Shown: positions 1 to 58,735 of the stretch, piece after piece
Position numbering within the stretch: the stretch's first letter is position 1
Layout: each line of letters opens with the position of its first letter
DNA from: Lachnospiraceae bacterium
Lineage (GTDB): Bacteria; Bacillota; Clostridia; Lachnospirales; Lachnospiraceae
Direction of reading: 5' to 3'
Length of the DNA stretch: 58,735 nt
Assembly (NCBI GenBank): GCA_017621815.1
Contig: JAGASK010000042.1
Coordinates: 1 to 58,735 of the forward strand
Notes under the pieces: generated by a model
Seen by the model: only the letters and a program-made list of their open reading frames with translations
Databases searched by the model: none
What the model was told of the DNA's origin: nothing
Program-made: the position numbers and the translations under genes

Positions 1-79
1 AACCACAGCTTTTACTGGTATTTTAACTCTGATTTCGGGTATTTCATATATTAAATCTCTATTTTTCTGTATTTCTATT

Positions 80-139
80 GAATTTACTTTTTCAAAGTGG
101 AATTTAATCTTGCAAAGTGGAATTTACTTTTTCAATTCA
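80..139. repeat. Three 20-bp tandem repeats, possible insertion-sequence end
   Basis: Three consecutive 20-base units lie at 80-99, 100-119 and 120-139. Units 1 and 3 share their first 16 bases exactly (80-95 and 120-135). Units 1 and 2 share CAAAGTGGAATTTA across the unit boundary (93-106 and 113-126). IS21-family elements carry multiple ~20 bp terminal repeats recognised by their transposase, so this may be the end of an element lying to the left of the window. No transposase is visible here, so that identity is inference. Confidence 0.55.
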
Positions 140-158
140 CCAAAATTTTATTATTTTA

Positions 159-587
159 TTATTTTCCAAGCAGGAAATCCACCGCTTCCAGATAACCGTT
201 CAAACCGTGTCCGTATATCTGTTTATCGCAGGCAGGCGCCGTTACCGAAACCTTCCTGAATTCTTCTCTCTTTGTAATGTCTGAGATATGAATTTCCACC
301 TTGGGAATGGTGATACTGGCAAGAGCATCATGAATGGCATAACTGTAATGGGTATAAGCCCCCGGATTAATAACAATACCTTCTGTTCCGTCAAAATAAG
401 CGTCCTGAATCCTGTCAATAATAGCGCCCTCGTGGTTGCTTTGAAATACTTCTATGGTACAGCTGCATTCCTTTCCCTTATCTGCAATCATCTTCAAAAG
501 ATAATCATAATCCTGAGTTCCGTATATGTTTCTTTCCCTAATGCCCAGAAAATTCAAATTAGGTCCGTTAATAATCAGTATTTTCAT
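159..587 (-). CDS. aroQ: Type II 3-dehydroquinate dehydratase
   Basis: Cytoplasmic enzyme that dehydrates 3-dehydroquinate to 3-dehydroshikimate, step three of the shikimate pathway. At 142 aa it has the usual length of the small type II family. Visible signatures are GPNLN (8-12), the catalytic Tyr22 in IYG, FQSNHEG (48-54), NPGAYTH (74-80), His100 in EIHISD and Arg111. Its ATG overlaps the end of aroK by four bases, which indicates translational coupling. It is the last gene of a yqeG-aroE-aroK-aroQ run. No clear terminator is seen before the tandem repeats on the left. Confidence 0.97.
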   Translation of the reverse strand: MKILIINGPNLNFLGIRERNIYGTQDYDYLLKMIADKGKECSCTIEVFQSNHEGAIIDRIQDAYFDGTEGIVINPGAYTHYSYAIHDALASITIPKVEIHISDITKREEFRKVSVTAPACDKQIYGHGLNGYLEAVDFLLGK

Positions 588-1102
588 CTTTCTTTGCTCT
601 CCTCTTTCATAATTTCCGCTATAATCTCGTCAAAGCTTTTACCTGAAACCTCAATAATAACATCGGCGCACTTTTCATAAAGGGGAGCTCTTTTTAACAG
701 CAGTTCCTCTATTTGGGCCTTCGGGTCTGCTCCCTGAAGAAGCGGTCTTGTGGTATCGTCCTTTAGCCTTTCATATACCGCTTCCGGTGTTACCTTCAGG
801 TAGTATACTCTGCCCAGTTCTTTCAACAGCCCGTGATTTTCTTCCCTGATCGGAAGTCCCCCGCCTGTGGAAATAATCTGACCGTCTGCCGTATTAATCA
901 GTTCTTTAATACAATCAGTTTCCATCTGCCGGAAAGCCTGTTCTCCTTCCTTTGCAAAGATTTCAGAAACCGTCATATTCTGTTTCTTTTCTATCCATTT
1001 ATCTGTATCTATGATGGTTCTTTTTAAGGAGTAGGAAAGTCTGATACCCACACTGGTTTTGCCGCATCCCATAAAGCCAATTAAAATTACGTTGTCCTTC
1101 AT
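584..1102 (-). CDS. aroK: Shikimate kinase
   Basis: Phosphorylates shikimate with ATP to shikimate 3-phosphate. The 172 aa protein is a P-loop kinase: Walker A GFMGCGKTS (9-17), Asp32 and Asp34 of the DTD shikimate/magnesium site, Arg58, the GGG shikimate-binding motif (80-82) and the LID arginine in RPLL (119-122). Length and motif spacing match AroK. It lies 16 bases after aroE and overlaps aroQ, so three consecutive or near-consecutive shikimate enzymes are co-transcribed. The other pathway genes are not in the window. Confidence 0.97.
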   Translation of the reverse strand: MKDNVILIGFMGCGKTSVGIRLSYSLKRTIIDTDKWIEKKQNMTVSEIFAKEGEQAFRQMETDCIKELINTADGQIISTGGGLPIREENHGLLKELGRVYYLKVTPEAVYERLKDDTTRPLLQGADPKAQIEELLLKRAPLYEKCADVIIEVSGKSFDEIIAEIMKEESKER

Positions 1103-1118
1103 TTATTTATCTCCGGTA

Positions 1119-1970
1119 CTATTTTAAAAGTTCATAAATCTCCTGAGCGCTTTCCTCCGGTATTTCTACCTGATTCCATAGCTCATAAGCAATAATTCCC
1201 TGATAGAGCAGCATTTTAAGCCCGTTACAGGCCTGTCCTCCTGCTTCCCTTACCAGCCGCATAAACTTTGTTTCTGCAGGCTTATATATTAAATCATATG
1301 CTGTATGTATTCTCCGGTAAAATTCCTCATCCTCAATTACCGCTTTATCCACATCAGGATACAGTCCTACACTTGTCCCCTGAATTGCAAGGAATTTTTC
1401 ATCCGGCAGCTTTTCATAACTGTCAATAGCCATAGGAATAATACACTCTCTTCCAAAAGCTGAATTTACCTCATCAGCCAGCAGCTCCGCTTTATCCAGG
1501 GAACGATTTAAAAGGTAAACCTTTTCTGCTTTCTTTTCCCCGCACAGAAATGCAACCGCCCTTGATGCGCCTCCTGCACCCAAAAGAATTACTTTTTCTC
1601 CCTCCAGCTTAATCTTTTCACTGCACATGGCGCGATACAGGCCAAGTATATCAGTATTGTAGCCTTTATACCCGCCATTTATCCTAACCAGTGTATTCAC
1701 AGCTCCGATTTTTTCTGCCAATTCGTCGATGTCTTTAAGGAAAGCTCTCACTTCACTTTTATAGGGAACGGTCACATTCATTCCCAGAATATTCAGCCCG
1801 TACGCGCCTTTTACAGCAGCTTCAAGTTGTTCCCTTTCCACATGAAACGGCACATACACAAGGTTGTGCCCCTGACCTTTTGCCAGGGTATTATGAATGA
1901 CCGGCGACATGGTATGTTCTACCGGGTTTCCAATCAGACCGCAAAGTCTGGTATGTCCGTTAATTTCCAT
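1119..1970 (-). CDS. aroE: Shikimate dehydrogenase
   Basis: NADP(H)-dependent reduction of 3-dehydroshikimate to shikimate. The 283 aa protein has the substrate-binding NPVEHTMSP segment (15-23), the catalytic Lys71 in NVTVPYK, GAVNTL (89-94) and the catalytic Asp107 in NTD. The Rossmann dinucleotide loop is GAGGA (131-135), and an NRS sequence (155-157) sits where NADP-preferring enzymes carry their phosphate-binding NRT/NRS. Start is ATG with a short GGAAGGGA-like ribosome site upstream. The upstream neighbour is the yqeG-type HAD gene. Confidence 0.96.
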   Translation of the reverse strand: MEINGHTRLCGLIGNPVEHTMSPVIHNTLAKGQGHNLVYVPFHVEREQLEAAVKGAYGLNILGMNVTVPYKSEVRAFLKDIDELAEKIGAVNTLVRINGGYKGYNTDILGLYRAMCSEKIKLEGEKVILLGAGGASRAVAFLCGEKKAEKVYLLNRSLDKAELLADEVNSAFGRECIIPMAIDSYEKLPDEKFLAIQGTSVGLYPDVDKAVIEDEEFYRRIHTAYDLIYKPAETKFMRLVREAGGQACNGLKMLLYQGIIAYELWNQVEIPEESAQEIYELLK

Positions 1971-2008
1971 CTTTCAAATCCCTTCCTCACTCTTTTTCGT
2001 TAAAAATA

Positions 2009-2530
2009 CTACTCCAGATACGGCTTCCCCTGTTTTCCGCACATTCTTTTATAGGAGGCCAGCACTATCTTTTCAAGCACTCTCTTCAGCACTATCTGTA
2101 TTTCCTCCTTTTTATCCATAGGCTTTACCAGAATAGAAAAAATCCCGGTATTCCGGGCTCCCCAAACATCTGTAAAAAGCTGGTCACCCACAAAAAGCGT
2201 GGTATTTATATCCGTCCGAAGCCGCCTCATGGCCTCTTCATATCCTTTTTTCCCCGGTTTTCCGGCCTTAAAAATATAAGAAACATGCACAGCATCATTG
2301 AACATTTTGACCCTGGGTTCCTTATTATTGGAAAGAAGCATAATTCCAAAACCAAGTTCTTTCAATTCGCTTATCAGCGCTATGCTTCTTTTATCCGCGG
2401 GAGCCCCATGAGGAACCAATGTATTATCGATATCAAAAATAATGCCCCTGTACCCTGCATTATAATAGCTCCTGAAGTCAATTTCATAAGCGGATTTCAT
2501 ATATTTATCCGGATAAAAACGCTGCAACAT
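2009..2530 (-). CDS. YqeG family HAD-IIIA phosphatase
   Basis: A 173 aa HAD-superfamily hydrolase of the YqeG subfamily. Motif I is FDIDNT with Asp33 and Asp35 (nucleophile and acid/base), motif II is LSNN (66-69), motif III includes Lys91, and motif IV is VGDQLFTD with Asp116 and Asp121. The family is widespread in Firmicutes, often next to aroE as here, and its substrate is not established. AAAGGAG lies just upstream of the ATG. A candidate promoter overlaps the terminator of the preceding gene, so this is probably the first gene of the aro run. Confidence 0.9.
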   Translation of the reverse strand: MLQRFYPDKYMKSAYEIDFRSYYNAGYRGIIFDIDNTLVPHGAPADKRSIALISELKELGFGIMLLSNNKEPRVKMFNDAVHVSYIFKAGKPGKKGYEEAMRRLRTDINTTLFVGDQLFTDVWGARNTGIFSILVKPMDKKEEIQIVLKRVLEKIVLASYKRMCGKQGKPYLE

Positions 2531-2554
2531 AAAATATCTCCTTTAACATGCTTT

Positions 2555-2584
2555 AGTATAACAAAACACCCTGCATGAATGCAA
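2555..2584 (-). promoter_or_regulatory. Candidate promoter for yqeG-aroEKQ
   Basis: On the minus strand TTGCAT (2579-2584) and TATACT (2555-2560) are separated by 18 bases. The -35 lies inside the terminator hairpin of the upstream gene, so termination and re-initiation would share DNA. Inferred from hexamer similarity only. Confidence 0.35.
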
Positions 2585-2592
2585 GGTGTTTT
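2557..2592 (-). terminator. Intrinsic terminator after the 131-aa unknown gene
   Basis: A 14-base stem with one mismatch (2563-2576 with 2579-2592) and a tiny loop; the minus-strand 3' arm ends in TTTTGTTAT. It lies 24 bases past the stop of the upstream gene. Confidence 0.75.
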
Positions 2593-2616
2593 CATGGCAT
2601 TACCCATATTAAACTG

Positions 2617-3012
2617 TTACTTTTGAAAAACAAATCCATCCTCCGGATCAATAAGTGTCTGTGCACTTCCTACAAAATATTGATATTCCTGCAAAATGGA
2701 ATCCCTTTTCATATCCGATATGGCCTTCTGGACATCCAAATCAGCCAGACCGCTTTCGCTTCCTATATAATCGAAGCTTTCTTCTTTATTAAAGGTAAGG
2801 GAAACCTTGTCAAAATCCGTTACCCTGCTCCGGGTATCCGGCTCCATTTTATTTATTGGAGAATTTGTATCTGCAGTTTTCTCAAACGGCTTGCTTAAAT
2901 ACTGCTGTTCCCCATCCTGTTTTTCTATTTCTGACGGAGTGACAGCCGGAATTTCAGATGCCCTGTAATAAGGCTGCACTCTTCCAAAACCTGACATTAA
3001 ATCAATTCCCAT
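2617..3012 (-). CDS. Unknown protein (131 aa), pairs with the next gene
   Basis: I do not recognise this family. The start at 3012 is chosen because AAGGAGTGG lies seven bases before that ATG; an upstream in-frame extension has no comparable site. The protein starts MGIDLMSGFGRVQPYY, is hydrophilic, has no signal peptide, membrane span or cysteine, and is rich in Asp, Glu, Ser and Lys with a proline-containing N-terminal third, suggesting a partly disordered cytosolic or exported protein. It follows another unknown gene of similar character by about 110 bases and has its own downstream terminator. A lineage-restricted protein is likely; function unknown. Confidence 0.7.
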   Translation of the reverse strand: MGIDLMSGFGRVQPYYRASEIPAVTPSEIEKQDGEQQYLSKPFEKTADTNSPINKMEPDTRSRVTDFDKVSLTFNKEESFDYIGSESGLADLDVQKAISDMKRDSILQEYQYFVGSAQTLIDPEDGFVFQK

Positions 3013-3120
3013 TGCTTCCACTCCTTCCTTTTTAATTATATGCAAAAAACTTATTCTGTTTCTTCCATTTAATATATCGGAAACTGCAACCGGAATCTTT
3101 ATATTTCAAAAATTTTTTAT

Positions 3121-3157
3121 TTCATGACAATAGAGAATTCGCAAAGCGGACTTTATC
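3121..3157. repeat. Degenerate copy of a dispersed palindromic repeat
   Basis: This sequence matches the repeat at 44391-44429 with only a few differences over about 30 bases (shared CATGACAATAGA, TTCGCAAAGCG). It overlaps the end of the neighbouring gene and encodes its last nine or ten residues and stop codon. Confidence 0.6.
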
Positions 3158-3604
3158 ATCTTCAATTTCATTCAGCTTTCTTTTGCACTGCGCATCTTCT
3201 GCAATAGCCCTTAAAATCCTGTTAACATCTTCGGGCGAAAACATACCGATTGCTTTTGACAGTTCATCAATATTATCCCGGTTCACCTTCAATGTGCCGC
3301 CGCCTGACAGCGGAATGGACAATACATCATCAGGATTACTCATATCCCCAAGACATAAAGCATTCCTTTCATAATCACATATGAACACCACGCCGTTATA
3401 ATTGATAATACCGTCCTTGGCAAGAGCAGAATAAGGCACCTCTTTTTCCCCGGTTTTAATTTCTCTTGATTTTATTCTGTTCTCAGTATCCACGGAAGCC
3501 AGAAAAGCATCTTTAAATGAGACGCCCTCTTTCTCATCCCTTTTTGCTTTGGGCAGAACAAAACTTCCTTCATAACCGCTTTCTTTTCCTATTCCTGATA
3601 TCAT
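3122..3604 (-). CDS. Unknown protein (160 aa), C-terminus made by a repeat
   Basis: Family not recognised. The ATG at 3604 is chosen because GGAGG lies eight bases upstream. The protein starts MISGIGKESGYEGSF, is soluble and charged, and lacks signal peptide and membrane spans. Its middle (about 60-110) is predicted beta-rich with GVVFICDYERNALCLGD, and the last third (about 115-150) is probably helical with FSPEDVNRILRAIAED. The final residues VRFANSLLS are encoded by a copy of an interspersed palindromic repeat, so the true C-terminus may once have been elsewhere. It precedes another unknown gene; the two may form an operon. Confidence 0.7.
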   Translation of the reverse strand: MISGIGKESGYEGSFVLPKAKRDEKEGVSFKDAFLASVDTENRIKSREIKTGEKEVPYSALAKDGIINYNGVVFICDYERNALCLGDMSNPDDVLSIPLSGGGTLKVNRDNIDELSKAIGMFSPEDVNRILRAIAEDAQCKRKLNEIEDDKVRFANSLLS

Positions 3605-3811
3605 ATCATTTCCTCCATTTCCGCTCCGGTTCAGAAAATAAAACAAAGAGCCTATTTCCATCAGATTCTCATTCCTTTGAAAATACGCTCTCCTTAGCCT
3701 GACTATTCTGTTTTGTATATCGTAATAATTCTACATACCCTTTAGCTTCATGAAACCAATTAACCGAAATATGTAATCAAATGCAAATTCACATCAGAAG
3801 ATGTCATCCGC

Positions 3812-4138
3812 CTATAAATGTTTTACCACCTTGTTATACTTTGCCGCAAAAAAGAATTTAATAAAAGTAGAAAGAAGCATCAACAGTATATCCCATAAGA
3901 GAAAATTATAAATACTCTGTACCGCATTATCATACCATGCCACACCTGTCCACAATTTTCCTCCAAAGTATACAAATAAAAGAAGAATTACTGCCACAAA
4001 GAGAAAAAATAACCGGAAGCTGTTAGCTATTTCCATCGGCCTTTTGGCCTTCGCCACCTGTATTTTCTGCTCCTTGGTCAGTGCAGACTCTTTTTCTGCC
4101 GCACCGCTGTTTGTTCCCATTCCTGTTCCTACTGCCAT
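3812..4138 (-). CDS. Small membrane protein downstream of nrdR
   Basis: 108 aa from the ATG at 4138, which has AGGA upstream; longer in-frame starts would run back into nrdR. A charged N-terminal segment with KEQKIQVAKAKRP is followed by two hydrophobic segments, near residues 41-58 and 72-95, and a basic C-terminus, so it is a two-span inner membrane protein. No catalytic motif is visible. It follows nrdR by about 25 bases and is probably co-transcribed from the strong nrdR promoter. Function unknown; I see no link to ribonucleotide metabolism in its sequence. Confidence 0.75.
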   Translation of the reverse strand: MAVGTGMGTNSGAAEKESALTKEQKIQVAKAKRPMEIANSFRLFFLFVAVILLLFVYFGGKLWTGVAWYDNAVQSIYNFLLWDILLMLLSTFIKFFFAAKYNKVVKHL

Positions 4139-4163
4139 TGCAAATTCCTGTCTTTCGTAATTA

Positions 4164-4613
4164 TTATTCCAATACCTTCTTAAGCTCATCCATAAAGGTA
4201 TTGATATCCTTAAACTCTCTGTAAACAGAAGCGAATCTGACATAAGCTACTGCTTCAAGATTCTTTAATTTGTCCATAACAAGCTCACCTATAACCCGGC
4301 TCGGTATTTCCTTTTCTTCCATATTAAAGATTTCTGTTTCTACCTCATCCACCAGCTGGTTAATCTGGTTTGCACTGATTGGCCTTTTATGACAGGCACG
4401 AAGAACGCCGGCTTCTATTTTAGCCCGGTCATAAGTCTCACGGTTATTATCCTTTTTAATAATAATAAGCGGAATCGTCTCTACCTTTTCATAAGTGGTA
4501 AACCTCTTATCACACTCATCACAAACTCTTCTGCGTCTGATGGAATTGTTATCCTCGGCCGGTCTTGAATCAATTACTCTGGTATTTTCGTGACCGCAAA
4601 ATGGACATTTCAT
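4164..4613 (-). CDS. nrdR: Transcriptional repressor NrdR
   Basis: NrdR binds ATP/dATP and represses ribonucleotide reductase operons. The start at 4613 gives 149 aa, the family length, and has GGGGGAAGCAT before the ATG. The N-terminal zinc ribbon has CPFCG at 3-7 and CDECD about 28 residues later, with the DNA-binding SRPAEDNNSIRRRR stretch between. The rest is the ATP-cone domain. No ribonucleotide reductase gene is in this window, so its targets lie elsewhere. A perfect-consensus sigma-A promoter is upstream. Confidence 0.97.
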   Translation of the reverse strand: MKCPFCGHENTRVIDSRPAEDNNSIRRRRVCDECDKRFTTYEKVETIPLIIIKKDNNRETYDRAKIEAGVLRACHKRPISANQINQLVDEVETEIFNMEEKEIPSRVIGELVMDKLKNLEAVAYVRFASVYREFKDINTFMDELKKVLE

Positions 4614-4674
4614 ATGCTTCCCCCTGCTAAAAATAGAATCGTAACACCCTGTACATAATTTTGATAACAACACC

Positions 4675-4703
4675 ATTATATTCCGGACTGCAAATTATGT
4701 CAA
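4675..4703 (-). promoter_or_regulatory. Consensus sigma-A promoter of nrdR
   Basis: Minus strand TTGACA (4698-4703), exactly 17 bases, then TATAAT (4675-4680): both hexamers are perfect. Transcription should begin near 4668, giving about 55 bases of leader before nrdR. Confidence 0.8.
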
Positions 4704-4776
4704 CCGCTTTAATTACAGCAAAACCCTGATTTTACCTTATTTTCTCTTATTTTTCCTGCGGCAGAGTCAAACATGA

Positions 4777-5010
4777 TTAATAACAAATGTCCACAATAAT
4801 AATATCCGGACCGATCTGTTTAATATCCTTATATGGAATACAGTAATCCGGGTCGGTATTAAAAAAATTACAGAACTTATTGCCGCTGGGCACAATAACC
4901 TTACAAATCTGCCCGCTGCATTCGTCAAACTCAAGGTCACAAATCCTTCCAAGCTTTTTACAATCCCGTAAATTTATTACATCTTTTGCTTTCAAATCAG
5001 AAAAACGCAT
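4777..5010 (-). CDS. YlmC/YmxH family PRC-barrel protein
   Basis: A 77 aa PRC-barrel protein of the YlmC/YmxH family, which is common in spore formers; precise role unknown. The sequence MRFSDLKAKDVINLRDCKKLG and the later IPYKDIKQIGPDIIIVD match the family pattern of two beta-rich halves. Start is set at the ATG at 5010 because AAGGAAG lies nine bases upstream; a TTG three codons earlier would sit directly on that site. It lies divergently from sigG, about 150 bases away, consistent with a sporulation-associated family. Confidence 0.85.
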   Translation of the reverse strand: MRFSDLKAKDVINLRDCKKLGRICDLEFDECSGQICKVIVPSGNKFCNFFNTDPDYCIPYKDIKQIGPDIIIVDICY

Positions 5011-5102
5011 TACTTTCAACTTCCTTTTTTATCTATAAGATATTATATGTCATCTGGTGCATTCTGCTGTCACTTAAATTTATAATTGATACCTTCCGCC
5101 AT

Positions 5103-5132
5103 GAATATTTTTTGCCTGTTTTGAGAATGATT
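5103..5132 (+). promoter_or_regulatory. Candidate sigma-F/G-type promoter of sigG
   Basis: GAATA (5103-5107), 18 bases, then AATGATT (5126-5132) resembles the known forespore pattern (GHATR, N18, CATNHTA) with two mismatches in the -10. Position just upstream of sigG fits autoregulation. Similarity only. Confidence 0.4.
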
Positions 5133-5159
5133 TAAGTATCAAAATCAGGAGGCAAAAAC

Positions 5160-5939
5160 ATGGCACAGGGAAAAGTTGAAATCTGCGGCGTCAATACGGC
5201 AAAACTTCCATTATTAAAGGCTGCGGAAAAAGAAGAACTTTTTACACGCATTGAGGAGGGCGATAAAGGAGCCCGTGAAAAATATATTGAAGGTAATTTA
5301 AGACTTGTCCTAAGCGTCATCAAGCGCTTTTCTTCCAGCAACGAAAATGTAGACGATTTATTTCAAATCGGGTGTATAGGTTTGATTAAAGCCATTGATA
5401 ATTTTGATTCTTCTTTAAATGTAAAATTCAGTACCTATGCAGTTCCCATGATAATCGGTGAAATCCGCAGATTCCTGCGGGATAACAGTTCCATACGGGT
5501 CAGCAGGTCATTAAAGGATACCGCCTATAAAGCAATCTATGCCAAGGAAAATCTGATTAAAAAGAATATGAAAGAACCTACTATCAATGAAATTGCGGAG
5601 GAAATCGGCATTTCCAAGGAGGATATTGTATATGCCCTTGACGCAATCCAAAACCCTATGAGTCTGTACGAACCCGTATTTACCGACGGCGGAGATACTC
5701 TGTATGTTATGGACCAAATCAGCGATAAAAAAAATAAGGAAGAAAACTGGGTGGAACATCTTTCCTTAAGCGAAGCCATGAAACGATTAAATGACCGGGA
5801 GCATGAAATTATCAGTCTCCGGTTCTTTGAAGGCAAAACCCAGATGGAGGTAGCCGACCTGATTGGGATTTCCCAGGCCCAGGTCAGCCGCCTTGAAAAA
5901 AACGCCCTGAAAACCATGAAAAATTATCTCACTGCCTGA
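5160..5939 (+). CDS. sigG: RNA polymerase sporulation sigma factor SigG
   Basis: Late forespore-specific sigma factor. The 259 aa protein opens with KVEICGVNTAKLP, the conserved SigG N-terminus (Bacillus KVEICGVDTSKLP), which separates it from SigF. Region 2 contains NLRLVLSVIKRF and DDLFQIGCIGLIKAIDNFD (about 46-85), region 3 spans about 115-175, and region 4.2 has the helix-turn-helix GKTQMEVADLIGISQAQVSRLE (about 225-248). AGGAGG precedes the ATG. In Bacillus sigG follows sigE on the same strand; here it faces sigE, and its stop overlaps the stop of the intervening ATPase gene by 11 bases. Confidence 0.97.
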   Translation: MAQGKVEICGVNTAKLPLLKAAEKEELFTRIEEGDKGAREKYIEGNLRLVLSVIKRFSSSNENVDDLFQIGCIGLIKAIDNFDSSLNVKFSTYAVPMIIGEIRRFLRDNSSIRVSRSLKDTAYKAIYAKENLIKKNMKEPTINEIAEEIGISKEDIVYALDAIQNPMSLYEPVFTDGGDTLYVMDQISDKKNKEENWVEHLSLSEAMKRLNDREHEIISLRFFEGKTQMEVADLIGISQAQVSRLEKNALKTMKNYLTA

Positions 5940-7680
5940 AGCGGTTTACGCAGGCGTACAGTTCCTGTATTCTGGGTTTTGCAAGGCCGCAGGGCACATA
6001 GGAGCTGCAAAATGCTTCCCATCCGTCTTTTTGCAAAGTATCATACAAAAGCTCCACTCCCTGCTGCACTGTCCTTTTTCCGTCAAATACCTTTTCCAGC
6101 CCCAGCCGCAGCAGATATGCAAGCGCCGCTGTCTGTTCCCCATCGGTGAGCTGCTCCAGATAACGCACATCCACGCTCTCTTTATCAAGCGAAAAGGATT
6201 CCAGACCATAGGCCTTTACCTTCATATGTTCATGACGTTCCCTGACACCTGAAGGTCTGCCGCCTATGGCTTTGCCTTCCTTTCCCGCTTTGCCATTTTG
6301 CTTGCAGGAAGGAAAAACTCTCTGAAATTCCGGCACAAAAAATCCGGATGCAGAAAGCCTGGGTGCAGGATATTCCCTGCAGAGAGTTTTCACATTTTCC
6401 GTAATATCCACCGCCTTGTAGCAGTCCATTAATAATATATTATCGGCAATATAGAAAAAGGCGCCTGAACTTCCCGCAACCATAATCGTGGAAATGCCGG
6501 CTTTTTCATAAAGGTCTCTCACCCTCTCTATAAAGGGAGTAATTGGCTCCTTTTCCTTACGGATTACCTTCTGCATCAGTTCATCTCTTACCATAAAGTT
6601 AGTGGCAGAGGTATCCTCATCCACTAAAAACAGCTTACAGCCTGCCTCCATGCTTTCCACCACCGCTGCAGCCTGGGAAGTGCTTCCGCTGGCATCCTCT
6701 GTCTGAAAAGAAACAGTATCTTTTTTATTGGGCAAATCATTGATAAACAATGAAATATTCACATTGCGGATGGAACGCCCGTCCTCTGCCCTTAACTTTA
6801 CTGCCGTGTCCTCCGTAATCACAAATTCCCTGCCGTCTCCTTCTATATGATTATAAACTCCCGATTGAATGGCCTCAAGCAGAGTGGATTTTCCATGATA
6901 ACCGCCTCCTACAATCAAAGTAACTCCTTCAGGCACTGCCATCCCCTTGATTTCTCCATGGTGAGGCAGAAGGAATGTTCTTTCCATGGAAGCGGGTGAA
7001 GCAAAGGGCACACTGTTAAGAAGGGGTTTGTCTGATACCCCACTCTTCCTCGGCAGAATGGAACCGTTTGCCACAAAGCATACTAACCCTTCCTTCTGCA
7101 GTATTTTCCGAAGCGCCTCCTGGTCTTCCGAAAGGAATACGCATTTTTCCACTTTTTTCTTATCCAGCTTTTCATAAAACAAACTGTTCTCAACACAGCT
7201 TGGCAAAAATTCAAACAGAATCTTCTGAAGTTCTCCTGCATTAATGGTTCGTCCAAAGGCAGGAAAACCTGCCTGGAAACGCACTGTCAGCTTTCCGTTT
7301 TTAATCTCACAGGCACTTCTTTGAAGCACCTCCTGACCACACCTGCTGATGGACAAAAGCCCGCTTTTGCCGGAGCCTTTGGCTTTAAAATTGTATTTCT
7401 CAAACTGGGAAGAAATCTGCCTTGTCAGAAAATCCTGAAGGGCTATGCGAAAACAGTCTTTTTCATAATAAGCTGCCGGAAAACCTGCCCTGGTACCCTC
7501 TATTTCCACATGCAGACTGGAAGGGGATGCAAAGGGGTCTCCCTGAACATGGTCTATTACAAGTAAATATCCCTGAAACTGCCAGCTTCCCGCAAGCGCC
7601 TTGTAAGCCGGATAGCTTTTACGGTCAATGGACTGCAAAAGCTGCTTTAATTCGTTTGCTGATTTCATGTTTTTTATCAT
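5929..7680 (-). CDS. ABC-class ATPase (COG3044 type), function unknown
   Basis: A 583 aa predicted ATPase of the ABC class, a family without a transporter subunit. An N-terminal domain of about 220 residues precedes the nucleotide-binding core: Walker A GGGYHGKST near 256-264, and a Walker B-like LFLVDEDTSATNFM near 352-365 with the DED acidic pair. The ABC signature is not canonical. The C-terminal ~100 residues are helical. It has its own promoter, lies between sigE and the oppositely oriented sigG, and its stop codon lies within the last bases of sigG. Partners and substrate are unknown; a role in sporulation is only suggested by position. Confidence 0.88.
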   Translation of the reverse strand: MIKNMKSANELKQLLQSIDRKSYPAYKALAGSWQFQGYLLVIDHVQGDPFASPSSLHVEIEGTRAGFPAAYYEKDCFRIALQDFLTRQISSQFEKYNFKAKGSGKSGLLSISRCGQEVLQRSACEIKNGKLTVRFQAGFPAFGRTINAGELQKILFEFLPSCVENSLFYEKLDKKKVEKCVFLSEDQEALRKILQKEGLVCFVANGSILPRKSGVSDKPLLNSVPFASPASMERTFLLPHHGEIKGMAVPEGVTLIVGGGYHGKSTLLEAIQSGVYNHIEGDGREFVITEDTAVKLRAEDGRSIRNVNISLFINDLPNKKDTVSFQTEDASGSTSQAAAVVESMEAGCKLFLVDEDTSATNFMVRDELMQKVIRKEKEPITPFIERVRDLYEKAGISTIMVAGSSGAFFYIADNILLMDCYKAVDITENVKTLCREYPAPRLSASGFFVPEFQRVFPSCKQNGKAGKEGKAIGGRPSGVRERHEHMKVKAYGLESFSLDKESVDVRYLEQLTDGEQTAALAYLLRLGLEKVFDGKRTVQQGVELLYDTLQKDGWEAFCSSYVPCGLAKPRIQELYACVNRFRQ

Positions 7681-7739
7681 AAGCTTCTAAAATCTCCTTT
7701 TACTGATTCGTTAGATTCAGGGGCCTATGCCCTTTGGCT

Positions 7740-7769
7740 ATTATAACAGTAAAAAGCGTGATTTGTGAA
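7740..7769 (-). promoter_or_regulatory. Promoter of the ABC-class ATPase gene
   Basis: Minus strand TTCACA (7764-7769), 18 bases, TATAAT (7740-7745). The gene starts 60 bases further on, with AAGGAG in between. Confidence 0.6.
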
Positions 7770-7788
7770 CTTTTTATTATCATGAAAA

Positions 7789-7823
7789 ACAGAAAGTGCT
7801 CTCTGAGAACTTTCTCTTTCCAT
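7789..7823. repeat. Copy of dispersed palindromic repeat
   Basis: Read on the minus strand, CATGG, AGAAAGTTCTCAGAGAGC and ACTTTCT match the pattern of the repeat at 44391-44429 (AGAAAGTTCGCAAAGCGTGC then TTTCT). The arms AGAAAGT and ACTTTCT pair. It lies between sigE and the ATPase gene. Confidence 0.5.
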
Positions 7824-7830
7824 GAACGGC

Positions 7831-7863
7831 AAAAAAACGTCCGGATATTTCTACCCGGACGTT
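7831..7863 (-). terminator. Intrinsic terminator of spoIIGA-sigE
   Basis: Nine-base perfect stem (7836-7844 with 7855-7863), ten-base loop, then a run of seven U on the minus strand. It starts about 10 bases after the sigE stop. Confidence 0.9.
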
Positions 7864-7873
7864 CCACTGTTTT

Positions 7874-8620
7874 TTAATTATAACTTTCTCTTACCAGCTC
7901 CTTTTTCAGCCGTTTCATGATTTTCTTTTCAAGCCTTGATATGTAGGACTGTGAAATTCCTAAAAGCTCTGCCACTTCCTTCTGAGTCATCTCATTTCCG
8001 TCAGGTGTTCCAAGCCCGAAACGCAGATTAATAATTGTCTTTTCCCTGTCTGAGAGCTTATCGATAGCTTTTAAAAGCAATTTTCTTTCCACTTCGCTTT
8101 CAATATCCTTATATATTACATCCTCATCCGTTCCAAGGATATCCGAAAGAAGAAGCTCATTCCCGTCCCAATCCACATTCAGGGGTTCATCAATGGAAAC
8201 CTCCAGCTTGGTTTTGTTGTTTCTTCTTAAATACATCAGAATTTCATTTTCAATACAGCGGGAAGCATAAGTAGCCAGTTTAATGTTCTTCTCAGGGTTA
8301 AAGGTGTTAATGGATTTTATTAACCCAATGGTTCCTATGGAAATCAAATCCTCAACTCCCACTCCCGTATTGTCAAACTTTTTGGCTATATAAACCACCA
8401 GCCTTAAATTATGCTCAATCAATATGGACTTTGCTTCATCCTCATATTCCGTGCCCAGGTCACTGATAACTGCATTCTCCTTTTCCACCTCCAGAGGAGG
8501 CGGCAGTACCTCCGCTCCTCCTATGTAATGTACATCACCCTGTCTTGATAATAAAAAGCCGGGTTCCCTGCGGTATAATTTAAACTGAAATTTTCCCGGT
8601 ATCGCTACTTTAAAAACCAT
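7874..8620 (-). CDS. sigE: RNA polymerase sporulation sigma factor SigE
   Basis: Early mother-cell sigma factor made as an inactive pro-protein. From the ATG at 8620 (GAGGAG upstream) the product is 248 aa, with about 33 residues before the conserved YIGG..LPPPL block; Bacillus pro-SigE has a pro-sequence of similar size there, removed by SpoIIGA. Region 2 reads [26 protein letters not shown] and [20 protein letters not shown], nearly identical to Bacillus SigE. Region 4 ends in the helix-turn-helix [25 protein letters not shown] at 8704 overlapping spoIIGA is a less likely start. Co-transcribed with spoIIGA and followed by a strong terminator. Confidence 0.97.
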
Positions 8621-8691
8621 TGCTCTCCTCATTTCTGCATTGCTTTTTCTTTTAAACAGGACTTTGGACGCAACGCTTGCCGTAAGCCCTC

Positions 8692-9495
8692 TTAAGAAGC
8701 CCACTGTGGCGGCAGTATCATCTGATATTCCCCTTTTACAGATAATTTTCCGTTAAAAACTGCTATCAGCACATGTGCAAGCTCTCTGGTGCCCGTTTCA
8801 TATTCTATCCGGATTTTTTCTATTTCATATCCTTCCAGAATTCCGTTTTCCTTCCCTATACTGTGATAAGGAATAATTTTATATTTTTCCGGTTTTTTTA
8901 ACCCATTCATTTTTTTCCAGACTTCTTCTTCCAATATCGCCACCGGTTTGCCGCTTAAAGGTTCTGTCAGCCCGTTTCCGGTATCAATCAAACCACAGAC
9001 CAGAATACTTTCATCATCTCCTTCAAGCTCTACCCTGCAAAAATGATTCTGCCGGCTTTTTTTATATTTGTTAAGCCCCCATACACAAAATGAAAAACTC
9101 ACATAACCTGTCAGAAGAATCAGCAAAAACGAATCTTTATGAGACTTCAAAAAAGGTACTCTCCTGATGAGAAATAACATGAAGCCCCCTGTAAAAAAAG
9201 AATAAGTAAATAAATATCCCAGCCCATAAAGAAGTTCCTTTAACCCCTTAGTCCTGCATCCCAGCTTTATCATTCCCATGGCAACCGGCACCATACCGAA
9301 TATAACCTTAAGAAAATAGGGGATGCCCGGCAGGCATAAAATCAGACAATACCCTGCGGCTCCCAATAAACTTCCGGTCAAAATCCTGAAAAAAGTGGCA
9401 GTTTTCTTTAAGGTTTTCACCGTCAGCGTTATCAGGAACAGGTCCATAACAAAATTGTTCAGAAATACTCTGTCAATATATATGCTTCTTAACAA
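8692..9495 (-). CDS. spoIIGA: Sigma-E processing peptidase SpoIIGA
   Basis: Membrane aspartic protease that cuts the pro-sequence from SigE after a signal from the forespore. The 267 aa protein has about five hydrophobic segments in residues 10-140, then a soluble C-terminal protease domain with the catalytic motif DTGN at 171-174. The start is TTG, supported by an AAAGGAGGTG ribosome site. It is directly upstream of sigE, the standard arrangement, and its promoter shows the Spo0A-type architecture of the Bacillus spoIIG operon. Confidence 0.96.
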
Positions 9496-9525
9496 TTTTC
9501 ACCTCCTTTTCTTTGGTACTACCTC

Positions 9526-9558
9526 ATTATAAACATTAAGAGGTTCATAATTTGTCAA
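9526..9558 (-). promoter_or_regulatory. spoIIG promoter, 21-bp spacer
   Basis: Minus strand TTGACA (9553-9558) and TATAAT (9526-9531) are perfect hexamers but separated by 21 bases rather than 17. The Bacillus spoIIG promoter is known for a 22 bp spacer that makes it dependent on phosphorylated Spo0A; the same design is visible here. Confidence 0.8.
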
Positions 9559-9594
9559 ACGGTCGGCGGCTGATGCGTTAGGTATCGTCAAAAA
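9551..9594. promoter_or_regulatory. Two Spo0A-box-like sites upstream of spoIIGA
   Basis: TTTGTCAAACG (9551-9561) matches the 0A box core TGTCRAA and overlaps the -35 hexamer. ATCGTCAAAAA (9584-9594) is a weaker copy in the same orientation 33 bases further upstream, about three helical turns. Matches by eye. Confidence 0.6.
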
Positions 9595-9603
9595 ATGACA
9601 TAT

Positions 9604-9661
9604 AACAAAAAAACGGATAAATGAAGGTTTCGGCTATGGAAACCAATTCATTTATCCGTTT
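9604..9661 (-). terminator. Terminator of the M18 aminopeptidase gene
   Basis: Long hairpin: 15-base perfect outer stem (9611-9625 with 9647-9661) and a 6-base inner stem (9626-9631 with 9639-9644), followed on the minus strand by a U-rich run. Confidence 0.9.
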
Positions 9662-9717
9662 CATATTCATAATTATTATGATTTTAATATAATATTAAAA
9701 ATCTTGCCCCGGCTTGC

Positions 9718-11043
9718 TTATTTCCCATAAAATACTTCCGCCGCCTTAATGAGGTAGCCAACATCCCTGCTTCCCGCCGTTTCCACAGCCGAATGCATGG
9801 CCAGCTGGGGAAGTCCGATATCCACACAGGGAACAGAGACTTGTCCTTCCGAAATATTTCCCAGGGTAGAGCCTCCTGCAATATCGGAACGGTTGCAATA
9901 AGTCTGCCAGGGCACTTCTGCCTCCATGCAGATTTCCCTCATGACTGCCTCTGACCAGGCATCTGTGGTATATTTCTGTCCGCCCTGATATTTAATCACA
10001 ATACCCTGATTTAAATAAGGCCTGTTAGTAGCATCTGCTTTTTCGGGATGGTTGGGGTGCACTCCATGGGCATTGTCTGCAGAAATCATAAAGCTTTCCG
10101 ATAAAAGCTTACGATATTCACTTCCCTGCAGTCCCAGGGCTTCCGACACTCTTTCCAGCGTATCCTTCAAAAAAGTGGATGCCGCCCCCTGTCTGGTAAG
10201 GCTTCCCACTTCCTCATTATCAAACACTGCACAGACAGAAATATAATCCTTCGGCTGTGCTTTTAAAAATCCTTTCAGGGATGCAAATACGCACTGGAGG
10301 TCATCCAGCCTGGGGGATATCATTAGCTCTTTTTCGGCTCCTGCCAGCTTCCCCTTTTCCCTGACATATAAAAACAAATCCCTGCCCAAAATTCTTTCAG
10401 CATCAACCTGTGCGTAATCCGCCACTTTTTTCATCAGGACACTGCTCTTATGCTTTCCTTCCTCCCCGGCATTTTCCTGTTCTTTCTCATTTGTTATCCT
10501 GCCTGCACTTAAAAGCGGCTGTAAATCTGTCTGGGGATTATAAGAAAGATTCTTGTTCATTTCACGGTTCATGTGGATTGCCACATTAGGAATTACAAGC
10601 AGGTCCTCGTCCACATTTACATTTTTGCTGATAAGTTCCCCGCCTTCCCGGTACACAACTCTGCCTGCAACAGAAAGGCATCTGTCAAGCCATGTGGCAT
10701 GAATCATTCCCCCATAAGGCTCCACATTCAGTTTTCTATAGCTGTTTTCCACAGTAATCTCCGCTTCAGCCTTCAGCTTAAAGGAAGGGGAATCGCTGTG
10801 GGATGCCATAATATGAAACCCTTTTGTCTTTTTGGCAGGAAGCTTAAACGCAACCAAAGAAGAATCATTTCTTTTCACATAATAGCCTTTTCCCATTTCC
10901 GGCTTCCAGGTATCGCTTTCCTTAAGCTCACTGAAATTATTTTTAAGCAATTCTTTTTCCATATTTTCCACTGCATGAAAGGCTGTTACGCTCTTTTCAA
11001 TAAATGCAAGGCATTCCTCAGCCTCTGTCAAAAAATTTAACAT
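9718..11043 (-). CDS. M18 family aminopeptidase
   Basis: Cytoplasmic zinc aminopeptidase of family M18, which removes N-terminal (often acidic) residues from peptides. The 441 aa protein has the zinc ligand His82 in SHSDSP, the catalytic/ligand region DNEEVGS near 270, ISADNAHGVHPNHP around 318-332, SDIAGGSTLG near 388, and the final ligand His in MHSAVETAG near 420. Length matches the bacterial ApeB-type enzymes. It stands alone between the ftsZ terminator and its own terminator, with a possible promoter (TTGCAG, 17 bases, TTATAA at 11079-11107). Confidence 0.95.
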   Translation of the reverse strand: MLNFLTEAEECLAFIEKSVTAFHAVENMEKELLKNNFSELKESDTWKPEMGKGYYVKRNDSSLVAFKLPAKKTKGFHIMASHSDSPSFKLKAEAEITVENSYRKLNVEPYGGMIHATWLDRCLSVAGRVVYREGGELISKNVNVDEDLLVIPNVAIHMNREMNKNLSYNPQTDLQPLLSAGRITNEKEQENAGEEGKHKSSVLMKKVADYAQVDAERILGRDLFLYVREKGKLAGAEKELMISPRLDDLQCVFASLKGFLKAQPKDYISVCAVFDNEEVGSLTRQGAASTFLKDTLERVSEALGLQGSEYRKLLSESFMISADNAHGVHPNHPEKADATNRPYLNQGIVIKYQGGQKYTTDAWSEAVMREICMEAEVPWQTYCNRSDIAGGSTLGNISEGQVSVPCVDIGLPQLAMHSAVETAGSRDVGYLIKAAEVFYGK

Positions 11044-11085
11044 ACTTTTTCCTCTTTCATTTTCTTACAATTAATAATTTATAAC

Positions 11086-11118
11086 CAACAGAAAGCACTT
11101 TCTGCAAATTTTCTATTG
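11086..11118. repeat. Copy of dispersed palindromic repeat
   Basis: Read on the minus strand, CAATAGAAAATTTGC then AAAGTGCTTTCTGTTG aligns with the copy at 44396-44428 (CAATAGAAAGTTCGC then GCGTGCTTTCTATTG). The arms pair imperfectly. It overlaps the possible promoter of the M18 gene. Confidence 0.5.
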
Positions 11119-11135
11119 CCGCAAGTAACAACATA

Positions 11136-11162
11136 AGGCTGTACACCTCAGGTATACAGCCT
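11136..11162 (-). terminator. Hairpin after ftsZ, probable terminator
   Basis: AGGCTGTA (11136-11143) pairs with TACAGCCT (11155-11162); an inner CCT/AGG can extend it. The following minus-strand sequence TTATGTTGTTACTT is only moderately U-rich. It lies 14 bases past the ftsZ stop and would end the dcw transcript. Confidence 0.65.
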
Positions 11163-11176
11163 CATTCATCAAATAT

Positions 11177-12370
11177 TTATTTTTTCTGCAGGAAATCCGG
11201 AATTTTAAGAGGCTTGTCCGCCACATTGCTTCTGATATCACCGGGATTATTAATACCTGTAATAGGTTTCCTCGGAACCGGAGTTCCCTGCCCCTGCATG
11301 GCATTTACATTTTCAGTTCCATGTCCCGTCTGCTTTAGGGAAATATTGGGAGATACCGGTTTTACATACTTATTCGTAAAAGTGCTGTAAGGGGATACAG
11401 GCTTATTGGTAGGCAGTGTAGCGTCCTCAAGACCTGTTGCAATTACCGTAATCGTACAGCTGTCTGTCTTATTTTCGTCATACATCGCACCGAAGATAAT
11501 GTTAACATCATCACCTGCCAGCTCCTGAACATAGCTTGCGGCATCTGATGCATCTGCCAGAGTAATATCACCTGACACATTAATAATCACATGGGTTGCA
11601 CCTGAAATTGTTGTTTCAAGAAGCGGGCTTTCCACAGCCATCTTCACTGCTTCGCTGGCTTTGTCATCTCCCTTGCCTTCTCCGATACCGATATGGGCAA
11701 TACCCTTGTCCTTCATAACGGTCTGAACATCCGCGAAGTCAAGGTTAATTACTGCAGGAACATTAATCAGATCAGTAATGCCCTGTACTGCCTGCTGCAG
11801 CACTTCATCCGCTTTCTTAAGGGCATCCGGCATGGTTGTCCTTCTGTCCACAATTTCAAGTAATTTATCATTAGGAATAACAATTAAAGTATCAACGTTG
11901 TCTTTAATTCTTTCAATACCGCTTAAAGCATTGACCATACGTGCCTTTGCTTCAAAACGGAAGGGCTTGGTAACTACCCCGACAGTCAGAATGCCCATAT
12001 CCTTAGCCAGCTTTGCCACTACAGGAGCTGCACCTGTTCCGGTGCCGCCGCCCATACCGCAGGTAACAAACACCATGTCTGCTCCCTTTAAAGCTGCTGA
12101 TATTTCTTCACTGCTTTCTTCCGCCGCTTTTTGACCGATTTCAGGCTTGGCGCCTGCACCAAGTCCCTTTGTAAGCTTCTCTCCAATCTGTAAAAGCTTG
12201 GGAGCCTTACAAAGCTGAAGAGCCTGTTTATCAGTGTTAATACCAATAAACTCAACTCCTGTAATATCTTCATCTACCATTCTATTAACAGCATTATTGC
12301 CTGCACCGCCAACACCAACCACTATAATCTTGGCTGCAGCCTCAGCATCGTTTGTCTTTATTTCAAGCAA
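11177..12370 (-). CDS. ftsZ: Cell division protein FtsZ
   Basis: Tubulin-like GTPase that forms the division ring. The start is placed at a TTG (12370) with a very strong GAAGGAGGAAG site seven bases upstream, giving 397 aa beginning [16 protein letters not shown], the usual FtsZ N-terminus; an in-frame GTG 25 codons earlier has no ribosome site. Landmarks are GVGGAGNN, the tubulin signature GGGTGTG, and the T7 loop NLDFADV. A variable linker of about 60 residues ends in a C-terminal peptide [12 protein letters not shown], the conserved tail that binds FtsA/SepF-type partners. Last gene of the dcw cluster; ftsA is not adjacent. Confidence 0.97.
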
Positions 12371-12489
12371 GGTACTTCCTCCTTCATCAATCCCATTAAA
12401 CTCATATAGATTATCATATAATTTTTTGTCTGAATTATCAACCACAAATTTCAGTTTTTAGAAACTTTTTTGCAGTCCTCCAAAATCCC

Positions 12490-13263
12490 TTAATCCGGCT
12501 CAAAGGTTATGGACTTTGTCTCATCCGTATAGTTTTCCATACGCAGCGTGCCGCTTTTTCCCTCAAGTTCAGGAAGCATATACTGAAGCTTCATAATTTT
12601 TTCCTCCAGATTGGTCCTGTTTCCCAGAGCCACTCTTACATTCTCAAAATAAAGCGTAAGGGTTGCATCCGAGCCGAAATAAATCCGGCTTACAGAAAGG
12701 TCATATTTATTGACAAGCTGGGTTATGCTCAGAATATCCTTAAAAATATCGGCATCCTCCACGGGCAGGGGCTGATAAAGGATGACATAATCGAAACTAA
12801 GGCCTGTTACCATGGGAATTCCCGCGGTTTTTTCCGTGGAACTTTCCACCACAATGCCGTCCTTGTCAAAATACATATACCTGTCCAAATATTCCACATA
12901 CCCGGCAAGAGCCTTTTCATAAACCTCAATTTTTATAGTATGGGGATCCAATACGGAAACATCCATTTTTTCTATAAAGGGTACATCCCTGATACTCTTG
13001 TCCTTATATTTAAAGGATAAGAACAAAGAATTATTTCCGTAATACCCTTCCATGACCATATCCATGATTTCTTCATTGGTATAATGTACATTTCCCTCCA
13101 CATAAACCGTGGTAACTGTATAATTTGAAATAATGTAATAGTAGCCTGCCGAAAGGACAATGAGAAGTACCATAACAGGAATGATGATTTTCCACACTGT
13201 CCCTGCAGACACATAATTCACTTTTTTATACGTTTTTTTCCTTTTACTCTTTTTTTCTGCCAT
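12490..13263 (-). CDS. divIB: Cell division protein FtsQ/DivIB
   Basis: Bitopic septal protein that works with FtsL and the septal transpeptidase. The 257 aa protein has a basic cytoplasmic tail rich in Lys (1-22), one membrane span (about 24-47), a POTRA domain beginning TTVYVEGNVHYTNEEI (about 51-120), then the beta domain. It lies 9 bases after murA and 119 bases before ftsZ. A ribosome site is weak. Sequence alone does not distinguish the names FtsQ and DivIB; the Firmicute name is used. Confidence 0.92.
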   Translation of the reverse strand: MAEKKSKRKKTYKKVNYVSAGTVWKIIIPVMVLLIVLSAGYYYIISNYTVTTVYVEGNVHYTNEEIMDMVMEGYYGNNSLFLSFKYKDKSIRDVPFIEKMDVSVLDPHTIKIEVYEKALAGYVEYLDRYMYFDKDGIVVESSTEKTAGIPMVTGLSFDYVILYQPLPVEDADIFKDILSITQLVNKYDLSVSRIYFGSDATLTLYFENVRVALGNRTNLEEKIMKLQYMLPELEGKSGTLRMENYTDETKSITFEPD

Positions 13264-13272
13264 TTTTCAATT

Positions 13273-14523
13273 TTACCCGGTTACAATATTGACGCCCAGA
13301 TTTTGATAATCCCTGCAGATATCTTCATATCCGCGTTCGATAAAATGTCTGTTTCTCACAATAGTTTCCCCCTCAGCCATGCAGCCTGCAATGACAAGCC
13401 CCGCTCCGCCCCTCAGCTCCCTGGCTGTTACTTCACAGCCATAAAGCTTCGTCACTCCGGTAATTACCGCCCTGTTTTCATCGGTCTTTATGTCAGCGCC
13501 CATCTTTACCAGCTCTTCAACAATTCTGAAACGGTTCTCAAAGATTGTTTCTTCTATAATACTGGTTCCCGATGCTTTTGCAAGGACTGCCATAAGAGGT
13601 GACTGCATATCTGTGGGGAAGCCCGGAAATACATCTGTTTTAATATAAGGAACCGTTTTTTTTACCGGCCCTGCAAGAACACTCAGCCCTTCCCGGGAAG
13701 CTGTGACCTCCGCTCCCATTTCCACTGCAGTTTTCAGCATTCCCTTCATCTGGGATACCGGTGCATCCTTTAAAAAGATATGTCCTCCTGTTCCCAGCAC
13801 GCTGAATAGATAAGTGCCTGCCACAATCCTGTCTGCCGGAACCGCAAACTGCACTCCGTGAAGTGCGCTTCCTCCCTGAATTATCAGTACCGAACCTCCT
13901 ACTCCTTCTATTACAGCTCCTGCTTTTTGTAAAAATCTGCACAGCGCTGTTATTTCAGGTTCTTTTGCCGCATTCTTAAGCACTGTTACTCCCCTGGCAT
14001 TTACTGCCGCAAGAATCACATTTTCCGTAGCTCCCACACTGGCAAAAGGAAGTGTTATAACTGCTCCGCAAAGCTGCTTTGCCCTGGCTGTAAAGGCTCC
14101 CTCCTCTTCTTTTATGGAAACACCCATTTTGCGAAGGGCATTAAGGTGCAGGTCAATAGGCCTTTTTCCAATAACACAGCCTCCCGGATATGCCAAAGTT
14201 GCTTCTCCGAATCTTCCCAGCATGGCGCCAAGCAGCATAATGGAAGAACGCATTCCCGTAACGGATTCTCCAGACATCTTATCCTGGGATACATGTCTGG
14301 CATCTATCATAAGCGTCCTGTCCGCCCTGCTCACTCTGCATCCTATCTGGGTCAGGAGATTCTGCATATGATACACATCCGAAATTCTGGGGCAATTTTC
14401 AATAATACTGATGTCCTTTATTAAAAGTGCCGCAGCCATAACAGGCAATACCGCATTTTTAGAACCCTGTATCCTGGTCTCTCCGAAAAGAGCATTTCCT
14501 CCTCTTATATGAATTGCGTCCAA
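13273..14523 (-). CDS. murA: UDP-N-acetylglucosamine 1-carboxyvinyltransferase
   Basis: Transfers enolpyruvate from PEP to UDP-GlcNAc, the first committed step of peptidoglycan synthesis. The 416 aa protein shows Lys22-Asn23 in GSKNAVLP, the catalytic Cys116 in GGCVIGKRP (the residue attacked by fosfomycin), Arg121, and FPTDMQ near 305 with the catalytic Asp. It starts with TTG preceded by GGGGTG. Within this dcw cluster it occupies the place where Bacillus has murG and murB, so the cluster has been rearranged. Confidence 0.97.
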   Translation of the reverse strand: MDAIHIRGGNALFGETRIQGSKNAVLPVMAAALLIKDISIIENCPRISDVYHMQNLLTQIGCRVSRADRTLMIDARHVSQDKMSGESVTGMRSSIMLLGAMLGRFGEATLAYPGGCVIGKRPIDLHLNALRKMGVSIKEEEGAFTARAKQLCGAVITLPFASVGATENVILAAVNARGVTVLKNAAKEPEITALCRFLQKAGAVIEGVGGSVLIIQGGSALHGVQFAVPADRIVAGTYLFSVLGTGGHIFLKDAPVSQMKGMLKTAVEMGAEVTASREGLSVLAGPVKKTVPYIKTDVFPGFPTDMQSPLMAVLAKASGTSIIEETIFENRFRIVEELVKMGADIKTDENRAVITGVTKLYGCEVTARELRGGAGLVIAGCMAEGETIVRNRHFIERGYEDICRDYQNLGVNIVTG

Positions 14524-14604
14524 TTTGTCACCCCTACTGAAGAATTACAACCTATTTTAATATATGAACGCAAACCTAAAATGCATCTTGTACGATGTTT
14601 GATA

Positions 14605-15783
14605 TTATAAATCCTTCAGACGGATTCCCTTTCCGACGCTTAGGACAATTCCCATTTCAATCAGGAGAAATAATACAGAAGAACCTCCATAGCTGATAAA
14701 GGGAAGGGAAATACCTGTATTGGGAATGGTATTGGTAACAACCGCAATATTTAAAATAACCTGTATGGCAATATGTCCCATTACTCCCACCACCAGCATA
14801 GCGCCGAACAAATCAGGCGCATTATTGGCAATTACCATAAACCTCCAAATCAACAGAATAAACAGAAGCATAACTGCCGCAGCCCCGAAAAGCCCCAGTT
14901 CTTCGCAAATAATGGAAAAAATCATATCGTTCTGGGCTTCCGGCAAAAATCCAAGCTTCTGCATGCTCTGACCCAGACCCTTGCCCCAGATTCCCCCGGA
15001 ACCAATTGCATAAAGAGCCTGAAGGGTCTGAAACCCTTTTCCGTCAGCATAAGCCTCAGGGTCAAGCCATGCCAGAATACGCCCGCCTCTGAAACTTAAA
15101 GAATCCGAATCCGCCGCATTTACAATAAGAAACACGACAAGCGCAGCGGCAGCCATTCCTGCCAGCGCAATCAGTACAAATCTCTTATAATCAGGGCTGG
15201 ATACAAACAGCATCAGGGCTGCAATACCGAAAATAATAATGGCCGAGCTTAAATTTTTAGTAACAATATACACCAGACCGCAGATAGGCACAGGCGCAAG
15301 CAGCATTGTTGCAAACCCTTTGCCGGTGCGGATACTTTTTCCCATTTTACATACCAGGCTGGCAAGGAATAAAATCATGGCGAGCTTCGCCACCTCTGCA
15401 GGCTGCAGAGAGATACCGGCGATATTCAGCCACCTTCTGGCGCCGTTTGCCTCAATTCCAAGGGGGGTAAGCACCAGCAATATCAGCACAACGGATACAA
15501 TATATCCCAAAACTGCAAACCGCTCCCAAAAATGATAGGGAATGTTTGCTACCACCATCATGACTATCAACCCCAAAATAGTTGCACCCAGCTGCCTTTT
15601 CAGATAAAAAGCGGAATCCCCACCATGTTCCAGATTTGCTTCATAGGAACTGGTAGAATACAGCATAACCAGACCAAAACCCAATAAAAACAGCACAACA
15701 AACAGCAGCGTGTAATCAAAGAACGACTCCTGCTGCCCTTTTGTTCTCCTTCTTCCATTGTATCCGTTCCTTCTGTCAGTCAC
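14605..15783 (-). CDS. ftsW: FtsW/SpoVE-type SEDS glycosyltransferase
   Basis: SEDS-family integral membrane protein that polymerises lipid II into glycan strands together with a class B PBP. The 392 aa protein has about ten hydrophobic spans after a basic N-terminal tail. Signature segments are GARRWLN near 114, the catalytic Asp-containing DPEAYADGKGFQ near 240, and NTIPNTGISLPFISYGGSS near 350-370. Start is GTG with AAGGAT upstream. Position between murD and murA matches Bacillus spoVE, so a sporulation version (SpoVE) and the vegetative FtsW cannot be told apart here. Confidence 0.93.
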   Translation of the reverse strand: MTDRRNGYNGRRRTKGQQESFFDYTLLFVVLFLLGFGLVMLYSTSSYEANLEHGGDSAFYLKRQLGATILGLIVMMVVANIPYHFWERFAVLGYIVSVVLILLVLTPLGIEANGARRWLNIAGISLQPAEVAKLAMILFLASLVCKMGKSIRTGKGFATMLLAPVPICGLVYIVTKNLSSAIIIFGIAALMLFVSSPDYKRFVLIALAGMAAAALVVFLIVNAADSDSLSFRGGRILAWLDPEAYADGKGFQTLQALYAIGSGGIWGKGLGQSMQKLGFLPEAQNDMIFSIICEELGLFGAAAVMLLFILLIWRFMVIANNAPDLFGAMLVVGVMGHIAIQVILNIAVVTNTIPNTGISLPFISYGGSSVLFLLIEMGIVLSVGKGIRLKDL

Positions 15784-15789
15784 TTATCC

Positions 15790-17151
15790 TTATACTCCAA
15801 TCTTTTCTACTAACTCTTTGAACATTTTTCCCCTTACCTCATAATTGGGGAACATTCCCCAGCTGGCACAGGCCGGTGACAGCAATACCGCATCCCCGGG
15901 AGCCGCCTGCTTAACACATATGTCAAAAGCTTCTTCAAAGGTATCTGCCAGAATGACATTTTCAATTTCATGCTTTCTGGCACATTCCGCAATTTTTTCC
16001 TTTGTCTGTCCTATTAAGACAAAGGCTTTCACCTTCCCGTCAAAAGCTTCTATCCATTCATCATATTCATTCTGCTTGTCATAGCCGCCCCCGATTAAAA
16101 CTGTGGGCTTTGTCATAGCACGTATTCCCTGTATGGCTGCATCAGGATTGGTTCCCTTGGAATCATTATAATAATCCACACCGTTTTTAGTGGCTACAAA
16201 TTCAATCCTGTGTTCCACAGCCTTAAAATTCCTTATGGTATCTAAAATCACGTCCATGGGAACCTCCATGGCAAGACTGATTAAGACAGCCGCCATTACA
16301 TTTTCCACATTACAGATTCCCACCAGATGCATTTCATGAATATTTAGCAGTTTTTCTTTTCTTCCGTCTTTTGCCAGCCATATATCCTCATCCTTAAGAT
16401 AAATCCCCTCTTCAAGCTCCCTTTTGGATGAAAAGTACCTGACACTTGCCGGACACCGTTCTCCGAAGGAACGTGTGTAACTGTCCTCATAGTTTAAAAC
16501 ACAGATATCTTTTTTTGTCTGATTTTTGGCAACAGCCTCTTTGGCAGCCGCATAATTTTCCATGGTATGGTGCCTGTTTAAATGGTCAGGCGTAATATTT
16601 AAAATGGCGGATACCTTAGGTGCAAAGCTGTGTACGGTTTCCAGCTGGAAGCTGCTGATTTCCGCCACGGTAACAGTATCCTCCCTTGTTTCAAGCGCCG
16701 CTTCCGTATAGGGATTTCCAATATTCCCCACCACGAAAACTGAAGGAAAATAAGCTTTCATAATCTGCCCCACCAGAGTTGTAGTGGTTGTCTTTCCGTT
16801 AGTACCTGTAATGGCAATTACATCGCCTTTACCGTAAACATATGCCAGCTCAATTTCCCCCCATACGGGAATTTTCTTTTCCCTGAATTCTTCCATAAAA
16901 GGAGTATCTACCGGAACACCCGGGCTTGCCACCACCAATGTAAGCTCTGATTTCACCTCTTCAGGTATACTGCCCAGAAAAACCGAAAGCTTCTGCACAT
17001 CTTTTGCTTTTTCTTTAATCTCTTCTATGGAAAGCTTTTCATTGCTGTCAAATAAAACAGGCTCTGCTCCCACCTCGCCTAAAAGCTTTGCCGCTCCAAT
17101 TCCGCTTTTGCCGGTTCCCACAACCAGCACTTTTTTGCCCTGTAAATTCAT
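15790..17151 (-). CDS. murD: UDP-MurNAc-L-Ala--D-Glu ligase
   Basis: Cytoplasmic ATP-dependent ligase adding D-glutamate to UDP-MurNAc-L-alanine. From the ATG at 17151 (AAAGGAT upstream) it is 453 aa. The N-terminal Rossmann-like domain starts KKVLVVGTGKSGIGAAKLLG; the central ATP-binding loop is ITGTNGKTTTT near 117-127; a conserved NITPDHLNRH lies near 187-196; the C-terminal domain holds the YNDSKGTNPDA segment. It follows mraY by 39 bases and precedes ftsW by 6. Confidence 0.97.
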   Translation of the reverse strand: MNLQGKKVLVVGTGKSGIGAAKLLGEVGAEPVLFDSNEKLSIEEIKEKAKDVQKLSVFLGSIPEEVKSELTLVVASPGVPVDTPFMEEFREKKIPVWGEIELAYVYGKGDVIAITGTNGKTTTTTLVGQIMKAYFPSVFVVGNIGNPYTEAALETREDTVTVAEISSFQLETVHSFAPKVSAILNITPDHLNRHHTMENYAAAKEAVAKNQTKKDICVLNYEDSYTRSFGERCPASVRYFSSKRELEEGIYLKDEDIWLAKDGRKEKLLNIHEMHLVGICNVENVMAAVLISLAMEVPMDVILDTIRNFKAVEHRIEFVATKNGVDYYNDSKGTNPDAAIQGIRAMTKPTVLIGGGYDKQNEYDEWIEAFDGKVKAFVLIGQTKEKIAECARKHEIENVILADTFEEAFDICVKQAAPGDAVLLSPACASWGMFPNYEVRGKMFKELVEKIGV

Positions 17152-17190
17152 TGTTATATCCTTTCCCCGTATTTTCAATATAAATCTCAT

Positions 17191-18150
17191 CTACAGCCCG
17201 CAAAGTGCCACAAGGCACAGCAGAGCTGTTATGATGGAAAAACATGTTACAATCTGATTCTCCGTAAAACCGCAAAGTTCAAAATGATGATGAAGCGGCG
17301 CCATTTTAAACAGACGTTTTCCGCCGCTTGCTTTATAATAAAACACCTGAAGCATTACTGACAAAACCTCTGCCACGTAGACAAATCCTGCTATGGGCAG
17401 AAAAAGCGGCATCTGCATTATGTATGCCGAAGCAGCCAGAAAACCGCCAAGGGCCAGGGAACCGGTATCCCCCATAAATACACTTGCAGGGTGGACGTTA
17501 AACAAAAGGAAGCCTAAAAGCGCTCCCGCCACTGCACAGGCAGCCGGATAAATGCCTGACTGGATTCCGATTGCCGCTACTGAAAAGAAAGTGGCAGTAA
17601 GCACAGTAACACTGCTTACAAGTCCATCCAGTCCATCAGTAAAATTAGTTCCGTTGACGCATCCGATTACCACAATAAAAAGCATGGGTATATTCAAAGC
17701 CCCGAAATCAATATAATGCCCTTCAAAAAAGGGAATGCGCATGGCAAGCGAAATTCCCGACATATTTACCATATAATAAGCAAATACTCCCGTCACCACT
17801 ATCTGAAGAAGCATTTTCTGCCATGCCCTAAGCCCCATGGAACGTCTGAGTACTACCTTAATATAATCATCCAGAAAACCAATCAGCGCAAATCCCAGTG
17901 TCAGAAACAAAACCGGCACGATTTTTCTGCATTCCTTCACATACAGCATTGAAGTTATGCTCATGCTGATGATAATAAGAATGCCTCCCATGGTAGGTGT
18001 TCCTGATTTTTTCAAATGAGTTTTCGGGCCATCATCCCTTACCGTCTGCCCCGCCTTAATTTTTTTAAGGAAGGGAATTATAACCGGTCCCAATATCACA
18101 CTGACCGCAAATGAAATCAATAAAGGCATCATTATTAAACTGGCATCCAT
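17191..18150 (-). CDS. mraY: Phospho-MurNAc-pentapeptide transferase
   Basis: Integral membrane enzyme that links phospho-MurNAc-pentapeptide to undecaprenyl phosphate, forming lipid I. From the ATG at 18150 (GAGAGGTG upstream) it is 319 aa with about ten membrane spans. Cytoplasmic loop signatures are DDGPKTHLKKSGTPTMGG near 36-53, the aspartate pair in FLDDYIK near 95, NGTNFTDGLDG near 165 and FMGDTGS near 222. Its ATG is 11 bases past the upstream PBP stop, so translation is probably coupled. Confidence 0.97.
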   Translation of the reverse strand: MDASLIMMPLLISFAVSVILGPVIIPFLKKIKAGQTVRDDGPKTHLKKSGTPTMGGILIIISMSITSMLYVKECRKIVPVLFLTLGFALIGFLDDYIKVVLRRSMGLRAWQKMLLQIVVTGVFAYYMVNMSGISLAMRIPFFEGHYIDFGALNIPMLFIVVIGCVNGTNFTDGLDGLVSSVTVLTATFFSVAAIGIQSGIYPAACAVAGALLGFLLFNVHPASVFMGDTGSLALGGFLAASAYIMQMPLFLPIAGFVYVAEVLSVMLQVFYYKASGGKRLFKMAPLHHHFELCGFTENQIVTCFSIITALLCLVALCGL

Positions 18151-18161
18151 GACTGCACCTC

Positions 18162-19892
18162 TCAATTATAATCCATTTCTCCCAAATAAGGAAGAATATT
18201 TTCAAAAAGCTGCCTTACCACCGGTGCCGCTACCTGTCCTCCATAATACACTCCCTGAGGATTATGTATAATGGCAAGTGCCAGCACACTGGGATTATCT
18301 GCCGGTGCAAATCCTATAAATGACGCAATGTAACGCCCGCTTCCTCTGGGAAGCGTCTGGCTTGTTGCCGTCTTACCTCCTACTCTTGCTCCTTCCACAT
18401 AACCGTTTTTTCCTGTTCCTTCGGCAACAACTTTCTCCAGAATCATGCGCATGGTTTCCGAAGTTTCCTCTGATACGATGTTTTTTGTTACAGGATAGGA
18501 AAACCGCTTTATCTGATTTCCGTCCCTGTCTGCCGTCATAACCCCAAAGTGAGGCGTCACCCTGGTTCCTCCGTTAATAATGGAAGAAACCGTTGCTGCA
18601 AGCTGAATGGGCGTAATCTGGAAGGACTGGCCGAAAGAAACCGTTGCCAGCTCCACCGCCTTCATATCCTCTTTTTTATGCATAATTGTTCCCGCCTCAC
18701 CGGGCAAATCCACTCCTGTTTTATTCAAAAGTCCGAATTTGGTAAAATAATTATAGTAGTTATCCACTCCAAGCCTCAGGCCTACCGTAATAAAAACAGG
18801 GTTGCAGCTGTTCATGGTGGCTTCCACAAAGTTTTCCGATCCATGACCCGTGGTCTTATGACATCTGATTCTTCTGTCCTCCACCATAATGTAGCCGGGA
18901 CAGCTGAAGCTGTCATTCACAGTTACCACACCGCCTTCAAGCCCTGCCGCCGCTGTAATAATCTTAAAAGTGGAACCCGGCTCATAAGTATCGTTAATAC
19001 AGCCGTTTCTCCACATGCTGTTTAAAAGCTCCTGTTTCTTTTCTTCGCTGAGTCCGGCAGTATCCACCGTATCAGGAAGTTCATAGGGATTATTTAAGTC
19101 AAACTCCGGCACATCCACCATTGCCATGATTTCACCGTTCCGGGGATTCATAACAAGAATGGATACCCGCTCTGCCTCCTTTGTTTCCATAACCTGCTTT
19201 GCCAGCTGGGTAGCATAACTTTGGATGTCCATATCCAGGCTGATATACAGGTCATTTCCCGGAACTGGCTCTACTCTTTCTTCTCCAGCCTCGTCAATTT
19301 CTATTCCTCTTGCGTCGGTAACCGTAAGTATGGTACCTTCTTCGCCCTTCAGGTATTCTTCATATTTAACCTCAAGTCCGATAATCCCCTGATTATCTCC
19401 TCCCGTAAATCCAAGAACCTTGGAAGCAAGGCTGTCATAAGGGTAATATCTTTTATAATCCTCATCCACCTTAACCCCGTCCAGGTTATAAGCTCTTATG
19501 GCATCTCCTTTTTCCTTATCCACATTGCTTTTAATTCTTTCAATGGAAGAATACTTTTCCACCCGTTTTCTTACGTATTCCTCGGAAAGCTCCAGTTCTT
19601 TGCTTAAAACCTCTACAATTTTATCCGCATCCTTTATCTGGCTGTGAATCACGGATATTGTACAGACCGTTTTATTATCGGCAATGACTGTACCGCCTGC
19701 ATCTATAATTCTTCCCCTGGCTGCCTTAATACTTCTTTCCCTTTCATGAAGCTGCTTTGCTTTTTCGCTGTAATAATCGGCGCTGAAAATCATTAAATAT
19801 AAGAGCCTTCCTATAAGAAGGAGGAAACCTGCAAGACAGACAAAGAAAACCGTCACTATTTTTTTTCTGTTATAAGTTTTATTCTTTATCAT
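18162..19892 (-). CDS. Class B penicillin-binding protein, SpoVD-like
   Basis: D,D-transpeptidase of class B, 576 aa: a short cytoplasmic tail, one membrane span (about 12-35), the dimerisation domain, then the transpeptidase domain. Active-site motifs are S307-T-F-K310, S362-C-N364 and K507-T-A509; the last is normally KTG, so the third motif is altered. There is no PASTA domain. In Bacillus the pbpB-spoVD pair occupies this position before mraY, and this second member corresponds to spoVD by order, suggesting a spore-cortex role, but that is inference. Its ribosome site lies in one arm of a 10 bp inverted repeat. Confidence 0.92.
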   Translation of the reverse strand: MIKNKTYNRKKIVTVFFVCLAGFLLLIGRLLYLMIFSADYYSEKAKQLHERERSIKAARGRIIDAGGTVIADNKTVCTISVIHSQIKDADKIVEVLSKELELSEEYVRKRVEKYSSIERIKSNVDKEKGDAIRAYNLDGVKVDEDYKRYYPYDSLASKVLGFTGGDNQGIIGLEVKYEEYLKGEEGTILTVTDARGIEIDEAGEERVEPVPGNDLYISLDMDIQSYATQLAKQVMETKEAERVSILVMNPRNGEIMAMVDVPEFDLNNPYELPDTVDTAGLSEEKKQELLNSMWRNGCINDTYEPGSTFKIITAAAGLEGGVVTVNDSFSCPGYIMVEDRRIRCHKTTGHGSENFVEATMNSCNPVFITVGLRLGVDNYYNYFTKFGLLNKTGVDLPGEAGTIMHKKEDMKAVELATVSFGQSFQITPIQLAATVSSIINGGTRVTPHFGVMTADRDGNQIKRFSYPVTKNIVSEETSETMRMILEKVVAEGTGKNGYVEGARVGGKTATSQTLPRGSGRYIASFIGFAPADNPSVLALAIIHNPQGVYYGGQVAAPVVRQLFENILPYLGEMDYN

Positions 19893-19895
19893 AGA

Positions 19896-19945
19896 AACCT
19901 CATAGAAAAGGTATTATTATAATTTATTACCTAATCTATGAGGTT
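19896..19945 (-). promoter_or_regulatory. Inverted repeat covering the PBP ribosome site
   Basis: AACCTCATAG (19896-19905) is the exact reverse complement of CTATGAGGTT (19936-19945), with a 30-base A/U-rich loop. On the minus-strand mRNA the second arm contains the ATGAGG Shine-Dalgarno three bases before the ATG of the SpoVD-like gene, so the hairpin could limit its translation. Confidence 0.55.
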
Positions 19946-19975
19946 ATTCCTTTCAAATGCTTCTCCTTGGTATTC

Positions 19976-22204
19976 TTAAGGCGCTGCCGTTTCCTCCGGC
20001 GTCTTTTCGTCACTATTCTCTTCATTGTTTCCCGTACCGGGACTGGAGCCTCCATCATAACTTGCACCGATAACTGCACCTGTTACAGGATCTACCAGGT
20101 TTCCGTTATTGGGGTCTACCGCATATCCGGTGGCAGGATCAATAGCAAAGGATTTCCATACTTCTTCTTTCTCCGGCTGTGTATTTTCTGTATCTTCACC
20201 GGAGCCTTCACCATTCTGTCCTTCTCCGCCTTCTTCGCCTTCGGTTCCTTCCGTTTCCTCTGTTTCAGGCGGTGTCATAATTTCAATCTGCAGCGCTTCC
20301 AGTTCTGCTATTTCAGATTCAGAAAGCTCTTCTGTCATAAAGATTCCCATATAAGGCAGCACTTCCGTCAGAACACTGCGCACAATCCTGGTAGCAAACT
20401 TGGCGTCATCCTGATAACGGACATTGGGTCTGTCCACCACCACGTAAATGGCGATTTCCGGGTCATCCGCAGGCGCATAGCCCATAAAGGAAACCACGTA
20501 TTCACCGTTTTTTCGGGGCAGAGTTTCCGCCGTACCTGTTTTACCGCCAATCATATAGCCTGCAGGCCTTGCTGTTTTACCGGTACCGTGTTCTCCCGTA
20601 ACAACTGTATTGCAAAACTCCTTAATCGTTTCCGAGGTCTCCTCTGAAATTGTCTGCTTCAGCACCCTTGGTTCAATATTCTGAACGGTAGCCCCGGAAG
20701 GACTTACAATTTTACTCACCATATGGGGCTCATAATAATAGCCTCCGTTAATCAGGGAACAAAAGCCTGTTATCATCTGAATCATGGTAACGTTAAAGGT
20801 TTGTCCAAAAGTGTTGGTTGCCATTTCCGTAGGACCCATGGTATCTTTTGTATAAATCAGGCTGGCTGTTCTTGCTTCTCCCTGCAAATCAATGTTGGTT
20901 TTTAAACCAAAATTAAAAATATGCTGAAATTTGGAGAAATTTTCAATTCCCATTGCCTGGCCTACATACATCATAACCACATTGCAGGAACGTTCCACTC
21001 CTTCCTGTACCGTTAACCATCCGTCACCATAAGTATTATGGCATTTAATATCATATTCTCCCACATGCAGATAGCCGTCACAGTAGAAACTCTCATTTCC
21101 TATTATACTGCCGCTTTCTATTCCTGCCGCCACCGTAAAAGGTTTGGAAACAGAGCCCGGCTCATAAGTGTCTGAAATACAGAAATTTTTCCACAATGCA
21201 TCCAGATGCAGATACAGAAGTTCTTCCGTTTCAATGCTCTCCAGATTTTCTTCTGTGATATATTCCCCTGTTTTCTTGCCGTCAGCATCCAGCATAGGCA
21301 TACCCAGCAATGCCGACAGCTCCCTGGTATTATTCAAATCATAATTAGGATAGCTTGCCATGGCGAGGATTTCTCCCGTATCCACCTTCATGATGATACA
21401 GCCCACATTTTCGGCGCCGTTTCCCACATGATAATTATCCTTGTATTCTTCATTAAACTTCAGCAGATACTTTTCCACAATACTCTGGATATTGGCATCA
21501 ATGGTGGTAACTATGGAATTGCCGTCCTCTGCCGGAATGGTCCTTCTCTCCAGGTCGGAATCATCATTTAAGTATCCGTATTCCCTTCCCGCAGTGCCGG
21601 AAAGAATATCATTATAATATTCTTCCAGACCGTACTGCCCTATGTTATCATTGGTAGTAAAACCAATTACATCACATGCCAAAGTATTGCCGGGGTATAC
21701 ACGCTTATATTCTTCCTCAAACCAGATGCCTTTCACATTGGAGCCTTCTGCATTCTGCAACTCCAGAAATCCGGAAATTTCCTCATAAGGCAGTCTTTTC
21801 GCCAGCACATGATATCTTGAAGTCTCTTTATTTTCCGCAATATAAGAGCGGACGCCTGAAGTATCGATTCCGAACTGGCTCCGCAAAGCCTCCAGGGTAG
21901 GCTCCAGATACTCCTCTTTTTCAGAAACAGCCACCGCATCCAGTATGACATTATATACCTTTTCACTTGCAGCCAGCACACTCCCATTGGTATCCAGTAT
22001 GGATCCTCTTTTATAGGGTATAGTAGTGCTGTCATATCTCTGCTGGGATAAGACCTGCTTTTTGTAACGTTCTCCGTTGTCTCTTGTAATGGCGAATAAC
22101 TGATAGGATAATCCGGCAAAAGCCAGCAGTACCAATAAAAACAGTACCACCAGCTTCTTTTGCATCCTCATTGTAAACTTACTGTATTTTTTTTCTTTTT
22201 CCAT
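19976..22204 (-). CDS. Class B penicillin-binding protein, septal (FtsI/PbpB-like)
   Basis: A 742 aa class B PBP with one membrane span (about 17-38). Active-site motifs are intact: S351-V-S-K354, S406-C-N408 and K555-T-G557. By position after ftsL it matches Bacillus pbpB (septal PBP2B). Instead of PASTA domains the C-terminus from about 645 is a Glu/Gly-rich low-complexity tail followed by three DP.TG/VDP repeats (AIDPATGYAVDPNNGNLVDP, then VTGAVIG) and a Gly/Ser/Glu end, on the outer face of the membrane. Overall the protein is about 165 residues longer than its neighbour because of this tail. Confidence 0.94.
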   Translation of the reverse strand: MEKEKKYSKFTMRMQKKLVVLFLLVLLAFAGLSYQLFAITRDNGERYKKQVLSQQRYDSTTIPYKRGSILDTNGSVLAASEKVYNVILDAVAVSEKEEYLEPTLEALRSQFGIDTSGVRSYIAENKETSRYHVLAKRLPYEEISGFLELQNAEGSNVKGIWFEEEYKRVYPGNTLACDVIGFTTNDNIGQYGLEEYYNDILSGTAGREYGYLNDDSDLERRTIPAEDGNSIVTTIDANIQSIVEKYLLKFNEEYKDNYHVGNGAENVGCIIMKVDTGEILAMASYPNYDLNNTRELSALLGMPMLDADGKKTGEYITEENLESIETEELLYLHLDALWKNFCISDTYEPGSVSKPFTVAAGIESGSIIGNESFYCDGYLHVGEYDIKCHNTYGDGWLTVQEGVERSCNVVMMYVGQAMGIENFSKFQHIFNFGLKTNIDLQGEARTASLIYTKDTMGPTEMATNTFGQTFNVTMIQMITGFCSLINGGYYYEPHMVSKIVSPSGATVQNIEPRVLKQTISEETSETIKEFCNTVVTGEHGTGKTARPAGYMIGGKTGTAETLPRKNGEYVVSFMGYAPADDPEIAIYVVVDRPNVRYQDDAKFATRIVRSVLTEVLPYMGIFMTEELSESEIAELEALQIEIMTPPETEETEGTEGEEGGEGQNGEGSGEDTENTQPEKEEVWKSFAIDPATGYAVDPNNGNLVDPVTGAVIGASYDGGSSPGTGNNEENSDEKTPEETAAP

Positions 22205-22215
22205 GGAACACCTGC

Positions 22216-22710
22216 TTAGTCAGGGATTTCTCCCGTTTGTCTTACATAGTCGTTGTCGTCACCGTTAAAAGTGATAATCTGACCTTCCTGAGCATACTGC
22301 ATGCCAAGCTCCTGAATGGCAGTCCGTCTTACTTCCTCCAGATTGATATCGCTGGTAAGACGGCTGTATCTTTCATCATTATCCAGTTTCATTGTATTCA
22401 AATCGCTCTCAAGCTGTGCAATATGCTTAATGCTGTTGGTAATGTCCGACTGGAGCTTCAGGTATCCGGTTAAAACAAAACCTGCCAATACCATCGCAGT
22501 TACCAAAAACATTACATAACCCACATTCATGTGTAAAGCCCGTTCTCTGTTCTTGCGGGCTGCATGAGTATTCTTTTTAACAGGTCTTCTTTCATATTCT
22601 GAAGGAACCACCTGAAGCTTTCTTGCTGTATTTCCCTGAATATATACCTGATTCCTTTGTCTGTAAGCATTGCCTGTATATGCACTTTTTCTGCTATTTG
22701 TTGCTGCCAT
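22216..22710 (-). CDS. FtsL-like septum protein
   Basis: A 164 aa bitopic protein in the ftsL position. From the ATG at 22710 (GGAG six bases upstream) there is a long basic cytoplasmic region (about 1-60, with many Arg/Lys/Asn), one membrane span (about 64-84, MFLVTAMVLAGFVLTGYLKL), then a coiled-coil region DITNSIKHIAQLESDLNTMK (about 86-130), the usual FtsL/DivIC plan. FtsL partners DivIC/FtsB and DivIB at the septum. Sequence conservation in FtsL is weak, so the assignment rests on architecture and on its place between rsmH and the septal PBP. Confidence 0.85.
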   Translation of the reverse strand: MAATNSRKSAYTGNAYRQRNQVYIQGNTARKLQVVPSEYERRPVKKNTHAARKNRERALHMNVGYVMFLVTAMVLAGFVLTGYLKLQSDITNSIKHIAQLESDLNTMKLDNDERYSRLTSDINLEEVRRTAIQELGMQYAQEGQIITFNGDDNDYVRQTGEIPD

Positions 22711-22755
22711 ACTAATCTCCATTCCTGCAACCCCGCCGATTTCGGGTGATTATTC

Positions 22756-23691
22756 TTAAGATTTTTCAAAAATACGAAGCTTTGCACTTTTAGAGCGGGG
22801 ATTTTCATCCATCTCTTCCGCACCTGGAAGAATGGGTTTTCCGGTAATTACCTTTCCCCTGCTTGTCCTTCCGCATACACAGACGGGAAAAGAAGGCGGG
22901 CAGGTACACGGATTTTCCGCTTTTTTAAAGGCTGTCTTTACAATTCTGTCTTCCAGTGAATGAAAAGTAATAATACAAAGCCTTCCGCCGGGATTTAACA
23001 AATCGATTAACTCCTCCAGGGACTCACGAAGAACCTCTAATTCCCTGTTGCATTCAATTCTGATGGCCTGAAAGGTTCTCTTGGAAGGATGTCCCCCTTC
23101 CGCTCTCATTTTTGCCGGTATAGCCGCCTTTATTATTTCATTCAGTTCACCGGTTGTTTCTATGGGCTTTTCCTGTCTCGCCCTGACAATATGCTTCGCA
23201 ATGTTCTTTGCAAATTTATCTTCTCCGTAATCTCTGATGATATGAAATAATTCCATTTCTCCATAACCGTTTACAATATCCTTTGCGGTTAATGACTGGC
23301 GTAAATCCATTCTCATATCAAGAGCTGTATCATATCTGTAAGAAAATCCTCTCTCCTCGTTATCCAGCTGATAGGAAGAAACCCCTAAATCCAGCATCAT
23401 GCCGTCTATTTTCTGAATACCCATGGAAGAAAGCACGCTTTTTGTATTTCTGTAATTACTTCTTACAATTATTACCTTATCTTCGAATTTCTTAAGCCTT
23501 TCGCCGGCTGCCGTTATGGCTGCTTCATCCTGGTCAATGCCAATCAGCCTGCCTTTTTCCGAAAGCCTTCCTGCAATTTCAAAGGAATGTCCGCCGCCGC
23601 CGAGAGTACCGTCAACATAAATGCCGTCCGGTTTTATATTAAGTCCTTCGATTGTTTCATAAAGCAAAACAGATGTATGTTTAAAATTCAT
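22756..23691 (-). CDS. rsmH: 16S rRNA (cytosine1402-N4)-methyltransferase
   Basis: SAM-dependent methyltransferase acting on C1402 of 16S rRNA, also called MraW. The 311 aa protein opens [13 protein letters not shown], then the SAM motif GTLGGGGHS near 29-37, [11 protein letters not shown] near 100-110, and the helical insert containing [12 protein letters not shown] cysteine-rich stretch [15 protein letters not shown] near 275-290 is typical of Firmicute RsmH. It follows mraZ by ten bases in the classic dcw order. Confidence 0.97.
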
Positions 23692-23701
23692 AGTTTTTTC
23701 C

Positions 23702-24133
23702 TTAAATTCCTATGCCAAGTTCAACCATATGCCTGGATATTTCGTCCATATCCTGATAGGTAACAGTTCCTTCCCATCTTTCCTTACTCCAGATTTCAAT
23801 TCTGCTTCCCACACCGATTAAAACAGCATCCTTCTGTATATCTGCAAACTCCCGAAGCACTGCCGGAAGTAAAATTCTTCCCTGCTTGTCCACTTCCACG
23901 CTTGCAGCCCCTGCCAGGAAAAAACGTGTAAATTGTCTTACTTCTTTATCTATCATGGGCAGGGAGCGGAGCTTTTCCGCAAATACCTGCCATTCAGGAT
24001 TGTCAAAAACGAACAGGCAGCCATCCATTCCCTTAGTTACCACAAATTCATCGCCCAATACTTCACGGAATTTGGAAGGAATGATGAGTCTGCCTTTAGC
24101 ATCTATTGTATGGTTATATTCGCCCATAAACAT
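23702..24133 (-). CDS. mraZ: Transcriptional regulator MraZ
   Basis: DNA-binding regulator of the dcw cluster with an AbrB-like double swapped-hairpin fold. From the ATG at 24133 the product is 143 aa, the common length. Both conserved [14 protein letters not shown] (about 11-24) and [16 protein letters not shown] (about 84-99) copies are present; each carries the DxxGR motif. In other bacteria MraZ binds repeats upstream of its own gene and represses the cluster; matching repeats lie at 24270-24317. Start choice avoids a TTG two codons upstream lacking a better site. Confidence 0.97.
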
Positions 24134-24269
24134 ATGCAATCACCCGTCCGCTCATCCTGCTTCATCATTTTTGTCCGGCCCGCAAAGCGCGCCGCCGTTT
24201 GTCCAATAAGGCGGTATATGCCGCCGTTTGGTGGTCTGCCACCGGAAAATGAAGTTCAAGCAAAATTCA

Positions 24270-24317
24270 CCACTTTCTACCACTATGCATCCACTTTCAT
24301 CCACTTTCCACCACTTT
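24270..24317 (-). promoter_or_regulatory. Candidate MraZ operator, five AAAGTGG repeats
   Basis: On the minus strand AAAGTGG occurs at 24311-24317, 24301-24307, 24291-24297 and 24270-24276, plus ATAGTGG at 24280-24286. Starts are spaced 10, 10, 11 and 10 bases, one DNA turn. Mollicute MraZ boxes have the same AAAGTG core. The array lies directly downstream of the promoter at 24325-24353. Confidence 0.85.
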
Positions 24318-24324
24318 TATGGAT

Positions 24325-24353
24325 ATTCTACCCCAATTCACAGGATTAATCAA
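24325..24353 (-). promoter_or_regulatory. dcw cluster promoter
   Basis: Minus strand TTGATT (24348-24353), 17 bases, TAGAAT (24325-24330). Transcription would start near 24318, at the edge of the AAAGTGG array, so bound MraZ would block the polymerase. The mRNA leader before mraZ would be about 185 bases. Confidence 0.7.
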
Positions 24354-24375
24354 GTAAAAATAAGCGTTTCAGAGC

Positions 24376-24408
24376 AAAAAAAATCGCCCTGCAGTTTCCT
24401 GCAAGGCG
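24376..24408 (-). terminator. Intrinsic terminator of ychF
   Basis: Ten-base stem with one mismatch (24385-24394 with 24399-24408), four-base loop, then eight U on the minus strand. It lies about 80 bases past the ychF stop, upstream of the dcw promoter. Together with that promoter, the MraZ array and the mraZ leader it accounts for the 357-base gap. Confidence 0.92.
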
Positions 24409-24490
24409 CATAAATACTGGCTTTCCCAGATATTGTATTTTTCTTTTCCTTTTAACACTATATATGGTGTTTTTGGTTTTTAAATATTTT

Positions 24491-25588
24491 TTAAACGTTA
24501 AATCGGAACAGAATTACATCTCCGTCCTTTACCACATAATCCTTTCCTTCCATACCCACAAGGCCTTTTTCCCTGGCGGCAGAAAGGGAACCCTGTTCCA
24601 GCAAATCCTTATAATTTACCACTTCTGCCTTAATAAAGCCTCTTTCAAAGTCGGTATGTATTTTTCCTGCTGCCTGGGGAGCTTTTGTTCCCATCTTAAT
24701 GGTCCATGCCCTCGTTTCATCTTCGCCTGCCGTTAAAAAGCTGTGCAGGCCAAGGAGCTTATAGCTTGCTTTAATCAGCTTTTCAAGCCCTGATTCGGAA
24801 AGTCCCAAATCCTCAAGGAACATAGCCTTTTCATCCTCATCCAGCTCTGCAATTTCCTGTTCAATCTGGGCGCAGATAACAAAAACCTCACTGCCGGTTT
24901 CAGAAGCAAATTCTCTCACTTTTGCCACTCCTTCATTATCCGCTCCGTCATTTGCCAGATCATCTTCCCCTACATTTGCCGCAAAAATAACCGGCTTATA
25001 GGTCAAAAGATTATAGGAATTTAATAAAGCAAGTTCGTCTTCATCATCCGTAACATAGCTTCTTGCCAGTTTTCCTTCTTCCAGATGTGCTTTCAAAGCT
25101 TCCAGAAGGGCTGCTTCCTTTGCAAGGGACTTGTCCATGCGGGCGGCTTTTCCGGTTTTGGCAATCCTTCTTTCCAGAATTTCAATATCCGAGAAAATCA
25201 GTTCCAGATTAATGGTTTCAATATCTCTCATGGGATTAATGCTTCCGTCAACGTGAACCACATTGGCATCCTCAAAACAGCGCACTACGTGTACAATAGC
25301 ATCCACTTCCCTGATATTGCTCAGGAACTGGTTGCCAAGACCTTCTCCCTTGCTGGCTCCTTTTACAAGTCCTGCGATATCCACAAATTCAATAACCGCA
25401 GGAGTAACCTTTTTGGAATGATACATATCCCCTAAAAGCTTAAGCCTTTCATCCGGCACGGCCACAATTCCTATATTGGGGTCGATGGTGCAGAAAGGGT
25501 AATTTGCCGATTCCGCTCCGGCTTTGGTAAGTGAATTGAATAAAGTACTTTTTCCTACATTGGGCAGACCCACGATTCCTAATTTCAT
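24491..25588 (-). CDS. ychF: Obg-like ATPase YchF
   Basis: Translation-linked P-loop ATPase of the OBG family that prefers ATP over GTP. The 365 aa protein has the G1 loop GLPNVGKST (6-14), [10 protein letters not shown] near 69-78, and NVGE near 206 instead of the NKxD specificity motif, which is the YchF hallmark. A helical insertion is followed by a C-terminal TGS domain ending in [15 protein letters not shown]. It is separated from the EEP-family gene by about 70 bases and ends in a strong terminator. Confidence 0.97.
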
Positions 25589-25657
25589 AAATTTATCACG
25601 TCTCCTTTATTTTCTATAGTTTCAGATATTTTTAAACAGCTTATGCTGTTTCTGCTC

Positions 25658-26443
25658 TCATTCCTGATTCTTCCACTTTAACCATGCGCAGATGGGATAA
25701 TGGTCCGAAAGCCATACTTCTCCCTCCCGGTCTTCCCATTTCTCTGTTTTTTCCGGTTCCAGCTGCTGCTCCTTATCCTTCCCATTAAACAGGAAGATAT
25801 AATCAATTTTTTCCGGCCTTTCTTCCGGCAAAAAGCCATGAAATGTAATGCCGATATCCTGCGTCAGATTCATGACGTTTTCTTTTTGCAGCATCAACAT
25901 TTCCTCACTGTCCGGCTCCGCATTGAAATCCCCTGCCAGCAAAACCGGAATATCCGGCAGGAACTGCTGAGAATGTATTCTTTTTAAAATCTGGGCAAGT
26001 CCCAGTTCCCGCGCCTTTGCTCCCTGATGATCCAGATGGGTATTCATCAGCCTGAATACTCTTTTGCTCTCCATATCTTCCAATACCAGTTCCGTACAGG
26101 TTCTCGGGCAATCCGACTGCTGCGCATAACGGCTTCCGGGACAATATTCGTCAGATGAAAGCCAGAAGGTATCCATTGCAATCAGATTCATTCTGTCCTT
26201 CCGAAAAGCCACCGTCATCTGCTCCCCATTAAACGCCTTTTCCCTGCCGCAGCCTGCCACATAATATGCTGCCAGTGTTTCCTTAAGCCAGTCTGCCACG
26301 TGAGGAAGTACTTCCTGAAAGCATATGACATCCGGCTGCTGCTGTTCCAATTTCTGCTTAATCAGCTCTTTCCGGTATTGAAAATTATTAACGCCATCCT
26401 GCCCATAATCACACCTGATATTAAAGGTTACCAGTTTAAACAT
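25658..26443 (-). CDS. Endonuclease/exonuclease/phosphatase family protein
   Basis: Metal-dependent phosphodiesterase-fold protein of 261 aa. From the ATG at 26443 (GGGAG eight bases upstream) it begins MFKLVTFNIRCDYG, the family opening. Active-site segments are FQEVLPH with the metal-binding Glu near 43, LMNTHLDHQG near 145, the AGDFNAEPDSEE motif near 178 and LSDHYPI with the final His near 250. No signal peptide, so cytoplasmic. Bacterial members include nucleases and sugar or lipid phosphatases; the substrate cannot be chosen. An alternative start at 26494 would overlap the upstream gene by eight bases. Confidence 0.9.
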   Translation of the reverse strand: MFKLVTFNIRCDYGQDGVNNFQYRKELIKQKLEQQQPDVICFQEVLPHVADWLKETLAAYYVAGCGREKAFNGEQMTVAFRKDRMNLIAMDTFWLSSDEYCPGSRYAQQSDCPRTCTELVLEDMESKRVFRLMNTHLDHQGAKARELGLAQILKRIHSQQFLPDIPVLLAGDFNAEPDSEEMLMLQKENVMNLTQDIGITFHGFLPEERPEKIDYIFLFNGKDKEQQLEPEKTEKWEDREGEVWLSDHYPICAWLKWKNQE

Positions 26444-26486
26444 TTCTGTGTCTCCCGTCTTTAAGCTTCCCTGGTTTGTTCCCGGC

Positions 26487-28172
26487 TTATCCATTTTCTT
26501 TCCTTTCACAGTCAAGAAGTTCCTCCAGTCTGCTGCTTCCTACAGGTCTTGAATAATAGTATCCCTGAAACCATGTGGCCTTGAACCTGCGTAAATAATT
26601 CTGAAGTTCTTCATTCTCCACGCCTTCCAGGCAGGTCTGCAGATGAATGCTGTTGGCAAAGTCAACGATGGTCTGAACCAGCATCTGCTGTTTATAATTG
26701 TCGGTAATTCCCCTGATAAAGCTCATATCAACTTTTATCTCATCAACCGGAACCTGAAGTACCACATTGGAAGATGCACTCCCGGTACCATAGTCATCCA
26801 CAGCAAAGCGGATTCCCTCCTTTTTGAGAAAAGTAACTTCCTCCCTCAAAAGGTCAAGGGGCAGATTTCTGCACCGCTCCGTAATTTCCAGGCACAAATT
26901 TCCTGCCGGAAATCCGGTTTTCTCCAGAAGTTCCAGCACTGCACCGCGAAAACTTTTCCGTTCCAGCTGCCTGGCTGATACATTCACATTCAGAAAAAGA
27001 GAAGGATTCTTTTTCAGAAAGCCCACACCATCCCTCAAAGCCCTCTCAAGCACAAAATTGCCCAGATCATACATACAGGGATTATCCTCCAGCCAGTCAA
27101 TGAACATCCCCGGCGGCACCACTCCGTAGGATTCCTTTTTCCATCTGACAAGGGCTTCCGCTCCTTCAATTCTGCCGTCCTTTGCATTTACCACCGGCTG
27201 ATATTCCACAAAAAAACCCTCACAGCCGTTTATTACCGACTGATGAAGAATCTTCATTAAATCCAGAACTGCTCCTCCGTTAATCTTCACCAGGTCATTA
27301 AAAAACAACAACCCAGGATGCCCCTTTGCTTTTCCCTTTTCCAAAGTATATTCCAGCTTACTTTGTACGGTGGCAATTTCTCCTTCATACTGCTCAAGCA
27401 CCATTCCTCCGGCGCTGACCTGCAGTTCAAAACGCTGCCCGTCCAGCTGAATTTTTTCCCGAAGTGTTTTTTTCACCCTTGACAGGAATTCCTCTGTCTG
27501 GGTTCTGCTGCCGTCCTTCAGTATAAACATAAAGTTTCCGTTATCCATACGGTAGACAGCCTTTTTTTCATCCATCATATATATCAGTTCCAGTGCAATT
27601 CTTCTTTGAATTTCATCACTGTAGTTGGTTCCGTAAAGTACATTAATGTCATTAATATGGTCAATTTCAATTTCCAGAATCGTCACCCTGCGCTTTTCCT
27701 TTATGTACTGCGCAATGGCTCTTTCAAATCTGTTTCTTCCGTACAAATCCGTCAGCGGATCAATCTCGGGAATCACATTTTCATTTTTAAGCAGCAAAAG
27801 CAGATATCGGTTCTTCCCTTCCTGTTTCAGAATTTCTGCCGAAAAGCCATACATATAAAACTGTTCGCTCCCTGCAGGCCTCAGGCGAATATGCAGTTCA
27901 TTTCCGACTTCACGGCCGCTGCACTTCTTCTCCATTGCTTCTAAATACTCCGGCCGGTCGTAAGGGTGCACCTTTTCAAGAAAGAAATGATAGAAATCCG
28001 GGCACAGATTTTCCCTGATACCAAAATATTCTGCTGTTTTATCAGGAACCCATGTTATATCATTTAACAGATCAGTAAAAAGCAGACAGGTATCTTTTGA
28101 AAGGTCTGCCACTGTACCGATAATCTCAGGGCAGAGTTTTCCGGCTTCCTCCCAGAATTTCTCTTTTGTCAT
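26487..28172 (-). CDS. PAS-GGDEF-EAL protein, degenerate GGDEF
   Basis: Predicted cyclic-di-GMP protein of 561 aa without membrane spans. A PAS-like domain occupies about 15-125, GGDEF about 130-290 and EAL about 310-555. The GGDEF active site reads DNGNF, so cyclase activity is unlikely and the domain may be regulatory. The EAL domain looks intact: EALVRW, the Asn in NVSARQ, Glu in LEITE, DDYGTG, Lys in EIKVD, LEGVE and FQGYYYSRP are all present, so it is probably a phosphodiesterase. The ATG at 28172 has GAGGG upstream; a TTG eight codons earlier overlaps rsgA. It follows rsgA directly. Confidence 0.93.
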   Translation of the reverse strand: MTKEKFWEEAGKLCPEIIGTVADLSKDTCLLFTDLLNDITWVPDKTAEYFGIRENLCPDFYHFFLEKVHPYDRPEYLEAMEKKCSGREVGNELHIRLRPAGSEQFYMYGFSAEILKQEGKNRYLLLLLKNENVIPEIDPLTDLYGRNRFERAIAQYIKEKRRVTILEIEIDHINDINVLYGTNYSDEIQRRIALELIYMMDEKKAVYRMDNGNFMFILKDGSRTQTEEFLSRVKKTLREKIQLDGQRFELQVSAGGMVLEQYEGEIATVQSKLEYTLEKGKAKGHPGLLFFNDLVKINGGAVLDLMKILHQSVINGCEGFFVEYQPVVNAKDGRIEGAEALVRWKKESYGVVPPGMFIDWLEDNPCMYDLGNFVLERALRDGVGFLKKNPSLFLNVNVSARQLERKSFRGAVLELLEKTGFPAGNLCLEITERCRNLPLDLLREEVTFLKKEGIRFAVDDYGTGSASSNVVLQVPVDEIKVDMSFIRGITDNYKQQMLVQTIVDFANSIHLQTCLEGVENEELQNYLRRFKATWFQGYYYSRPVGSSRLEELLDCERKENG

Positions 28173-28192
28173 CTTGCTTCCCTCATATTGTT

Positions 28193-29080
28193 TCAATATT
28201 TTCTTCTGCTCTTTAATTCCTCATAAAGCAGCCTGTAATTCTCATAGCGTACCGGACTGATTTTTTCTTCTGACAGGGCATTCTTTACGCCGCAGTCCGG
28301 TTCACTGATATGCGAACAGCCTGTAAAGCGGCATTTCTGCTCATATTTTCCAAATTCCGGATAAAAAGAGGAAAGCTCTTCCTTTTCCATCTCCCCAAGA
28401 CTTAAGGAGGTAAATCCCGGTGTATCCATAATATAGGTGTTTTCTCCTAAAGCAAAAAGCTGAGAGTGTCTGGTGGTATGCCGCCCTCTGTCAATCTTTT
28501 TGCTGATTTCCCCTGTCTCCATATTAGCCGCCGGATACAATGCGTTCACAATGGTGGATTTTCCTACGCCGCTGGGACCGGCTACTACCGTTGTTTTTCC
28601 CTTAAGGCAGCGCCTGATTTCCTCTATGCCTTCCTGGTTTTTCCCGCTAACGCACAGCATTTGATAACCCGAGCGCTCATAAATCTGTGCTGATTGTCCT
28701 CTTTCATCTTCACTTGCAATGTCCTGCTTATTAAAACAGATTACAGCCGGAAGTCTCTGTTGTTCCATGGTAATCAGAAAGCGGTCAAGCAGATTGTAAT
28801 TGGGTTCCGGCTTCGTAACGGCAAAGATAATAAGCGCCTGGTCCACATTGGCGCAGGCCGGCCGTATCAGCTGATTTTTCCTTGAAAGGAGCCGGATAAT
28901 ATTTCCCTTAGCTTCCGCCTCATCCGTCAGCGTCAGTACTGCATCATCCCCCACAAGGGGCTTTACCCCATCTTTCCTGAAAATTCCCTTGGCCTTACAC
29001 TCTATCAGGCCTTTATTTGTATAAACATAATAGAATCCTGCGATTCCCTTGATAATCTTCCCTTGTATCTCCTGCTCCAC
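28193..29080 (-). CDS. rsgA: Ribosome small-subunit GTPase RsgA
   Basis: Circularly permuted GTPase that matures the 30S subunit. The 295 aa protein starts at a GTG (GGAG upstream). Its OB-fold N-terminus is followed by G4 NKQD near 122, G1 GPSGVGKST near 168 and G3 DTPGF near 220, the permuted G4-G1-G3 order. The zinc-binding tail carries CRFTGCSHISEPDCG near 255-270. It sits 18 bases behind pknB, matching the common prpC-pknB-rsgA arrangement in Firmicutes. Confidence 0.97.
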   Translation of the reverse strand: MEQEIQGKIIKGIAGFYYVYTNKGLIECKAKGIFRKDGVKPLVGDDAVLTLTDEAEAKGNIIRLLSRKNQLIRPACANVDQALIIFAVTKPEPNYNLLDRFLITMEQQRLPAVICFNKQDIASEDERGQSAQIYERSGYQMLCVSGKNQEGIEEIRRCLKGKTTVVAGPSGVGKSTIVNALYPAANMETGEISKKIDRGRHTTRHSQLFALGENTYIMDTPGFTSLSLGEMEKEELSSFYPEFGKYEQKCRFTGCSHISEPDCGVKNALSEEKISPVRYENYRLLYEELKSRRKY

Positions 29081-29098
29081 TTTTTTCTCCTCTGCCGC

Positions 29099-31267
29099 TT
29101 ATTCTGCAGTAAAGGTTACGGCCCTGCGCACCTCTTTATTCTCTGTACTTCCTTCTATGGTGGTAGTAGAACCGTCCTCATTGGTAACGGTGGTGGGTTC
29201 TATCACATTCTGATATTGAAAAAGAATGTATCCCGTATTTATTTTTATTCCTGTAATATTTTGCTGGGGCACAGGGAAATCCGTTACCTGTGTGCTAAGG
29301 AGCTGGGTACCGTCATCCGCCATCAGGGTTACCGTTACAAGAGTTCCTGATTTATAATTGGGATCCTCTTCCGGTGTGGGAGCCGCTATACTTTCCGAAA
29401 ATCTGTAAGTAGACTGTATGGGACCTATGCTGATGCTGATGTCCACAGTTGTTCCCGGCTCAACATAAGAACCTACCGAATAGCTTTGATAGCATACAAG
29501 CCCCGAAAGTGCTGCATTTTCATTGTTTACCTCTGATACTACTCCCATCTGAAGACCTGCCTCAACCAAAATGCTCATGGCTTCCATTTCATCCTTGCCG
29601 ATAACATCCGGCACCCTGACCTTGGTATTTTCCACTCCCTTGCTGATGCGGATTGTAACAGCTGTTCCCGAAGGGGCCTTGGTTCCGGCATCCGGCGACT
29701 GGCTGACAATACTTCCTTCTTTGATATACTGGTCATATCCGTCGGTTTTATTTACAACAAAGCCTTTCTGTTCCAGGCTTGATACCGCTTCCGCTTCCGT
29801 AAGTCCTACCACATCAGGTACTTCTACCCCTTCAGAGCCGGCGCTGACGGTGAGAATGATATTGGTTCCTTCTTCTACCATGGTTCCGGGATTTACGCTG
29901 GCTTCCATAACAATGCCCTGCTCATATTCCGCGCTTTCCTTATACTCTATTTCCGGTGTAAGATTTAGATTGAGCAGTGAAACTTTTACATCATCAATAT
30001 TCTTTCCCACCACTTCAATCATCTGTACCTGAGGTTTTTCTTCCTCTTCTTCCACGGTTTCTTCCTGGGCTGTCAGAAAACCGAAGTCAAAAAGCCCGAA
30101 TGCACGGCCCACCAGAAACAACACAATACAGCCGATTAAAACGGCTGCCACAACTGCCAGCACAGTAGTCAGCTTCTCCATTTTGGAATCGTAGCTGTCC
30201 TCTTCCTCTTCTTCCTCTATTTCATAATCTTCGTAATCCTCGTCTTCATCTTCGTCCTCTTCTTCCTCTACCACCACATATTTCTTCTGGACGCTTTTTT
30301 TCACATCCTTTTCCTTGCGCAGATGCAGTGCCTCCTCCATGGAGTCACGCTTTTCGGACTGTTTCTTTATCTGTGCCATATCCTTATCGGAAATTGTGCG
30401 GGTAGATGCTTCCTCGTCGGCATCCACTACTTTGACGAAGTCTTCGTCCGGTGTCATAAGGGATTTCTTTAAGTCAATAATCAGTTCGCCCATGGACTGA
30501 TATCTTCTGTCAGGGCTCTTCTGGCAGCATTTAAAAACAATCTGCTCCACGCTGATAGGTATTTCCGAAACATAATCCCTGGGGGAAGGCATTTCTTCCT
30601 GAATATGCTTAATGGCAATAGCCACAGTGGTTTCCCCGTTGAAAGGCACACGGCCTGTGAGCATTTCAAACATGGTAATGCCGAGAGAATAAATGTCGCT
30701 CTTTTCATCGGAATAACCGCCTCTCGCCTGCTCAGGAGAGGTATAATGCACCGAACCCATCACATTGGAAGTAATCGTATTGCTGGTAGCCGCCTTCGCA
30801 ATGCCGAAATCTGTTACCTTTACCTTTCCTTCCTTGGAAATAATAATGTTCTGGGGCTTAATATCCCTGTGTATAATATGATTGTTATGGGCAGCTTCAA
30901 TTCCCATGCTGACCTGAATCGCAATGCTGATAGCTTCCTTTACGGACAGCCTTGCTTTCTTTTCTATATACTTCTTCAGGGTAATCCCTTCCACCAGCTC
31001 CATAACAATGTAGTATATTCCTTCTTCTTCCCCCACATCATATACATTGACAATATTAGGGTGCATCAGCCCTGCTGCTGCCTGGGCTTCAATTCTGAAT
31101 TTAGATACAAAATTAGCATTTTCACTGAATTCCTGCTTAAGCACTTTTACGGCCACAAACCGGTTCAGCTTATGATCCTTTGCTTTATATACATCGGACA
31201 TTCCTCCTGTACCGATTTTTTCCAGTATTTCATATCTTTCTCCAATTATCATTCCAACTTTTATCAT
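29099..31267 (-). CDS. pknB: Ser/Thr protein kinase with PASTA domains
   Basis: Membrane Hanks-type kinase (PrkC/Stk family), 722 aa, thought to sense muropeptides or lipid II. The kinase domain (about 12-270) has GTGGMSDVYKA, Lys41, HRDIKPQN with Asp135, and DFG at 153-155. A linker of almost pure Glu/Asp/Tyr (334-357) precedes one membrane span (about 367-391). Outside are three PASTA-like repeats (about 415-478, 480-545 and 548-615) and a final domain of about 100 residues without a PASTA pattern. The ATG has GGAGAGG upstream. It follows the phosphatase prpC. Confidence 0.95.
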   Translation of the reverse strand: MIKVGMIIGERYEILEKIGTGGMSDVYKAKDHKLNRFVAVKVLKQEFSENANFVSKFRIEAQAAAGLMHPNIVNVYDVGEEEGIYYIVMELVEGITLKKYIEKKARLSVKEAISIAIQVSMGIEAAHNNHIIHRDIKPQNIIISKEGKVKVTDFGIAKAATSNTITSNVMGSVHYTSPEQARGGYSDEKSDIYSLGITMFEMLTGRVPFNGETTVAIAIKHIQEEMPSPRDYVSEIPISVEQIVFKCCQKSPDRRYQSMGELIIDLKKSLMTPDEDFVKVVDADEEASTRTISDKDMAQIKKQSEKRDSMEEALHLRKEKDVKKSVQKKYVVVEEEEDEDEDEDYEDYEIEEEEEEDSYDSKMEKLTTVLAVVAAVLIGCIVLFLVGRAFGLFDFGFLTAQEETVEEEEEKPQVQMIEVVGKNIDDVKVSLLNLNLTPEIEYKESAEYEQGIVMEASVNPGTMVEEGTNIILTVSAGSEGVEVPDVVGLTEAEAVSSLEQKGFVVNKTDGYDQYIKEGSIVSQSPDAGTKAPSGTAVTIRISKGVENTKVRVPDVIGKDEMEAMSILVEAGLQMGVVSEVNNENAALSGLVCYQSYSVGSYVEPGTTVDISISIGPIQSTYRFSESIAAPTPEEDPNYKSGTLVTVTLMADDGTQLLSTQVTDFPVPQQNITGIKINTGYILFQYQNVIEPTTVTNEDGSTTTIEGSTENKEVRRAVTFTAE

Positions 31268-31297
31268 GATTTACCTCTCCATGCATATTGGCATTTT

Positions 31298-32041
31298 CTA
31301 ACTTCTGCCTTCTTCGGCGAACACATCAATAATAATTACCGCAATGTTATCTTTTCCGCCATTATCATTGGCTGCTTTTATCAGCTTTTCAGCTCTCTCC
31401 TCTATAGTCCCCTGACTTTTCAGAATTCTGCCGATTTCTTCATCTTCCAACATATTGGTAAGTCCGTCGGAGCACATTAGCACAATATCACCTCTTTGCA
31501 ATTCTTCATGAAAGAAGTCTATCTCGATTGTATCTCTTGCACCGATTGCCCTTGTAATTATATTCTTATCCGGATGGTTTCTTGCTGCCGCCCTGTCAAT
31601 TCCTCCCATTCGGACCATTTCTTCCACCAGAGAATGGTCTCTGGTAATCTGTCTGATTTCATCATTAATGATATAAAGCCTGCTGTCGCCTACATTAGCT
31701 ACCTGCAGATATTTTCCAAGACAGGTTGCCACCACCGCGGTAGTTCCCATGCCGTAAAGAGTTTTGTCCTCTCTGGCCTTTCTTCTGACCTGGTCATTGG
31801 CAACACGAATTGCCTTACTCAAAATACGGATAGGACTTTTTTCAAAGCATCCTCTTATTTCCCTGACTACAGTTTCCACTGTGCACTTGGATGCATAATC
31901 ACCTGCGTTATGTCCTCCCATACCGTCCGCAACAATATAAACATTAGGAAGATTTCCTACCGGTTCATCCGACGCATATACAAAATCCTGATTCAATTTT
32001 CTTTTTTTACCGATATCTGTTACAGAAAAGGATTTAATCAC
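31298..32041 (-). CDS. prpC: PP2C-type Ser/Thr phosphatase
   Basis: Metal-dependent phosphatase that reverses PknB/PrkC phosphorylation. The 247 aa protein has the PPM motifs: NQDF near 17 with the first metal ligand, ADGMGGHNAGDYAS near 38-51, GMGTTAV near 98, VGDSRLY near 117, CSDGLTN near 193 and GGKDNIAV near 229. Start is GTG with AGGAGG upstream. It lies between rlmN (13 bases away) and pknB (31 bases). Confidence 0.96.
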   Translation of the reverse strand: MIKSFSVTDIGKKRKLNQDFVYASDEPVGNLPNVYIVADGMGGHNAGDYASKCTVETVVREIRGCFEKSPIRILSKAIRVANDQVRRKAREDKTLYGMGTTAVVATCLGKYLQVANVGDSRLYIINDEIRQITRDHSLVEEMVRMGGIDRAAARNHPDKNIITRAIGARDTIEIDFFHEELQRGDIVLMCSDGLTNMLEDEEIGRILKSQGTIEERAEKLIKAANDNGGKDNIAVIIIDVFAEEGRS

Positions 32042-32053
32042 TTTTCCTACCTC

Positions 32054-33091
32054 CTATTGCTGCCGCTGCTTATTATGTCTACGCCTGAGCTGTCCGCAGG
32101 CACCATCTATATCTCTGCCCATTTCCCTTCTAATAGTAACATTAATTCCATTTTTTTCAAGTTTATTTTTAAACGCCAAAATGGCTTCTCTCTCAGACTG
32201 CACAAAATCACGCTCTTTAATGGGATTTACGGGAATTAAATTCACATGGCAGTTTAAAGGCTTTACAAGCCTGATTAATTCCTCTGCATCCTCTTTTGTA
32301 TCATTCACGCCGCCCACCAGACTGTACTCAAAGGTAATCCTTCTGCCTGTTTTTTCAAAATAATAACCGCATGCATCCATGAGCTCGGCTATGGAATACT
32401 TATTGGCAATGGGCATCAGCTTCCTTCTTTTTTCATCGGTTGTTGCATGCAGGGAAAGCGCCAGCGTAATCTGCAGCTGCCTTTCAGCCAGTTCACGCAT
32501 TCCGGGTACAATTCCGCAGGTGGATACCGTCACATTTCTCTGGCTGATATGTAATCCTTCCTCACAGGTAAGAAGTTTTAAAAACCGGAGAAGATTTTCG
32601 TAATTATCAAGAGGCTCACCTGTTCCCATAACCACTACATTGGAAACTCTCTCTCCTGTCAAAAGCGTGATGGAATAAATCTGGTCCAGCATCTCTGAAG
32701 GAGTCAGCCCTCTTTCAAGTCCGTCCAAAGTGGAAGCGCAGAAAGCGCAGCCCATGCGGCAGCCCACCTGTGAGGAAATACAGACCGAATTCCCATGCTT
32801 ATATTTCATCCATACACTTTCTACCACATTTCCGTCTGAAAGTTCAAACAAATATTTCTTTGTGCCGTCTATAGCGGATTCCTGTATTTCTATGGCTCTC
32901 AGGGCGGTATATTCATACCGCTCCTTACATTTTTCCCTTAAAGACGCGGAAATATTTGTCATTTCATCAAAACTTCTTGAAAGCTTTTTATGCATCCATT
33001 CATAAAGCTGTTTTGCCCGGAAGGATTTTTCCCCCATTGCCTCTATATCTGCCTTCAGCTCATCTAAAGTCATAGACTTAATATCTGTCAT
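32054..33091 (-). CDS. rlmN: 23S rRNA/tRNA adenine-C2 methyltransferase RlmN
   Basis: Radical SAM enzyme that methylates C2 of A2503 in 23S rRNA and of A37 in some tRNAs. The 345 aa protein has the CRMGCAFC cluster motif (CxxxCxxC) near 115-122 and a C-terminal Cys in GACGQLRR near 332 that forms the protein-RNA methyl intermediate. Its ATG overlaps the rsmB stop by four bases and has GGAGG upstream, so the two rRNA methyltransferases are translationally coupled. Confidence 0.97.
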   Translation of the reverse strand: MTDIKSMTLDELKADIEAMGEKSFRAKQLYEWMHKKLSRSFDEMTNISASLREKCKERYEYTALRAIEIQESAIDGTKKYLFELSDGNVVESVWMKYKHGNSVCISSQVGCRMGCAFCASTLDGLERGLTPSEMLDQIYSITLLTGERVSNVVVMGTGEPLDNYENLLRFLKLLTCEEGLHISQRNVTVSTCGIVPGMRELAERQLQITLALSLHATTDEKRRKLMPIANKYSIAELMDACGYYFEKTGRRITFEYSLVGGVNDTKEDAEELIRLVKPLNCHVNLIPVNPIKERDFVQSEREAILAFKNKLEKNGINVTIRREMGRDIDGACGQLRRRHNKQRQQ

Positions 33092-34461
33092 GTTTTTCCT
33101 CCGCCGAAATAATAACCTTTTCGCCGAAACCTTGCCATAAAAAATCCGTCTGTTTCATGAACCCCGGGCAGAAGCTGAAGCATTCCGCTCCTGCCTTCCT
33201 CCTTCAGACATTCCGGCAGGTAAGGAGACAGGCTTTCCAGCTCAAAGGGGAAATTTTTAAGAAACCATTTTACATTTTCCTCATTTTCCCCGGCATTTAC
33301 GGTACAGGTACTGTAAAGAAGCACTCCGCCGGGTTTTACATACAGACAAACCTCACTTAAAATATCTCTTTGCATCTCCCTGAGCTGAATACAGCCTTTC
33401 TCAGAAACATTATACTTAATATCCGGTTTTTTACCAATAATTCCAAGACCTGAACAAGGCAGATCCGCAAGACACACATCTGCCCGTGCCACATCCTCTA
33501 CTCTTAAATCGCAGGCATCATAAACCATGGCTTCTATTGTTTTCACCTGCATTCTGTTACTATTATCCCGAATCAAACTTACTTTATACTCTGTCAAATC
33601 CCTTGCTGAAACAAATCCTGTACTCCCCGCCTTTTCCGCTGCATGAATGGCTTTCCCGCCGGGTGCGGCACATACATCGATTACCCTGTCTCCGGGATGA
33701 ATATCTGCCGCTTCGCACACCAGCATGCTGCTTACATCCTGAACCATGAAAAGACCTTCTTTAAAACCGGGCAGATTCTGTACCCCTTCCGCTCCTTTCA
33801 GGCAGTAGGCGTAAGGAAGATAGGGATGCTGTGAAACAGATACTCCCGCTTTCTCCAGTTTTTCCAGGAAATCCGCCTTTTCTTCTTCTTTTAAAGATTC
33901 TTTTACCCTAATCGTTACAGGAGACGGCACCAGAAAGCTTTCCAGCATTTTTTCCGTATTTTCCCTTCCTCTTTCCGATACAAATTTTTCCACAAGCCAC
34001 AGGGGCATGGAATACGTTACGGAAAGATAAAGCAAAGGATCTCTTTCTTTGTCCGGATACACAATTTCCTGCTTCTTTCTGGCAACATTTCTGAGAACTC
34101 CGTTTACGAAGCCATGCAGGGTTCTAAATCCCCTTTTGCCCGCAAGCTTTACCGCCTCATCACATACCGCGCCGTCAGGCACCGTGTCCATAAAAAGCAG
34201 CTGATATACGCTTACTCTGAGGAGATTTCGGATGAAGGGCTTCATCTTAGAAACAGGTACTCTGGAAAACTGATTCAGAATATAATCTATCTGAATCATC
34301 CTCTCCAAGGTACCCTCCGTCAGTCTTTTATAAAAAGCCTTATCTCTTCCTTCCATATAATTATATTTATTTTGCACATCCCTGATTACCAGATTGATAT
34401 ATTGCTCGTTTTCTACAATTTCAAGCAGCGAATCCACTGCCAGTTCCCTTATGTTTTCCAA
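33088..34461 (-). CDS. rsmB: 16S rRNA (cytosine967-C5)-methyltransferase
   Basis: Methylates C967 of 16S rRNA. The 457 aa protein has an N-terminal NusB-like helical domain (about 1-140), a central segment, and a SAM domain with CAAPGGKAIHA near 266, DLPCSGLG near 337 and the catalytic YSTCTVNAGENEE near 394. Start is TTG with AAGGA upstream. Neighbours fmt, def and the zinc peptidase upstream and rlmN downstream match the conserved Clostridia order. Confidence 0.96.
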   Translation of the reverse strand: MENIRELAVDSLLEIVENEQYINLVIRDVQNKYNYMEGRDKAFYKRLTEGTLERMIQIDYILNQFSRVPVSKMKPFIRNLLRVSVYQLLFMDTVPDGAVCDEAVKLAGKRGFRTLHGFVNGVLRNVARKKQEIVYPDKERDPLLYLSVTYSMPLWLVEKFVSERGRENTEKMLESFLVPSPVTIRVKESLKEEEKADFLEKLEKAGVSVSQHPYLPYAYCLKGAEGVQNLPGFKEGLFMVQDVSSMLVCEAADIHPGDRVIDVCAAPGGKAIHAAEKAGSTGFVSARDLTEYKVSLIRDNSNRMQVKTIEAMVYDACDLRVEDVARADVCLADLPCSGLGIIGKKPDIKYNVSEKGCIQLREMQRDILSEVCLYVKPGGVLLYSTCTVNAGENEENVKWFLKNFPFELESLSPYLPECLKEEGRSGMLQLLPGVHETDGFFMARFRRKGYYFGGGKT

Positions 34462-34474
34462 TTTTTATTCCTTT

Positions 34475-35197
34475 CTAATCATCTCTTCTGCGCCTGCCGG
34501 AGAGAAGTACTAAACGAAGCAGCTGTAAAATAGCTGATGCGGCTGCCGCCACATATGTCAGTGCCGCAGCACCGAGAACTCTTTTACAGTCATCCACCTC
34601 ATCTTCATTCATAATGCCATAGCTGCCCAGCATCCGAAGGGCTCTTCCCGATGCGTTAAATTCCACCGGAAGCGTTACTATCTGAAACAAAACGGAAAGG
34701 GAAAATACCCAAATCCCGATTTCTGCCAGAGAGAAGCTGCCGCCTCCCGGAAGGGCAAACTCAAGTCCCATAATCAGCCCTAAAATAACAAGGGGCAGTC
34801 CCAGTTTTGAACCGATGTTGGCCGCCGGAACAAGTGCGGAGCGGATTTTTAGCGGAATGTAACCTTTCTGATGCTGTACGGCATGTCCGCATTCATGAGC
34901 TGCAACTCCGATTGCCGCCACAGAACGTGAGTCATAAACCGTATCGGACAGGCGAAGCACCTTCGCCCTGGGGTCATAGTGGTCTGTCAGTTCACCGCTC
35001 ACATGCTGAATCTGCACATCCCTTATTCCTGACATCTGAAGAATTCTTTCCGCCGCCTGTGCCCCTGTCATGCCGCTTCTGCACCTTACCCTTGCATACT
35101 TGCGGTAAGTGCTGTTTACATGGGAGCTTGCCCACATACAAAGAACCGCTCCAAACAACACTAACAGATAAGTAGGGTCATAATAATATCCAAACAT
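34475..35197 (-). CDS. YugP-type membrane zinc metallopeptidase
   Basis: Integral membrane protein of 240 aa with the zinc motif HECGH near 110-114. Hydrophobic segments lie near 7-22, 135-160 and 170-190, with another around 205-230. This Firmicute family (YugP in Bacillus, PF04298) has an unknown substrate, probably a membrane or exported protein. AGAGGT precedes the ATG. It is placed between fmt and rsmB, 13 bases before rsmB, an arrangement found in many Clostridia. Confidence 0.93.
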   Translation of the reverse strand: MFGYYYDPTYLLVLFGAVLCMWASSHVNSTYRKYARVRCRSGMTGAQAAERILQMSGIRDVQIQHVSGELTDHYDPRAKVLRLSDTVYDSRSVAAIGVAAHECGHAVQHQKGYIPLKIRSALVPAANIGSKLGLPLVILGLIMGLEFALPGGGSFSLAEIGIWVFSLSVLFQIVTLPVEFNASGRALRMLGSYGIMNEDEVDDCKRVLGAAALTYVAAAASAILQLLRLVLLSGRRRRDD

Positions 35198-35222
35198 ATT
35201 TTATACCTCTCTTTCCTGAATG

Positions 35223-36152
35223 CTACGAAAGCTCCATGCCGCAAACAACCTCATATCCCAGAAGGAAATCCCTGACTGATACCTTCTTTTTCCCCTCCAG
35301 CTGCAGGGTCTTTATCCGAAGCCTCCCCTCTCCTGCTGCCACGTCAAAATAATCTTTTCCTACTTCCGCAACTGTTCCCGGTTTATAGGATGATTTGCCG
35401 GCTATTACATCCGCTTCCCATATTTTCAGGGTTTTACCCTTATATATAGTATAGGCGCTGGGCCAGGAATTTAAGCCTCTTACAAGTCTTTCAATGGAAA
35501 CCGCATCTTGAGTCCAGTCAATCAGCCCCATGGATTTTGTCAGCCTTGATGCATAGCAGGACAGGGCATCATCCTGTTTTTCCGGCACAATTTCACCTTT
35601 TTCAATTTTGGGAAGGGCTTCCACAATCAGTCCGGCACCTGCTGCCATAAGCTTATCATGAAGGCTTTCGCCTGTTTCCTTCTCATCAATAAGCACTTCC
35701 TTTTTCAGAAGCATATCCCCTGTATCAAGGCCCTTTGCCATCTGCATAATAGTGACGCCGGTTTTCTTTTCTCCGTTGATAATCACCCACTGGATAGGCG
35801 CCGCCCCTCTGTATGCAGGGAGCAGGGATGCATGAATATTAATGCACCCGAACCTGGGCATATGAAGGATTTCCTCTGACAGAAGCTGCCCGAAAGCGGC
35901 AATCACAAAAATATCCGCAGGATACTTTTTCAGTTCTTCTATGGCTTCCGGCTCCTTAATCTTTACAGGCTGAAGCACCGGTATCCCATTCTTTAAAGCG
36001 CACTCCTTAACAGGGGTCATCTGCATCTCCTTACCCCGGCCTTTCTGCTTATCAGGCTGAGTAACAACAGCTGTAACCTCATGCCCTGCTTTTATAATCG
36101 CTTCAAGAGGCGCCACAGCAAAATCAGGTGTTCCCATATAAACAATTTTCAT
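35223..36152 (-). CDS. fmt: Methionyl-tRNA formyltransferase
   Basis: Formylates Met-tRNAfMet with 10-formyl-tetrahydrofolate for initiation. The 309 aa protein opens KIVYMGTPDFAV, has the catalytic His and the folate loop in INIHASLLPAYRGAAPIQW (near 104-122), and KGLDTGDM near 140. The C-terminal tRNA-binding barrel follows. AGGAGG lies upstream. It sits 15 bases after def, so formylation and deformylation genes are paired. Confidence 0.97.
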   Translation of the reverse strand: MKIVYMGTPDFAVAPLEAIIKAGHEVTAVVTQPDKQKGRGKEMQMTPVKECALKNGIPVLQPVKIKEPEAIEELKKYPADIFVIAAFGQLLSEEILHMPRFGCINIHASLLPAYRGAAPIQWVIINGEKKTGVTIMQMAKGLDTGDMLLKKEVLIDEKETGESLHDKLMAAGAGLIVEALPKIEKGEIVPEKQDDALSCYASRLTKSMGLIDWTQDAVSIERLVRGLNSWPSAYTIYKGKTLKIWEADVIAGKSSYKPGTVAEVGKDYFDVAAGEGRLRIKTLQLEGKKKVSVRDFLLGYEVVCGMELS

Positions 36153-36167
36153 GGCTTTACAGACCTC

Positions 36168-36641
36168 CTATTCCGCAAGGTCAGCTGTATTCATCAGCTC
36201 TCCTTCTACCTTTTCCACATACAGGTGACCGTCCAGATGCTCTATTTCATGACAGAAAGCTCTGGCAAGCAGCTCTGTTCCCTCAATTTCAAAGGGCTGA
36301 AGATTTTCATCATAAGCCTTTACCTTCACATAATTGGGACGGGTCACAACCCCCGTCTTTCCGGGAACACTCAGGCATCCCTCGTTTCCCGTCTGCTCTC
36401 CGCTTGTTTCCATAATCACGGGGTTAATCAATAAAACAGGGTCTTCTCCCGTAACATCAACCACCACTATTCTTTTTAAAATGCCAACCTGAGGCGCTGC
36501 CAGCCCCACACCGTCCGCATCATACATGGTATCAAACATATCCTGAATCAGGTCTTTGGTTCTTTTCGTAACCTCAGTAACCTCTTTGCAGTTTTTATTC
36601 AATACGGGATCTCCTATTTCTCTTATGTTTCTGATTGCCAT
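36168..36641 (-). CDS. def: Peptide deformylase
   Basis: Metal hydrolase that removes the N-formyl group from new proteins. Start at 36641 gives 157 aa with AAGGAAT upstream; a longer frame would overlap priA. All three motifs are visible: GVGLAAPQVG near 41-50, EGCLSVPG near 87-94 and HEIEHLDG near 128-135 (two His ligands and catalytic Glu). Located between priA and fmt. Confidence 0.97.
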   Translation of the reverse strand: MAIRNIREIGDPVLNKNCKEVTEVTKRTKDLIQDMFDTMYDADGVGLAAPQVGILKRIVVVDVTGEDPVLLINPVIMETSGEQTGNEGCLSVPGKTGVVTRPNYVKVKAYDENLQPFEIEGTELLARAFCHEIEHLDGHLYVEKVEGELMNTADLAE

Positions 36642-36663
36642 TTTCTTATTCCTTTCCTTTCTG

Positions 36664-38913
36664 TCAAAATCTGTCCACAGGATCAAAATCAAACTGGACA
36701 TTCAGCTTATTTTCTGTCTGCTTCAGATAATTTTCTATAATTTCCCTGGCTTCAATGAGCTTTTCATAATTCCTGTGTTTACAGTATAGCACAAAACGGT
36801 AAATATCATTTATTTTTGATATGGATGCCCGGGCAGGCCCAATCACCTGAATCCGGTCGGCAGTTTCCTTTTTTTTTCCGGTCTCCCTTATTAAACAGTT
36901 TCCTATAGCCTTCGCCGTCTGCTCTCCTTCCTGCTCATCCTTTGCAGTAATTAAAACTGCCATCATATGGGATACCGGAGGATATCCGGCCAGTTCCCGA
37001 TACAGCACTTCTTCTTCATAAAAGGCTTCGTAATCCTGTTTGGCCGCACGTTTGATGCTGTAATGCTCCGGACGGTAAGTCTGAATAACCACTTCTCCCG
37101 GCTTTTCTCCTCTTCCGGCTCTTCCCGCCGCCTGGGTCAGAAGCTGAAAGGTACGCTCCCCACACCTGTAATCACTGTCATTTAAAGATAAATCCGCCGC
37201 CAGCACCCCAACTAAAGTAACAAGGGGAAAATCATGTCCTTTTACAATCATCTGGGTACCTACAAGAATATCTGCCCGCCCTTCCGAAAAAGCAGACAAA
37301 ATTTCTTCGTAGCTGTCCTTTTTTCTGGTAGTGTCGGCATCCATGCGCAGCACCCGGACTCCCGGAAATTTTTTATAAAGCTGTTCTTCAATCTGCTGGG
37401 TACCTGCCTTAAATCCCAGAATATACGGCGATGAGCAGGAAGGACATTTATCCGGCTGTCTTGTCTCATAGCCGCAGTAATGACATACCATCTTCCCGCC
37501 CATATGCTGGGAAAGGGACACATCACAATGAGGACACTTCATCACATAGCCGCAGCTGCGGCAGGACACAAAGCCTGCGTACCCCCTGCGGTTCAAAAAG
37601 AGAATAATCTGTTCCTTCCGTTCCAGTCTCTGTTTTATCAGCTCCTGAAGCTTCATGCTGAAAATGGAGCGGTTTCCATTTTTTAATTCTTCCCTTAAAT
37701 CCACTGTGTAAACAGAAGGCAGGCTGCCTCCGGTCAATCGTCTGGTTAAAGTAAACAGCTCATATTCACCGCTCTTTGCCCTGTAATAGGCTTCCAGGGA
37801 AGGCGTTGCCGAGCCAAGCACCAGACTTGCGTTTTTCATCTGCGCAAGATACCGGGCAGTTTCCCTTGCGTGATACCGGGGCATGGACTCACTTTTATAG
37901 CTGGTCTCATGCTCCTCATCCATTACAATCAGCCCCAGCTTCGGAAAAGGTACAAACAACGCCGAGCGGGGACCGATAATCACATCAATTTCGCCATTTT
38001 TTGCCCGCTCACACTGGTCATATTTTTCACCTGCCGAAAGGGTGGAATTCATAACAGACACCCTGTCTCCGAATCTTTTATAAAAACGAAGCAAAGTCTG
38101 ATAAGTCAGAGCAATTTCCGGAATCAGCATAATACACTGCTTTCCCTTTGTCACCACCGCTTCAATTAAGCTGAGATAAACCTCCGTCTTGCCGCTTCCC
38201 GTAATTCCATGTATCAGATAGGTCTTACGGATTCCACTGTCATAATCGGCAAGAATCTTATCCCTGATAAATTTCTGTTCATCGCTCAAAACTTTTCCGG
38301 CTTCCGGTCCTGTTTCAAGCTTCACCGGATTTCTGTAATAACTTTCCGCCTCTATGGAAAGTACGCCCTGGCTCTCCAGACTTCTCAGGGAAGCAGAAGA
38401 AACACCCAGATTTTTTGTCATCAGTTCATAAGGAAGCACCGGCTCCTTTACAAGCTCTGAAAGAACTCTTGCCCTGGCGCTTTGCTTCTTTCTTAAACAT
38501 TCCCCCAGAAGGGAAACTGCCTCTTCCTTAGTGACAAGCCTTGTAATCTTCTTCTTTTCCCTGGGCTTCATAGTCTGCCTGATGGGCAAAACTGTTTTTA
38601 AAGCCGCTATCATGGTGCAGCCATAGGTGTGCCTTAAAAATGCGGCAAGCTTCACCGCATCCTCTTCCATGGAAACGCTGCCCTTAACTACCTGAAACAC
38701 TTCCTTCATTTTATCAGGCGGATATTCTGCCTTATCCGTAATTTCCACAACATACCCCTGACGCAGGCGGTTTCCTGTTCCGAATGGCACCGTCACACAG
38801 GTTCCTACATCCAATATTCCATAAAGGGCAGCAGGTATTTTATATTGAAAGGCTCTATCCACTTTTTCATGGGAGATATCAATAATGATATTCGCATATC
38901 TGCCCTCTGTCAT
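36664..38913 (-). CDS. priA: Primosomal protein N' (PriA helicase)
   Basis: Superfamily 2 3'-5' helicase that restarts stalled replication forks. The 749 aa protein has an N-terminal DNA-binding domain, Walker A GITGSGKTEVY near 235, DEEH near 330 and a zinc-binding insert with cysteine pairs CRSCGYVMKCPHC, CHYCG and CPSC between about 450 and 500. A C-terminal helicase motif is GRAGRGEKPG. It starts four bases after the murE stop, so the two are co-transcribed although functionally unrelated. Confidence 0.96.
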   Translation of the reverse strand: MTEGRYANIIIDISHEKVDRAFQYKIPAALYGILDVGTCVTVPFGTGNRLRQGYVVEITDKAEYPPDKMKEVFQVVKGSVSMEEDAVKLAAFLRHTYGCTMIAALKTVLPIRQTMKPREKKKITRLVTKEEAVSLLGECLRKKQSARARVLSELVKEPVLPYELMTKNLGVSSASLRSLESQGVLSIEAESYYRNPVKLETGPEAGKVLSDEQKFIRDKILADYDSGIRKTYLIHGITGSGKTEVYLSLIEAVVTKGKQCIMLIPEIALTYQTLLRFYKRFGDRVSVMNSTLSAGEKYDQCERAKNGEIDVIIGPRSALFVPFPKLGLIVMDEEHETSYKSESMPRYHARETARYLAQMKNASLVLGSATPSLEAYYRAKSGEYELFTLTRRLTGGSLPSVYTVDLREELKNGNRSIFSMKLQELIKQRLERKEQIILFLNRRGYAGFVSCRSCGYVMKCPHCDVSLSQHMGGKMVCHYCGYETRQPDKCPSCSSPYILGFKAGTQQIEEQLYKKFPGVRVLRMDADTTRKKDSYEEILSAFSEGRADILVGTQMIVKGHDFPLVTLVGVLAADLSLNDSDYRCGERTFQLLTQAAGRAGRGEKPGEVVIQTYRPEHYSIKRAAKQDYEAFYEEEVLYRELAGYPPVSHMMAVLITAKDEQEGEQTAKAIGNCLIRETGKKKETADRIQVIGPARASISKINDIYRFVLYCKHRNYEKLIEAREIIENYLKQTENKLNVQFDFDPVDRF

Positions 38914-38917
38914 ATTG

Positions 38918-40396
38918 TCAGCTCCTGTCTTTTCTTTCCCTCAGTATATCCGCGATCAAATCTCTTTCATCCATAGGGTACTTCACCCCTTTGATTTCCT
39001 GATAATCCTCATGTCCTTTGCCTGCCAGAACAATAATATCCCCCGGCTGTCCGTTATCGATTGCATAGGCAATGGCTTCCTTCCTGTCACAGATTTCCAG
39101 AAATTTTCCGTCAGTCTTTGCCATGCCTGTTTCTATATCATGAATAATGTCAAGCGGCTCTTCAAATCTGGGATTGTCAGATGTAATGATGGTCAGGTCA
39201 GCCAGTCTGCCGCTGACTTCTCCCATTTCGTAACGACGCAGTTTTGAGCGGTTTCCGCCGCAGCCAAACAGACATACCAGCCTGCCCGGATTGTATTCCC
39301 TCAAGGTAGATAAAAGGCTCTCAAGGCTCATGGCATTATGGGCATAATCAATCAGCAATGTAAACTTATCCGATACGGGAACCATCTCTATCCTTCCCTT
39401 TACATGGGCTTTTAAAAGCGCCTTCTGTATTTTTGCTTCCTCTACCTGAAAATGCCTGCATACGGCAATGGCGGTAAGAGCATTATATACGCTGAATCTT
39501 CCGGGGGTTGGAACCTCTACCCTGAAATCCATTCTGCCCTTTACATGAAAATCAATGCCAAGCTCGCCGGGCTTATTCACCAGTTTCAAATCCTCTGCAT
39601 ACAAATCGGCCTCAGGATTAAAGCCATAAGTTTCTATATCACAGGTGTGTCCCTGAATCACCGCTTCCATATGGGCATCATCCATGTTTACAATCCCATG
39701 GCGGCACTGCCTGAATAAAAGCCCCTTACATGCCTGATATTCCTCAAAATCCTCATGTTCATTGGGTCCGATATGATCTGGGGACAAATTGGTAAAAATG
39801 CCGATTTCGAAGGTAAAGCCCTGGGTTCTGTGAAGCTTAAGCCCCTGGGATGCCACCTCCATAACAACAATTTCACAGCCTGCATCCGCCATCCGCCTGA
39901 AATACTGCTGCAGCAAAAAAGATTCCGGTGTTGTGTTATTTGCCGGAATATGCTCATCTCCGATAATTTCTTCAATCGTTCCTATTAATCCCACCTTATG
40001 GCCTGCTGCTTCCAAAATGGATTTAATCAGGTAAGTAGTTGTGGTTTTTCCCTTAGTGCCGGTAATGCCGATAATTTTCATTTCATCTGCGGGGTGTCCG
40101 AAATAAGCCGCTGCGATAAATGCCATGGCATATCTGGTATCTTCTACCTTAATCACGGTAATATCATATTCCTCAGGAATCTCCACTTCCTTTTGAACCA
40201 CTAAAGCAGCTGCCCCTTTCCGGGCTGCCTCTAAAGCAAAGCTGTGTCCATCCACATTATAGCCGCAGATGCAGATAAACAGGCAGTCCCTGCTTATTTT
40301 TCTGGAATCGTATACTACTTCATTTACTCTTTTGTTAAGGCTGCCTCTTACACACCGGTAGGACAGTCCTTCTAACAGTTCTGCACATTGAAACAT
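38918..40396 (-). CDS. murE: UDP-MurNAc-tripeptide synthetase, meso-DAP type
   Basis: Adds the third amino acid to UDP-MurNAc-L-Ala-D-Glu. The 492 aa protein has the ATP loop GTKGKTTT (113-120), the TTPES substrate motif near 155-159, and DNPR at 407-410. DNPR is the signature of enzymes that use meso-diaminopimelate rather than lysine, so the wall is predicted to be of the DAP type. It is outside the dcw cluster here, leading an operon with priA, def and fmt, and has a candidate promoter close upstream. Confidence 0.96.
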   Translation of the reverse strand: MFQCAELLEGLSYRCVRGSLNKRVNEVVYDSRKISRDCLFICICGYNVDGHSFALEAARKGAAALVVQKEVEIPEEYDITVIKVEDTRYAMAFIAAAYFGHPADEMKIIGITGTKGKTTTTYLIKSILEAAGHKVGLIGTIEEIIGDEHIPANNTTPESFLLQQYFRRMADAGCEIVVMEVASQGLKLHRTQGFTFEIGIFTNLSPDHIGPNEHEDFEEYQACKGLLFRQCRHGIVNMDDAHMEAVIQGHTCDIETYGFNPEADLYAEDLKLVNKPGELGIDFHVKGRMDFRVEVPTPGRFSVYNALTAIAVCRHFQVEEAKIQKALLKAHVKGRIEMVPVSDKFTLLIDYAHNAMSLESLLSTLREYNPGRLVCLFGCGGNRSKLRRYEMGEVSGRLADLTIITSDNPRFEEPLDIIHDIETGMAKTDGKFLEICDRKEAIAYAIDNGQPGDIIVLAGKGHEDYQEIKGVKYPMDERDLIADILRERKDRS

Positions 40397-40421
40397 AAGC
40401 TATCCCTCTTTTCCTTATAAT

Positions 40422-40450
40422 AAAATAGCATGAAAACCTGTTTTTTTCAA
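40422..40450 (-). promoter_or_regulatory. Candidate murE promoter
   Basis: Minus strand TTGAAA (40445-40450), 17 bases, TATTTT (40422-40427) with a TGC before it as an extended -10. Transcription would start near 40415, only about 20 bases before murE. The rest of the 315-base gap holds a palindrome and the recJ terminator. Confidence 0.45.
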
Positions 40451-40611
40451 CTTATAATGGCGGCCGACGGACTTTTGCAGCCATACGGCAGTTTTTAATG
40501 TATATGTTAGCACATTTTTTCGATATGCTTAATTTTTTGTTTAGATGATTTTAGATTTTTATAATGAAGTGGACACATTTTGTACACATTTTCCATTTAT
40601 TATAAATATCA

Positions 40612-40635
40612 AGATAGTTGAACAACTCACTATCT
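40612..40635. repeat. Nested palindrome upstream of murE
   Basis: AGATAGT (40612-40618) pairs with ACTATCT (40629-40635), while AGTTG (40616-40620) can instead pair with CAACT (40623-40627), giving two competing hairpins. Function not evident. Confidence 0.5.
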
Positions 40636-40650
40636 CCCCCCTCATAAGAA

Positions 40651-40687
40651 AGCAAAGCCTCCGGCATCCCCCGGAGGCTTTTGCTTT
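40651..40687 (-). terminator. Terminator after recJ
   Basis: GCCTCCGG (40657-40664) pairs with CCGGAGGC (40671-40678), extended by AAA/TTT and GC/GC around a one-base bulge. The minus-strand 3' side reads TTTGCTTTCTT. It lies about 25 bases past the recJ stop. Confidence 0.7.
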
Positions 40688-40711
40688 GCGTGCTGTTGTT
40701 TAGTAGTGTTA

Positions 40712-42493
40712 TCAGCAGTAATGCTGCATTACAATCTGAATGTTTTCCCTTCCCGCAAAATAATTAAGGTCAGGATAATACGCCATGCTGATAGGCGCTT
40801 CTTCTTTTTCCAGATGGCTGTCATACAGCCGCTGTCTTGTGCTTTCGCCGAATTTTTCCGCAAGAAATTCATCAAAGCTTTCCAAATCCCCGAAATATAT
40901 CATATCAAAGGAATGTCCTTCTTCATCCGCTATCAGATACTTTCCCACATTTTTATTCTTACCGAGAATTCTGCCCCTTAAAAGACTTATGTTTTTCTGG
41001 GCAAACAGGGGCTTTTGATTTCCCACCCCAAAGGGCTCTAAATAAGACAGTTCTTTAATGAAGGCTTTACTTACATAAGACAGGGGCATGGGCACATCGA
41101 TATGCACCACCTCTTCAAAATCTTCCTCCGTCAAAGTACAGTTCTGATTCAACGCCTGTCTGAAACGTTCAACATCCTCTTCCCCTGCAAGAGAAAGCCC
41201 TGCCGCCATTTTATGTCCGCCGAATTTTGTAAATAATTCCTTACATTTTGTCATTTCCTCATACATGGAATAGCTTTCAATGGAGCGTCCGCTGCCTTTT
41301 ATTCCCTCTTCTCCCCTGGTCAGCACAAAAGCAGGCTTTCCGAACTTTTCCCTGACCTTGCCCGCTATAATTCCCGCCAGGCTTTCATGGCAGTCCGGAA
41401 GATAGACAACAAGTACTCTGTCATCCTTAAGACAGCTCTTTTCCACCTGCTCCACGGCCTCTTTTACGCCGTCTTCGGTCATTTTTTTACGGCTGTCATT
41501 TAAGCTTTTTAAATCCGTGGCAATAATGACTGCATCTTTCCATTCCCGCTCTTCAAACAAACGAAGAGCCCTGTCTGCCGTATCCAGCCGCCCCGTGGCA
41601 TTTAAGCAGGGACCGATAATAAAGCCTGCATGATAAGGAGTGATTTCCTTCTCCTCAATACCGTTGACTAAAAGAAGAGCCTTCAGTCCGAAATTCCCGG
41701 TTTCTTTCATGGCTTTCAGCCCGTATTTTACAATGATACGGTTTTCATCCCGCAGCTCCATGACATCACAGACCGTGGCAAGAGCCGCAAAAGGAAGAAG
41801 CTCATCCAAAACAGCCTTCTTTCTGCCCTCCGGCTCTCCTTTTCTTATAAACAGCGCCTCAATCAGCTTGTAAGCCACTACAGCGCCGCAAATCTGCTTA
41901 AAAGGATAATGACAGTCCTGCTGCTTGGGGTCAATAACCGCATCAGCCCCGGGAATAAGATATTCTTTCTTTCCGTTTTCTTCCTCGAAAGGCACCTCAT
42001 GATGATCCGTTACCACCACTGTCATTCCCATTTCTTTCGCCTGAGCAATCTGAGGGGCTGCGGCAATGCCGTTGTCGCAGGTAATAATAGTATCTATACC
42101 ATCACGCCCGGCATCTTCAATTAATCCCTCATTCAATCCGTATCCGTCTTTTATCCGGTGGGGAATTACTCTGTCCGCCTTACCTGAAAGCTCTCCGATT
42201 CCCCGGAGCAATATATAGGTGGAACAAATGCCGTCCACATCATAATCCCCTATTATCCGCACGGGAACCCCTGCTTCTATTTTAGCAAGAATAATTTCCA
42301 CAGCTTTTTCCATATCCTTCATTAAAAAAGGGCTGTGCAAATCCGTAAGATTCCCCGTCAGGAATTTACGGATGTCCTCATCCTCTGTTACCTCCCTGTT
42401 TCTCATAATCCTGGCGAGCACCGGCGTAATATTGTACTTTTCCGCTATTTTATTGAAATCTGCCTTCTTGGCAGCTACCATCCATTTTGCCAT
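40712..42493 (-). CDS. recJ: Single-stranded-DNA exonuclease RecJ
   Basis: 5'-3' single-strand DNA exonuclease of the DHH family for recombination and repair. The 593 aa protein has DYDVDGICS near 82-90, DNGIAA near 139, the DHH motif in VVTDHHEVP near 155-163 and a DHHA1 region with GGHKMAAGLSL near 413-423. An OB-type domain forms the C-terminal part. It follows the AstE-like gene by three bases, so the peptide-modification operon may read into it; functionally it looks independent. Confidence 0.95.
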   Translation of the reverse strand: MAKWMVAAKKADFNKIAEKYNITPVLARIMRNREVTEDEDIRKFLTGNLTDLHSPFLMKDMEKAVEIILAKIEAGVPVRIIGDYDVDGICSTYILLRGIGELSGKADRVIPHRIKDGYGLNEGLIEDAGRDGIDTIITCDNGIAAAPQIAQAKEMGMTVVVTDHHEVPFEEENGKKEYLIPGADAVIDPKQQDCHYPFKQICGAVVAYKLIEALFIRKGEPEGRKKAVLDELLPFAALATVCDVMELRDENRIIVKYGLKAMKETGNFGLKALLLVNGIEEKEITPYHAGFIIGPCLNATGRLDTADRALRLFEEREWKDAVIIATDLKSLNDSRKKMTEDGVKEAVEQVEKSCLKDDRVLVVYLPDCHESLAGIIAGKVREKFGKPAFVLTRGEEGIKGSGRSIESYSMYEEMTKCKELFTKFGGHKMAAGLSLAGEEDVERFRQALNQNCTLTEEDFEEVVHIDVPMPLSYVSKAFIKELSYLEPFGVGNQKPLFAQKNISLLRGRILGKNKNVGKYLIADEEGHSFDMIYFGDLESFDEFLAEKFGESTRQRLYDSHLEKEEAPISMAYYPDLNYFAGRENIQIVMQHYC

Positions 42494-42496
42494 AGC

Positions 42497-43435
42497 TTAT
42501 CTGTTCTCCCTTAAGGAAATCAGTTTAATTACCGCCGTATCCTCATAAGTCATGGGCTCGTCATGCATAAACAGAACTATACCGTCCCAGGGAGCATAAA
42601 GACAGTCCTTTACTTCACCTTCATAAGCATCAATAATCCGGGCAAGAAGCTGCCCCTTGTGCACTTCCTCATTAACCTTTACACAGCATTCAAAAAATCC
42701 CGCTTCCTTTGTTCTCACACTGATTAAATCCTTATCATCCACCACCTGGGAAATATAACCGTCATGCCCCGCATAGGTAAGCACGCCCTCTTTATCCAGG
42801 AAATTAAGAATGCCCTTTACTGCAAGCTTAGCGCTGTCCTCATCCACCTTTTCCGTATTGGATGTATAAATGCTGAAGGCATGAGTCTCCCAAATCTGCC
42901 AGTTATAATTCAGGGTTGTGGTATCATAAGGTCTGGGATTTCGCAGCACAATATATGGAAAGCCGAATTCTTTCGCCATTTCCACATCTTCAAAGCCTGT
43001 TTTCATCATCCTTACATGGGGAATAAAAGCCCCCGGCATATAAAAGGAAGCAAATTGTATGCCGTATACATACTCCTTAATAATATCAAATGCCTTGGCT
43101 GCAATTCTCTGAGTGGTTTCTCCCAGATGATACCCCGGAAACATACGGTTGATATCCGTGTTGTCCGTAGGGAAAAATCTCTTTTTAATATTCATGGAAC
43201 TGGGATTTAAGGAGGGGATTACCAGTATTTCTTTTCCCTCTTTTAATTTTCCTGCCTTTTCCAGTTCCTTAAGCCGCCTGATAACCTGAGAGCAGGTATA
43301 AAGCTGCTGCACCTCATTTCCTCTGATGCTGCCTACAATGCAGACTGCTTTTTCGCCTTTTCCGAACCGGTACCCTGTAACCCGGAAGGTGTCCCGGTAC
43401 AATGACTGTATTTCAAATAAAGTTTCTTTTACCAT
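42497..43435 (-). CDS. AstE/AspA family protein, predicted non-catalytic paralog
   Basis: A 312 aa protein of the succinylglutamate desuccinylase/aspartoacylase (M14-like) fold. It aligns along its length with the next gene upstream, sharing the NRMFPG motif at 96-101, but the zinc ligand His42 of that protein is Arg38 here, His129 is Phe128, and the catalytic Glu191 position is Tyr190; only Glu41 remains. It is therefore probably not a metallopeptidase and may be a binding or regulatory partner. It overlaps its paralog by seven bases, so equimolar synthesis is likely. The C-terminal domain keeps the family beta-rich region. Confidence 0.9.
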   Translation of the reverse strand: MVKETLFEIQSLYRDTFRVTGYRFGKGEKAVCIVGSIRGNEVQQLYTCSQVIRRLKELEKAGKLKEGKEILVIPSLNPSSMNIKKRFFPTDNTDINRMFPGYHLGETTQRIAAKAFDIIKEYVYGIQFASFYMPGAFIPHVRMMKTGFEDVEMAKEFGFPYIVLRNPRPYDTTTLNYNWQIWETHAFSIYTSNTEKVDEDSAKLAVKGILNFLDKEGVLTYAGHDGYISQVVDDKDLISVRTKEAGFFECCVKVNEEVHKGQLLARIIDAYEGEVKDCLYAPWDGIVLFMHDEPMTYEDTAVIKLISLRENR

Positions 43436-44361
43436 TTCAATATTCTTCCAATCAATGAGCCTTCATCCACAATGGGATATTCCCTGATGGTGAACAGAAT
43501 GCCGTCCACCGGAGATTCTATTCTGTCAAGCACCTTGCCTGTCAGGGGATGAATGATATCACCGATATGTTCTCCTTTATGTATTTTTTCCCAGTGTTTT
43601 GCTTCCTTTATGAAAACACCCGAAACGGAAGCATTTAAAAAGCATACATCATCATTATTGTCCGATATGACTGGCTGTCTGGGAGTGATGGTTTCTCCCT
43701 GCCAGATACCCATGACCTGCATGAGGTGAAAAATACCGTCCACAAGCTGATAACAGTATTCTTTCGTAATCCGCATTCCCACGCCCATTTCCACTACTAA
43801 AGTGGGAGTTCCCCTGCTGTTTAAGGAGTGGGCAAGAGTGGCTTCCAAAACGGTATTGGCACCATGCACCCAGATAAAATCCACATTCAGTTCTTTCGCA
43901 TAAGGTACCAGAATATCCTTATGAAGCTCATTAATCCTCACCTGGGGCACCTCTGTTAAATAAATATTGCTGGCATGAATATCAATGCACATATCGCTGC
44001 CGCATAAATCCTTAACAATTTCCGCCGCAAGAAACTCTGTCATGGAGCCTTCCGTATTTCCCGGAAACAGCCTGTTCATATCCAGGTCAAAGGCCGGAAT
44101 TCCCCTTGTAATGGAATCGATTCCCAAAGGGTTCATTGCAGGATAAATATCCACTGTTCCCGTCAGGAAGTGCTTTTGTTCTTCTATCCTCCTGATGAGT
44201 TCAAAGCAGACATACTGCCCCTCCAGCTCATCCCCGTGAATTCCTGTCACTATGCTGATTCTTTTACCGGAATCTTTTCCCTCTTCCGGCATAATCCGAT
44301 TTTTTTGAATCTTAAGGCTTTCATCCAGCGGCATTTCCACGCTGGCAACTGTTGTTATCAT
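43429..44361 (-). CDS. AstE/AspA family metallohydrolase
   Basis: A 310 aa zinc hydrolase of the succinylglutamate desuccinylase/aspartoacylase family, which cleaves acyl groups from amino acids. Ligands are visible: GIHGDE with His42 and Glu45, DIHAS with His129, NRLFPG (96-101) for substrate carboxylate binding, and Glu191 in VVEMG as the catalytic base. Neither succinylglutamate nor aspartate catabolism genes are nearby; the context is ATP-grasp and transglutaminase genes, so the substrate is more likely the product of that operon (inference). GAGGT precedes the ATG. A palindromic repeat lies just upstream. Confidence 0.93.
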   Translation of the reverse strand: MITTVASVEMPLDESLKIQKNRIMPEEGKDSGKRISIVTGIHGDELEGQYVCFELIRRIEEQKHFLTGTVDIYPAMNPLGIDSITRGIPAFDLDMNRLFPGNTEGSMTEFLAAEIVKDLCGSDMCIDIHASNIYLTEVPQVRINELHKDILVPYAKELNVDFIWVHGANTVLEATLAHSLNSRGTPTLVVEMGVGMRITKEYCYQLVDGIFHLMQVMGIWQGETITPRQPVISDNNDDVCFLNASVSGVFIKEAKHWEKIHKGEHIGDIIHPLTGKVLDRIESPVDGILFTIREYPIVDEGSLIGRILKW

Positions 44362-44390
44362 TTTTTGTTACCTCATTCCCTTATTTAATT

Positions 44391-44429
44391 CATGACAATA
44401 GAAAGTTCGCAAAGCGTGCTTTCTATTGT
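44391..44429. repeat. Dispersed palindromic repeat, best copy
   Basis: ACAATAGAAAG (44395-44405) pairs perfectly with CTTTCTATTGT (44419-44429) around TTCGCAAAGCGTG. The loop itself contains CGCAAAGCG. Related sequences occur at 3121-3157, 7789-7823 and 11086-11118. It lies inside the ATP-grasp operon, in the 98-base gap before the AstE genes, where it could stabilise or attenuate the mRNA. Confidence 0.8.
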
Positions 44430-44459
44430 TTTAAGAAGCGGCAGCTTTCGCCACAGCTC

Positions 44460-45248
44460 CTACTGCTTATCACAGACAACTACCCTGATATCCTGCTTCT
44501 GCTTTGCCATTCCGGTAAACACGCCTTTATTGACAACACAGTCATCATAATCTCTTCCGTGGGATATTTTAATGTAATTGTCATCCACCAGCACATTATT
44601 GGTGGCATCCAGCCCGTACCATTTCCCGTCTGCCTCCATTTCCACCCATGCGTGGGAAAAGCCTTCCCCAATCATCATTCCCACTACATATCTTGCGGGA
44701 ATTTTCAGCATCCGAAGAAGGGCAATCAAAATGTGGGCGTAATCCTGACAGACACCCCTTCCAAGCTCCATAGCTTCTTCCGCAGTGGTCAGGTAAGTAG
44801 TTACCCCCTTTTCATAAATAAAATCCTCATAAATTTTATGCATGAGAAAAACTCCCTTATCATAAGCAGACCAGTTTTTTGCAAATGACAAAGAAGCCAT
44901 ATACTCCTTTAAGTATCTGCCGGGCTTTGTGTATCCTGACGGATATTTAAAAATTCCAAGCTGATGAGAGGGCAATGCCTTTTCACAACTGTCAAGTCCG
45001 GTGAGAGCCGTTCCCTCCACCTTTACATGAAACATACTGTGTGATTCCTCCACCATCCCGTATATTTCCCTGTTTCCAAAGGAATCCCTGCTTTCACTGT
45101 ATTTAGGAACCGGCTCAATCCTTAAGTCCACGCCCTCGATGAACTGGCATTCATTACTTTCCGGTATACACTTTAACGTAAAGCGGTGATTCCTTACAGG
45201 CTCTGAAAATTCAAACAGCATTTCATAAGTAAAATGCAGGTTTTTCAC
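44460..45248 (-). CDS. Transglutaminase-like protein
   Basis: A 262 aa protein with a bacterial transglutaminase N-terminal beta domain (about 1-110) and a transglutaminase/protease-like catalytic domain. The triad is Cys167 in GVCQDYAH, His199 in FSHAWVE and Asp214 in GLDATN. No signal peptide, so cytoplasmic. Start is GTG with GGAGGTG upstream, three bases after the alpha-E gene. Proteins of this type are repeatedly found with alpha-E and permuted ATP-grasp proteins and are proposed to act as peptidases or amide-bond transferases on the ATP-grasp product; no substrate is established. Confidence 0.93.
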   Translation of the reverse strand: MKNLHFTYEMLFEFSEPVRNHRFTLKCIPESNECQFIEGVDLRIEPVPKYSESRDSFGNREIYGMVEESHSMFHVKVEGTALTGLDSCEKALPSHQLGIFKYPSGYTKPGRYLKEYMASLSFAKNWSAYDKGVFLMHKIYEDFIYEKGVTTYLTTAEEAMELGRGVCQDYAHILIALLRMLKIPARYVVGMMIGEGFSHAWVEMEADGKWYGLDATNNVLVDDNYIKISHGRDYDDCVVNKGVFTGMAKQKQDIRVVVCDKQ

Positions 45249-45251
45249 TGC

Positions 45252-45920
45252 TTACACCTCCAGAAGATGTTCGATTTCATACACTACCTTATAATAATCG
45301 ATTTCCTCCGCTTCCACAAGATTTTTTAAACAGTTTAACCCGTCTTTGTCATATTTGATACCGCTTCGCTCCACACGGGGAATCAGCCTGTGAACTTCTC
45401 TTGTAAGACCTGAAGCTGCCATATGAAGCCTTCCGAATAAATCCACCCTCTCCACTCTTTTGCCGGTTTTTATAATGTTTCTGATCTGTTCGCTGTCAAT
45501 AATATCATCCGCAATTCCCCAAAATGCCAAAAGGTTGTCAATCACGCTCTGCATTTCTATTAAAGGGGCACGGCTTATTTTCGCTTTATGCATATCGTAA
45601 ATGGCAAGCTGGATATACGAAAGTGTTTCGCTGCCTATTTCCTCACGGAGCACTATGGCATTGTCATAAGCTCTGATTAAATTGCTGATAATGGAATTAG
45701 TGTCCTCCTCATCAAAAGGATATTTTTCCTTAAAGCTTTCCCTTGAACCGTAAACATCCGGTATGTCAAGGCGTCTGCAGAATTCCTGATAATCGTAGCT
45801 GTCAATATCTATGAGCCGGTCAAAGCTGTCGGAATAAAGCCTCAGTGTGGTATACACCCTTTCCGAATATCTTCCGAGCCAATATAATCTGTTTGTCTGT
45901 TCTACTGAGATAATACCCAT
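45252..45920 (-). CDS. Alpha-E domain protein
   Basis: A 222 aa all-helical protein of the alpha-E family (PF04168). It begins MGIISVEQTNRLYWLGRYSERVYTT, the family opening with the conserved NRLYWLGRY/ERVY pattern, and is built of amphipathic helices through to HLLEV. No catalytic residues are assigned to the family. It overlaps the ATP-grasp gene by 19 bases and has GGAGGAGG upstream; the tight coupling suggests a physical complex. The family is almost always next to a circularly permuted ATP-grasp gene, as here. Confidence 0.93.
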   Translation of the reverse strand: MGIISVEQTNRLYWLGRYSERVYTTLRLYSDSFDRLIDIDSYDYQEFCRRLDIPDVYGSRESFKEKYPFDEEDTNSIISNLIRAYDNAIVLREEIGSETLSYIQLAIYDMHKAKISRAPLIEMQSVIDNLLAFWGIADDIIDSEQIRNIIKTGKRVERVDLFGRLHMAASGLTREVHRLIPRVERSGIKYDKDGLNCLKNLVEAEEIDYYKVVYEIEHLLEV

Positions 45921-47221
45921 GTGTCTTTAAATCCTCCTCCCTGAGATGAATTTACAATAAATGATTCCGGATTCCGTGAAAATCTGGTCAGCCCGCTTTT
46001 CCATACGAGGGGCTCATCTGCCATAAGCACAAATGCACGCAAATCGGCTTTTCTCGGAACGGCTTCTCCTTTTTCCCAAATATCAATGTCCAGAAAATCT
46101 ATAACCTCCTGGGCAATAAAACGTCTGGGCTGTGCTTTCAAAAGCTCAATGAAATCCTCTTTCTGATATTTTGTCATGCTGCTGCCGAAAACCACTCCGT
46201 AACCGCCTGCCTCTGCCACATCCTTAAGCACCAGATTGTCAAAATGTTCCAGCACATATTTCATATCTTCTTCATAAAAAGGAAGATAGGTAGGCGCATT
46301 ATGTAAAATGGGTTCTTCTCCCAGATAATACTTTATCATTTTCGGCACGAAGTAATAGATGCCCTTATCATCGGCAATTCCGTTGCCCGGCGCATTTAAA
46401 AGCGCCACATTTCCTTTTTTATAGACATCGAAAATATGAGGAATGCCGATTACAGATTCTTCCTTAAAATTCATGGGGTCCAAATATTCATCCGAAATTC
46501 TCCGGTAAACAGCTCCTACTCTTTCTTTATTTCCCTTATAATCCAAGAAATAAAGCTTATCATCCTCCACCAGAAGCTCACTGCCGTTTACAAGGTGGGC
46601 GCCTGTTTTTTCAGCCAGATAAGAATGCTCAAAATAAGCTGCATTATATCTTCCCGGAGTAAGAATAACCGTATGTCCGCCCACATTAACATTATCCATG
46701 GTTCTTCTCAGCAGCTGCGCATAATTCCGGTTATCGCACAATTTTGCATTCTGAAAAGTCACAGGGTCGCTTCTCCTGCACAAATCCCTGGCAATCATAG
46801 GATAAGAAGCTCCGGAAGGAACACGGAGATTGTCTTCAAGCACGTACCAGGTTTTATCCTTCGCCTGAACCAAATCAATACCTGATATGTGGGAATAAAC
46901 GTCCTTTACCGGACTGATTCCTTCGCACTGGGCAAGATAACCGCTGCTTGCAAAAATGAAATCTTCCGGTATCACATTGTCCTTTACAATTTTCTTCTCA
47001 CTGTAAATGTCCTTCAGGAAAAGATTTAAGGCTGATACTCTCTGCTTAAGCCCCTTTTCAAGATACTCAAATTCCCCTTTGTCAATCACTCTCGGAATCG
47101 CATCGAAAGGAAACAGTTGCTCCTTAAATACATTGTTTTTGTAGATACCGAATTTTACCCCATATCTGGCGAGTAATTTGTTAATGGTATCCGCATGGTC
47201 CAACAAATCTGTTTCGTACAT
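45902..47221 (-). CDS. Circularly permuted ATP-grasp type 2 protein
   Basis: A 439 aa ATP-dependent ligase-fold protein (CP_ATPgrasp_2). The start at 47221 has GAGGG upstream. Diagnostic segments are LVLKDVAEAGGYGVVFG near 348-364 with the ATP-binding Lys and glycine loop, DLRAFVL near 397 and the C-terminal GLTRFS with NSSQGGGFKDTWVLS, including the Arg/Asn/Lys metal and ATP ligands. ATP-grasp enzymes join a carboxylate to an amine; this branch is predicted to make a peptide or modify one, but no product is known. It leads the operon, 60 bases after the secDF terminator. Confidence 0.94.
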   Translation of the reverse strand: MYETDLLDHADTINKLLARYGVKFGIYKNNVFKEQLFPFDAIPRVIDKGEFEYLEKGLKQRVSALNLFLKDIYSEKKIVKDNVIPEDFIFASSGYLAQCEGISPVKDVYSHISGIDLVQAKDKTWYVLEDNLRVPSGASYPMIARDLCRRSDPVTFQNAKLCDNRNYAQLLRRTMDNVNVGGHTVILTPGRYNAAYFEHSYLAEKTGAHLVNGSELLVEDDKLYFLDYKGNKERVGAVYRRISDEYLDPMNFKEESVIGIPHIFDVYKKGNVALLNAPGNGIADDKGIYYFVPKMIKYYLGEEPILHNAPTYLPFYEEDMKYVLEHFDNLVLKDVAEAGGYGVVFGSSMTKYQKEDFIELLKAQPRRFIAQEVIDFLDIDIWEKGEAVPRKADLRAFVLMADEPLVWKSGLTRFSRNPESFIVNSSQGGGFKDTWVLSQ

Positions 47222-47284
47222 ATAATCCCTCTTTCTGTTTTTGAACGCCAGTGCCGGCACGCTTTATGAGGTGCCGCACCGGAT

Positions 47285-47319
47285 AAAAAAAGCGTCCTGC
47301 ATTTTTGCAGAACGCTTTT
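47285..47319 (-). terminator. Intrinsic terminator of secDF
   Basis: Fourteen-base stem with one mismatch (47288-47301 with 47306-47319) and a four-base loop, followed on the minus strand by a run of U. It separates secDF from the ATP-grasp operon. Confidence 0.9.
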
Positions 47320-47451
47320 GTTCATTTTACTTTCTACTGTATATCATACACAGCAGCAATATTGTATTTCTTGTATACAATAATACAATCCTCGTATTCA
47401 TTTGTCAATCATTTATTTTCATTAATACAAATTACTGTCCGGACTGTAATC

Positions 47452-49701
47452 TTACTGTTCCTTTGCATGAAACATTTTACGAAGTACCAACCACAAAGAA
47501 CCTGCAATACATACGGAGGAATAGGTACCGCAAAGAATACCGGCCATCAGGGGCAGTGCAAATTCTTTTACGGAAGATACACCAAAGATATAAAGTGCAG
47601 CTACCATAATAAAGGTTGTCAGTGAAGTAAAGATACTTCTTGACAAGGTCTGGGTAATACTGGTGTTCACAACATCCTCCAGCGCATCTTTTCTGCTCAT
47701 GGATGCCATATTCTCACGCACACGGTCAAAGATAACGATGGTCGCATTAATGGAGTAACCTACGATTGTCAGCATACATGCAATAAAGGTGGTTCCCACG
47801 GATACTTTTACAATCGCATAAAAAGCAAGCACTATCAATACGTCATGAAGCAGGCAGAGAACCGAGCTGGCGCCGAAACGGATGTCCTTAAACCGGAACC
47901 ATACATAAATCAGCATAAATACCGTTGCCACAAGCACTGCAATAATGGATTCCTGCTTCATTTCACTGCTTATGGTGGAGCTGATGGTTTCAGCCGTTAT
48001 CTTTTCTGCATCCACGGAGAAATTTTCCACCATGGCATTTTTAAATTCTTCTCTTTCTTCTACCGATAAGGAACGTGTCTTGAAAATCACTTCATTGGTT
48101 CCGTCAATTTTCTGTGTCTGTACATTTCCGTCTCCGGTAATTTCTTCAATTAACGGAACTACCCTTGCATCAATATCCGCAAGGCTCATATCCTCATTAA
48201 AAGTAACATCAGTGGAGGTACCACCGATAAACTCAAGGCTGTAATTCAGCACATTGCCCGTCTGAGCCTTATTAACTCCCATAAATACAAAGCCAAGTAA
48301 AACTGCTGCAATGGAAATGCCGAAAAATACCGTCTTTCTGGATGTGAAGTTGACAGCCTTTCTTTCCCTTGCCGTACCATACAGTTTTGCATTCTGCAAT
48401 CCCAGCGCATAAAGCGCCTTCATAATAATTCTTGTTACCACCATGGCTGTAAACATGGATAAAACAATACCAAGGGCCAATGTTGCAGCAAATCCCTTTA
48501 TGGTTCCTGAACCCATTACCCCAAGCACTGCCGCTGCAATCAAGGTGGTAATATTGCCGTCGAAAATGGCTGACTGCGCTTTTTTATATCCGGTGTCAAT
48601 CGCTGATTTTACCGTTTTGCCCTTTGCGATTTCTTCACGGATTCTTGCGAAAATAATAACATTTGCATCCACCGCCATACCGATTGACAGAATAATACCG
48701 GCAATGCCGGGCAAGGTCAGCGTTATGTCAAAACCGTTCAGCAATATAATAATCAATTCCACATACAAACCAAGTGCCAGGCTGGCTGCCAGACCGGATA
48801 TATAATATACCGCTATCATGAAAACAACAATAATCACAAATCCTACTGCTGCGGCTTTAATACTGGTGGAAATTGCTTCCTCACCCAGCTGGGCGCCTAC
48901 CACTTTGGAATGAAGCTCTTCAAGCTCCAGCTTAAGTCCGCCGATTCTGATGGTGGAAGCCAGCTGCTCAGCGGATTCATAAGTAAAGTTACCTGTAATC
49001 TGAGCCTTGCCATCTGTTAAAGCTGCCTGTACTGTGGGTGCGCTGATAATGTTTCCGTCATAATAAATACCAAGGCTTTCACCCTTCTGATATGCCTTTG
49101 TGGTGGCATCGGCAAATTTCTTCGTGCCCTCTTCCGTCATGGTCAGGTCAACCCCAACCTCTGTATTCTGCATACTGTTGGTAAAGGAACCGGCCTGAGC
49201 ATCCTTTACATCCGTACCGGACAGAACCGCACTGCCGTCTGCAATAATCTCATCAATGCTCTTTAACATCACATAAATAATATTGCCGTTGGCATCCAGC
49301 GTTGCCTGATAATTATAATTTCCTTCTGAATCTGTTTCGGAAATAAAATACAGGGAACCCGGCTTTCCAAGTTCTTCCAAAATGGCGTTGGCATCGGAAA
49401 CGCCCGGGATTTCAATGTTAATTCTGTCATCCCCTTCTTTATATACAACAGATTCCGTACTATAGGTTTCCACTCTTTTCTGCAGCTTATAAATGGTATC
49501 TGCCATATCTTCACTGCTTGGCTTTTCGTCTCCCACCACCTTATAGGTAATGCTGACGCCGCCTGCCAAATCAAGTCCCAGCTTAATGTCGGAAGCGGAA
49601 CCGGAATTACTGCTTCCAATTCCCACTGCTGCTGTATAACCGAAACCGCCAAGCAGCAGTACCAGCACCAGCAGAATCACAATTGCTCTACTTTTTTTCA
49701 T
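47452..49701 (-). CDS. secDF: Protein translocase SecDF (fused)
   Basis: A single-chain SecD-SecF of 749 aa that uses the proton gradient to assist Sec secretion. The start at 49701 has GGAGG eight bases upstream. The SecD half opens with a membrane span (about 5-25), LGLDLAGGVSITY near 40-52 and a large external domain (to about 255), then five spans with MAVDANVIIFARIREE near 344-359. The SecF half has its first span near 460-480, SLEFIGGTSTDV near 500 and YSINATIVIFDRVREN near 650. Joined SecDF is common in Firmicutes. Located downstream of the SCIFF genes. Confidence 0.96.
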   Translation of the reverse strand: MKKSRAIVILLVLVLLLGGFGYTAAVGIGSSNSGSASDIKLGLDLAGGVSITYKVVGDEKPSSEDMADTIYKLQKRVETYSTESVVYKEGDDRINIEIPGVSDANAILEELGKPGSLYFISETDSEGNYNYQATLDANGNIIYVMLKSIDEIIADGSAVLSGTDVKDAQAGSFTNSMQNTEVGVDLTMTEEGTKKFADATTKAYQKGESLGIYYDGNIISAPTVQAALTDGKAQITGNFTYESAEQLASTIRIGGLKLELEELHSKVVGAQLGEEAISTSIKAAAVGFVIIVVFMIAVYYISGLAASLALGLYVELIIILLNGFDITLTLPGIAGIILSIGMAVDANVIIFARIREEIAKGKTVKSAIDTGYKKAQSAIFDGNITTLIAAAVLGVMGSGTIKGFAATLALGIVLSMFTAMVVTRIIMKALYALGLQNAKLYGTARERKAVNFTSRKTVFFGISIAAVLLGFVFMGVNKAQTGNVLNYSLEFIGGTSTDVTFNEDMSLADIDARVVPLIEEITGDGNVQTQKIDGTNEVIFKTRSLSVEEREEFKNAMVENFSVDAEKITAETISSTISSEMKQESIIAVLVATVFMLIYVWFRFKDIRFGASSVLCLLHDVLIVLAFYAIVKVSVGTTFIACMLTIVGYSINATIVIFDRVRENMASMSRKDALEDVVNTSITQTLSRSIFTSLTTFIMVAALYIFGVSSVKEFALPLMAGILCGTYSSVCIAGSLWLVLRKMFHAKEQ

Positions 49702-49782
49702 TACATAATCCTCCATTCTTATCAAAACCTGCGAATTTGGGCGTAAGCGCAAATTTGCTGTGGAAAAATCTTTGGTTTTCCA

Positions 49783-51174
49783 CTATTCTCCTTCTTGTTC
49801 GGCCAATGCCGCTTTTATCATAATCGCACATTCAATGCGCTTTCTCTGCAATTCACAGCCAAGGTCATAAGCATCATTAATATTCCCGTGAAAATTATAG
49901 GAGTTGGCTGCACATCCGCCGCTGCAGTAGAATTTTGCAAAACACTTTCTGCATTTTTCTTTTGCGTAAACATTGCAGGTTTTGAATTCATCTCTGATAT
50001 CGCATCTTGTGATTCCTTCATCCACATTTCCCATCAGGAATTCTTCCTGCCCCACAAACTGATGGCAGGGATAAAAATCTCCCCATGGAGTCACCGCAAG
50101 ATACTCCGTCCCCGAACCGCAGCCCGAAAGTCTCTTTGCCACGCAGGGACCACCCTTTAAATCTATCATAAAATGAAAGAAATTAACACCTTTTCCTTCT
50201 TTTTGCCTTTTTAAAAGCTCTGCTGCCAGACGGTCATATTCTTTAAGGAGCACCGGAATATCCTCTTCCTTAAGCGCATAGCTTTCTTCCGGAGACGCTA
50301 CTACCGGCTCCACGGAAATCTGCTTAAAGCCCAAATCCGCCAGATGCTTCACATCCTCTGCAAAATCAAGATTATTATGGGTGAAAGTCCCCCTTACATA
50401 ATAATTCATCTGATTTCTGCTTTCAGCCACCTTTTGAAACCTGGGAACAATAGTATCATAGCTTCCCTGACCGCCCCTGTAAGGACGCATTCTGTCATTG
50501 ACCTCTTTACGTCCGTCAATGCTGAGAACCACATTAGCCATTTCCTTATTGAGAAATTCCATAATTTCATCATTCAGAAGAATTCCATTAGTGGTTAGTG
50601 TAAAACGGAATTTTTTATTATGGGCTTTTTCCAGGCTTCTTCCGTAAACCACAAGGTCTTTTACAACCTGCCAGTTCATAAGCGGTTCCCCGCCGAAGAA
50701 ATCCACTTCCAGATTCACCCTGTTTCCTGAATTGGCTACCAGAAAATCAAGAGCCTTCTTTCCAACCTCAAAGCTCATCAGCGCACGTCTGCCATGATAT
50801 TCACCTTCTTCCGCAAAGCAGTATTTACATGCCAGGTTGCAGTCATGGGCAATGTGAAGGCAAAGAGCCTTAACCACAGTTTCTCTCTTTTTGAAATCTA
50901 TAATATAGTTTTCATAAATATCTTCCGTATAAAGCAATCCGGCTTCTTTAAGCTCAAGTACTTCTTCAAGAGCCTCCGTAAGGTCAGCTTCTTCATAACG
51001 ATTCTTAAGCCGGCAGATAACGGCTTCTTTTATGGCTTCCTTTTCCATCCCGCAATTTAAAGCTTCTTCCACTGCCGGTATCACATCATATACTACATCA
51101 TCCACCACATGCACGGAACCGCTGTTCACGTCAAGCACGATGTTGTAGCCATTATTTTTATATTGATGTACCAC
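49783..51174 (-). CDS. scfB: SCIFF radical SAM maturase
   Basis: Radical SAM enzyme of 463 aa that installs thioether cross-links in the SCIFF peptide. The SAM cluster is C112-NLA-C116-KY-C119, with FFGGEPLMN near 158 and TLTTNGILL near 190. The C-terminal SPASM/Twitch-type region carries many Cys for auxiliary clusters: CNVYAKEKCRKC and FYCSGGC, then a final Cys in DLGC. The first ~90 residues form the peptide-recognition domain. The precursor gene lies 170 bases upstream with a hairpin between, and secDF follows. Confidence 0.96.
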   Translation of the reverse strand: MVHQYKNNGYNIVLDVNSGSVHVVDDVVYDVIPAVEEALNCGMEKEAIKEAVICRLKNRYEEADLTEALEEVLELKEAGLLYTEDIYENYIIDFKKRETVVKALCLHIAHDCNLACKYCFAEEGEYHGRRALMSFEVGKKALDFLVANSGNRVNLEVDFFGGEPLMNWQVVKDLVVYGRSLEKAHNKKFRFTLTTNGILLNDEIMEFLNKEMANVVLSIDGRKEVNDRMRPYRGGQGSYDTIVPRFQKVAESRNQMNYYVRGTFTHNNLDFAEDVKHLADLGFKQISVEPVVASPEESYALKEEDIPVLLKEYDRLAAELLKRQKEGKGVNFFHFMIDLKGGPCVAKRLSGCGSGTEYLAVTPWGDFYPCHQFVGQEEFLMGNVDEGITRCDIRDEFKTCNVYAKEKCRKCFAKFYCSGGCAANSYNFHGNINDAYDLGCELQRKRIECAIMIKAALAEQEGE

Positions 51175-51263
51175 GATTAAACTTGTCCTTCCTGATTCGT
51201 TTTACAAATATGCGTTTAAACATTCGCTTAAGGCTTCGCCATCCGCTCACTGTTAACGCAGAA

Positions 51264-51290
51264 TAAGCAGCGACTGTACATCGCTGCTTA
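51264..51290. repeat. Perfect hairpin between scfA and scfB
   Basis: TAAGCAGCGA (51264-51273) pairs with TCGCTGCTTA (51281-51290), loop CTGTACA. No U run follows on the minus strand, so it is more likely an mRNA stabilising or processing site that sets peptide and enzyme ratios than a terminator. Confidence 0.75.
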
Positions 51291-51341
51291 CAATCACTAT
51301 CTACTTTTGTGATAATTGCTGTAGTTCATCTTTTCAAAAGA

Positions 51342-51485
51342 TTATTTAACGTTCTCACAGCTCTGGTTTCCTACTGTGCAGGATGTTTTACATGCTGACT
51401 GACATGATGTCTGGCATTCACCGCATCCGCCTTTCTTCATGGATTCCTTTAAGTCTCTTGTTGTTAATGTTTTAATACGCTTCAT
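51342..51485 (-). CDS. scfA: SCIFF ranthipeptide precursor
   Basis: A 47 aa peptide (six Cys in forty-five) that is the substrate of ScfB. It begins MKRIKTLTTRDLKESMKKGG, the conserved leader, followed by a core with Cys at 21, 24, 28, 32, 36 and 43 and Thr/Ser/Gln/Asn residues between them that receive thioether links. AAGGAG precedes the ATG by eight bases. The finished product is implicated in quorum-type signalling in Clostridia. Too short for routine gene calls. Confidence 0.96.
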   Translation of the reverse strand: MKRIKTLTTRDLKESMKKGGCGECQTSCQSACKTSCTVGNQSCENVK

Positions 51486-51527
51486 AATAATATCTCCTTT
51501 AACAGGTTGTTTCTCTGATTTTCATAT

Positions 51528-51536
51528 AGTATATCA
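51528..51536 (-). promoter_or_regulatory. Extended -10 promoter of scfA
   Basis: Minus strand TGA followed by TATACT (TGN-TATACT). No good -35 hexamer is visible 17 bases upstream, which is usual for extended -10 promoters. It lies in the 78-base gap after the CorC-like gene. Confidence 0.5.
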
Positions 51537-51563
51537 TACATCTTCCGTTTGGGAAAGTTTTTT

Positions 51564-52961
51564 TTACTTTTCGGAATTTTCCTCTGAAAATTTCTCAGAA
51601 GAAACCTCTTTTTCACCGGATAATTCCGTTATTTCTTCATCTTCGTCTGCTTCTTTTCCGGCAGTTTCTCCATTCTTATGCTTATCTTCAGAAGCATCCT
51701 CTTCTTTTTCTTTCTCCGGAAGGGTCATCAGCACTTTTACAATCCGGTTTTGATTGATGCCCTTTACCTGCAGGGTAATACCCTGGGAAATGGTAATAGT
51801 CTCTTCATCCTCAGGAAGTCTGTCAAGATTTTCTATCATCAGACCTCCGATGGAATCATAATCCTCAGACGCAAGAGTAGTTCCAAGCTCATCATTAATA
51901 TCTGCCAGTTTCATGCTGCCTTCCACCAGATAACTTCTTTCCCCTACTTCCTGAATCAGTTCTTCCTCGTCCTCATCATACTCATCCCTGATTTCCCCGA
52001 CGATTTCCTCAAGAAGATCCTCCAGTGTAATCATGCCCACAGTGGCTCCGTACTCATTAAGCACAAAGGAGACATTAACTCTCTTTTCCCTCATTTCCAT
52101 GAGCAGGTCAGCCGTCTTCTTATACTCATAGGTATAATAAGCTTCTCTCATAATATCATGAATGCAAAAGCTTTCTCTGTCTGTGACAAGTATAAAATCC
52201 TTGATATTAATTAAACCGATTATATTGTCCTTATCCTCCTGATAAACAGGAATTCTGGTATACATGCATTCCTTAAACAGCTCCAGGACTTCATCATAGC
52301 CTGCATCCACACTGATTGTAGCCATATCGATTCGGGGAATCATAATATCTTTCGCAACGGCGTCTGAAAAATCAAACACGTTGTATATTATTTCCCTTTC
52401 TTCCGATTCAATAACGCCGTCCTCATGACTGACTTCCACATAAGTACGAAGTTCCGTCTCCGTCATGGCCGTACGCTTATTGGAATCAATATGTAACACT
52501 TTCATAATGCCGCCTGCCAGTTTATCCACCACAAAGATAACAGGAGTCATTATTTTCATTAACCCCGCAATAATAGATGCATAAAAGAGAGCCAGTTTTT
52601 CGGAATATATCATAGCCATATTTTTGGGTATGATTTCTCCGAACAGTAAAATTGCCACTGTCAGTATTCCGGTTGCAATTCCCACTGCCAGATTAATTCT
52701 GAGCGCCAGCGTTGTAGCCAGAGAAGAAGCATACAGGTTTACAATGTTATTGCCTATTAAGATAGCGCTGAGCATCTTTCCGTACTTATCAAGTACATCC
52801 AGCGCTATTTGCGCCCTTTTGCTTCCCTCATCCGCCAAAGCCTTCAGCCTCACTCTGTTGACCGTAGTCAGCGCTGTCTCTGCTGAAGAGAAAAAAGCGG
52901 ATAAAAACACCAGAACTAAAATCGCAAACAATTGTATGACACCATCGGTATCCAAAATCAA
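51564..52961 (-). CDS. CNNM/CorC family membrane protein
   Basis: A 465 aa protein of the hemolysin-C/CorC family, linked to Mg/Co transport. The N-terminal CNNM (DUF21) domain has about four spans (7-30, 65-85, 95-120 and 130-150) with FFSSAETALT and GEIIPKN. Two CBS domains follow (about 205-330), then the CorC transporter-associated domain (about 345-425). The tail from about 428 is Glu/Lys/Ser-rich and disordered. Start TTG has AAGGAGTGAT upstream. Its own promoter is visible. Confidence 0.93.
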   Translation of the reverse strand: MILDTDGVIQLFAILVLVFLSAFFSSAETALTTVNRVRLKALADEGSKRAQIALDVLDKYGKMLSAILIGNNIVNLYASSLATTLALRINLAVGIATGILTVAILLFGEIIPKNMAMIYSEKLALFYASIIAGLMKIMTPVIFVVDKLAGGIMKVLHIDSNKRTAMTETELRTYVEVSHEDGVIESEEREIIYNVFDFSDAVAKDIMIPRIDMATISVDAGYDEVLELFKECMYTRIPVYQEDKDNIIGLINIKDFILVTDRESFCIHDIMREAYYTYEYKKTADLLMEMREKRVNVSFVLNEYGATVGMITLEDLLEEIVGEIRDEYDEDEEELIQEVGERSYLVEGSMKLADINDELGTTLASEDYDSIGGLMIENLDRLPEDEETITISQGITLQVKGINQNRIVKVLMTLPEKEKEEDASEDKHKNGETAGKEADEDEEITELSGEKEVSSEKFSEENSEK

Positions 52962-53002
52962 ATCACTCCTTATTTCATATAATTTTAAAATTTAATAAGC
53001 AA

Positions 53003-53031
53003 ATATTACAATATGGGGTCTTCTCTGTCAA
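53003..53031 (-). promoter_or_regulatory. Promoter of the CNNM/CorC gene
   Basis: Minus strand TTGACA (53026-53031), 17 bases, TAATAT (53003-53008). It lies about 40 bases upstream of the TTG start and back to back with the plus-strand membrane gene. Confidence 0.6.
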
Positions 53032-53083
53032 GTTCAGACATATGATTATATATATTTCGTAAAATATTTTCAGGAGGCATACC

Positions 53084-53458
53084 ATGCTAAAAAAGCTTAC
53101 CTTCAGCAGCCGGCTTACCTTCATTTTAAAAAGCCTGCTTATTTCCTACCTGCTTACCGCAGGGCTTTTACTTCTTCTGGCACTGCTGCTCTACCGCTTT
53201 TCTCTCACAGAAAAGATTGTATCCGCCTGCATTACCGGAATTTACATTGTTGTCACCTTTCTTGCCGGCTTTCTGGCAGGAAAAAGAGAGGGCACCCGCA
53301 AATTCCTTTGGGGACTTCTGATGGGCTGCCTGTATTTTCTGGTGCTTACCCTGGTTTCTCTCATCGTAAATCACAGCATTTCAGGACTCTCTGCAAGCTT
53401 CTTTACCGTTCTTGCCCTCTGTACGGGAAGCGGTATGTTAGGCGGAATGCTGAGCTGA
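53084..53458 (+). CDS. TIGR04086 family membrane protein
   Basis: A 124 aa protein with four hydrophobic segments (about 11-37, 44-64, 71-93 and 98-121) and short basic loops, matching the TIGR04086 family of Firmicutes. No function is established. AGGAGG sits six bases before the ATG. It is one of only two plus-strand genes in the window and is convergent with the MATE gene, whose stop is 12 bases away. Confidence 0.85.
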   Translation: MLKKLTFSSRLTFILKSLLISYLLTAGLLLLLALLLYRFSLTEKIVSACITGIYIVVTFLAGFLAGKREGTRKFLWGLLMGCLYFLVLTLVSLIVNHSISGLSASFFTVLALCTGSGMLGGMLS

Positions 53459-53470
53459 GCGAATCGTAAC

Positions 53471-54805
53471 TTATTCTGTATCTTCCATATGAAAAACAGG
53501 ATTACGGACCATATTCACAATCAGGGGAATTACCATAATCATCCAGACAATGGGCTCTGCTGCAATAATCCCCATATATCCTATGGCAGGCGCCAGTAAA
53601 AAGGCAATGGCCACCTTGCCAATCAGTTCCAAAGAGCTTGAAAGCACAGGTGTCCTGCCGTCACCAACTCCCTGCATACTGTTCCGGAACAGACAAATAA
53701 CCGCCGGCACAAAATAAAAGGAAGTATTTACCTTTAAATAGAGGGAAGCCGTATAAATTACTCTTTCCTCAGAAGATGCGGTTATCAGCTTTACCAGGAC
53801 CGGTGAAACAGTATACGCCATAATAATTACACAGATGCACCATCCGAAGGTCAAAATCACCGTGTCACGCAGCCCCTTTCTAATCCGCGAATACTTTCCT
53901 GCACCCAGGTTCTGACCGCAATAGGTTGCCAGGGTGGTTCCCAATACAGAAAACGGCAGCATAAAGAGCGAAGTGGCTTTTCTCGCCGCCGTATGGGCTA
54001 CGATAATTTCCGTACCGAAGGTATTGATGCTGGTCTGCAGAGCCAATGTTCCGAGGCTTACGAAGGATACCATAAAGCCCATGGATACACCGGCAGAAAG
54101 AAGCTTTTTATATATCTCAGGTACAAGCACAAAATCTTCTTTTTGAAGGGTAAGCACAGGATATTTCTTTCTCATATACAAGAAGCAAAGCAATGCTGAA
54201 AGCGACTGTGAAATAACCGTTGCCAGAGCCGCTCCTGCCACTCCCATGTGAAATTGCAGAATAAAAATGTAATCCAGAAAAATATTCATAAAGGAAGCTG
54301 CAATGAGAAACAAAAGAGGTGTAAAGGAATCGCCTATGGCCCGGAGAATTGCCGCACAAACATTATAAAGCGTAGCTGCTATCAGTCCTGCCAATACAAT
54401 ACTGATATAAGCCTTTGACTGGGGAAGTATTTCGGAAGATATGTTCAGAAACCGCAAAATAAAGGGTAAAAACAAAAGACAAACTGCACTGATTACAACA
54501 GCAAAGGCCGAACCAAGCAAAACAGTTCCGCCTATTGCCTTTTTCATATGTTTTTCATCTTTTGCCCCGAAATATGTAGCAATTACAATGGCAAATCCAT
54601 TCGTCAAACCATTCATAAGTCCCGTCAGCATATCGCTCAGGGTAGTCGTTGCCCCCACTGCTGCCAACGATACTTCTCCCAAGGTGGAGCCTACAATTCT
54701 GGTATCCACAAGACTGTAAAACAACTGAAAAAGCTGTCCGATAAATAACGGAACAGCAAAAAGCAATATTATTCTAAGAGGCCTGCCTGAAGTTAAACTC
54801 TTCAT
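53471..54805 (-). CDS. MATE family efflux transporter
   Basis: A 444 aa polytopic protein with about 12 spans in two homologous halves, opening GRPLRIILLFAVPLFIGQLFQLFYSL with the family P and N-lobe pattern. MATE pumps export drugs or metabolites using Na+ or H+ gradients; the substrate cannot be read from sequence. It resembles the NorM/DinF-type Clostridia members. It is 26 bases downstream of the vanZ-like gene and shares its promoter. Confidence 0.94.
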   Translation of the reverse strand: MKSLTSGRPLRIILLFAVPLFIGQLFQLFYSLVDTRIVGSTLGEVSLAAVGATTTLSDMLTGLMNGLTNGFAIVIATYFGAKDEKHMKKAIGGTVLLGSAFAVVISAVCLLFLPFILRFLNISSEILPQSKAYISIVLAGLIAATLYNVCAAILRAIGDSFTPLLFLIAASFMNIFLDYIFILQFHMGVAGAALATVISQSLSALLCFLYMRKKYPVLTLQKEDFVLVPEIYKKLLSAGVSMGFMVSFVSLGTLALQTSINTFGTEIIVAHTAARKATSLFMLPFSVLGTTLATYCGQNLGAGKYSRIRKGLRDTVILTFGWCICVIIMAYTVSPVLVKLITASSEERVIYTASLYLKVNTSFYFVPAVICLFRNSMQGVGDGRTPVLSSSLELIGKVAIAFLLAPAIGYMGIIAAEPIVWMIMVIPLIVNMVRNPVFHMEDTE

Positions 54806-54831
54806 TTGTAATATACCTGTATCATAAATTT

Positions 54832-55344
54832 TTATGGATTCAAGGCTGCTGCAAGCAGTCTGGAAATTCTTTTCATTGCGCAGAAAATAAGGGTGATAAC
54901 GGTGACCAGTGCAAATCCTGCTATAACTGCTATGATGCTGAGCATCATCTCATCGTAATTGTAATGCCTGCTGGGAATAAATATCTTCAGCTTTTCCGTT
55001 AAATAAGCAAATCCAATCAGTACTGCCGCTGTAATGCCGCCCTTAAGAAACCAGTTCCATTTTTTAAAGGAAACATATACAGCCAGCGTTCCCAATATTC
55101 CAATTACAAAAAATGCCCCTGTGCGTCCCGCCTGACGTATGATATACGTCAGCGTATCTATATCCTGCTGGGAAACTCCGTTTCCCGAAGAATTCTGCTG
55201 CGCAATAAGCTGTATAGCGCTTTTCCCAACCTCTTTCGCATCCTCTCCGTTTTGAAAGGACAGATAAGCAACTAAACTGATTGCTGCCAGAAAGCATATC
55301 CAAAGCATTGCAACAATCACCGGATGGTTTTTCTTTTCCTGCAT
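54832..55344 (-). CDS. VanZ-like membrane protein
   Basis: A 170 aa protein with four hydrophobic segments (about 10-28, 66-87, 91-109 and 133-160) and the VanZ-like FIPSRHYNYDEM motif near 119-130 between the third and fourth. VanZ gives low teicoplanin resistance in enterococci, but the wider family is of unknown role. The start at 55344 has TGGAGT upstream. It leads the vanZ-MATE pair. Confidence 0.88.
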   Translation of the reverse strand: MQEKKNHPVIVAMLWICFLAAISLVAYLSFQNGEDAKEVGKSAIQLIAQQNSSGNGVSQQDIDTLTYIIRQAGRTGAFFVIGILGTLAVYVSFKKWNWFLKGGITAAVLIGFAYLTEKLKIFIPSRHYNYDEMMLSIIAVIAGFALVTVITLIFCAMKRISRLLAAALNP

Positions 55345-55425
55345 TTTTACTCCATTCATATATGAATACAAGATTCATATTCCAGCTTTACTACTTGTCT
55401 TTTCTTTAACGTATATGTATCATTC

Positions 55426-55455
55426 ATTATATTCTCTTCATCCTTTCTGTGTCAA
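55426..55455 (-). promoter_or_regulatory. Promoter of vanZ-MATE
   Basis: Minus strand TTGACA (55450-55455), 18 bases, TATAAT (55426-55431): two perfect hexamers. A leader of about 75 bases would precede the vanZ-like gene. It lies just after the hemZ fragment. Confidence 0.75.
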
Positions 55456-55470
55456 TTACTACAAAAAGTT

Positions 55471-55638
55471 TTAAGAATAACTTAAAAGCTTCCGCTTTCT
55501 CTCAATCATTTCGTCGATTTTTTCTATATAAAGCCCCACATCCTTCACATTATCGCAGCGTTCAATCCTTCCATCCTGATACACTCTTTTGGTAATCGAA
55601 CCTGCTCCCAGCGCCACAATGGTCTGTTTCTCTTCCAT
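55471..55638 (-). pseudogene. hemZ: Truncated hemZ, 3' fragment only
   Basis: The last 55 codons of coproporphyrinogen dehydrogenase HemZ (oxygen-independent radical SAM heme enzyme). The frame reads MEEKQTIVALGAGSITKR, then GRIERCDNVKDVGLYIEKID and EMIERKRK, the conserved HemZ C-terminus. Upstream the frame runs TTA ATA ATG and is then broken by a TGA, where full-length genes continue with the catalytic domains. The adjoining sequence belongs to an integrative element, so the gene appears split by insertion. The 5' part would lie beyond the window. Confidence 0.85.
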
Positions 55639-55641
55639 TAT

Positions 55642-55660
55642 TAATCAGTTTAACTGATTA
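55642..55660. repeat. 19-bp palindrome at the element-hemZ junction
   Basis: TAATCAGTT (55642-55650), T, AACTGATTA (55652-55660): a perfect 9-base inverted repeat around one base. It is next to the last hemZ-like codons, so it may be the element tip or part of the attachment site bound by the integrase. Confidence 0.7.
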
Positions 55661-55812
55661 TGAAGTATTATCGTTTATTTTGCCCTTTATGTCAATTTCA
55701 TAAAAGTTATTATCGAGTATTATTAAGTGCTATTCAATCCCTATTTGTTGCAGTTTTGTTGTATTTCGGGATTTTTGTTGCACCTGAGTAGCCCAAAGGA
55801 CTTCTCATAATA

Positions 55813-57054
55813 CTAAAATAATTTCATTTGTTCAAAAATTTCATTTAAGGAAGCTTTTTTCTTCCATTCTGTTACTTCCGCATAAATATCCATAGTTGTC
55901 TGAATATCTTTATGCCCCATAATTGTCTGAATTACTTTGATATGAACATCTGCTTCGCATAATCTCGCACAAAACGTGTGCCGTAAATGATGACATGTGA
56001 AATGAGGTAATAATACAACCTCTCTTTTTTCTTTTGCTGCCCTAACTTCCTCAACGGAGTTATGCTGTTCAATTATTCTACTTAATTCCCGGTTAATAGA
56101 TTCCGGTGTATATACTTCATAAAATCTATTGCAGAATATAAAACCCGACATATCATCAATCTGTGTTTGACAAAAGATGCCATTTTCATCTTGTCTGGAT
56201 TTTTCCTCTAATAAAGCTGTGTAGACTGTTTCTACCATAGGAATAACCCTTTTTCCTGCTTCTGTCTTTGGCTCATTGATAACCCATCTGCTAGAAGTCT
56301 TGTTTCTTCTCCCGGCAAAATAGAATAATGAATGGTTAATATCAATAGTACGATTTTCCATATCAACATCCTCCCATCTCAATCCAATCAATTCTCCAAT
56401 TCTGCATCCGGTTCCTATCAACACAGTAAATAAAGGTTTCCAACGATTGTATAACGGATTCTCATCAATAAAGGATAAAAATGCCCTCTGCTGTTCCATC
56501 GTCAACGCATGACGAACATAAGAACCTCCGCTCTTCGTCTTTTTCTTTATCTGCTGCATTACACCGTTTGCCGGATTTACCCGGATGATGTTATCTCTTA
56601 CTGCCAATTCTAAAGACGGTCTAATAAGCCTTTGCAAATATTGAATTGTTCCTATATGCAAATTCTTTTCTGTAATCAAATAATTGTAGAAGAACAAAAT
56701 GTCACTATACTTTATTTCTCCGATTTTTCTTTTACCAAATTCATTTCTAACATATCTATCATATATCTCTAAATAGTTCGCTCTAGTCGATATACGAAGT
56801 TCTGTTTTGGTAGACATATACCGGTCAAACATAAAGTTCAAATCTGCATTACCTGCCACATAGGAATCAATCCCATCCATCTGGTCACGTTTTAACTTTT
56901 CTTCTTTCTCACGAAGCTTCATCAAATCTTTTGAATATATGTATCTTCTTTTCCCGAATGGATCGGTATAGGTATATACATACATCTCATCTGTAATTCT
57001 AAATGATTCCCCCTTTCGGAGCACTCTGCCTTTTTTGTCTTTTCTTGATGCCAT
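55813..57054 (-). CDS. Tyrosine integrase, Tn916 type
   Basis: Site-specific recombinase of 413 aa that inserts and excises the element. The N-terminal arm-DNA-binding domain (about 1-60) resembles Tn916 Int, followed by a core-binding SAM-like domain (about 65-165) and the catalytic domain (175-405). Catalytic residues are Arg218 in GCRIGELIGL, His355 and Arg358 in HHLRHTF, His381 in GHKD and nucleophile Tyr391. AAGGAG lies upstream. It is the gene nearest the hemZ junction, as usual for integrases next to their attachment site. Confidence 0.95.
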   Translation of the reverse strand: MASRKDKKGRVLRKGESFRITDEMYVYTYTDPFGKRRYIYSKDLMKLREKEEKLKRDQMDGIDSYVAGNADLNFMFDRYMSTKTELRISTRANYLEIYDRYVRNEFGKRKIGEIKYSDILFFYNYLITEKNLHIGTIQYLQRLIRPSLELAVRDNIIRVNPANGVMQQIKKKTKSGGSYVRHALTMEQQRAFLSFIDENPLYNRWKPLFTVLIGTGCRIGELIGLRWEDVDMENRTIDINHSLFYFAGRRNKTSSRWVINEPKTEAGKRVIPMVETVYTALLEEKSRQDENGIFCQTQIDDMSGFIFCNRFYEVYTPESINRELSRIIEQHNSVEEVRAAKEKREVVLLPHFTCHHLRHTFCARLCEADVHIKVIQTIMGHKDIQTTMDIYAEVTEWKKKASLNEIFEQMKLF

Positions 57055-57097
57055 AGATAATCTCCTTTCATATACGAATGGAGAAGTCTAATAGATG

Positions 57098-57268
57098 TTA
57101 CTTACTATCATCAATAAGTTTTGTAACACCCTCCTGCATCACTTCTGTAATGGTCTTATGCGAGGACTCGGCATATCGTTTTACCTTAGCATAGTCCTCT
57201 GGCTTCATTCGGATACTAACTACTTTTTCTTTTTTGATGTCCGCCTTTGGACGTCCTACTTTCGACAT
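57098..57268 (-). CDS. Small ribbon-helix-helix DNA-binding protein
   Basis: A 56 aa protein too short for routine gene calls, with AAGGAGGGATGGT before its ATG. The sequence MSKVGRPKADIKKEKVVSIRMKPEDY.KVKRYAE with KTITEVMQEGV fits a ribbon-helix-helix fold: a short beta strand (VVSIRM) then two helices. It lies 43 bases before the integrase start and after the excisionase-like gene. Such proteins often repress or direct recombination genes; the target here is unknown. Confidence 0.8.
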   Translation of the reverse strand: MSKVGRPKADIKKEKVVSIRMKPEDYAKVKRYAESSHKTITEVMQEGVTKLIDDSK

Positions 57269-57362
57269 ACCATCCCTCCTTGTATACCATTATATTTTTG
57301 TATGACAAAAATGTCAACAGAAAATAACAGTTGTTATTGCAATAATAACTTCCTTATTATAA

Positions 57363-57566
57363 TTATGTATCATTTTCAAGTCGAAAACTCTCAAGATATT
57401 TTTCAAAAATCTCACAATTTACCAAAACGACTTTTTTCACCTTATATATTGCACCAGCTTCTTTTGCCAAGCGTTCAAAAACACTTTTGCTGAATCCATA
57501 ATACTCAGCTCCGTCTTTGTATCTGCGAAATTTCTTCCATTCTTTAACAACCACAGAATTACTCAT
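57363..57566 (-). CDS. Excisionase-like protein
   Basis: A 67 aa protein with the size and place of Tn916 Xis, upstream of int. The sequence has a predicted winged-helix plan: YKDGAEYYGFSKSVFERLAKEAG (a helix-turn-helix near 16-38), then a beta hairpin with KVKKVVLVN and a final helix EKYLESF. AAAGGAG is upstream. Xis proteins bend the ends of the element to favour excision. Family match is by architecture and context, as similarity to Tn916 Xis is weak. Confidence 0.78.
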   Translation of the reverse strand: MSNSVVVKEWKKFRRYKDGAEYYGFSKSVFERLAKEAGAIYKVKKVVLVNCEIFEKYLESFRLENDT

Positions 57567-57955
57567 CCGTCTTCTCCTTTCGATTTCTTACATTGGCTTT
57601 ATCTGCCAGTAAAAATACATCTCTATGAGCTATACTTTTATTGACAGATAAATTGCATAACAGGTGACAGTTCATTACGCTGTCCACATCGGTATCACAC
57701 CGTCATTCAAATTGACCGAATTTCTCCGGAAGTATCATTATCACAGATATGCTTCATCGCCTAATGTAACTGCTACACTTTTTGCCAAATCTTCTCGCTC
57801 CATACCTTAGCTTCAATGCTCTGTTAAACATTTCATCACATTTACCCTTATCACAGGGCAGATATATCATGGCGGATCTGCCTAGTAGCTCCACATATCC
57901 TCACGTCCTGTATGCAAAACCATATTCAATTATCAAGGTACAAAGGTGCATACAC

Positions 57956-57992
57956 ACCGATCAATGAAATGAAAGGGAACTCATTGACCGGT
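57956..57992. repeat. Hairpin after the HTH_16 gene
   Basis: ACCGATCAATGA (57956-57967) pairs with TCATTGACCGGT (57981-57992) with one mismatch. It lies just past the HTH_16 stop. The remaining part of the 428-base gap down to 57567 shows no convincing gene or promoter. Confidence 0.55.
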
Positions 57993-57994
57993 AA

Positions 57995-58234
57995 TTATGC
58001 AACATTAAAAGCCAATACTTTTGTGATTAGCTTTGTTTCTAATCTTCGACGCAAAGTTTCATCAACACAATAGTGCGGATTACCGTACTCATCATAAAGT
58101 TTTCTTGTAGCCAAAGCTGCAATATAGCCTTCATAATGTTTCAAAACCGTATTGATTGCTTCCACATCGCCGGAAGCTGCCGCCACTATGATATGGTAAG
58201 GCAGCAATTTTGAACATTTACTTGTTTTCGTCAT
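57995..58234 (-). CDS. HTH_16 conjugative transposon protein
   Basis: A 79 aa protein of the HTH_16 family seen in Tn916-type elements: LPYHIIVAAASGDVEAIN..VLKHYEGYI and DEYGNPHYCVDETLRRRLETKLI match the family pattern. It probably acts as a small regulator of the element, but no target is known. Its ATG overlaps the upstream sigma factor gene by 17 bases, so the two are translationally coupled. Confidence 0.85.
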   Translation of the reverse strand: MTKTSKCSKLLPYHIIVAAASGDVEAINTVLKHYEGYIAALATRKLYDEYGNPHYCVDETLRRRLETKLITKVLAFNVA

Positions 58235-58658
58235 TCCTGATACCCTCCATAATCTTTTTTAATGCCTGAAGTGAGCTGACCCGGTGATGATGAATAGTGC
58301 TTCTGACAAGGTTCATGTGCTTGGCTATTTCCGTATCTGTCATATCCATGAAAAACGAAAGTAATATTACATTCCGCTTCTTTTCCGGCAAATACTTTAA
58401 CGCTTCGCCAATCAGCTCGTCCTTGACTTCAACATCATAATCAAGAACACGAAACACCTCTGACTCCACTATGTACTCATCCGTATTTGTCATTCGACTC
58501 AACTCCTCCTGTGTTAATTCCGAGAAAGAAACCTCATGCTTCAGCCGATAACTTCTCTCCCGTTCATAATCAATCATTTCATTCTTCAGTAAGGTCTTGC
58601 AAAAGCTGTCAAACTGCTTTCTTATCCTCGACTGCTTTTCGGAAGAAGATTGCTCCAT
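58218..58658 (-). CDS. Element-encoded sigma-70 family protein
   Basis: A 146 aa sigma-like protein, the size of those in Tn916-type elements. Its N-terminal ~45 residues are basic and helical; the C-terminal part is a region 4-type helix-turn-helix (LPEKKRNVILLSFFMDMTDTEIAKHMNLVRSTIHHHRVSSL near 92-135). No complete region 2 is visible, so it may act with another factor. GGAGGTG lies upstream. It is the rightmost gene seen; 77 bases remain to the edge with nothing recognisable. Confidence 0.88.
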   Translation of the reverse strand: MEQSSSEKQSRIRKQFDSFCKTLLKNEMIDYERERSYRLKHEVSFSELTQEELSRMTNTDEYIVESEVFRVLDYDVEVKDELIGEALKYLPEKKRNVILLSFFMDMTDTEIAKHMNLVRSTIHHHRVSSLQALKKIMEGIRNDENK

Positions 58659-58735
58659 AAGAGTTCACCTCCTTCCGTACCCACTGGAACAGAGTGAAAC
58701 ATCTCCCTTTCACTCCGTAGCACGAATGGAAATTC

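Follow-up and report, generated by a model that had tools for sequence, protein, structure and literature searches.

What the trio of CP ATP-grasp, alpha-E and transglutaminase proteins makes has been an open question since the trio was described, and an operon in which the trio is followed by two AstE/AspA-family genes raises it again. In the accessible passages of PMC5666114 and PMC6376114 the trio is described as conserved and no product is assigned to it, as a sequence-only reading of this DNA had also stated. The window, the whole 58,735-nucleotide stretch of Lachnospiraceae DNA analysed here, holds both trio and AstE pair, and in the open-licence PMC literature we recognised no paper describing the two together.

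Five genes on one strand

Five ORFs occupy the minus strand of the window from 47221 to 42497, packed as the sequence-only reading had placed them, and the Pfam matches of all five proteins exceed the gathering cut-offs. They encode a CP ATP-grasp protein (type 2; 45902..47221, 439 aa), which is a candidate amide ligase; a short-form alpha-E protein (45252..45920, 222 aa); a Bact_transglu_N plus transglutaminase-fold cysteine protein (TG; 44460..45248, 262 aa); AstE1 (43429..44361, 310 aa), a candidate AstE/AspA-family Zn amidohydrolase with intact active-site residues; and AstE2 (42497..43435, 312 aa), its putative AstE-fold pseudoenzyme partner. The ATP-grasp and alpha-E genes overlap by 19 nt and the AstE genes by 7 nt, and the trio genes lie side by side in the order of the Anbu-type operon. 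The ATP-grasp gene has an alternative GTG start at 47260, and 5' of it a candidate promoter, TTGACA-17-TATTAT (47380..47408, minus strand), matches 11/12 consensus positions; we regard this promoter as weak because the scan gave 13 sites where 12.0 are expected in shuffles, and the terminator count was likewise not above shuffles. A riboswitch or T-box 5' of the operon was set aside, as positions 40000-53000 gave no Rfam match at E up to 0.1; at gathering thresholds, seven relative loci returned one tRNA and nothing else.

We find that the ATP-grasp protein matches PF14403 (CP_ATPgrasp_2, E = 1.8e-133) over its full length, with residues 43-414 covering profile positions 1-373 of 374, and that it also matches PF04174 (1.7e-124) and PDB 3n6x (1.1e-107), with which it has stretches such as LEDNLR, K-x-GGYG and VNSSQGGG-KDTW in common; an alignment of 10 sequences is further evidence for the assignment. 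The alpha-E protein matches PF04168 (1.4e-18) over profile positions 7-168 of 294 and is short at 222 aa, the more distant relatives inspected having about 300-345 aa; E20 and R21 are invariant among 38 sequences. Its AF2 model is confident (pLDDT 92.3) and entirely helical, yet a fold search of the PDB gave no match at E<=0.001, and we therefore dropped the attempt to read a function from the fold. TG matches PF01841 (Transglut_core, 1.1e-15), PF08379 (Bact_transglu_N, 5e-11) and PDB 3isr (5.9e-15), and C167, H199 and D214, each present in >=97% of 87 sequences, are presumably the Cys-His-Asp triad of this family. The homologous Yersinia ATP-grasp frees phosphate from ATP, with no stimulation by glutamate or glutamine, according to the accessible part of PMC6376114.

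An intact AstE1 and an apparent pseudoenzyme

AstE1 and AstE2 both match PF24827 (AstE_AspA_cat; 6.4e-24 and 9.1e-13, respectively), and the sequence-only reading took them for two hydrolases; their residues leave AstE1 alone intact. In AstE1, whose closest solved structures are 2qj8, 3cdx, 3na6 and DoeB (6twm), H42, E45, H129 and E191 are present in 88/88 trio-linked sequences, and we take them to fill the AstE/AspA roles of Zn ligands (H, E, H) and catalytic Glu. The corresponding positions of AstE2 are R38, E41, Q127 and Y190, so that three of four catalytic residues are gone, namely the two histidines of the Zn site and the glutamate of catalysis; R38 is found in 85/85 sequences and Q127 in 84/85, sequences with stops or <80% coverage being excluded from all residue counts. 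The AstE2 model (AF2, pLDDT 91.2) has the fold of 3na6, 3cdx and DoeB, and N96, R97, R86 and R142, presumed from the AstE/AspA family to bind substrate, are retained. Since the fold is kept and only E41 of the metal and catalytic set is left, we file AstE2 as a conserved pseudoenzyme of the AstE/AspA family that is apparently dead, its metal site lost. Their residues make AstE1 and AstE2 a clear example of an AstE pair in which a catalytic member and a pseudoenzyme are both conserved.

Conservation of the five-gene set

To follow the set across genomes, we took the best-scoring 80 of at least 555 confirmed candidate loci (79-95% identity), which are for that reason close relatives. The five genes keep identical order and strand in 74 of these 80; of the other six, five are truncated by a contig end (in L092 and L150 within AstE2 itself) and one, L147, is a true exception. 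Thus 74/75 of the best 80 of at least 555 that have room for the whole unit keep it in order while their surroundings vary, and the window's own flanking genes recur (>50% identity) in at most 4 of the 80, which argues that the AstE genes are not the chance neighbours that would have undone the sequence-only reading. The set overlaps other fetched loci (L117 lies inside the L035 sequence, and L104 is L082 reversed), L105 and L111 are taken as one case because they are near-identical, and alpha-E or TG is split into two tblastn pieces in L089, L095, L096, L102 and L141.

The pair also travels with the trio at the level of genomes. In a class sample, AstE2 is present in 7/7 genomes with full-length ATP-grasp of this type versus 3/~333 others (Fisher about 1e-12, kinship ignored), and in a family sample a close AstE1 is present in 10/10 genomes with full-length ATP-grasp; the window's own genome is counted in both samples and in the Fisher values. 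Across 76 loci the pairwise distances of the five genes correlate at 0.70-0.90, which we discarded as a sign of co-divergence because species relatedness was uncontrolled. From gene order and co-occurrence we consider it near certain that the five-gene set is a fixed unit in gut and rumen bacteria.

Pair without trio and trio without pair

The association has exceptions in both directions. The AstE pair occurs without the trio in 16/40 fetched family AstE loci, 11 of which carry a purL-type gene, and in three solo loci AstE1 itself lacks H42; L147 has the trio and lacks the AstE genes, and tblastn at E up to 1e-3 found neither AstE1 nor AstE2 in three distant Bacillota loci or in six plasmid loci with CP ATP-grasp. 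The pair's substrate may thus differ from the trio's product, since the pair exists without the trio, often near purL. The solo pairs, L147 and the loci negative by tblastn would fit two separate modules: a trio that needs no AstE protein to make its product, and a pair that serves as a general salvage amidohydrolase and shares the operon for co-expression. We nevertheless find that reading doubtful, in view of the five-gene order held in 74/75 loci amid varying surroundings (best 80 of at least 555) and of the AstE tree, where 15 solo AstE2 sequences group in a single clade that holds just two trio-linked members; the tree labels L141 as solo although its trio is present with a stop in the ATP-grasp reading, and the residue counts treat it correctly. 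For the make-and-cut cycle of the sequence-only reading, the linkage of pair to trio stands, and the part that is weakened by the solo pairs and by L147 is the pair as a mere trimming step.

The solo pairs also bear on protein or peptide tagging, which has been put forward in print for the Anbu operon (Iyer 2009, via the accessible part of PMC6376114). Here the ATP-grasp and transglutaminase-fold proteins would couple cellular proteins to an amino acid or peptide that AstE1 would take off again, like the proposed Anbu deconjugase; a Zn site of the type expected from AstE1's family would suit a terminal acidic residue. We judge this improbable, as the pair persists where the trio is absent, no carrier or tag gene was recognised among the ORFs of the unit, and a Yersinia pull-down with Anbu as bait recovered no operon partner, as reported in the same passages of PMC6376114.

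Neighbouring genes

Among the best 80 of at least 555 loci, an amino-acid ABC importer (GlnQ/SBP_bac_3 cassette) is linked in only 10 and a FUSC-HAD protein in 16, and the cassette adjoins the operon in differing orders (L105/L111, L100, L140); the genome of the window itself carries both on a different contig. The top NCBIfam model for the L033 binding protein is PRK11917 (Asp/Glu-binding), with a score below cut-off. With up to 22 candidates per genome scored, orthologues (>=75%) of the own-genome binding protein are present in at least 3/99 other family genomes, and the three that have one belong to the 10 with full-length ATP-grasp. Full-length FUSC-HAD is found in 10/89 family genomes without full-length ATP-grasp versus 3/10 with it, and in 7 of those 10 ATP-grasp-less genomes it occurs without the importer in the fetched loci. 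Neither FUSC-HAD nor the binding protein was found in 29 control loci, which belong to the same family, have longer flanks and are not lineage-matched (n=30, less L058, a short contig whose trio has a split ATP-grasp).

A Cytidylate_kin2-type gene is present in 10 of the best 80 of at least 555 loci versus one control (L046). A glutamate theme among neighbours was set aside because the counts are too few: of the same 80 loci, NadE is in 6, Icd in 6 and citrate synthase in 4 (controls 0, 0 and 1 of 30), and RelA/SpoT-like and Peptidase_C26 genes in 8 and 4 (controls 0 and 0 of 30). Three genes upstream of the operon a SCIFF-like peptide ORF (51485-51342) is found, with a SCIFF maturase also upstream and SecDF in between, which could suggest RiPP-like maturation of such a small peptide; a maturase adjoins the operon in only 4 of the best 80 of at least 555 loci, where flank clustering took ORFs of at least 80 aa, and we hold this link to be very improbable.

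A possible make-and-hydrolyse cycle

We favour, at a probability of roughly 40%, an ATP-driven cycle that makes and hydrolyses an amide of an acidic amino acid, with chemistry that we infer. The ATP-grasp would activate a carboxylate and join it to an amine, giving an amide that involves Asp, Glu or a similar acidic amino acid; alpha-E would be a non-catalytic partner, and the transglutaminase-fold protein might transfer or trim the amide. AstE1 would reverse this by hydrolysing the amide, and AstE2 would serve it as a subunit for binding or regulation, perhaps in a heterodimer. Such a cycle could store, exchange or salvage amino-acid nitrogen, and the ABC cassette and FUSC-HAD, where present, may move the amino acid or product across the membrane.

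Speaking for the cycle are the conservation of the unit, the co-occurrence of AstE2 with ATP-grasp, the active/inactive pair and the hydrolase slot; for its acidic-amino-acid link, the cassette beside the operon, PRK11917 as best model and the binding-protein orthologues; and, from other systems, the nitrogen link in B. cenocepacia and P. putida, phosphate release by the homologous ATP-grasp and the CphZ precedent. Against it stand the Yersinia phosphate release unmoved by glutamate or glutamine and the Anbu pull-down without operon partner; the presence of importer and FUSC-HAD in a minority of loci, the latter also in genomes without full-length ATP-grasp; the pair without trio, AstE1 without H42 in three solo loci, and L147; and a weak, C-terminal CphZ match and nitrogen data from proteobacteria only.

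A wider version of the cycle is more speculative, and we regard it as rather unlikely: a so far unrecognised clostridial nitrogen store or exchange in which the trio would build an acidic-amino-acid isopeptide or amide, a two-subunit complex of catalytic AstE1 and a sensing or gating AstE2 would break it down, an Asp/Glu-type importer and FUSC-HAD would link it to the outside, and the Anbu operons of other phyla would run equal chemistry with another hydrolase.

A small-molecule amidohydrolase family in Anbu's place, with a conserved, apparently dead twin and in some relatives an importer, points to a small amide over proteasome-like proteolysis, and testable enzymes are available from isolates such as Butyrivibrio.

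Comparison with known systems

The trio together with the proteasome homologue Anbu is the published Anbu operon, tied to nitrogen limitation in proteobacteria, the only group from which the nitrogen evidence for the trio comes. In P. putida, PP_2685 (Anbu) and PP_2688 (ATP-grasp) are both higher on nitrate than on ammonium, and in a B. cenocepacia ntrC mutant the trio genes are lower, as given in the accessible parts of PMC8050072 and PMC5491218, respectively. The operon in the window shares with it the order of the first three genes and a hydrolase-fold gene 3' of the transglutaminase gene, and differs in being clostridial, in its ~222 aa alpha-E, and in having AstE1 and a putative pseudoenzyme AstE2 where Anbu was not found: Pfam reveals no proteasome-fold protein among the five, and PF00227 at E<=0.001 is absent from the window's genome (91.55% complete) and present in 10/14 control genomes. 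On a Klebsiella plasmid, a PF00227 protein follows TG. Judged by gene position, the AstE pair occupies Anbu's slot, and the whole may be read as the Anbu-type operon in clostridial form.

Among AstE/AspA relatives, the DoeB/EutE N-acetyl-diaminobutyrate deacetylase (6twm) and further family members (2qj8, 3cdx) align with AstE1 over the H-x-x-E, D-x-H and Glu motifs, which we take to be the Zn site of the family. AstE1 differs from them in scoring 56 bits against a DoeB NCBIfam cut-off of 403, and in being paired with a presumably non-catalytic paralogue.

Cyanophycin is synthesised by an ATP-grasp enzyme, and its cycle with CphZ (8ein, 8eip) resembles the one proposed here in nitrogen storage and in AstE-fold hydrolysis of an Asp-containing dipeptide. 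It differs in using CphA, where the operon has a CP ATP-grasp, and neither cyanophycin synthetase nor cyanophycinase is among the five operon proteins. CphZ appears among the AstE fold matches from rank 17, and matches the AstE1 profile in its C-terminal domain only, more weakly than DoeB. In the accessible part of PMC12661447 it is named the isoaspartyl dipeptidase of cyanophycin breakdown; by analogy, CphZ is a precedent for an AstE-fold enzyme working within an ATP-grasp nitrogen store.

Organization of the operon in the window

We find all five open reading frames predicted by the sequence-only reading in place on the minus strand (47221–42497; contig C33 of a 3.50-Mb genome in 52 contigs), and Pfam assigns their products to CP_ATPgrasp_2/CP_ATPgrasp_1, Alpha-E, Bact_transglu_N plus Transglut_core (the transglutaminase-fold protein, TG) and, for both AstE1 and AstE2, AstE_AspA_cat. 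Neighboring genes overlap in two places, ATP-grasp with alpha-E (19 nt) and AstE1 with AstE2 (7 nt); 3 nt separate alpha-E from TG and 98 nt TG from AstE1, and the next downstream gene starts 3 nt past AstE2. The alpha-E protein (45252–45920) is modeled with high confidence (pLDDT 92), and the model has no match in the PDB at E ≤ 0.001; its fold may have no relative of solved structure. The closest relatives among the matches listed are two MAGs labeled Clostridium sp. and Lachnospiraceae, with 95% ATP-grasp identity. Upstream of the operon, also on the minus strand, are a SCIFF-family radical SAM maturase gene (49783–51174; TIGR03974, 5.5e-243) adjoining secDF, and a Cys-rich ORF (51342–51485) whose product resembles a SCIFF peptide. 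Positions 11177–23691 hold an unremarkable cluster of division and cell wall genes (mraW, two penicillin-binding proteins, murD-like, ftsW family, EPSP-synthase family, ftsZ).

The five genes travel together

Genomes were scanned with a 10-sequence ATP-grasp alignment, and the gene content of the best 80 of 555 confirmed candidate loci was counted after tblastn with the window proteins. ATP-grasp, alpha-E, TG, AstE1 and AstE2 occur in this order on a single strand in 74 of these 80, and in five others the contig ends too early for the full set. The last, L147, holds the trio (ATP-grasp, alpha-E and TG) followed by genes in the opposite direction, with no AstE match by tblastn within 8.5 kb beyond the trio; an AstE2 query gave nothing close in the rest of that genome (best E 1.8e-7, 28%). 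Window neighbors, counted as recurring at >50% identity, are found in 4/80 (SCIFF maturase, SecDF and a hemolysin-type gene, each) or 3/80 loci (recJ, murE and priA, each); the five genes therefore keep together amid changing surroundings.

Sampling genomes by taxonomy instead of by match rank gives the same picture. Among about 340 other genomes of the class, scored for the two end genes (G393 more fully), seven have a full-length ATP-grasp of the window type (67–83% identity; an internal stop in G642), and all seven have AstE2 (E ≤ 1e-30; an internal stop in G716). In six of them the two genes share a contig, some 2.5 kb apart, and in G642 they are on separate contigs. AstE2 occurs with no ATP-grasp match in G557, G631 and G653, and G693 has an ATP-grasp fragment (Fisher for co-occurrence, with genomes treated as independent, about 1e-12). 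In the family sample (99 other genomes), close AstE1 (E < 1e-80) accompanies all ten full-length ATP-grasps and is found in 12 more genomes that lack a full-length ATP-grasp, including one with a split ATP-grasp (G037) and one with a fragment (G094). The phylum sample (298 other genomes) gives five ATP-grasp matches: G347 and G393, of the window type, carry all five genes, and three distant loci (41–43%) match ATP-grasp, TG and alpha-E, the last by Pfam in L075, by Pfam as a fusion to TG in L077 and by tblastn in L076, with no AstE match in the fetched stretches. The proposal that the AstE pair travels with the trio is supported, and the five genes are nearly certainly one functional unit.

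Fragments of the operon persist in G025 and G094, as well as in G083, where they lie at a contig end. Remnants in L080 (9612–10021, an ATP-grasp piece adjoining an AstE2 piece) and L079 (9727–9960, a lone ATP-grasp piece) suggest that the unit was lost in one piece.

AstE1 is an apparent enzyme and AstE2 a conserved pseudoenzyme

AstE1 retains H42, E45, H129 and E191 in 88/88 trio-linked sequences, the pattern of aligned 2qj8, 3cdx and 3na6 and, over the aligned part, of DoeB. Aligned to 35 AstE2 sequences by hhalign (probability 99.4), these residues stand opposite R38, E41, Q127 and Y190, with Q127 directly following a two-residue gap. R38 and E41 are found in 85/85 trio-linked AstE2 sequences and Q127 in 84/85 (H in the other), while N96, R97, R86 and R142 are common to both proteins, each residue being absent at most once; the roles of these residues are presumably those of the AspA/AstE family. 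AstE2 is confidently predicted to adopt the AstE fold (pLDDT 91.2), with best PDB matches to 3na6, 3cdx and 6twm (TM 0.74–0.81); CphZ, which hydrolyzes the cyanophycin dipeptide, appears from rank 17 on (TM 0.69–0.78). All four residues are intact in AstE1, and AstE2 keeps the fold and E41 but has replaced the other three; the pair therefore combines an apparent enzyme with a conserved pseudoenzyme. The sequence-only reading of two hydrolases is not supported for AstE2, which has R38/Q127/Y190 for H42/H129/E191.

Among 40 loci with AstE genes that were fetched for the family sample, 16 have the pair but not the trio, and 11 of these 16 (L043, L045–L051, L054–L056) contain a purL-type gene, identified by Pfam on one representative. 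Fifteen solo AstE2 fall in one clade with trio-linked L039 and L042 (support 0.999), and L062 has an orphan AstE2. Three solo AstE1 have replaced H42 (Q once, Y twice; L048, L054, L056) and, judged by this residue, may also be dead. The AstE pair therefore has a function for which the trio is not always required.

An importer and FUSC-HAD string adjoins some units

In some relatives, the unit adjoins a string of genes encoding a GlnQ-like ATPase, an SBP_bac_3 binding protein, two permeases, a Cytidylate_kin2 protein and a single FUSC/ArAE_1 protein that carries a HAD domain (FUSC-HAD). The string lies upstream in the near-identical L105 and L111, where FUSC-HAD overlaps the ATP-grasp gene, and about 120 nt after AstE2 (by homology) in L100; in L140, FUSC-HAD alone lies 5 to 15 nt past AstE2. 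With loci treated as independent, FUSC-HAD (16/80 trio loci vs 0/30 control loci; Fisher, 0.004) and the binding protein (10/80 vs 0/30; 0.035) are enriched. Mapped on the ATP-grasp tree (90 loci), FUSC-HAD is present in 17 loci and switches state 12 times vs 15.8 in shuffles, as expected for repeated gain or loss. The string is on contigs other than the operon's in G031 and in the window's own genome, there in a row on C37 (L170, 10341–15675). Of the 99 other family genomes, three (G023, G031, G060) have a close orthologue (at least 75%) of this genome's binding protein, and each of the three has a full-length ATP-grasp. Full-length FUSC-HAD is found in 3/10 family genomes with a full-length ATP-grasp vs 10/89 without one, and all seven of the latter ten that were fetched have it without the importer, which counts against a tight link to the unit. 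The best NCBIfam model for the binding protein of locus L033 is Asp/Glu-binding PRK11917 (4e-52, below cut-off).

Proposed function and relation to the Anbu operon

PMC5666114 and PMC6376114 describe an Anbu operon of conserved order (ATP-grasp, alpha-E, transglutaminase, Anbu) with a proposed role in peptide synthesis or tagging; as they report, the Anbu proteins tested show no peptidase activity, and none of Glu, Gln and Anbu stimulates the ATP-grasp's release of phosphate. In an ntrC mutant of Burkholderia cenocepacia, trio-type genes are listed as lowered (PMC5491218), and the P. putida Anbu and ATP-grasp genes are up on nitrate vs ammonium (PMC8050072); the unit in Clostridia may be under nitrogen regulation. 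On a Klebsiella plasmid, ATP-grasp, alpha-E and TG are followed directly by a PF00227 protein. Sinorhizobium, Tsukamurella and Deinococcus plasmid loci hold the trio, and their gene tables, which are incomplete, list no hydrolase beside TG; Acidithiobacillus and Caballeronia plasmid loci show other gene orders; none of the six has an AstE1 or AstE2 match in the fetched stretch.

The Anbu and window operons have the trio in common but differ in the hydrolase slot, filled by Anbu in one and by the unrelated AstE pair in the other, which suggests that whatever occupies this slot cuts an amide that the trio makes. Judging from the chemistry of the AstE family, this would be an amide of an acidic or similar amino acid, in agreement with the importer, and CphZ is an earlier example of an AstE-fold enzyme serving an ATP-grasp-based nitrogen store (role from PMC12661447). 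The analysis shows the gene set, its conservation, the states of the motifs and the predicted folds; beyond these, the trio's ATP-grasp would carry out the ligase reaction forming the amide, AstE1 and AstE2 would contact each other, and the importer and FUSC-HAD, where present, would move the amino acid or the product across the membrane. We assign a probability of roughly 0.4 to this mechanism, in which the trio makes an acidic-amino-acid amide and the AstE pair breaks it. The trio itself is already known, and the five-gene set is a variant of the known Anbu-type operon.
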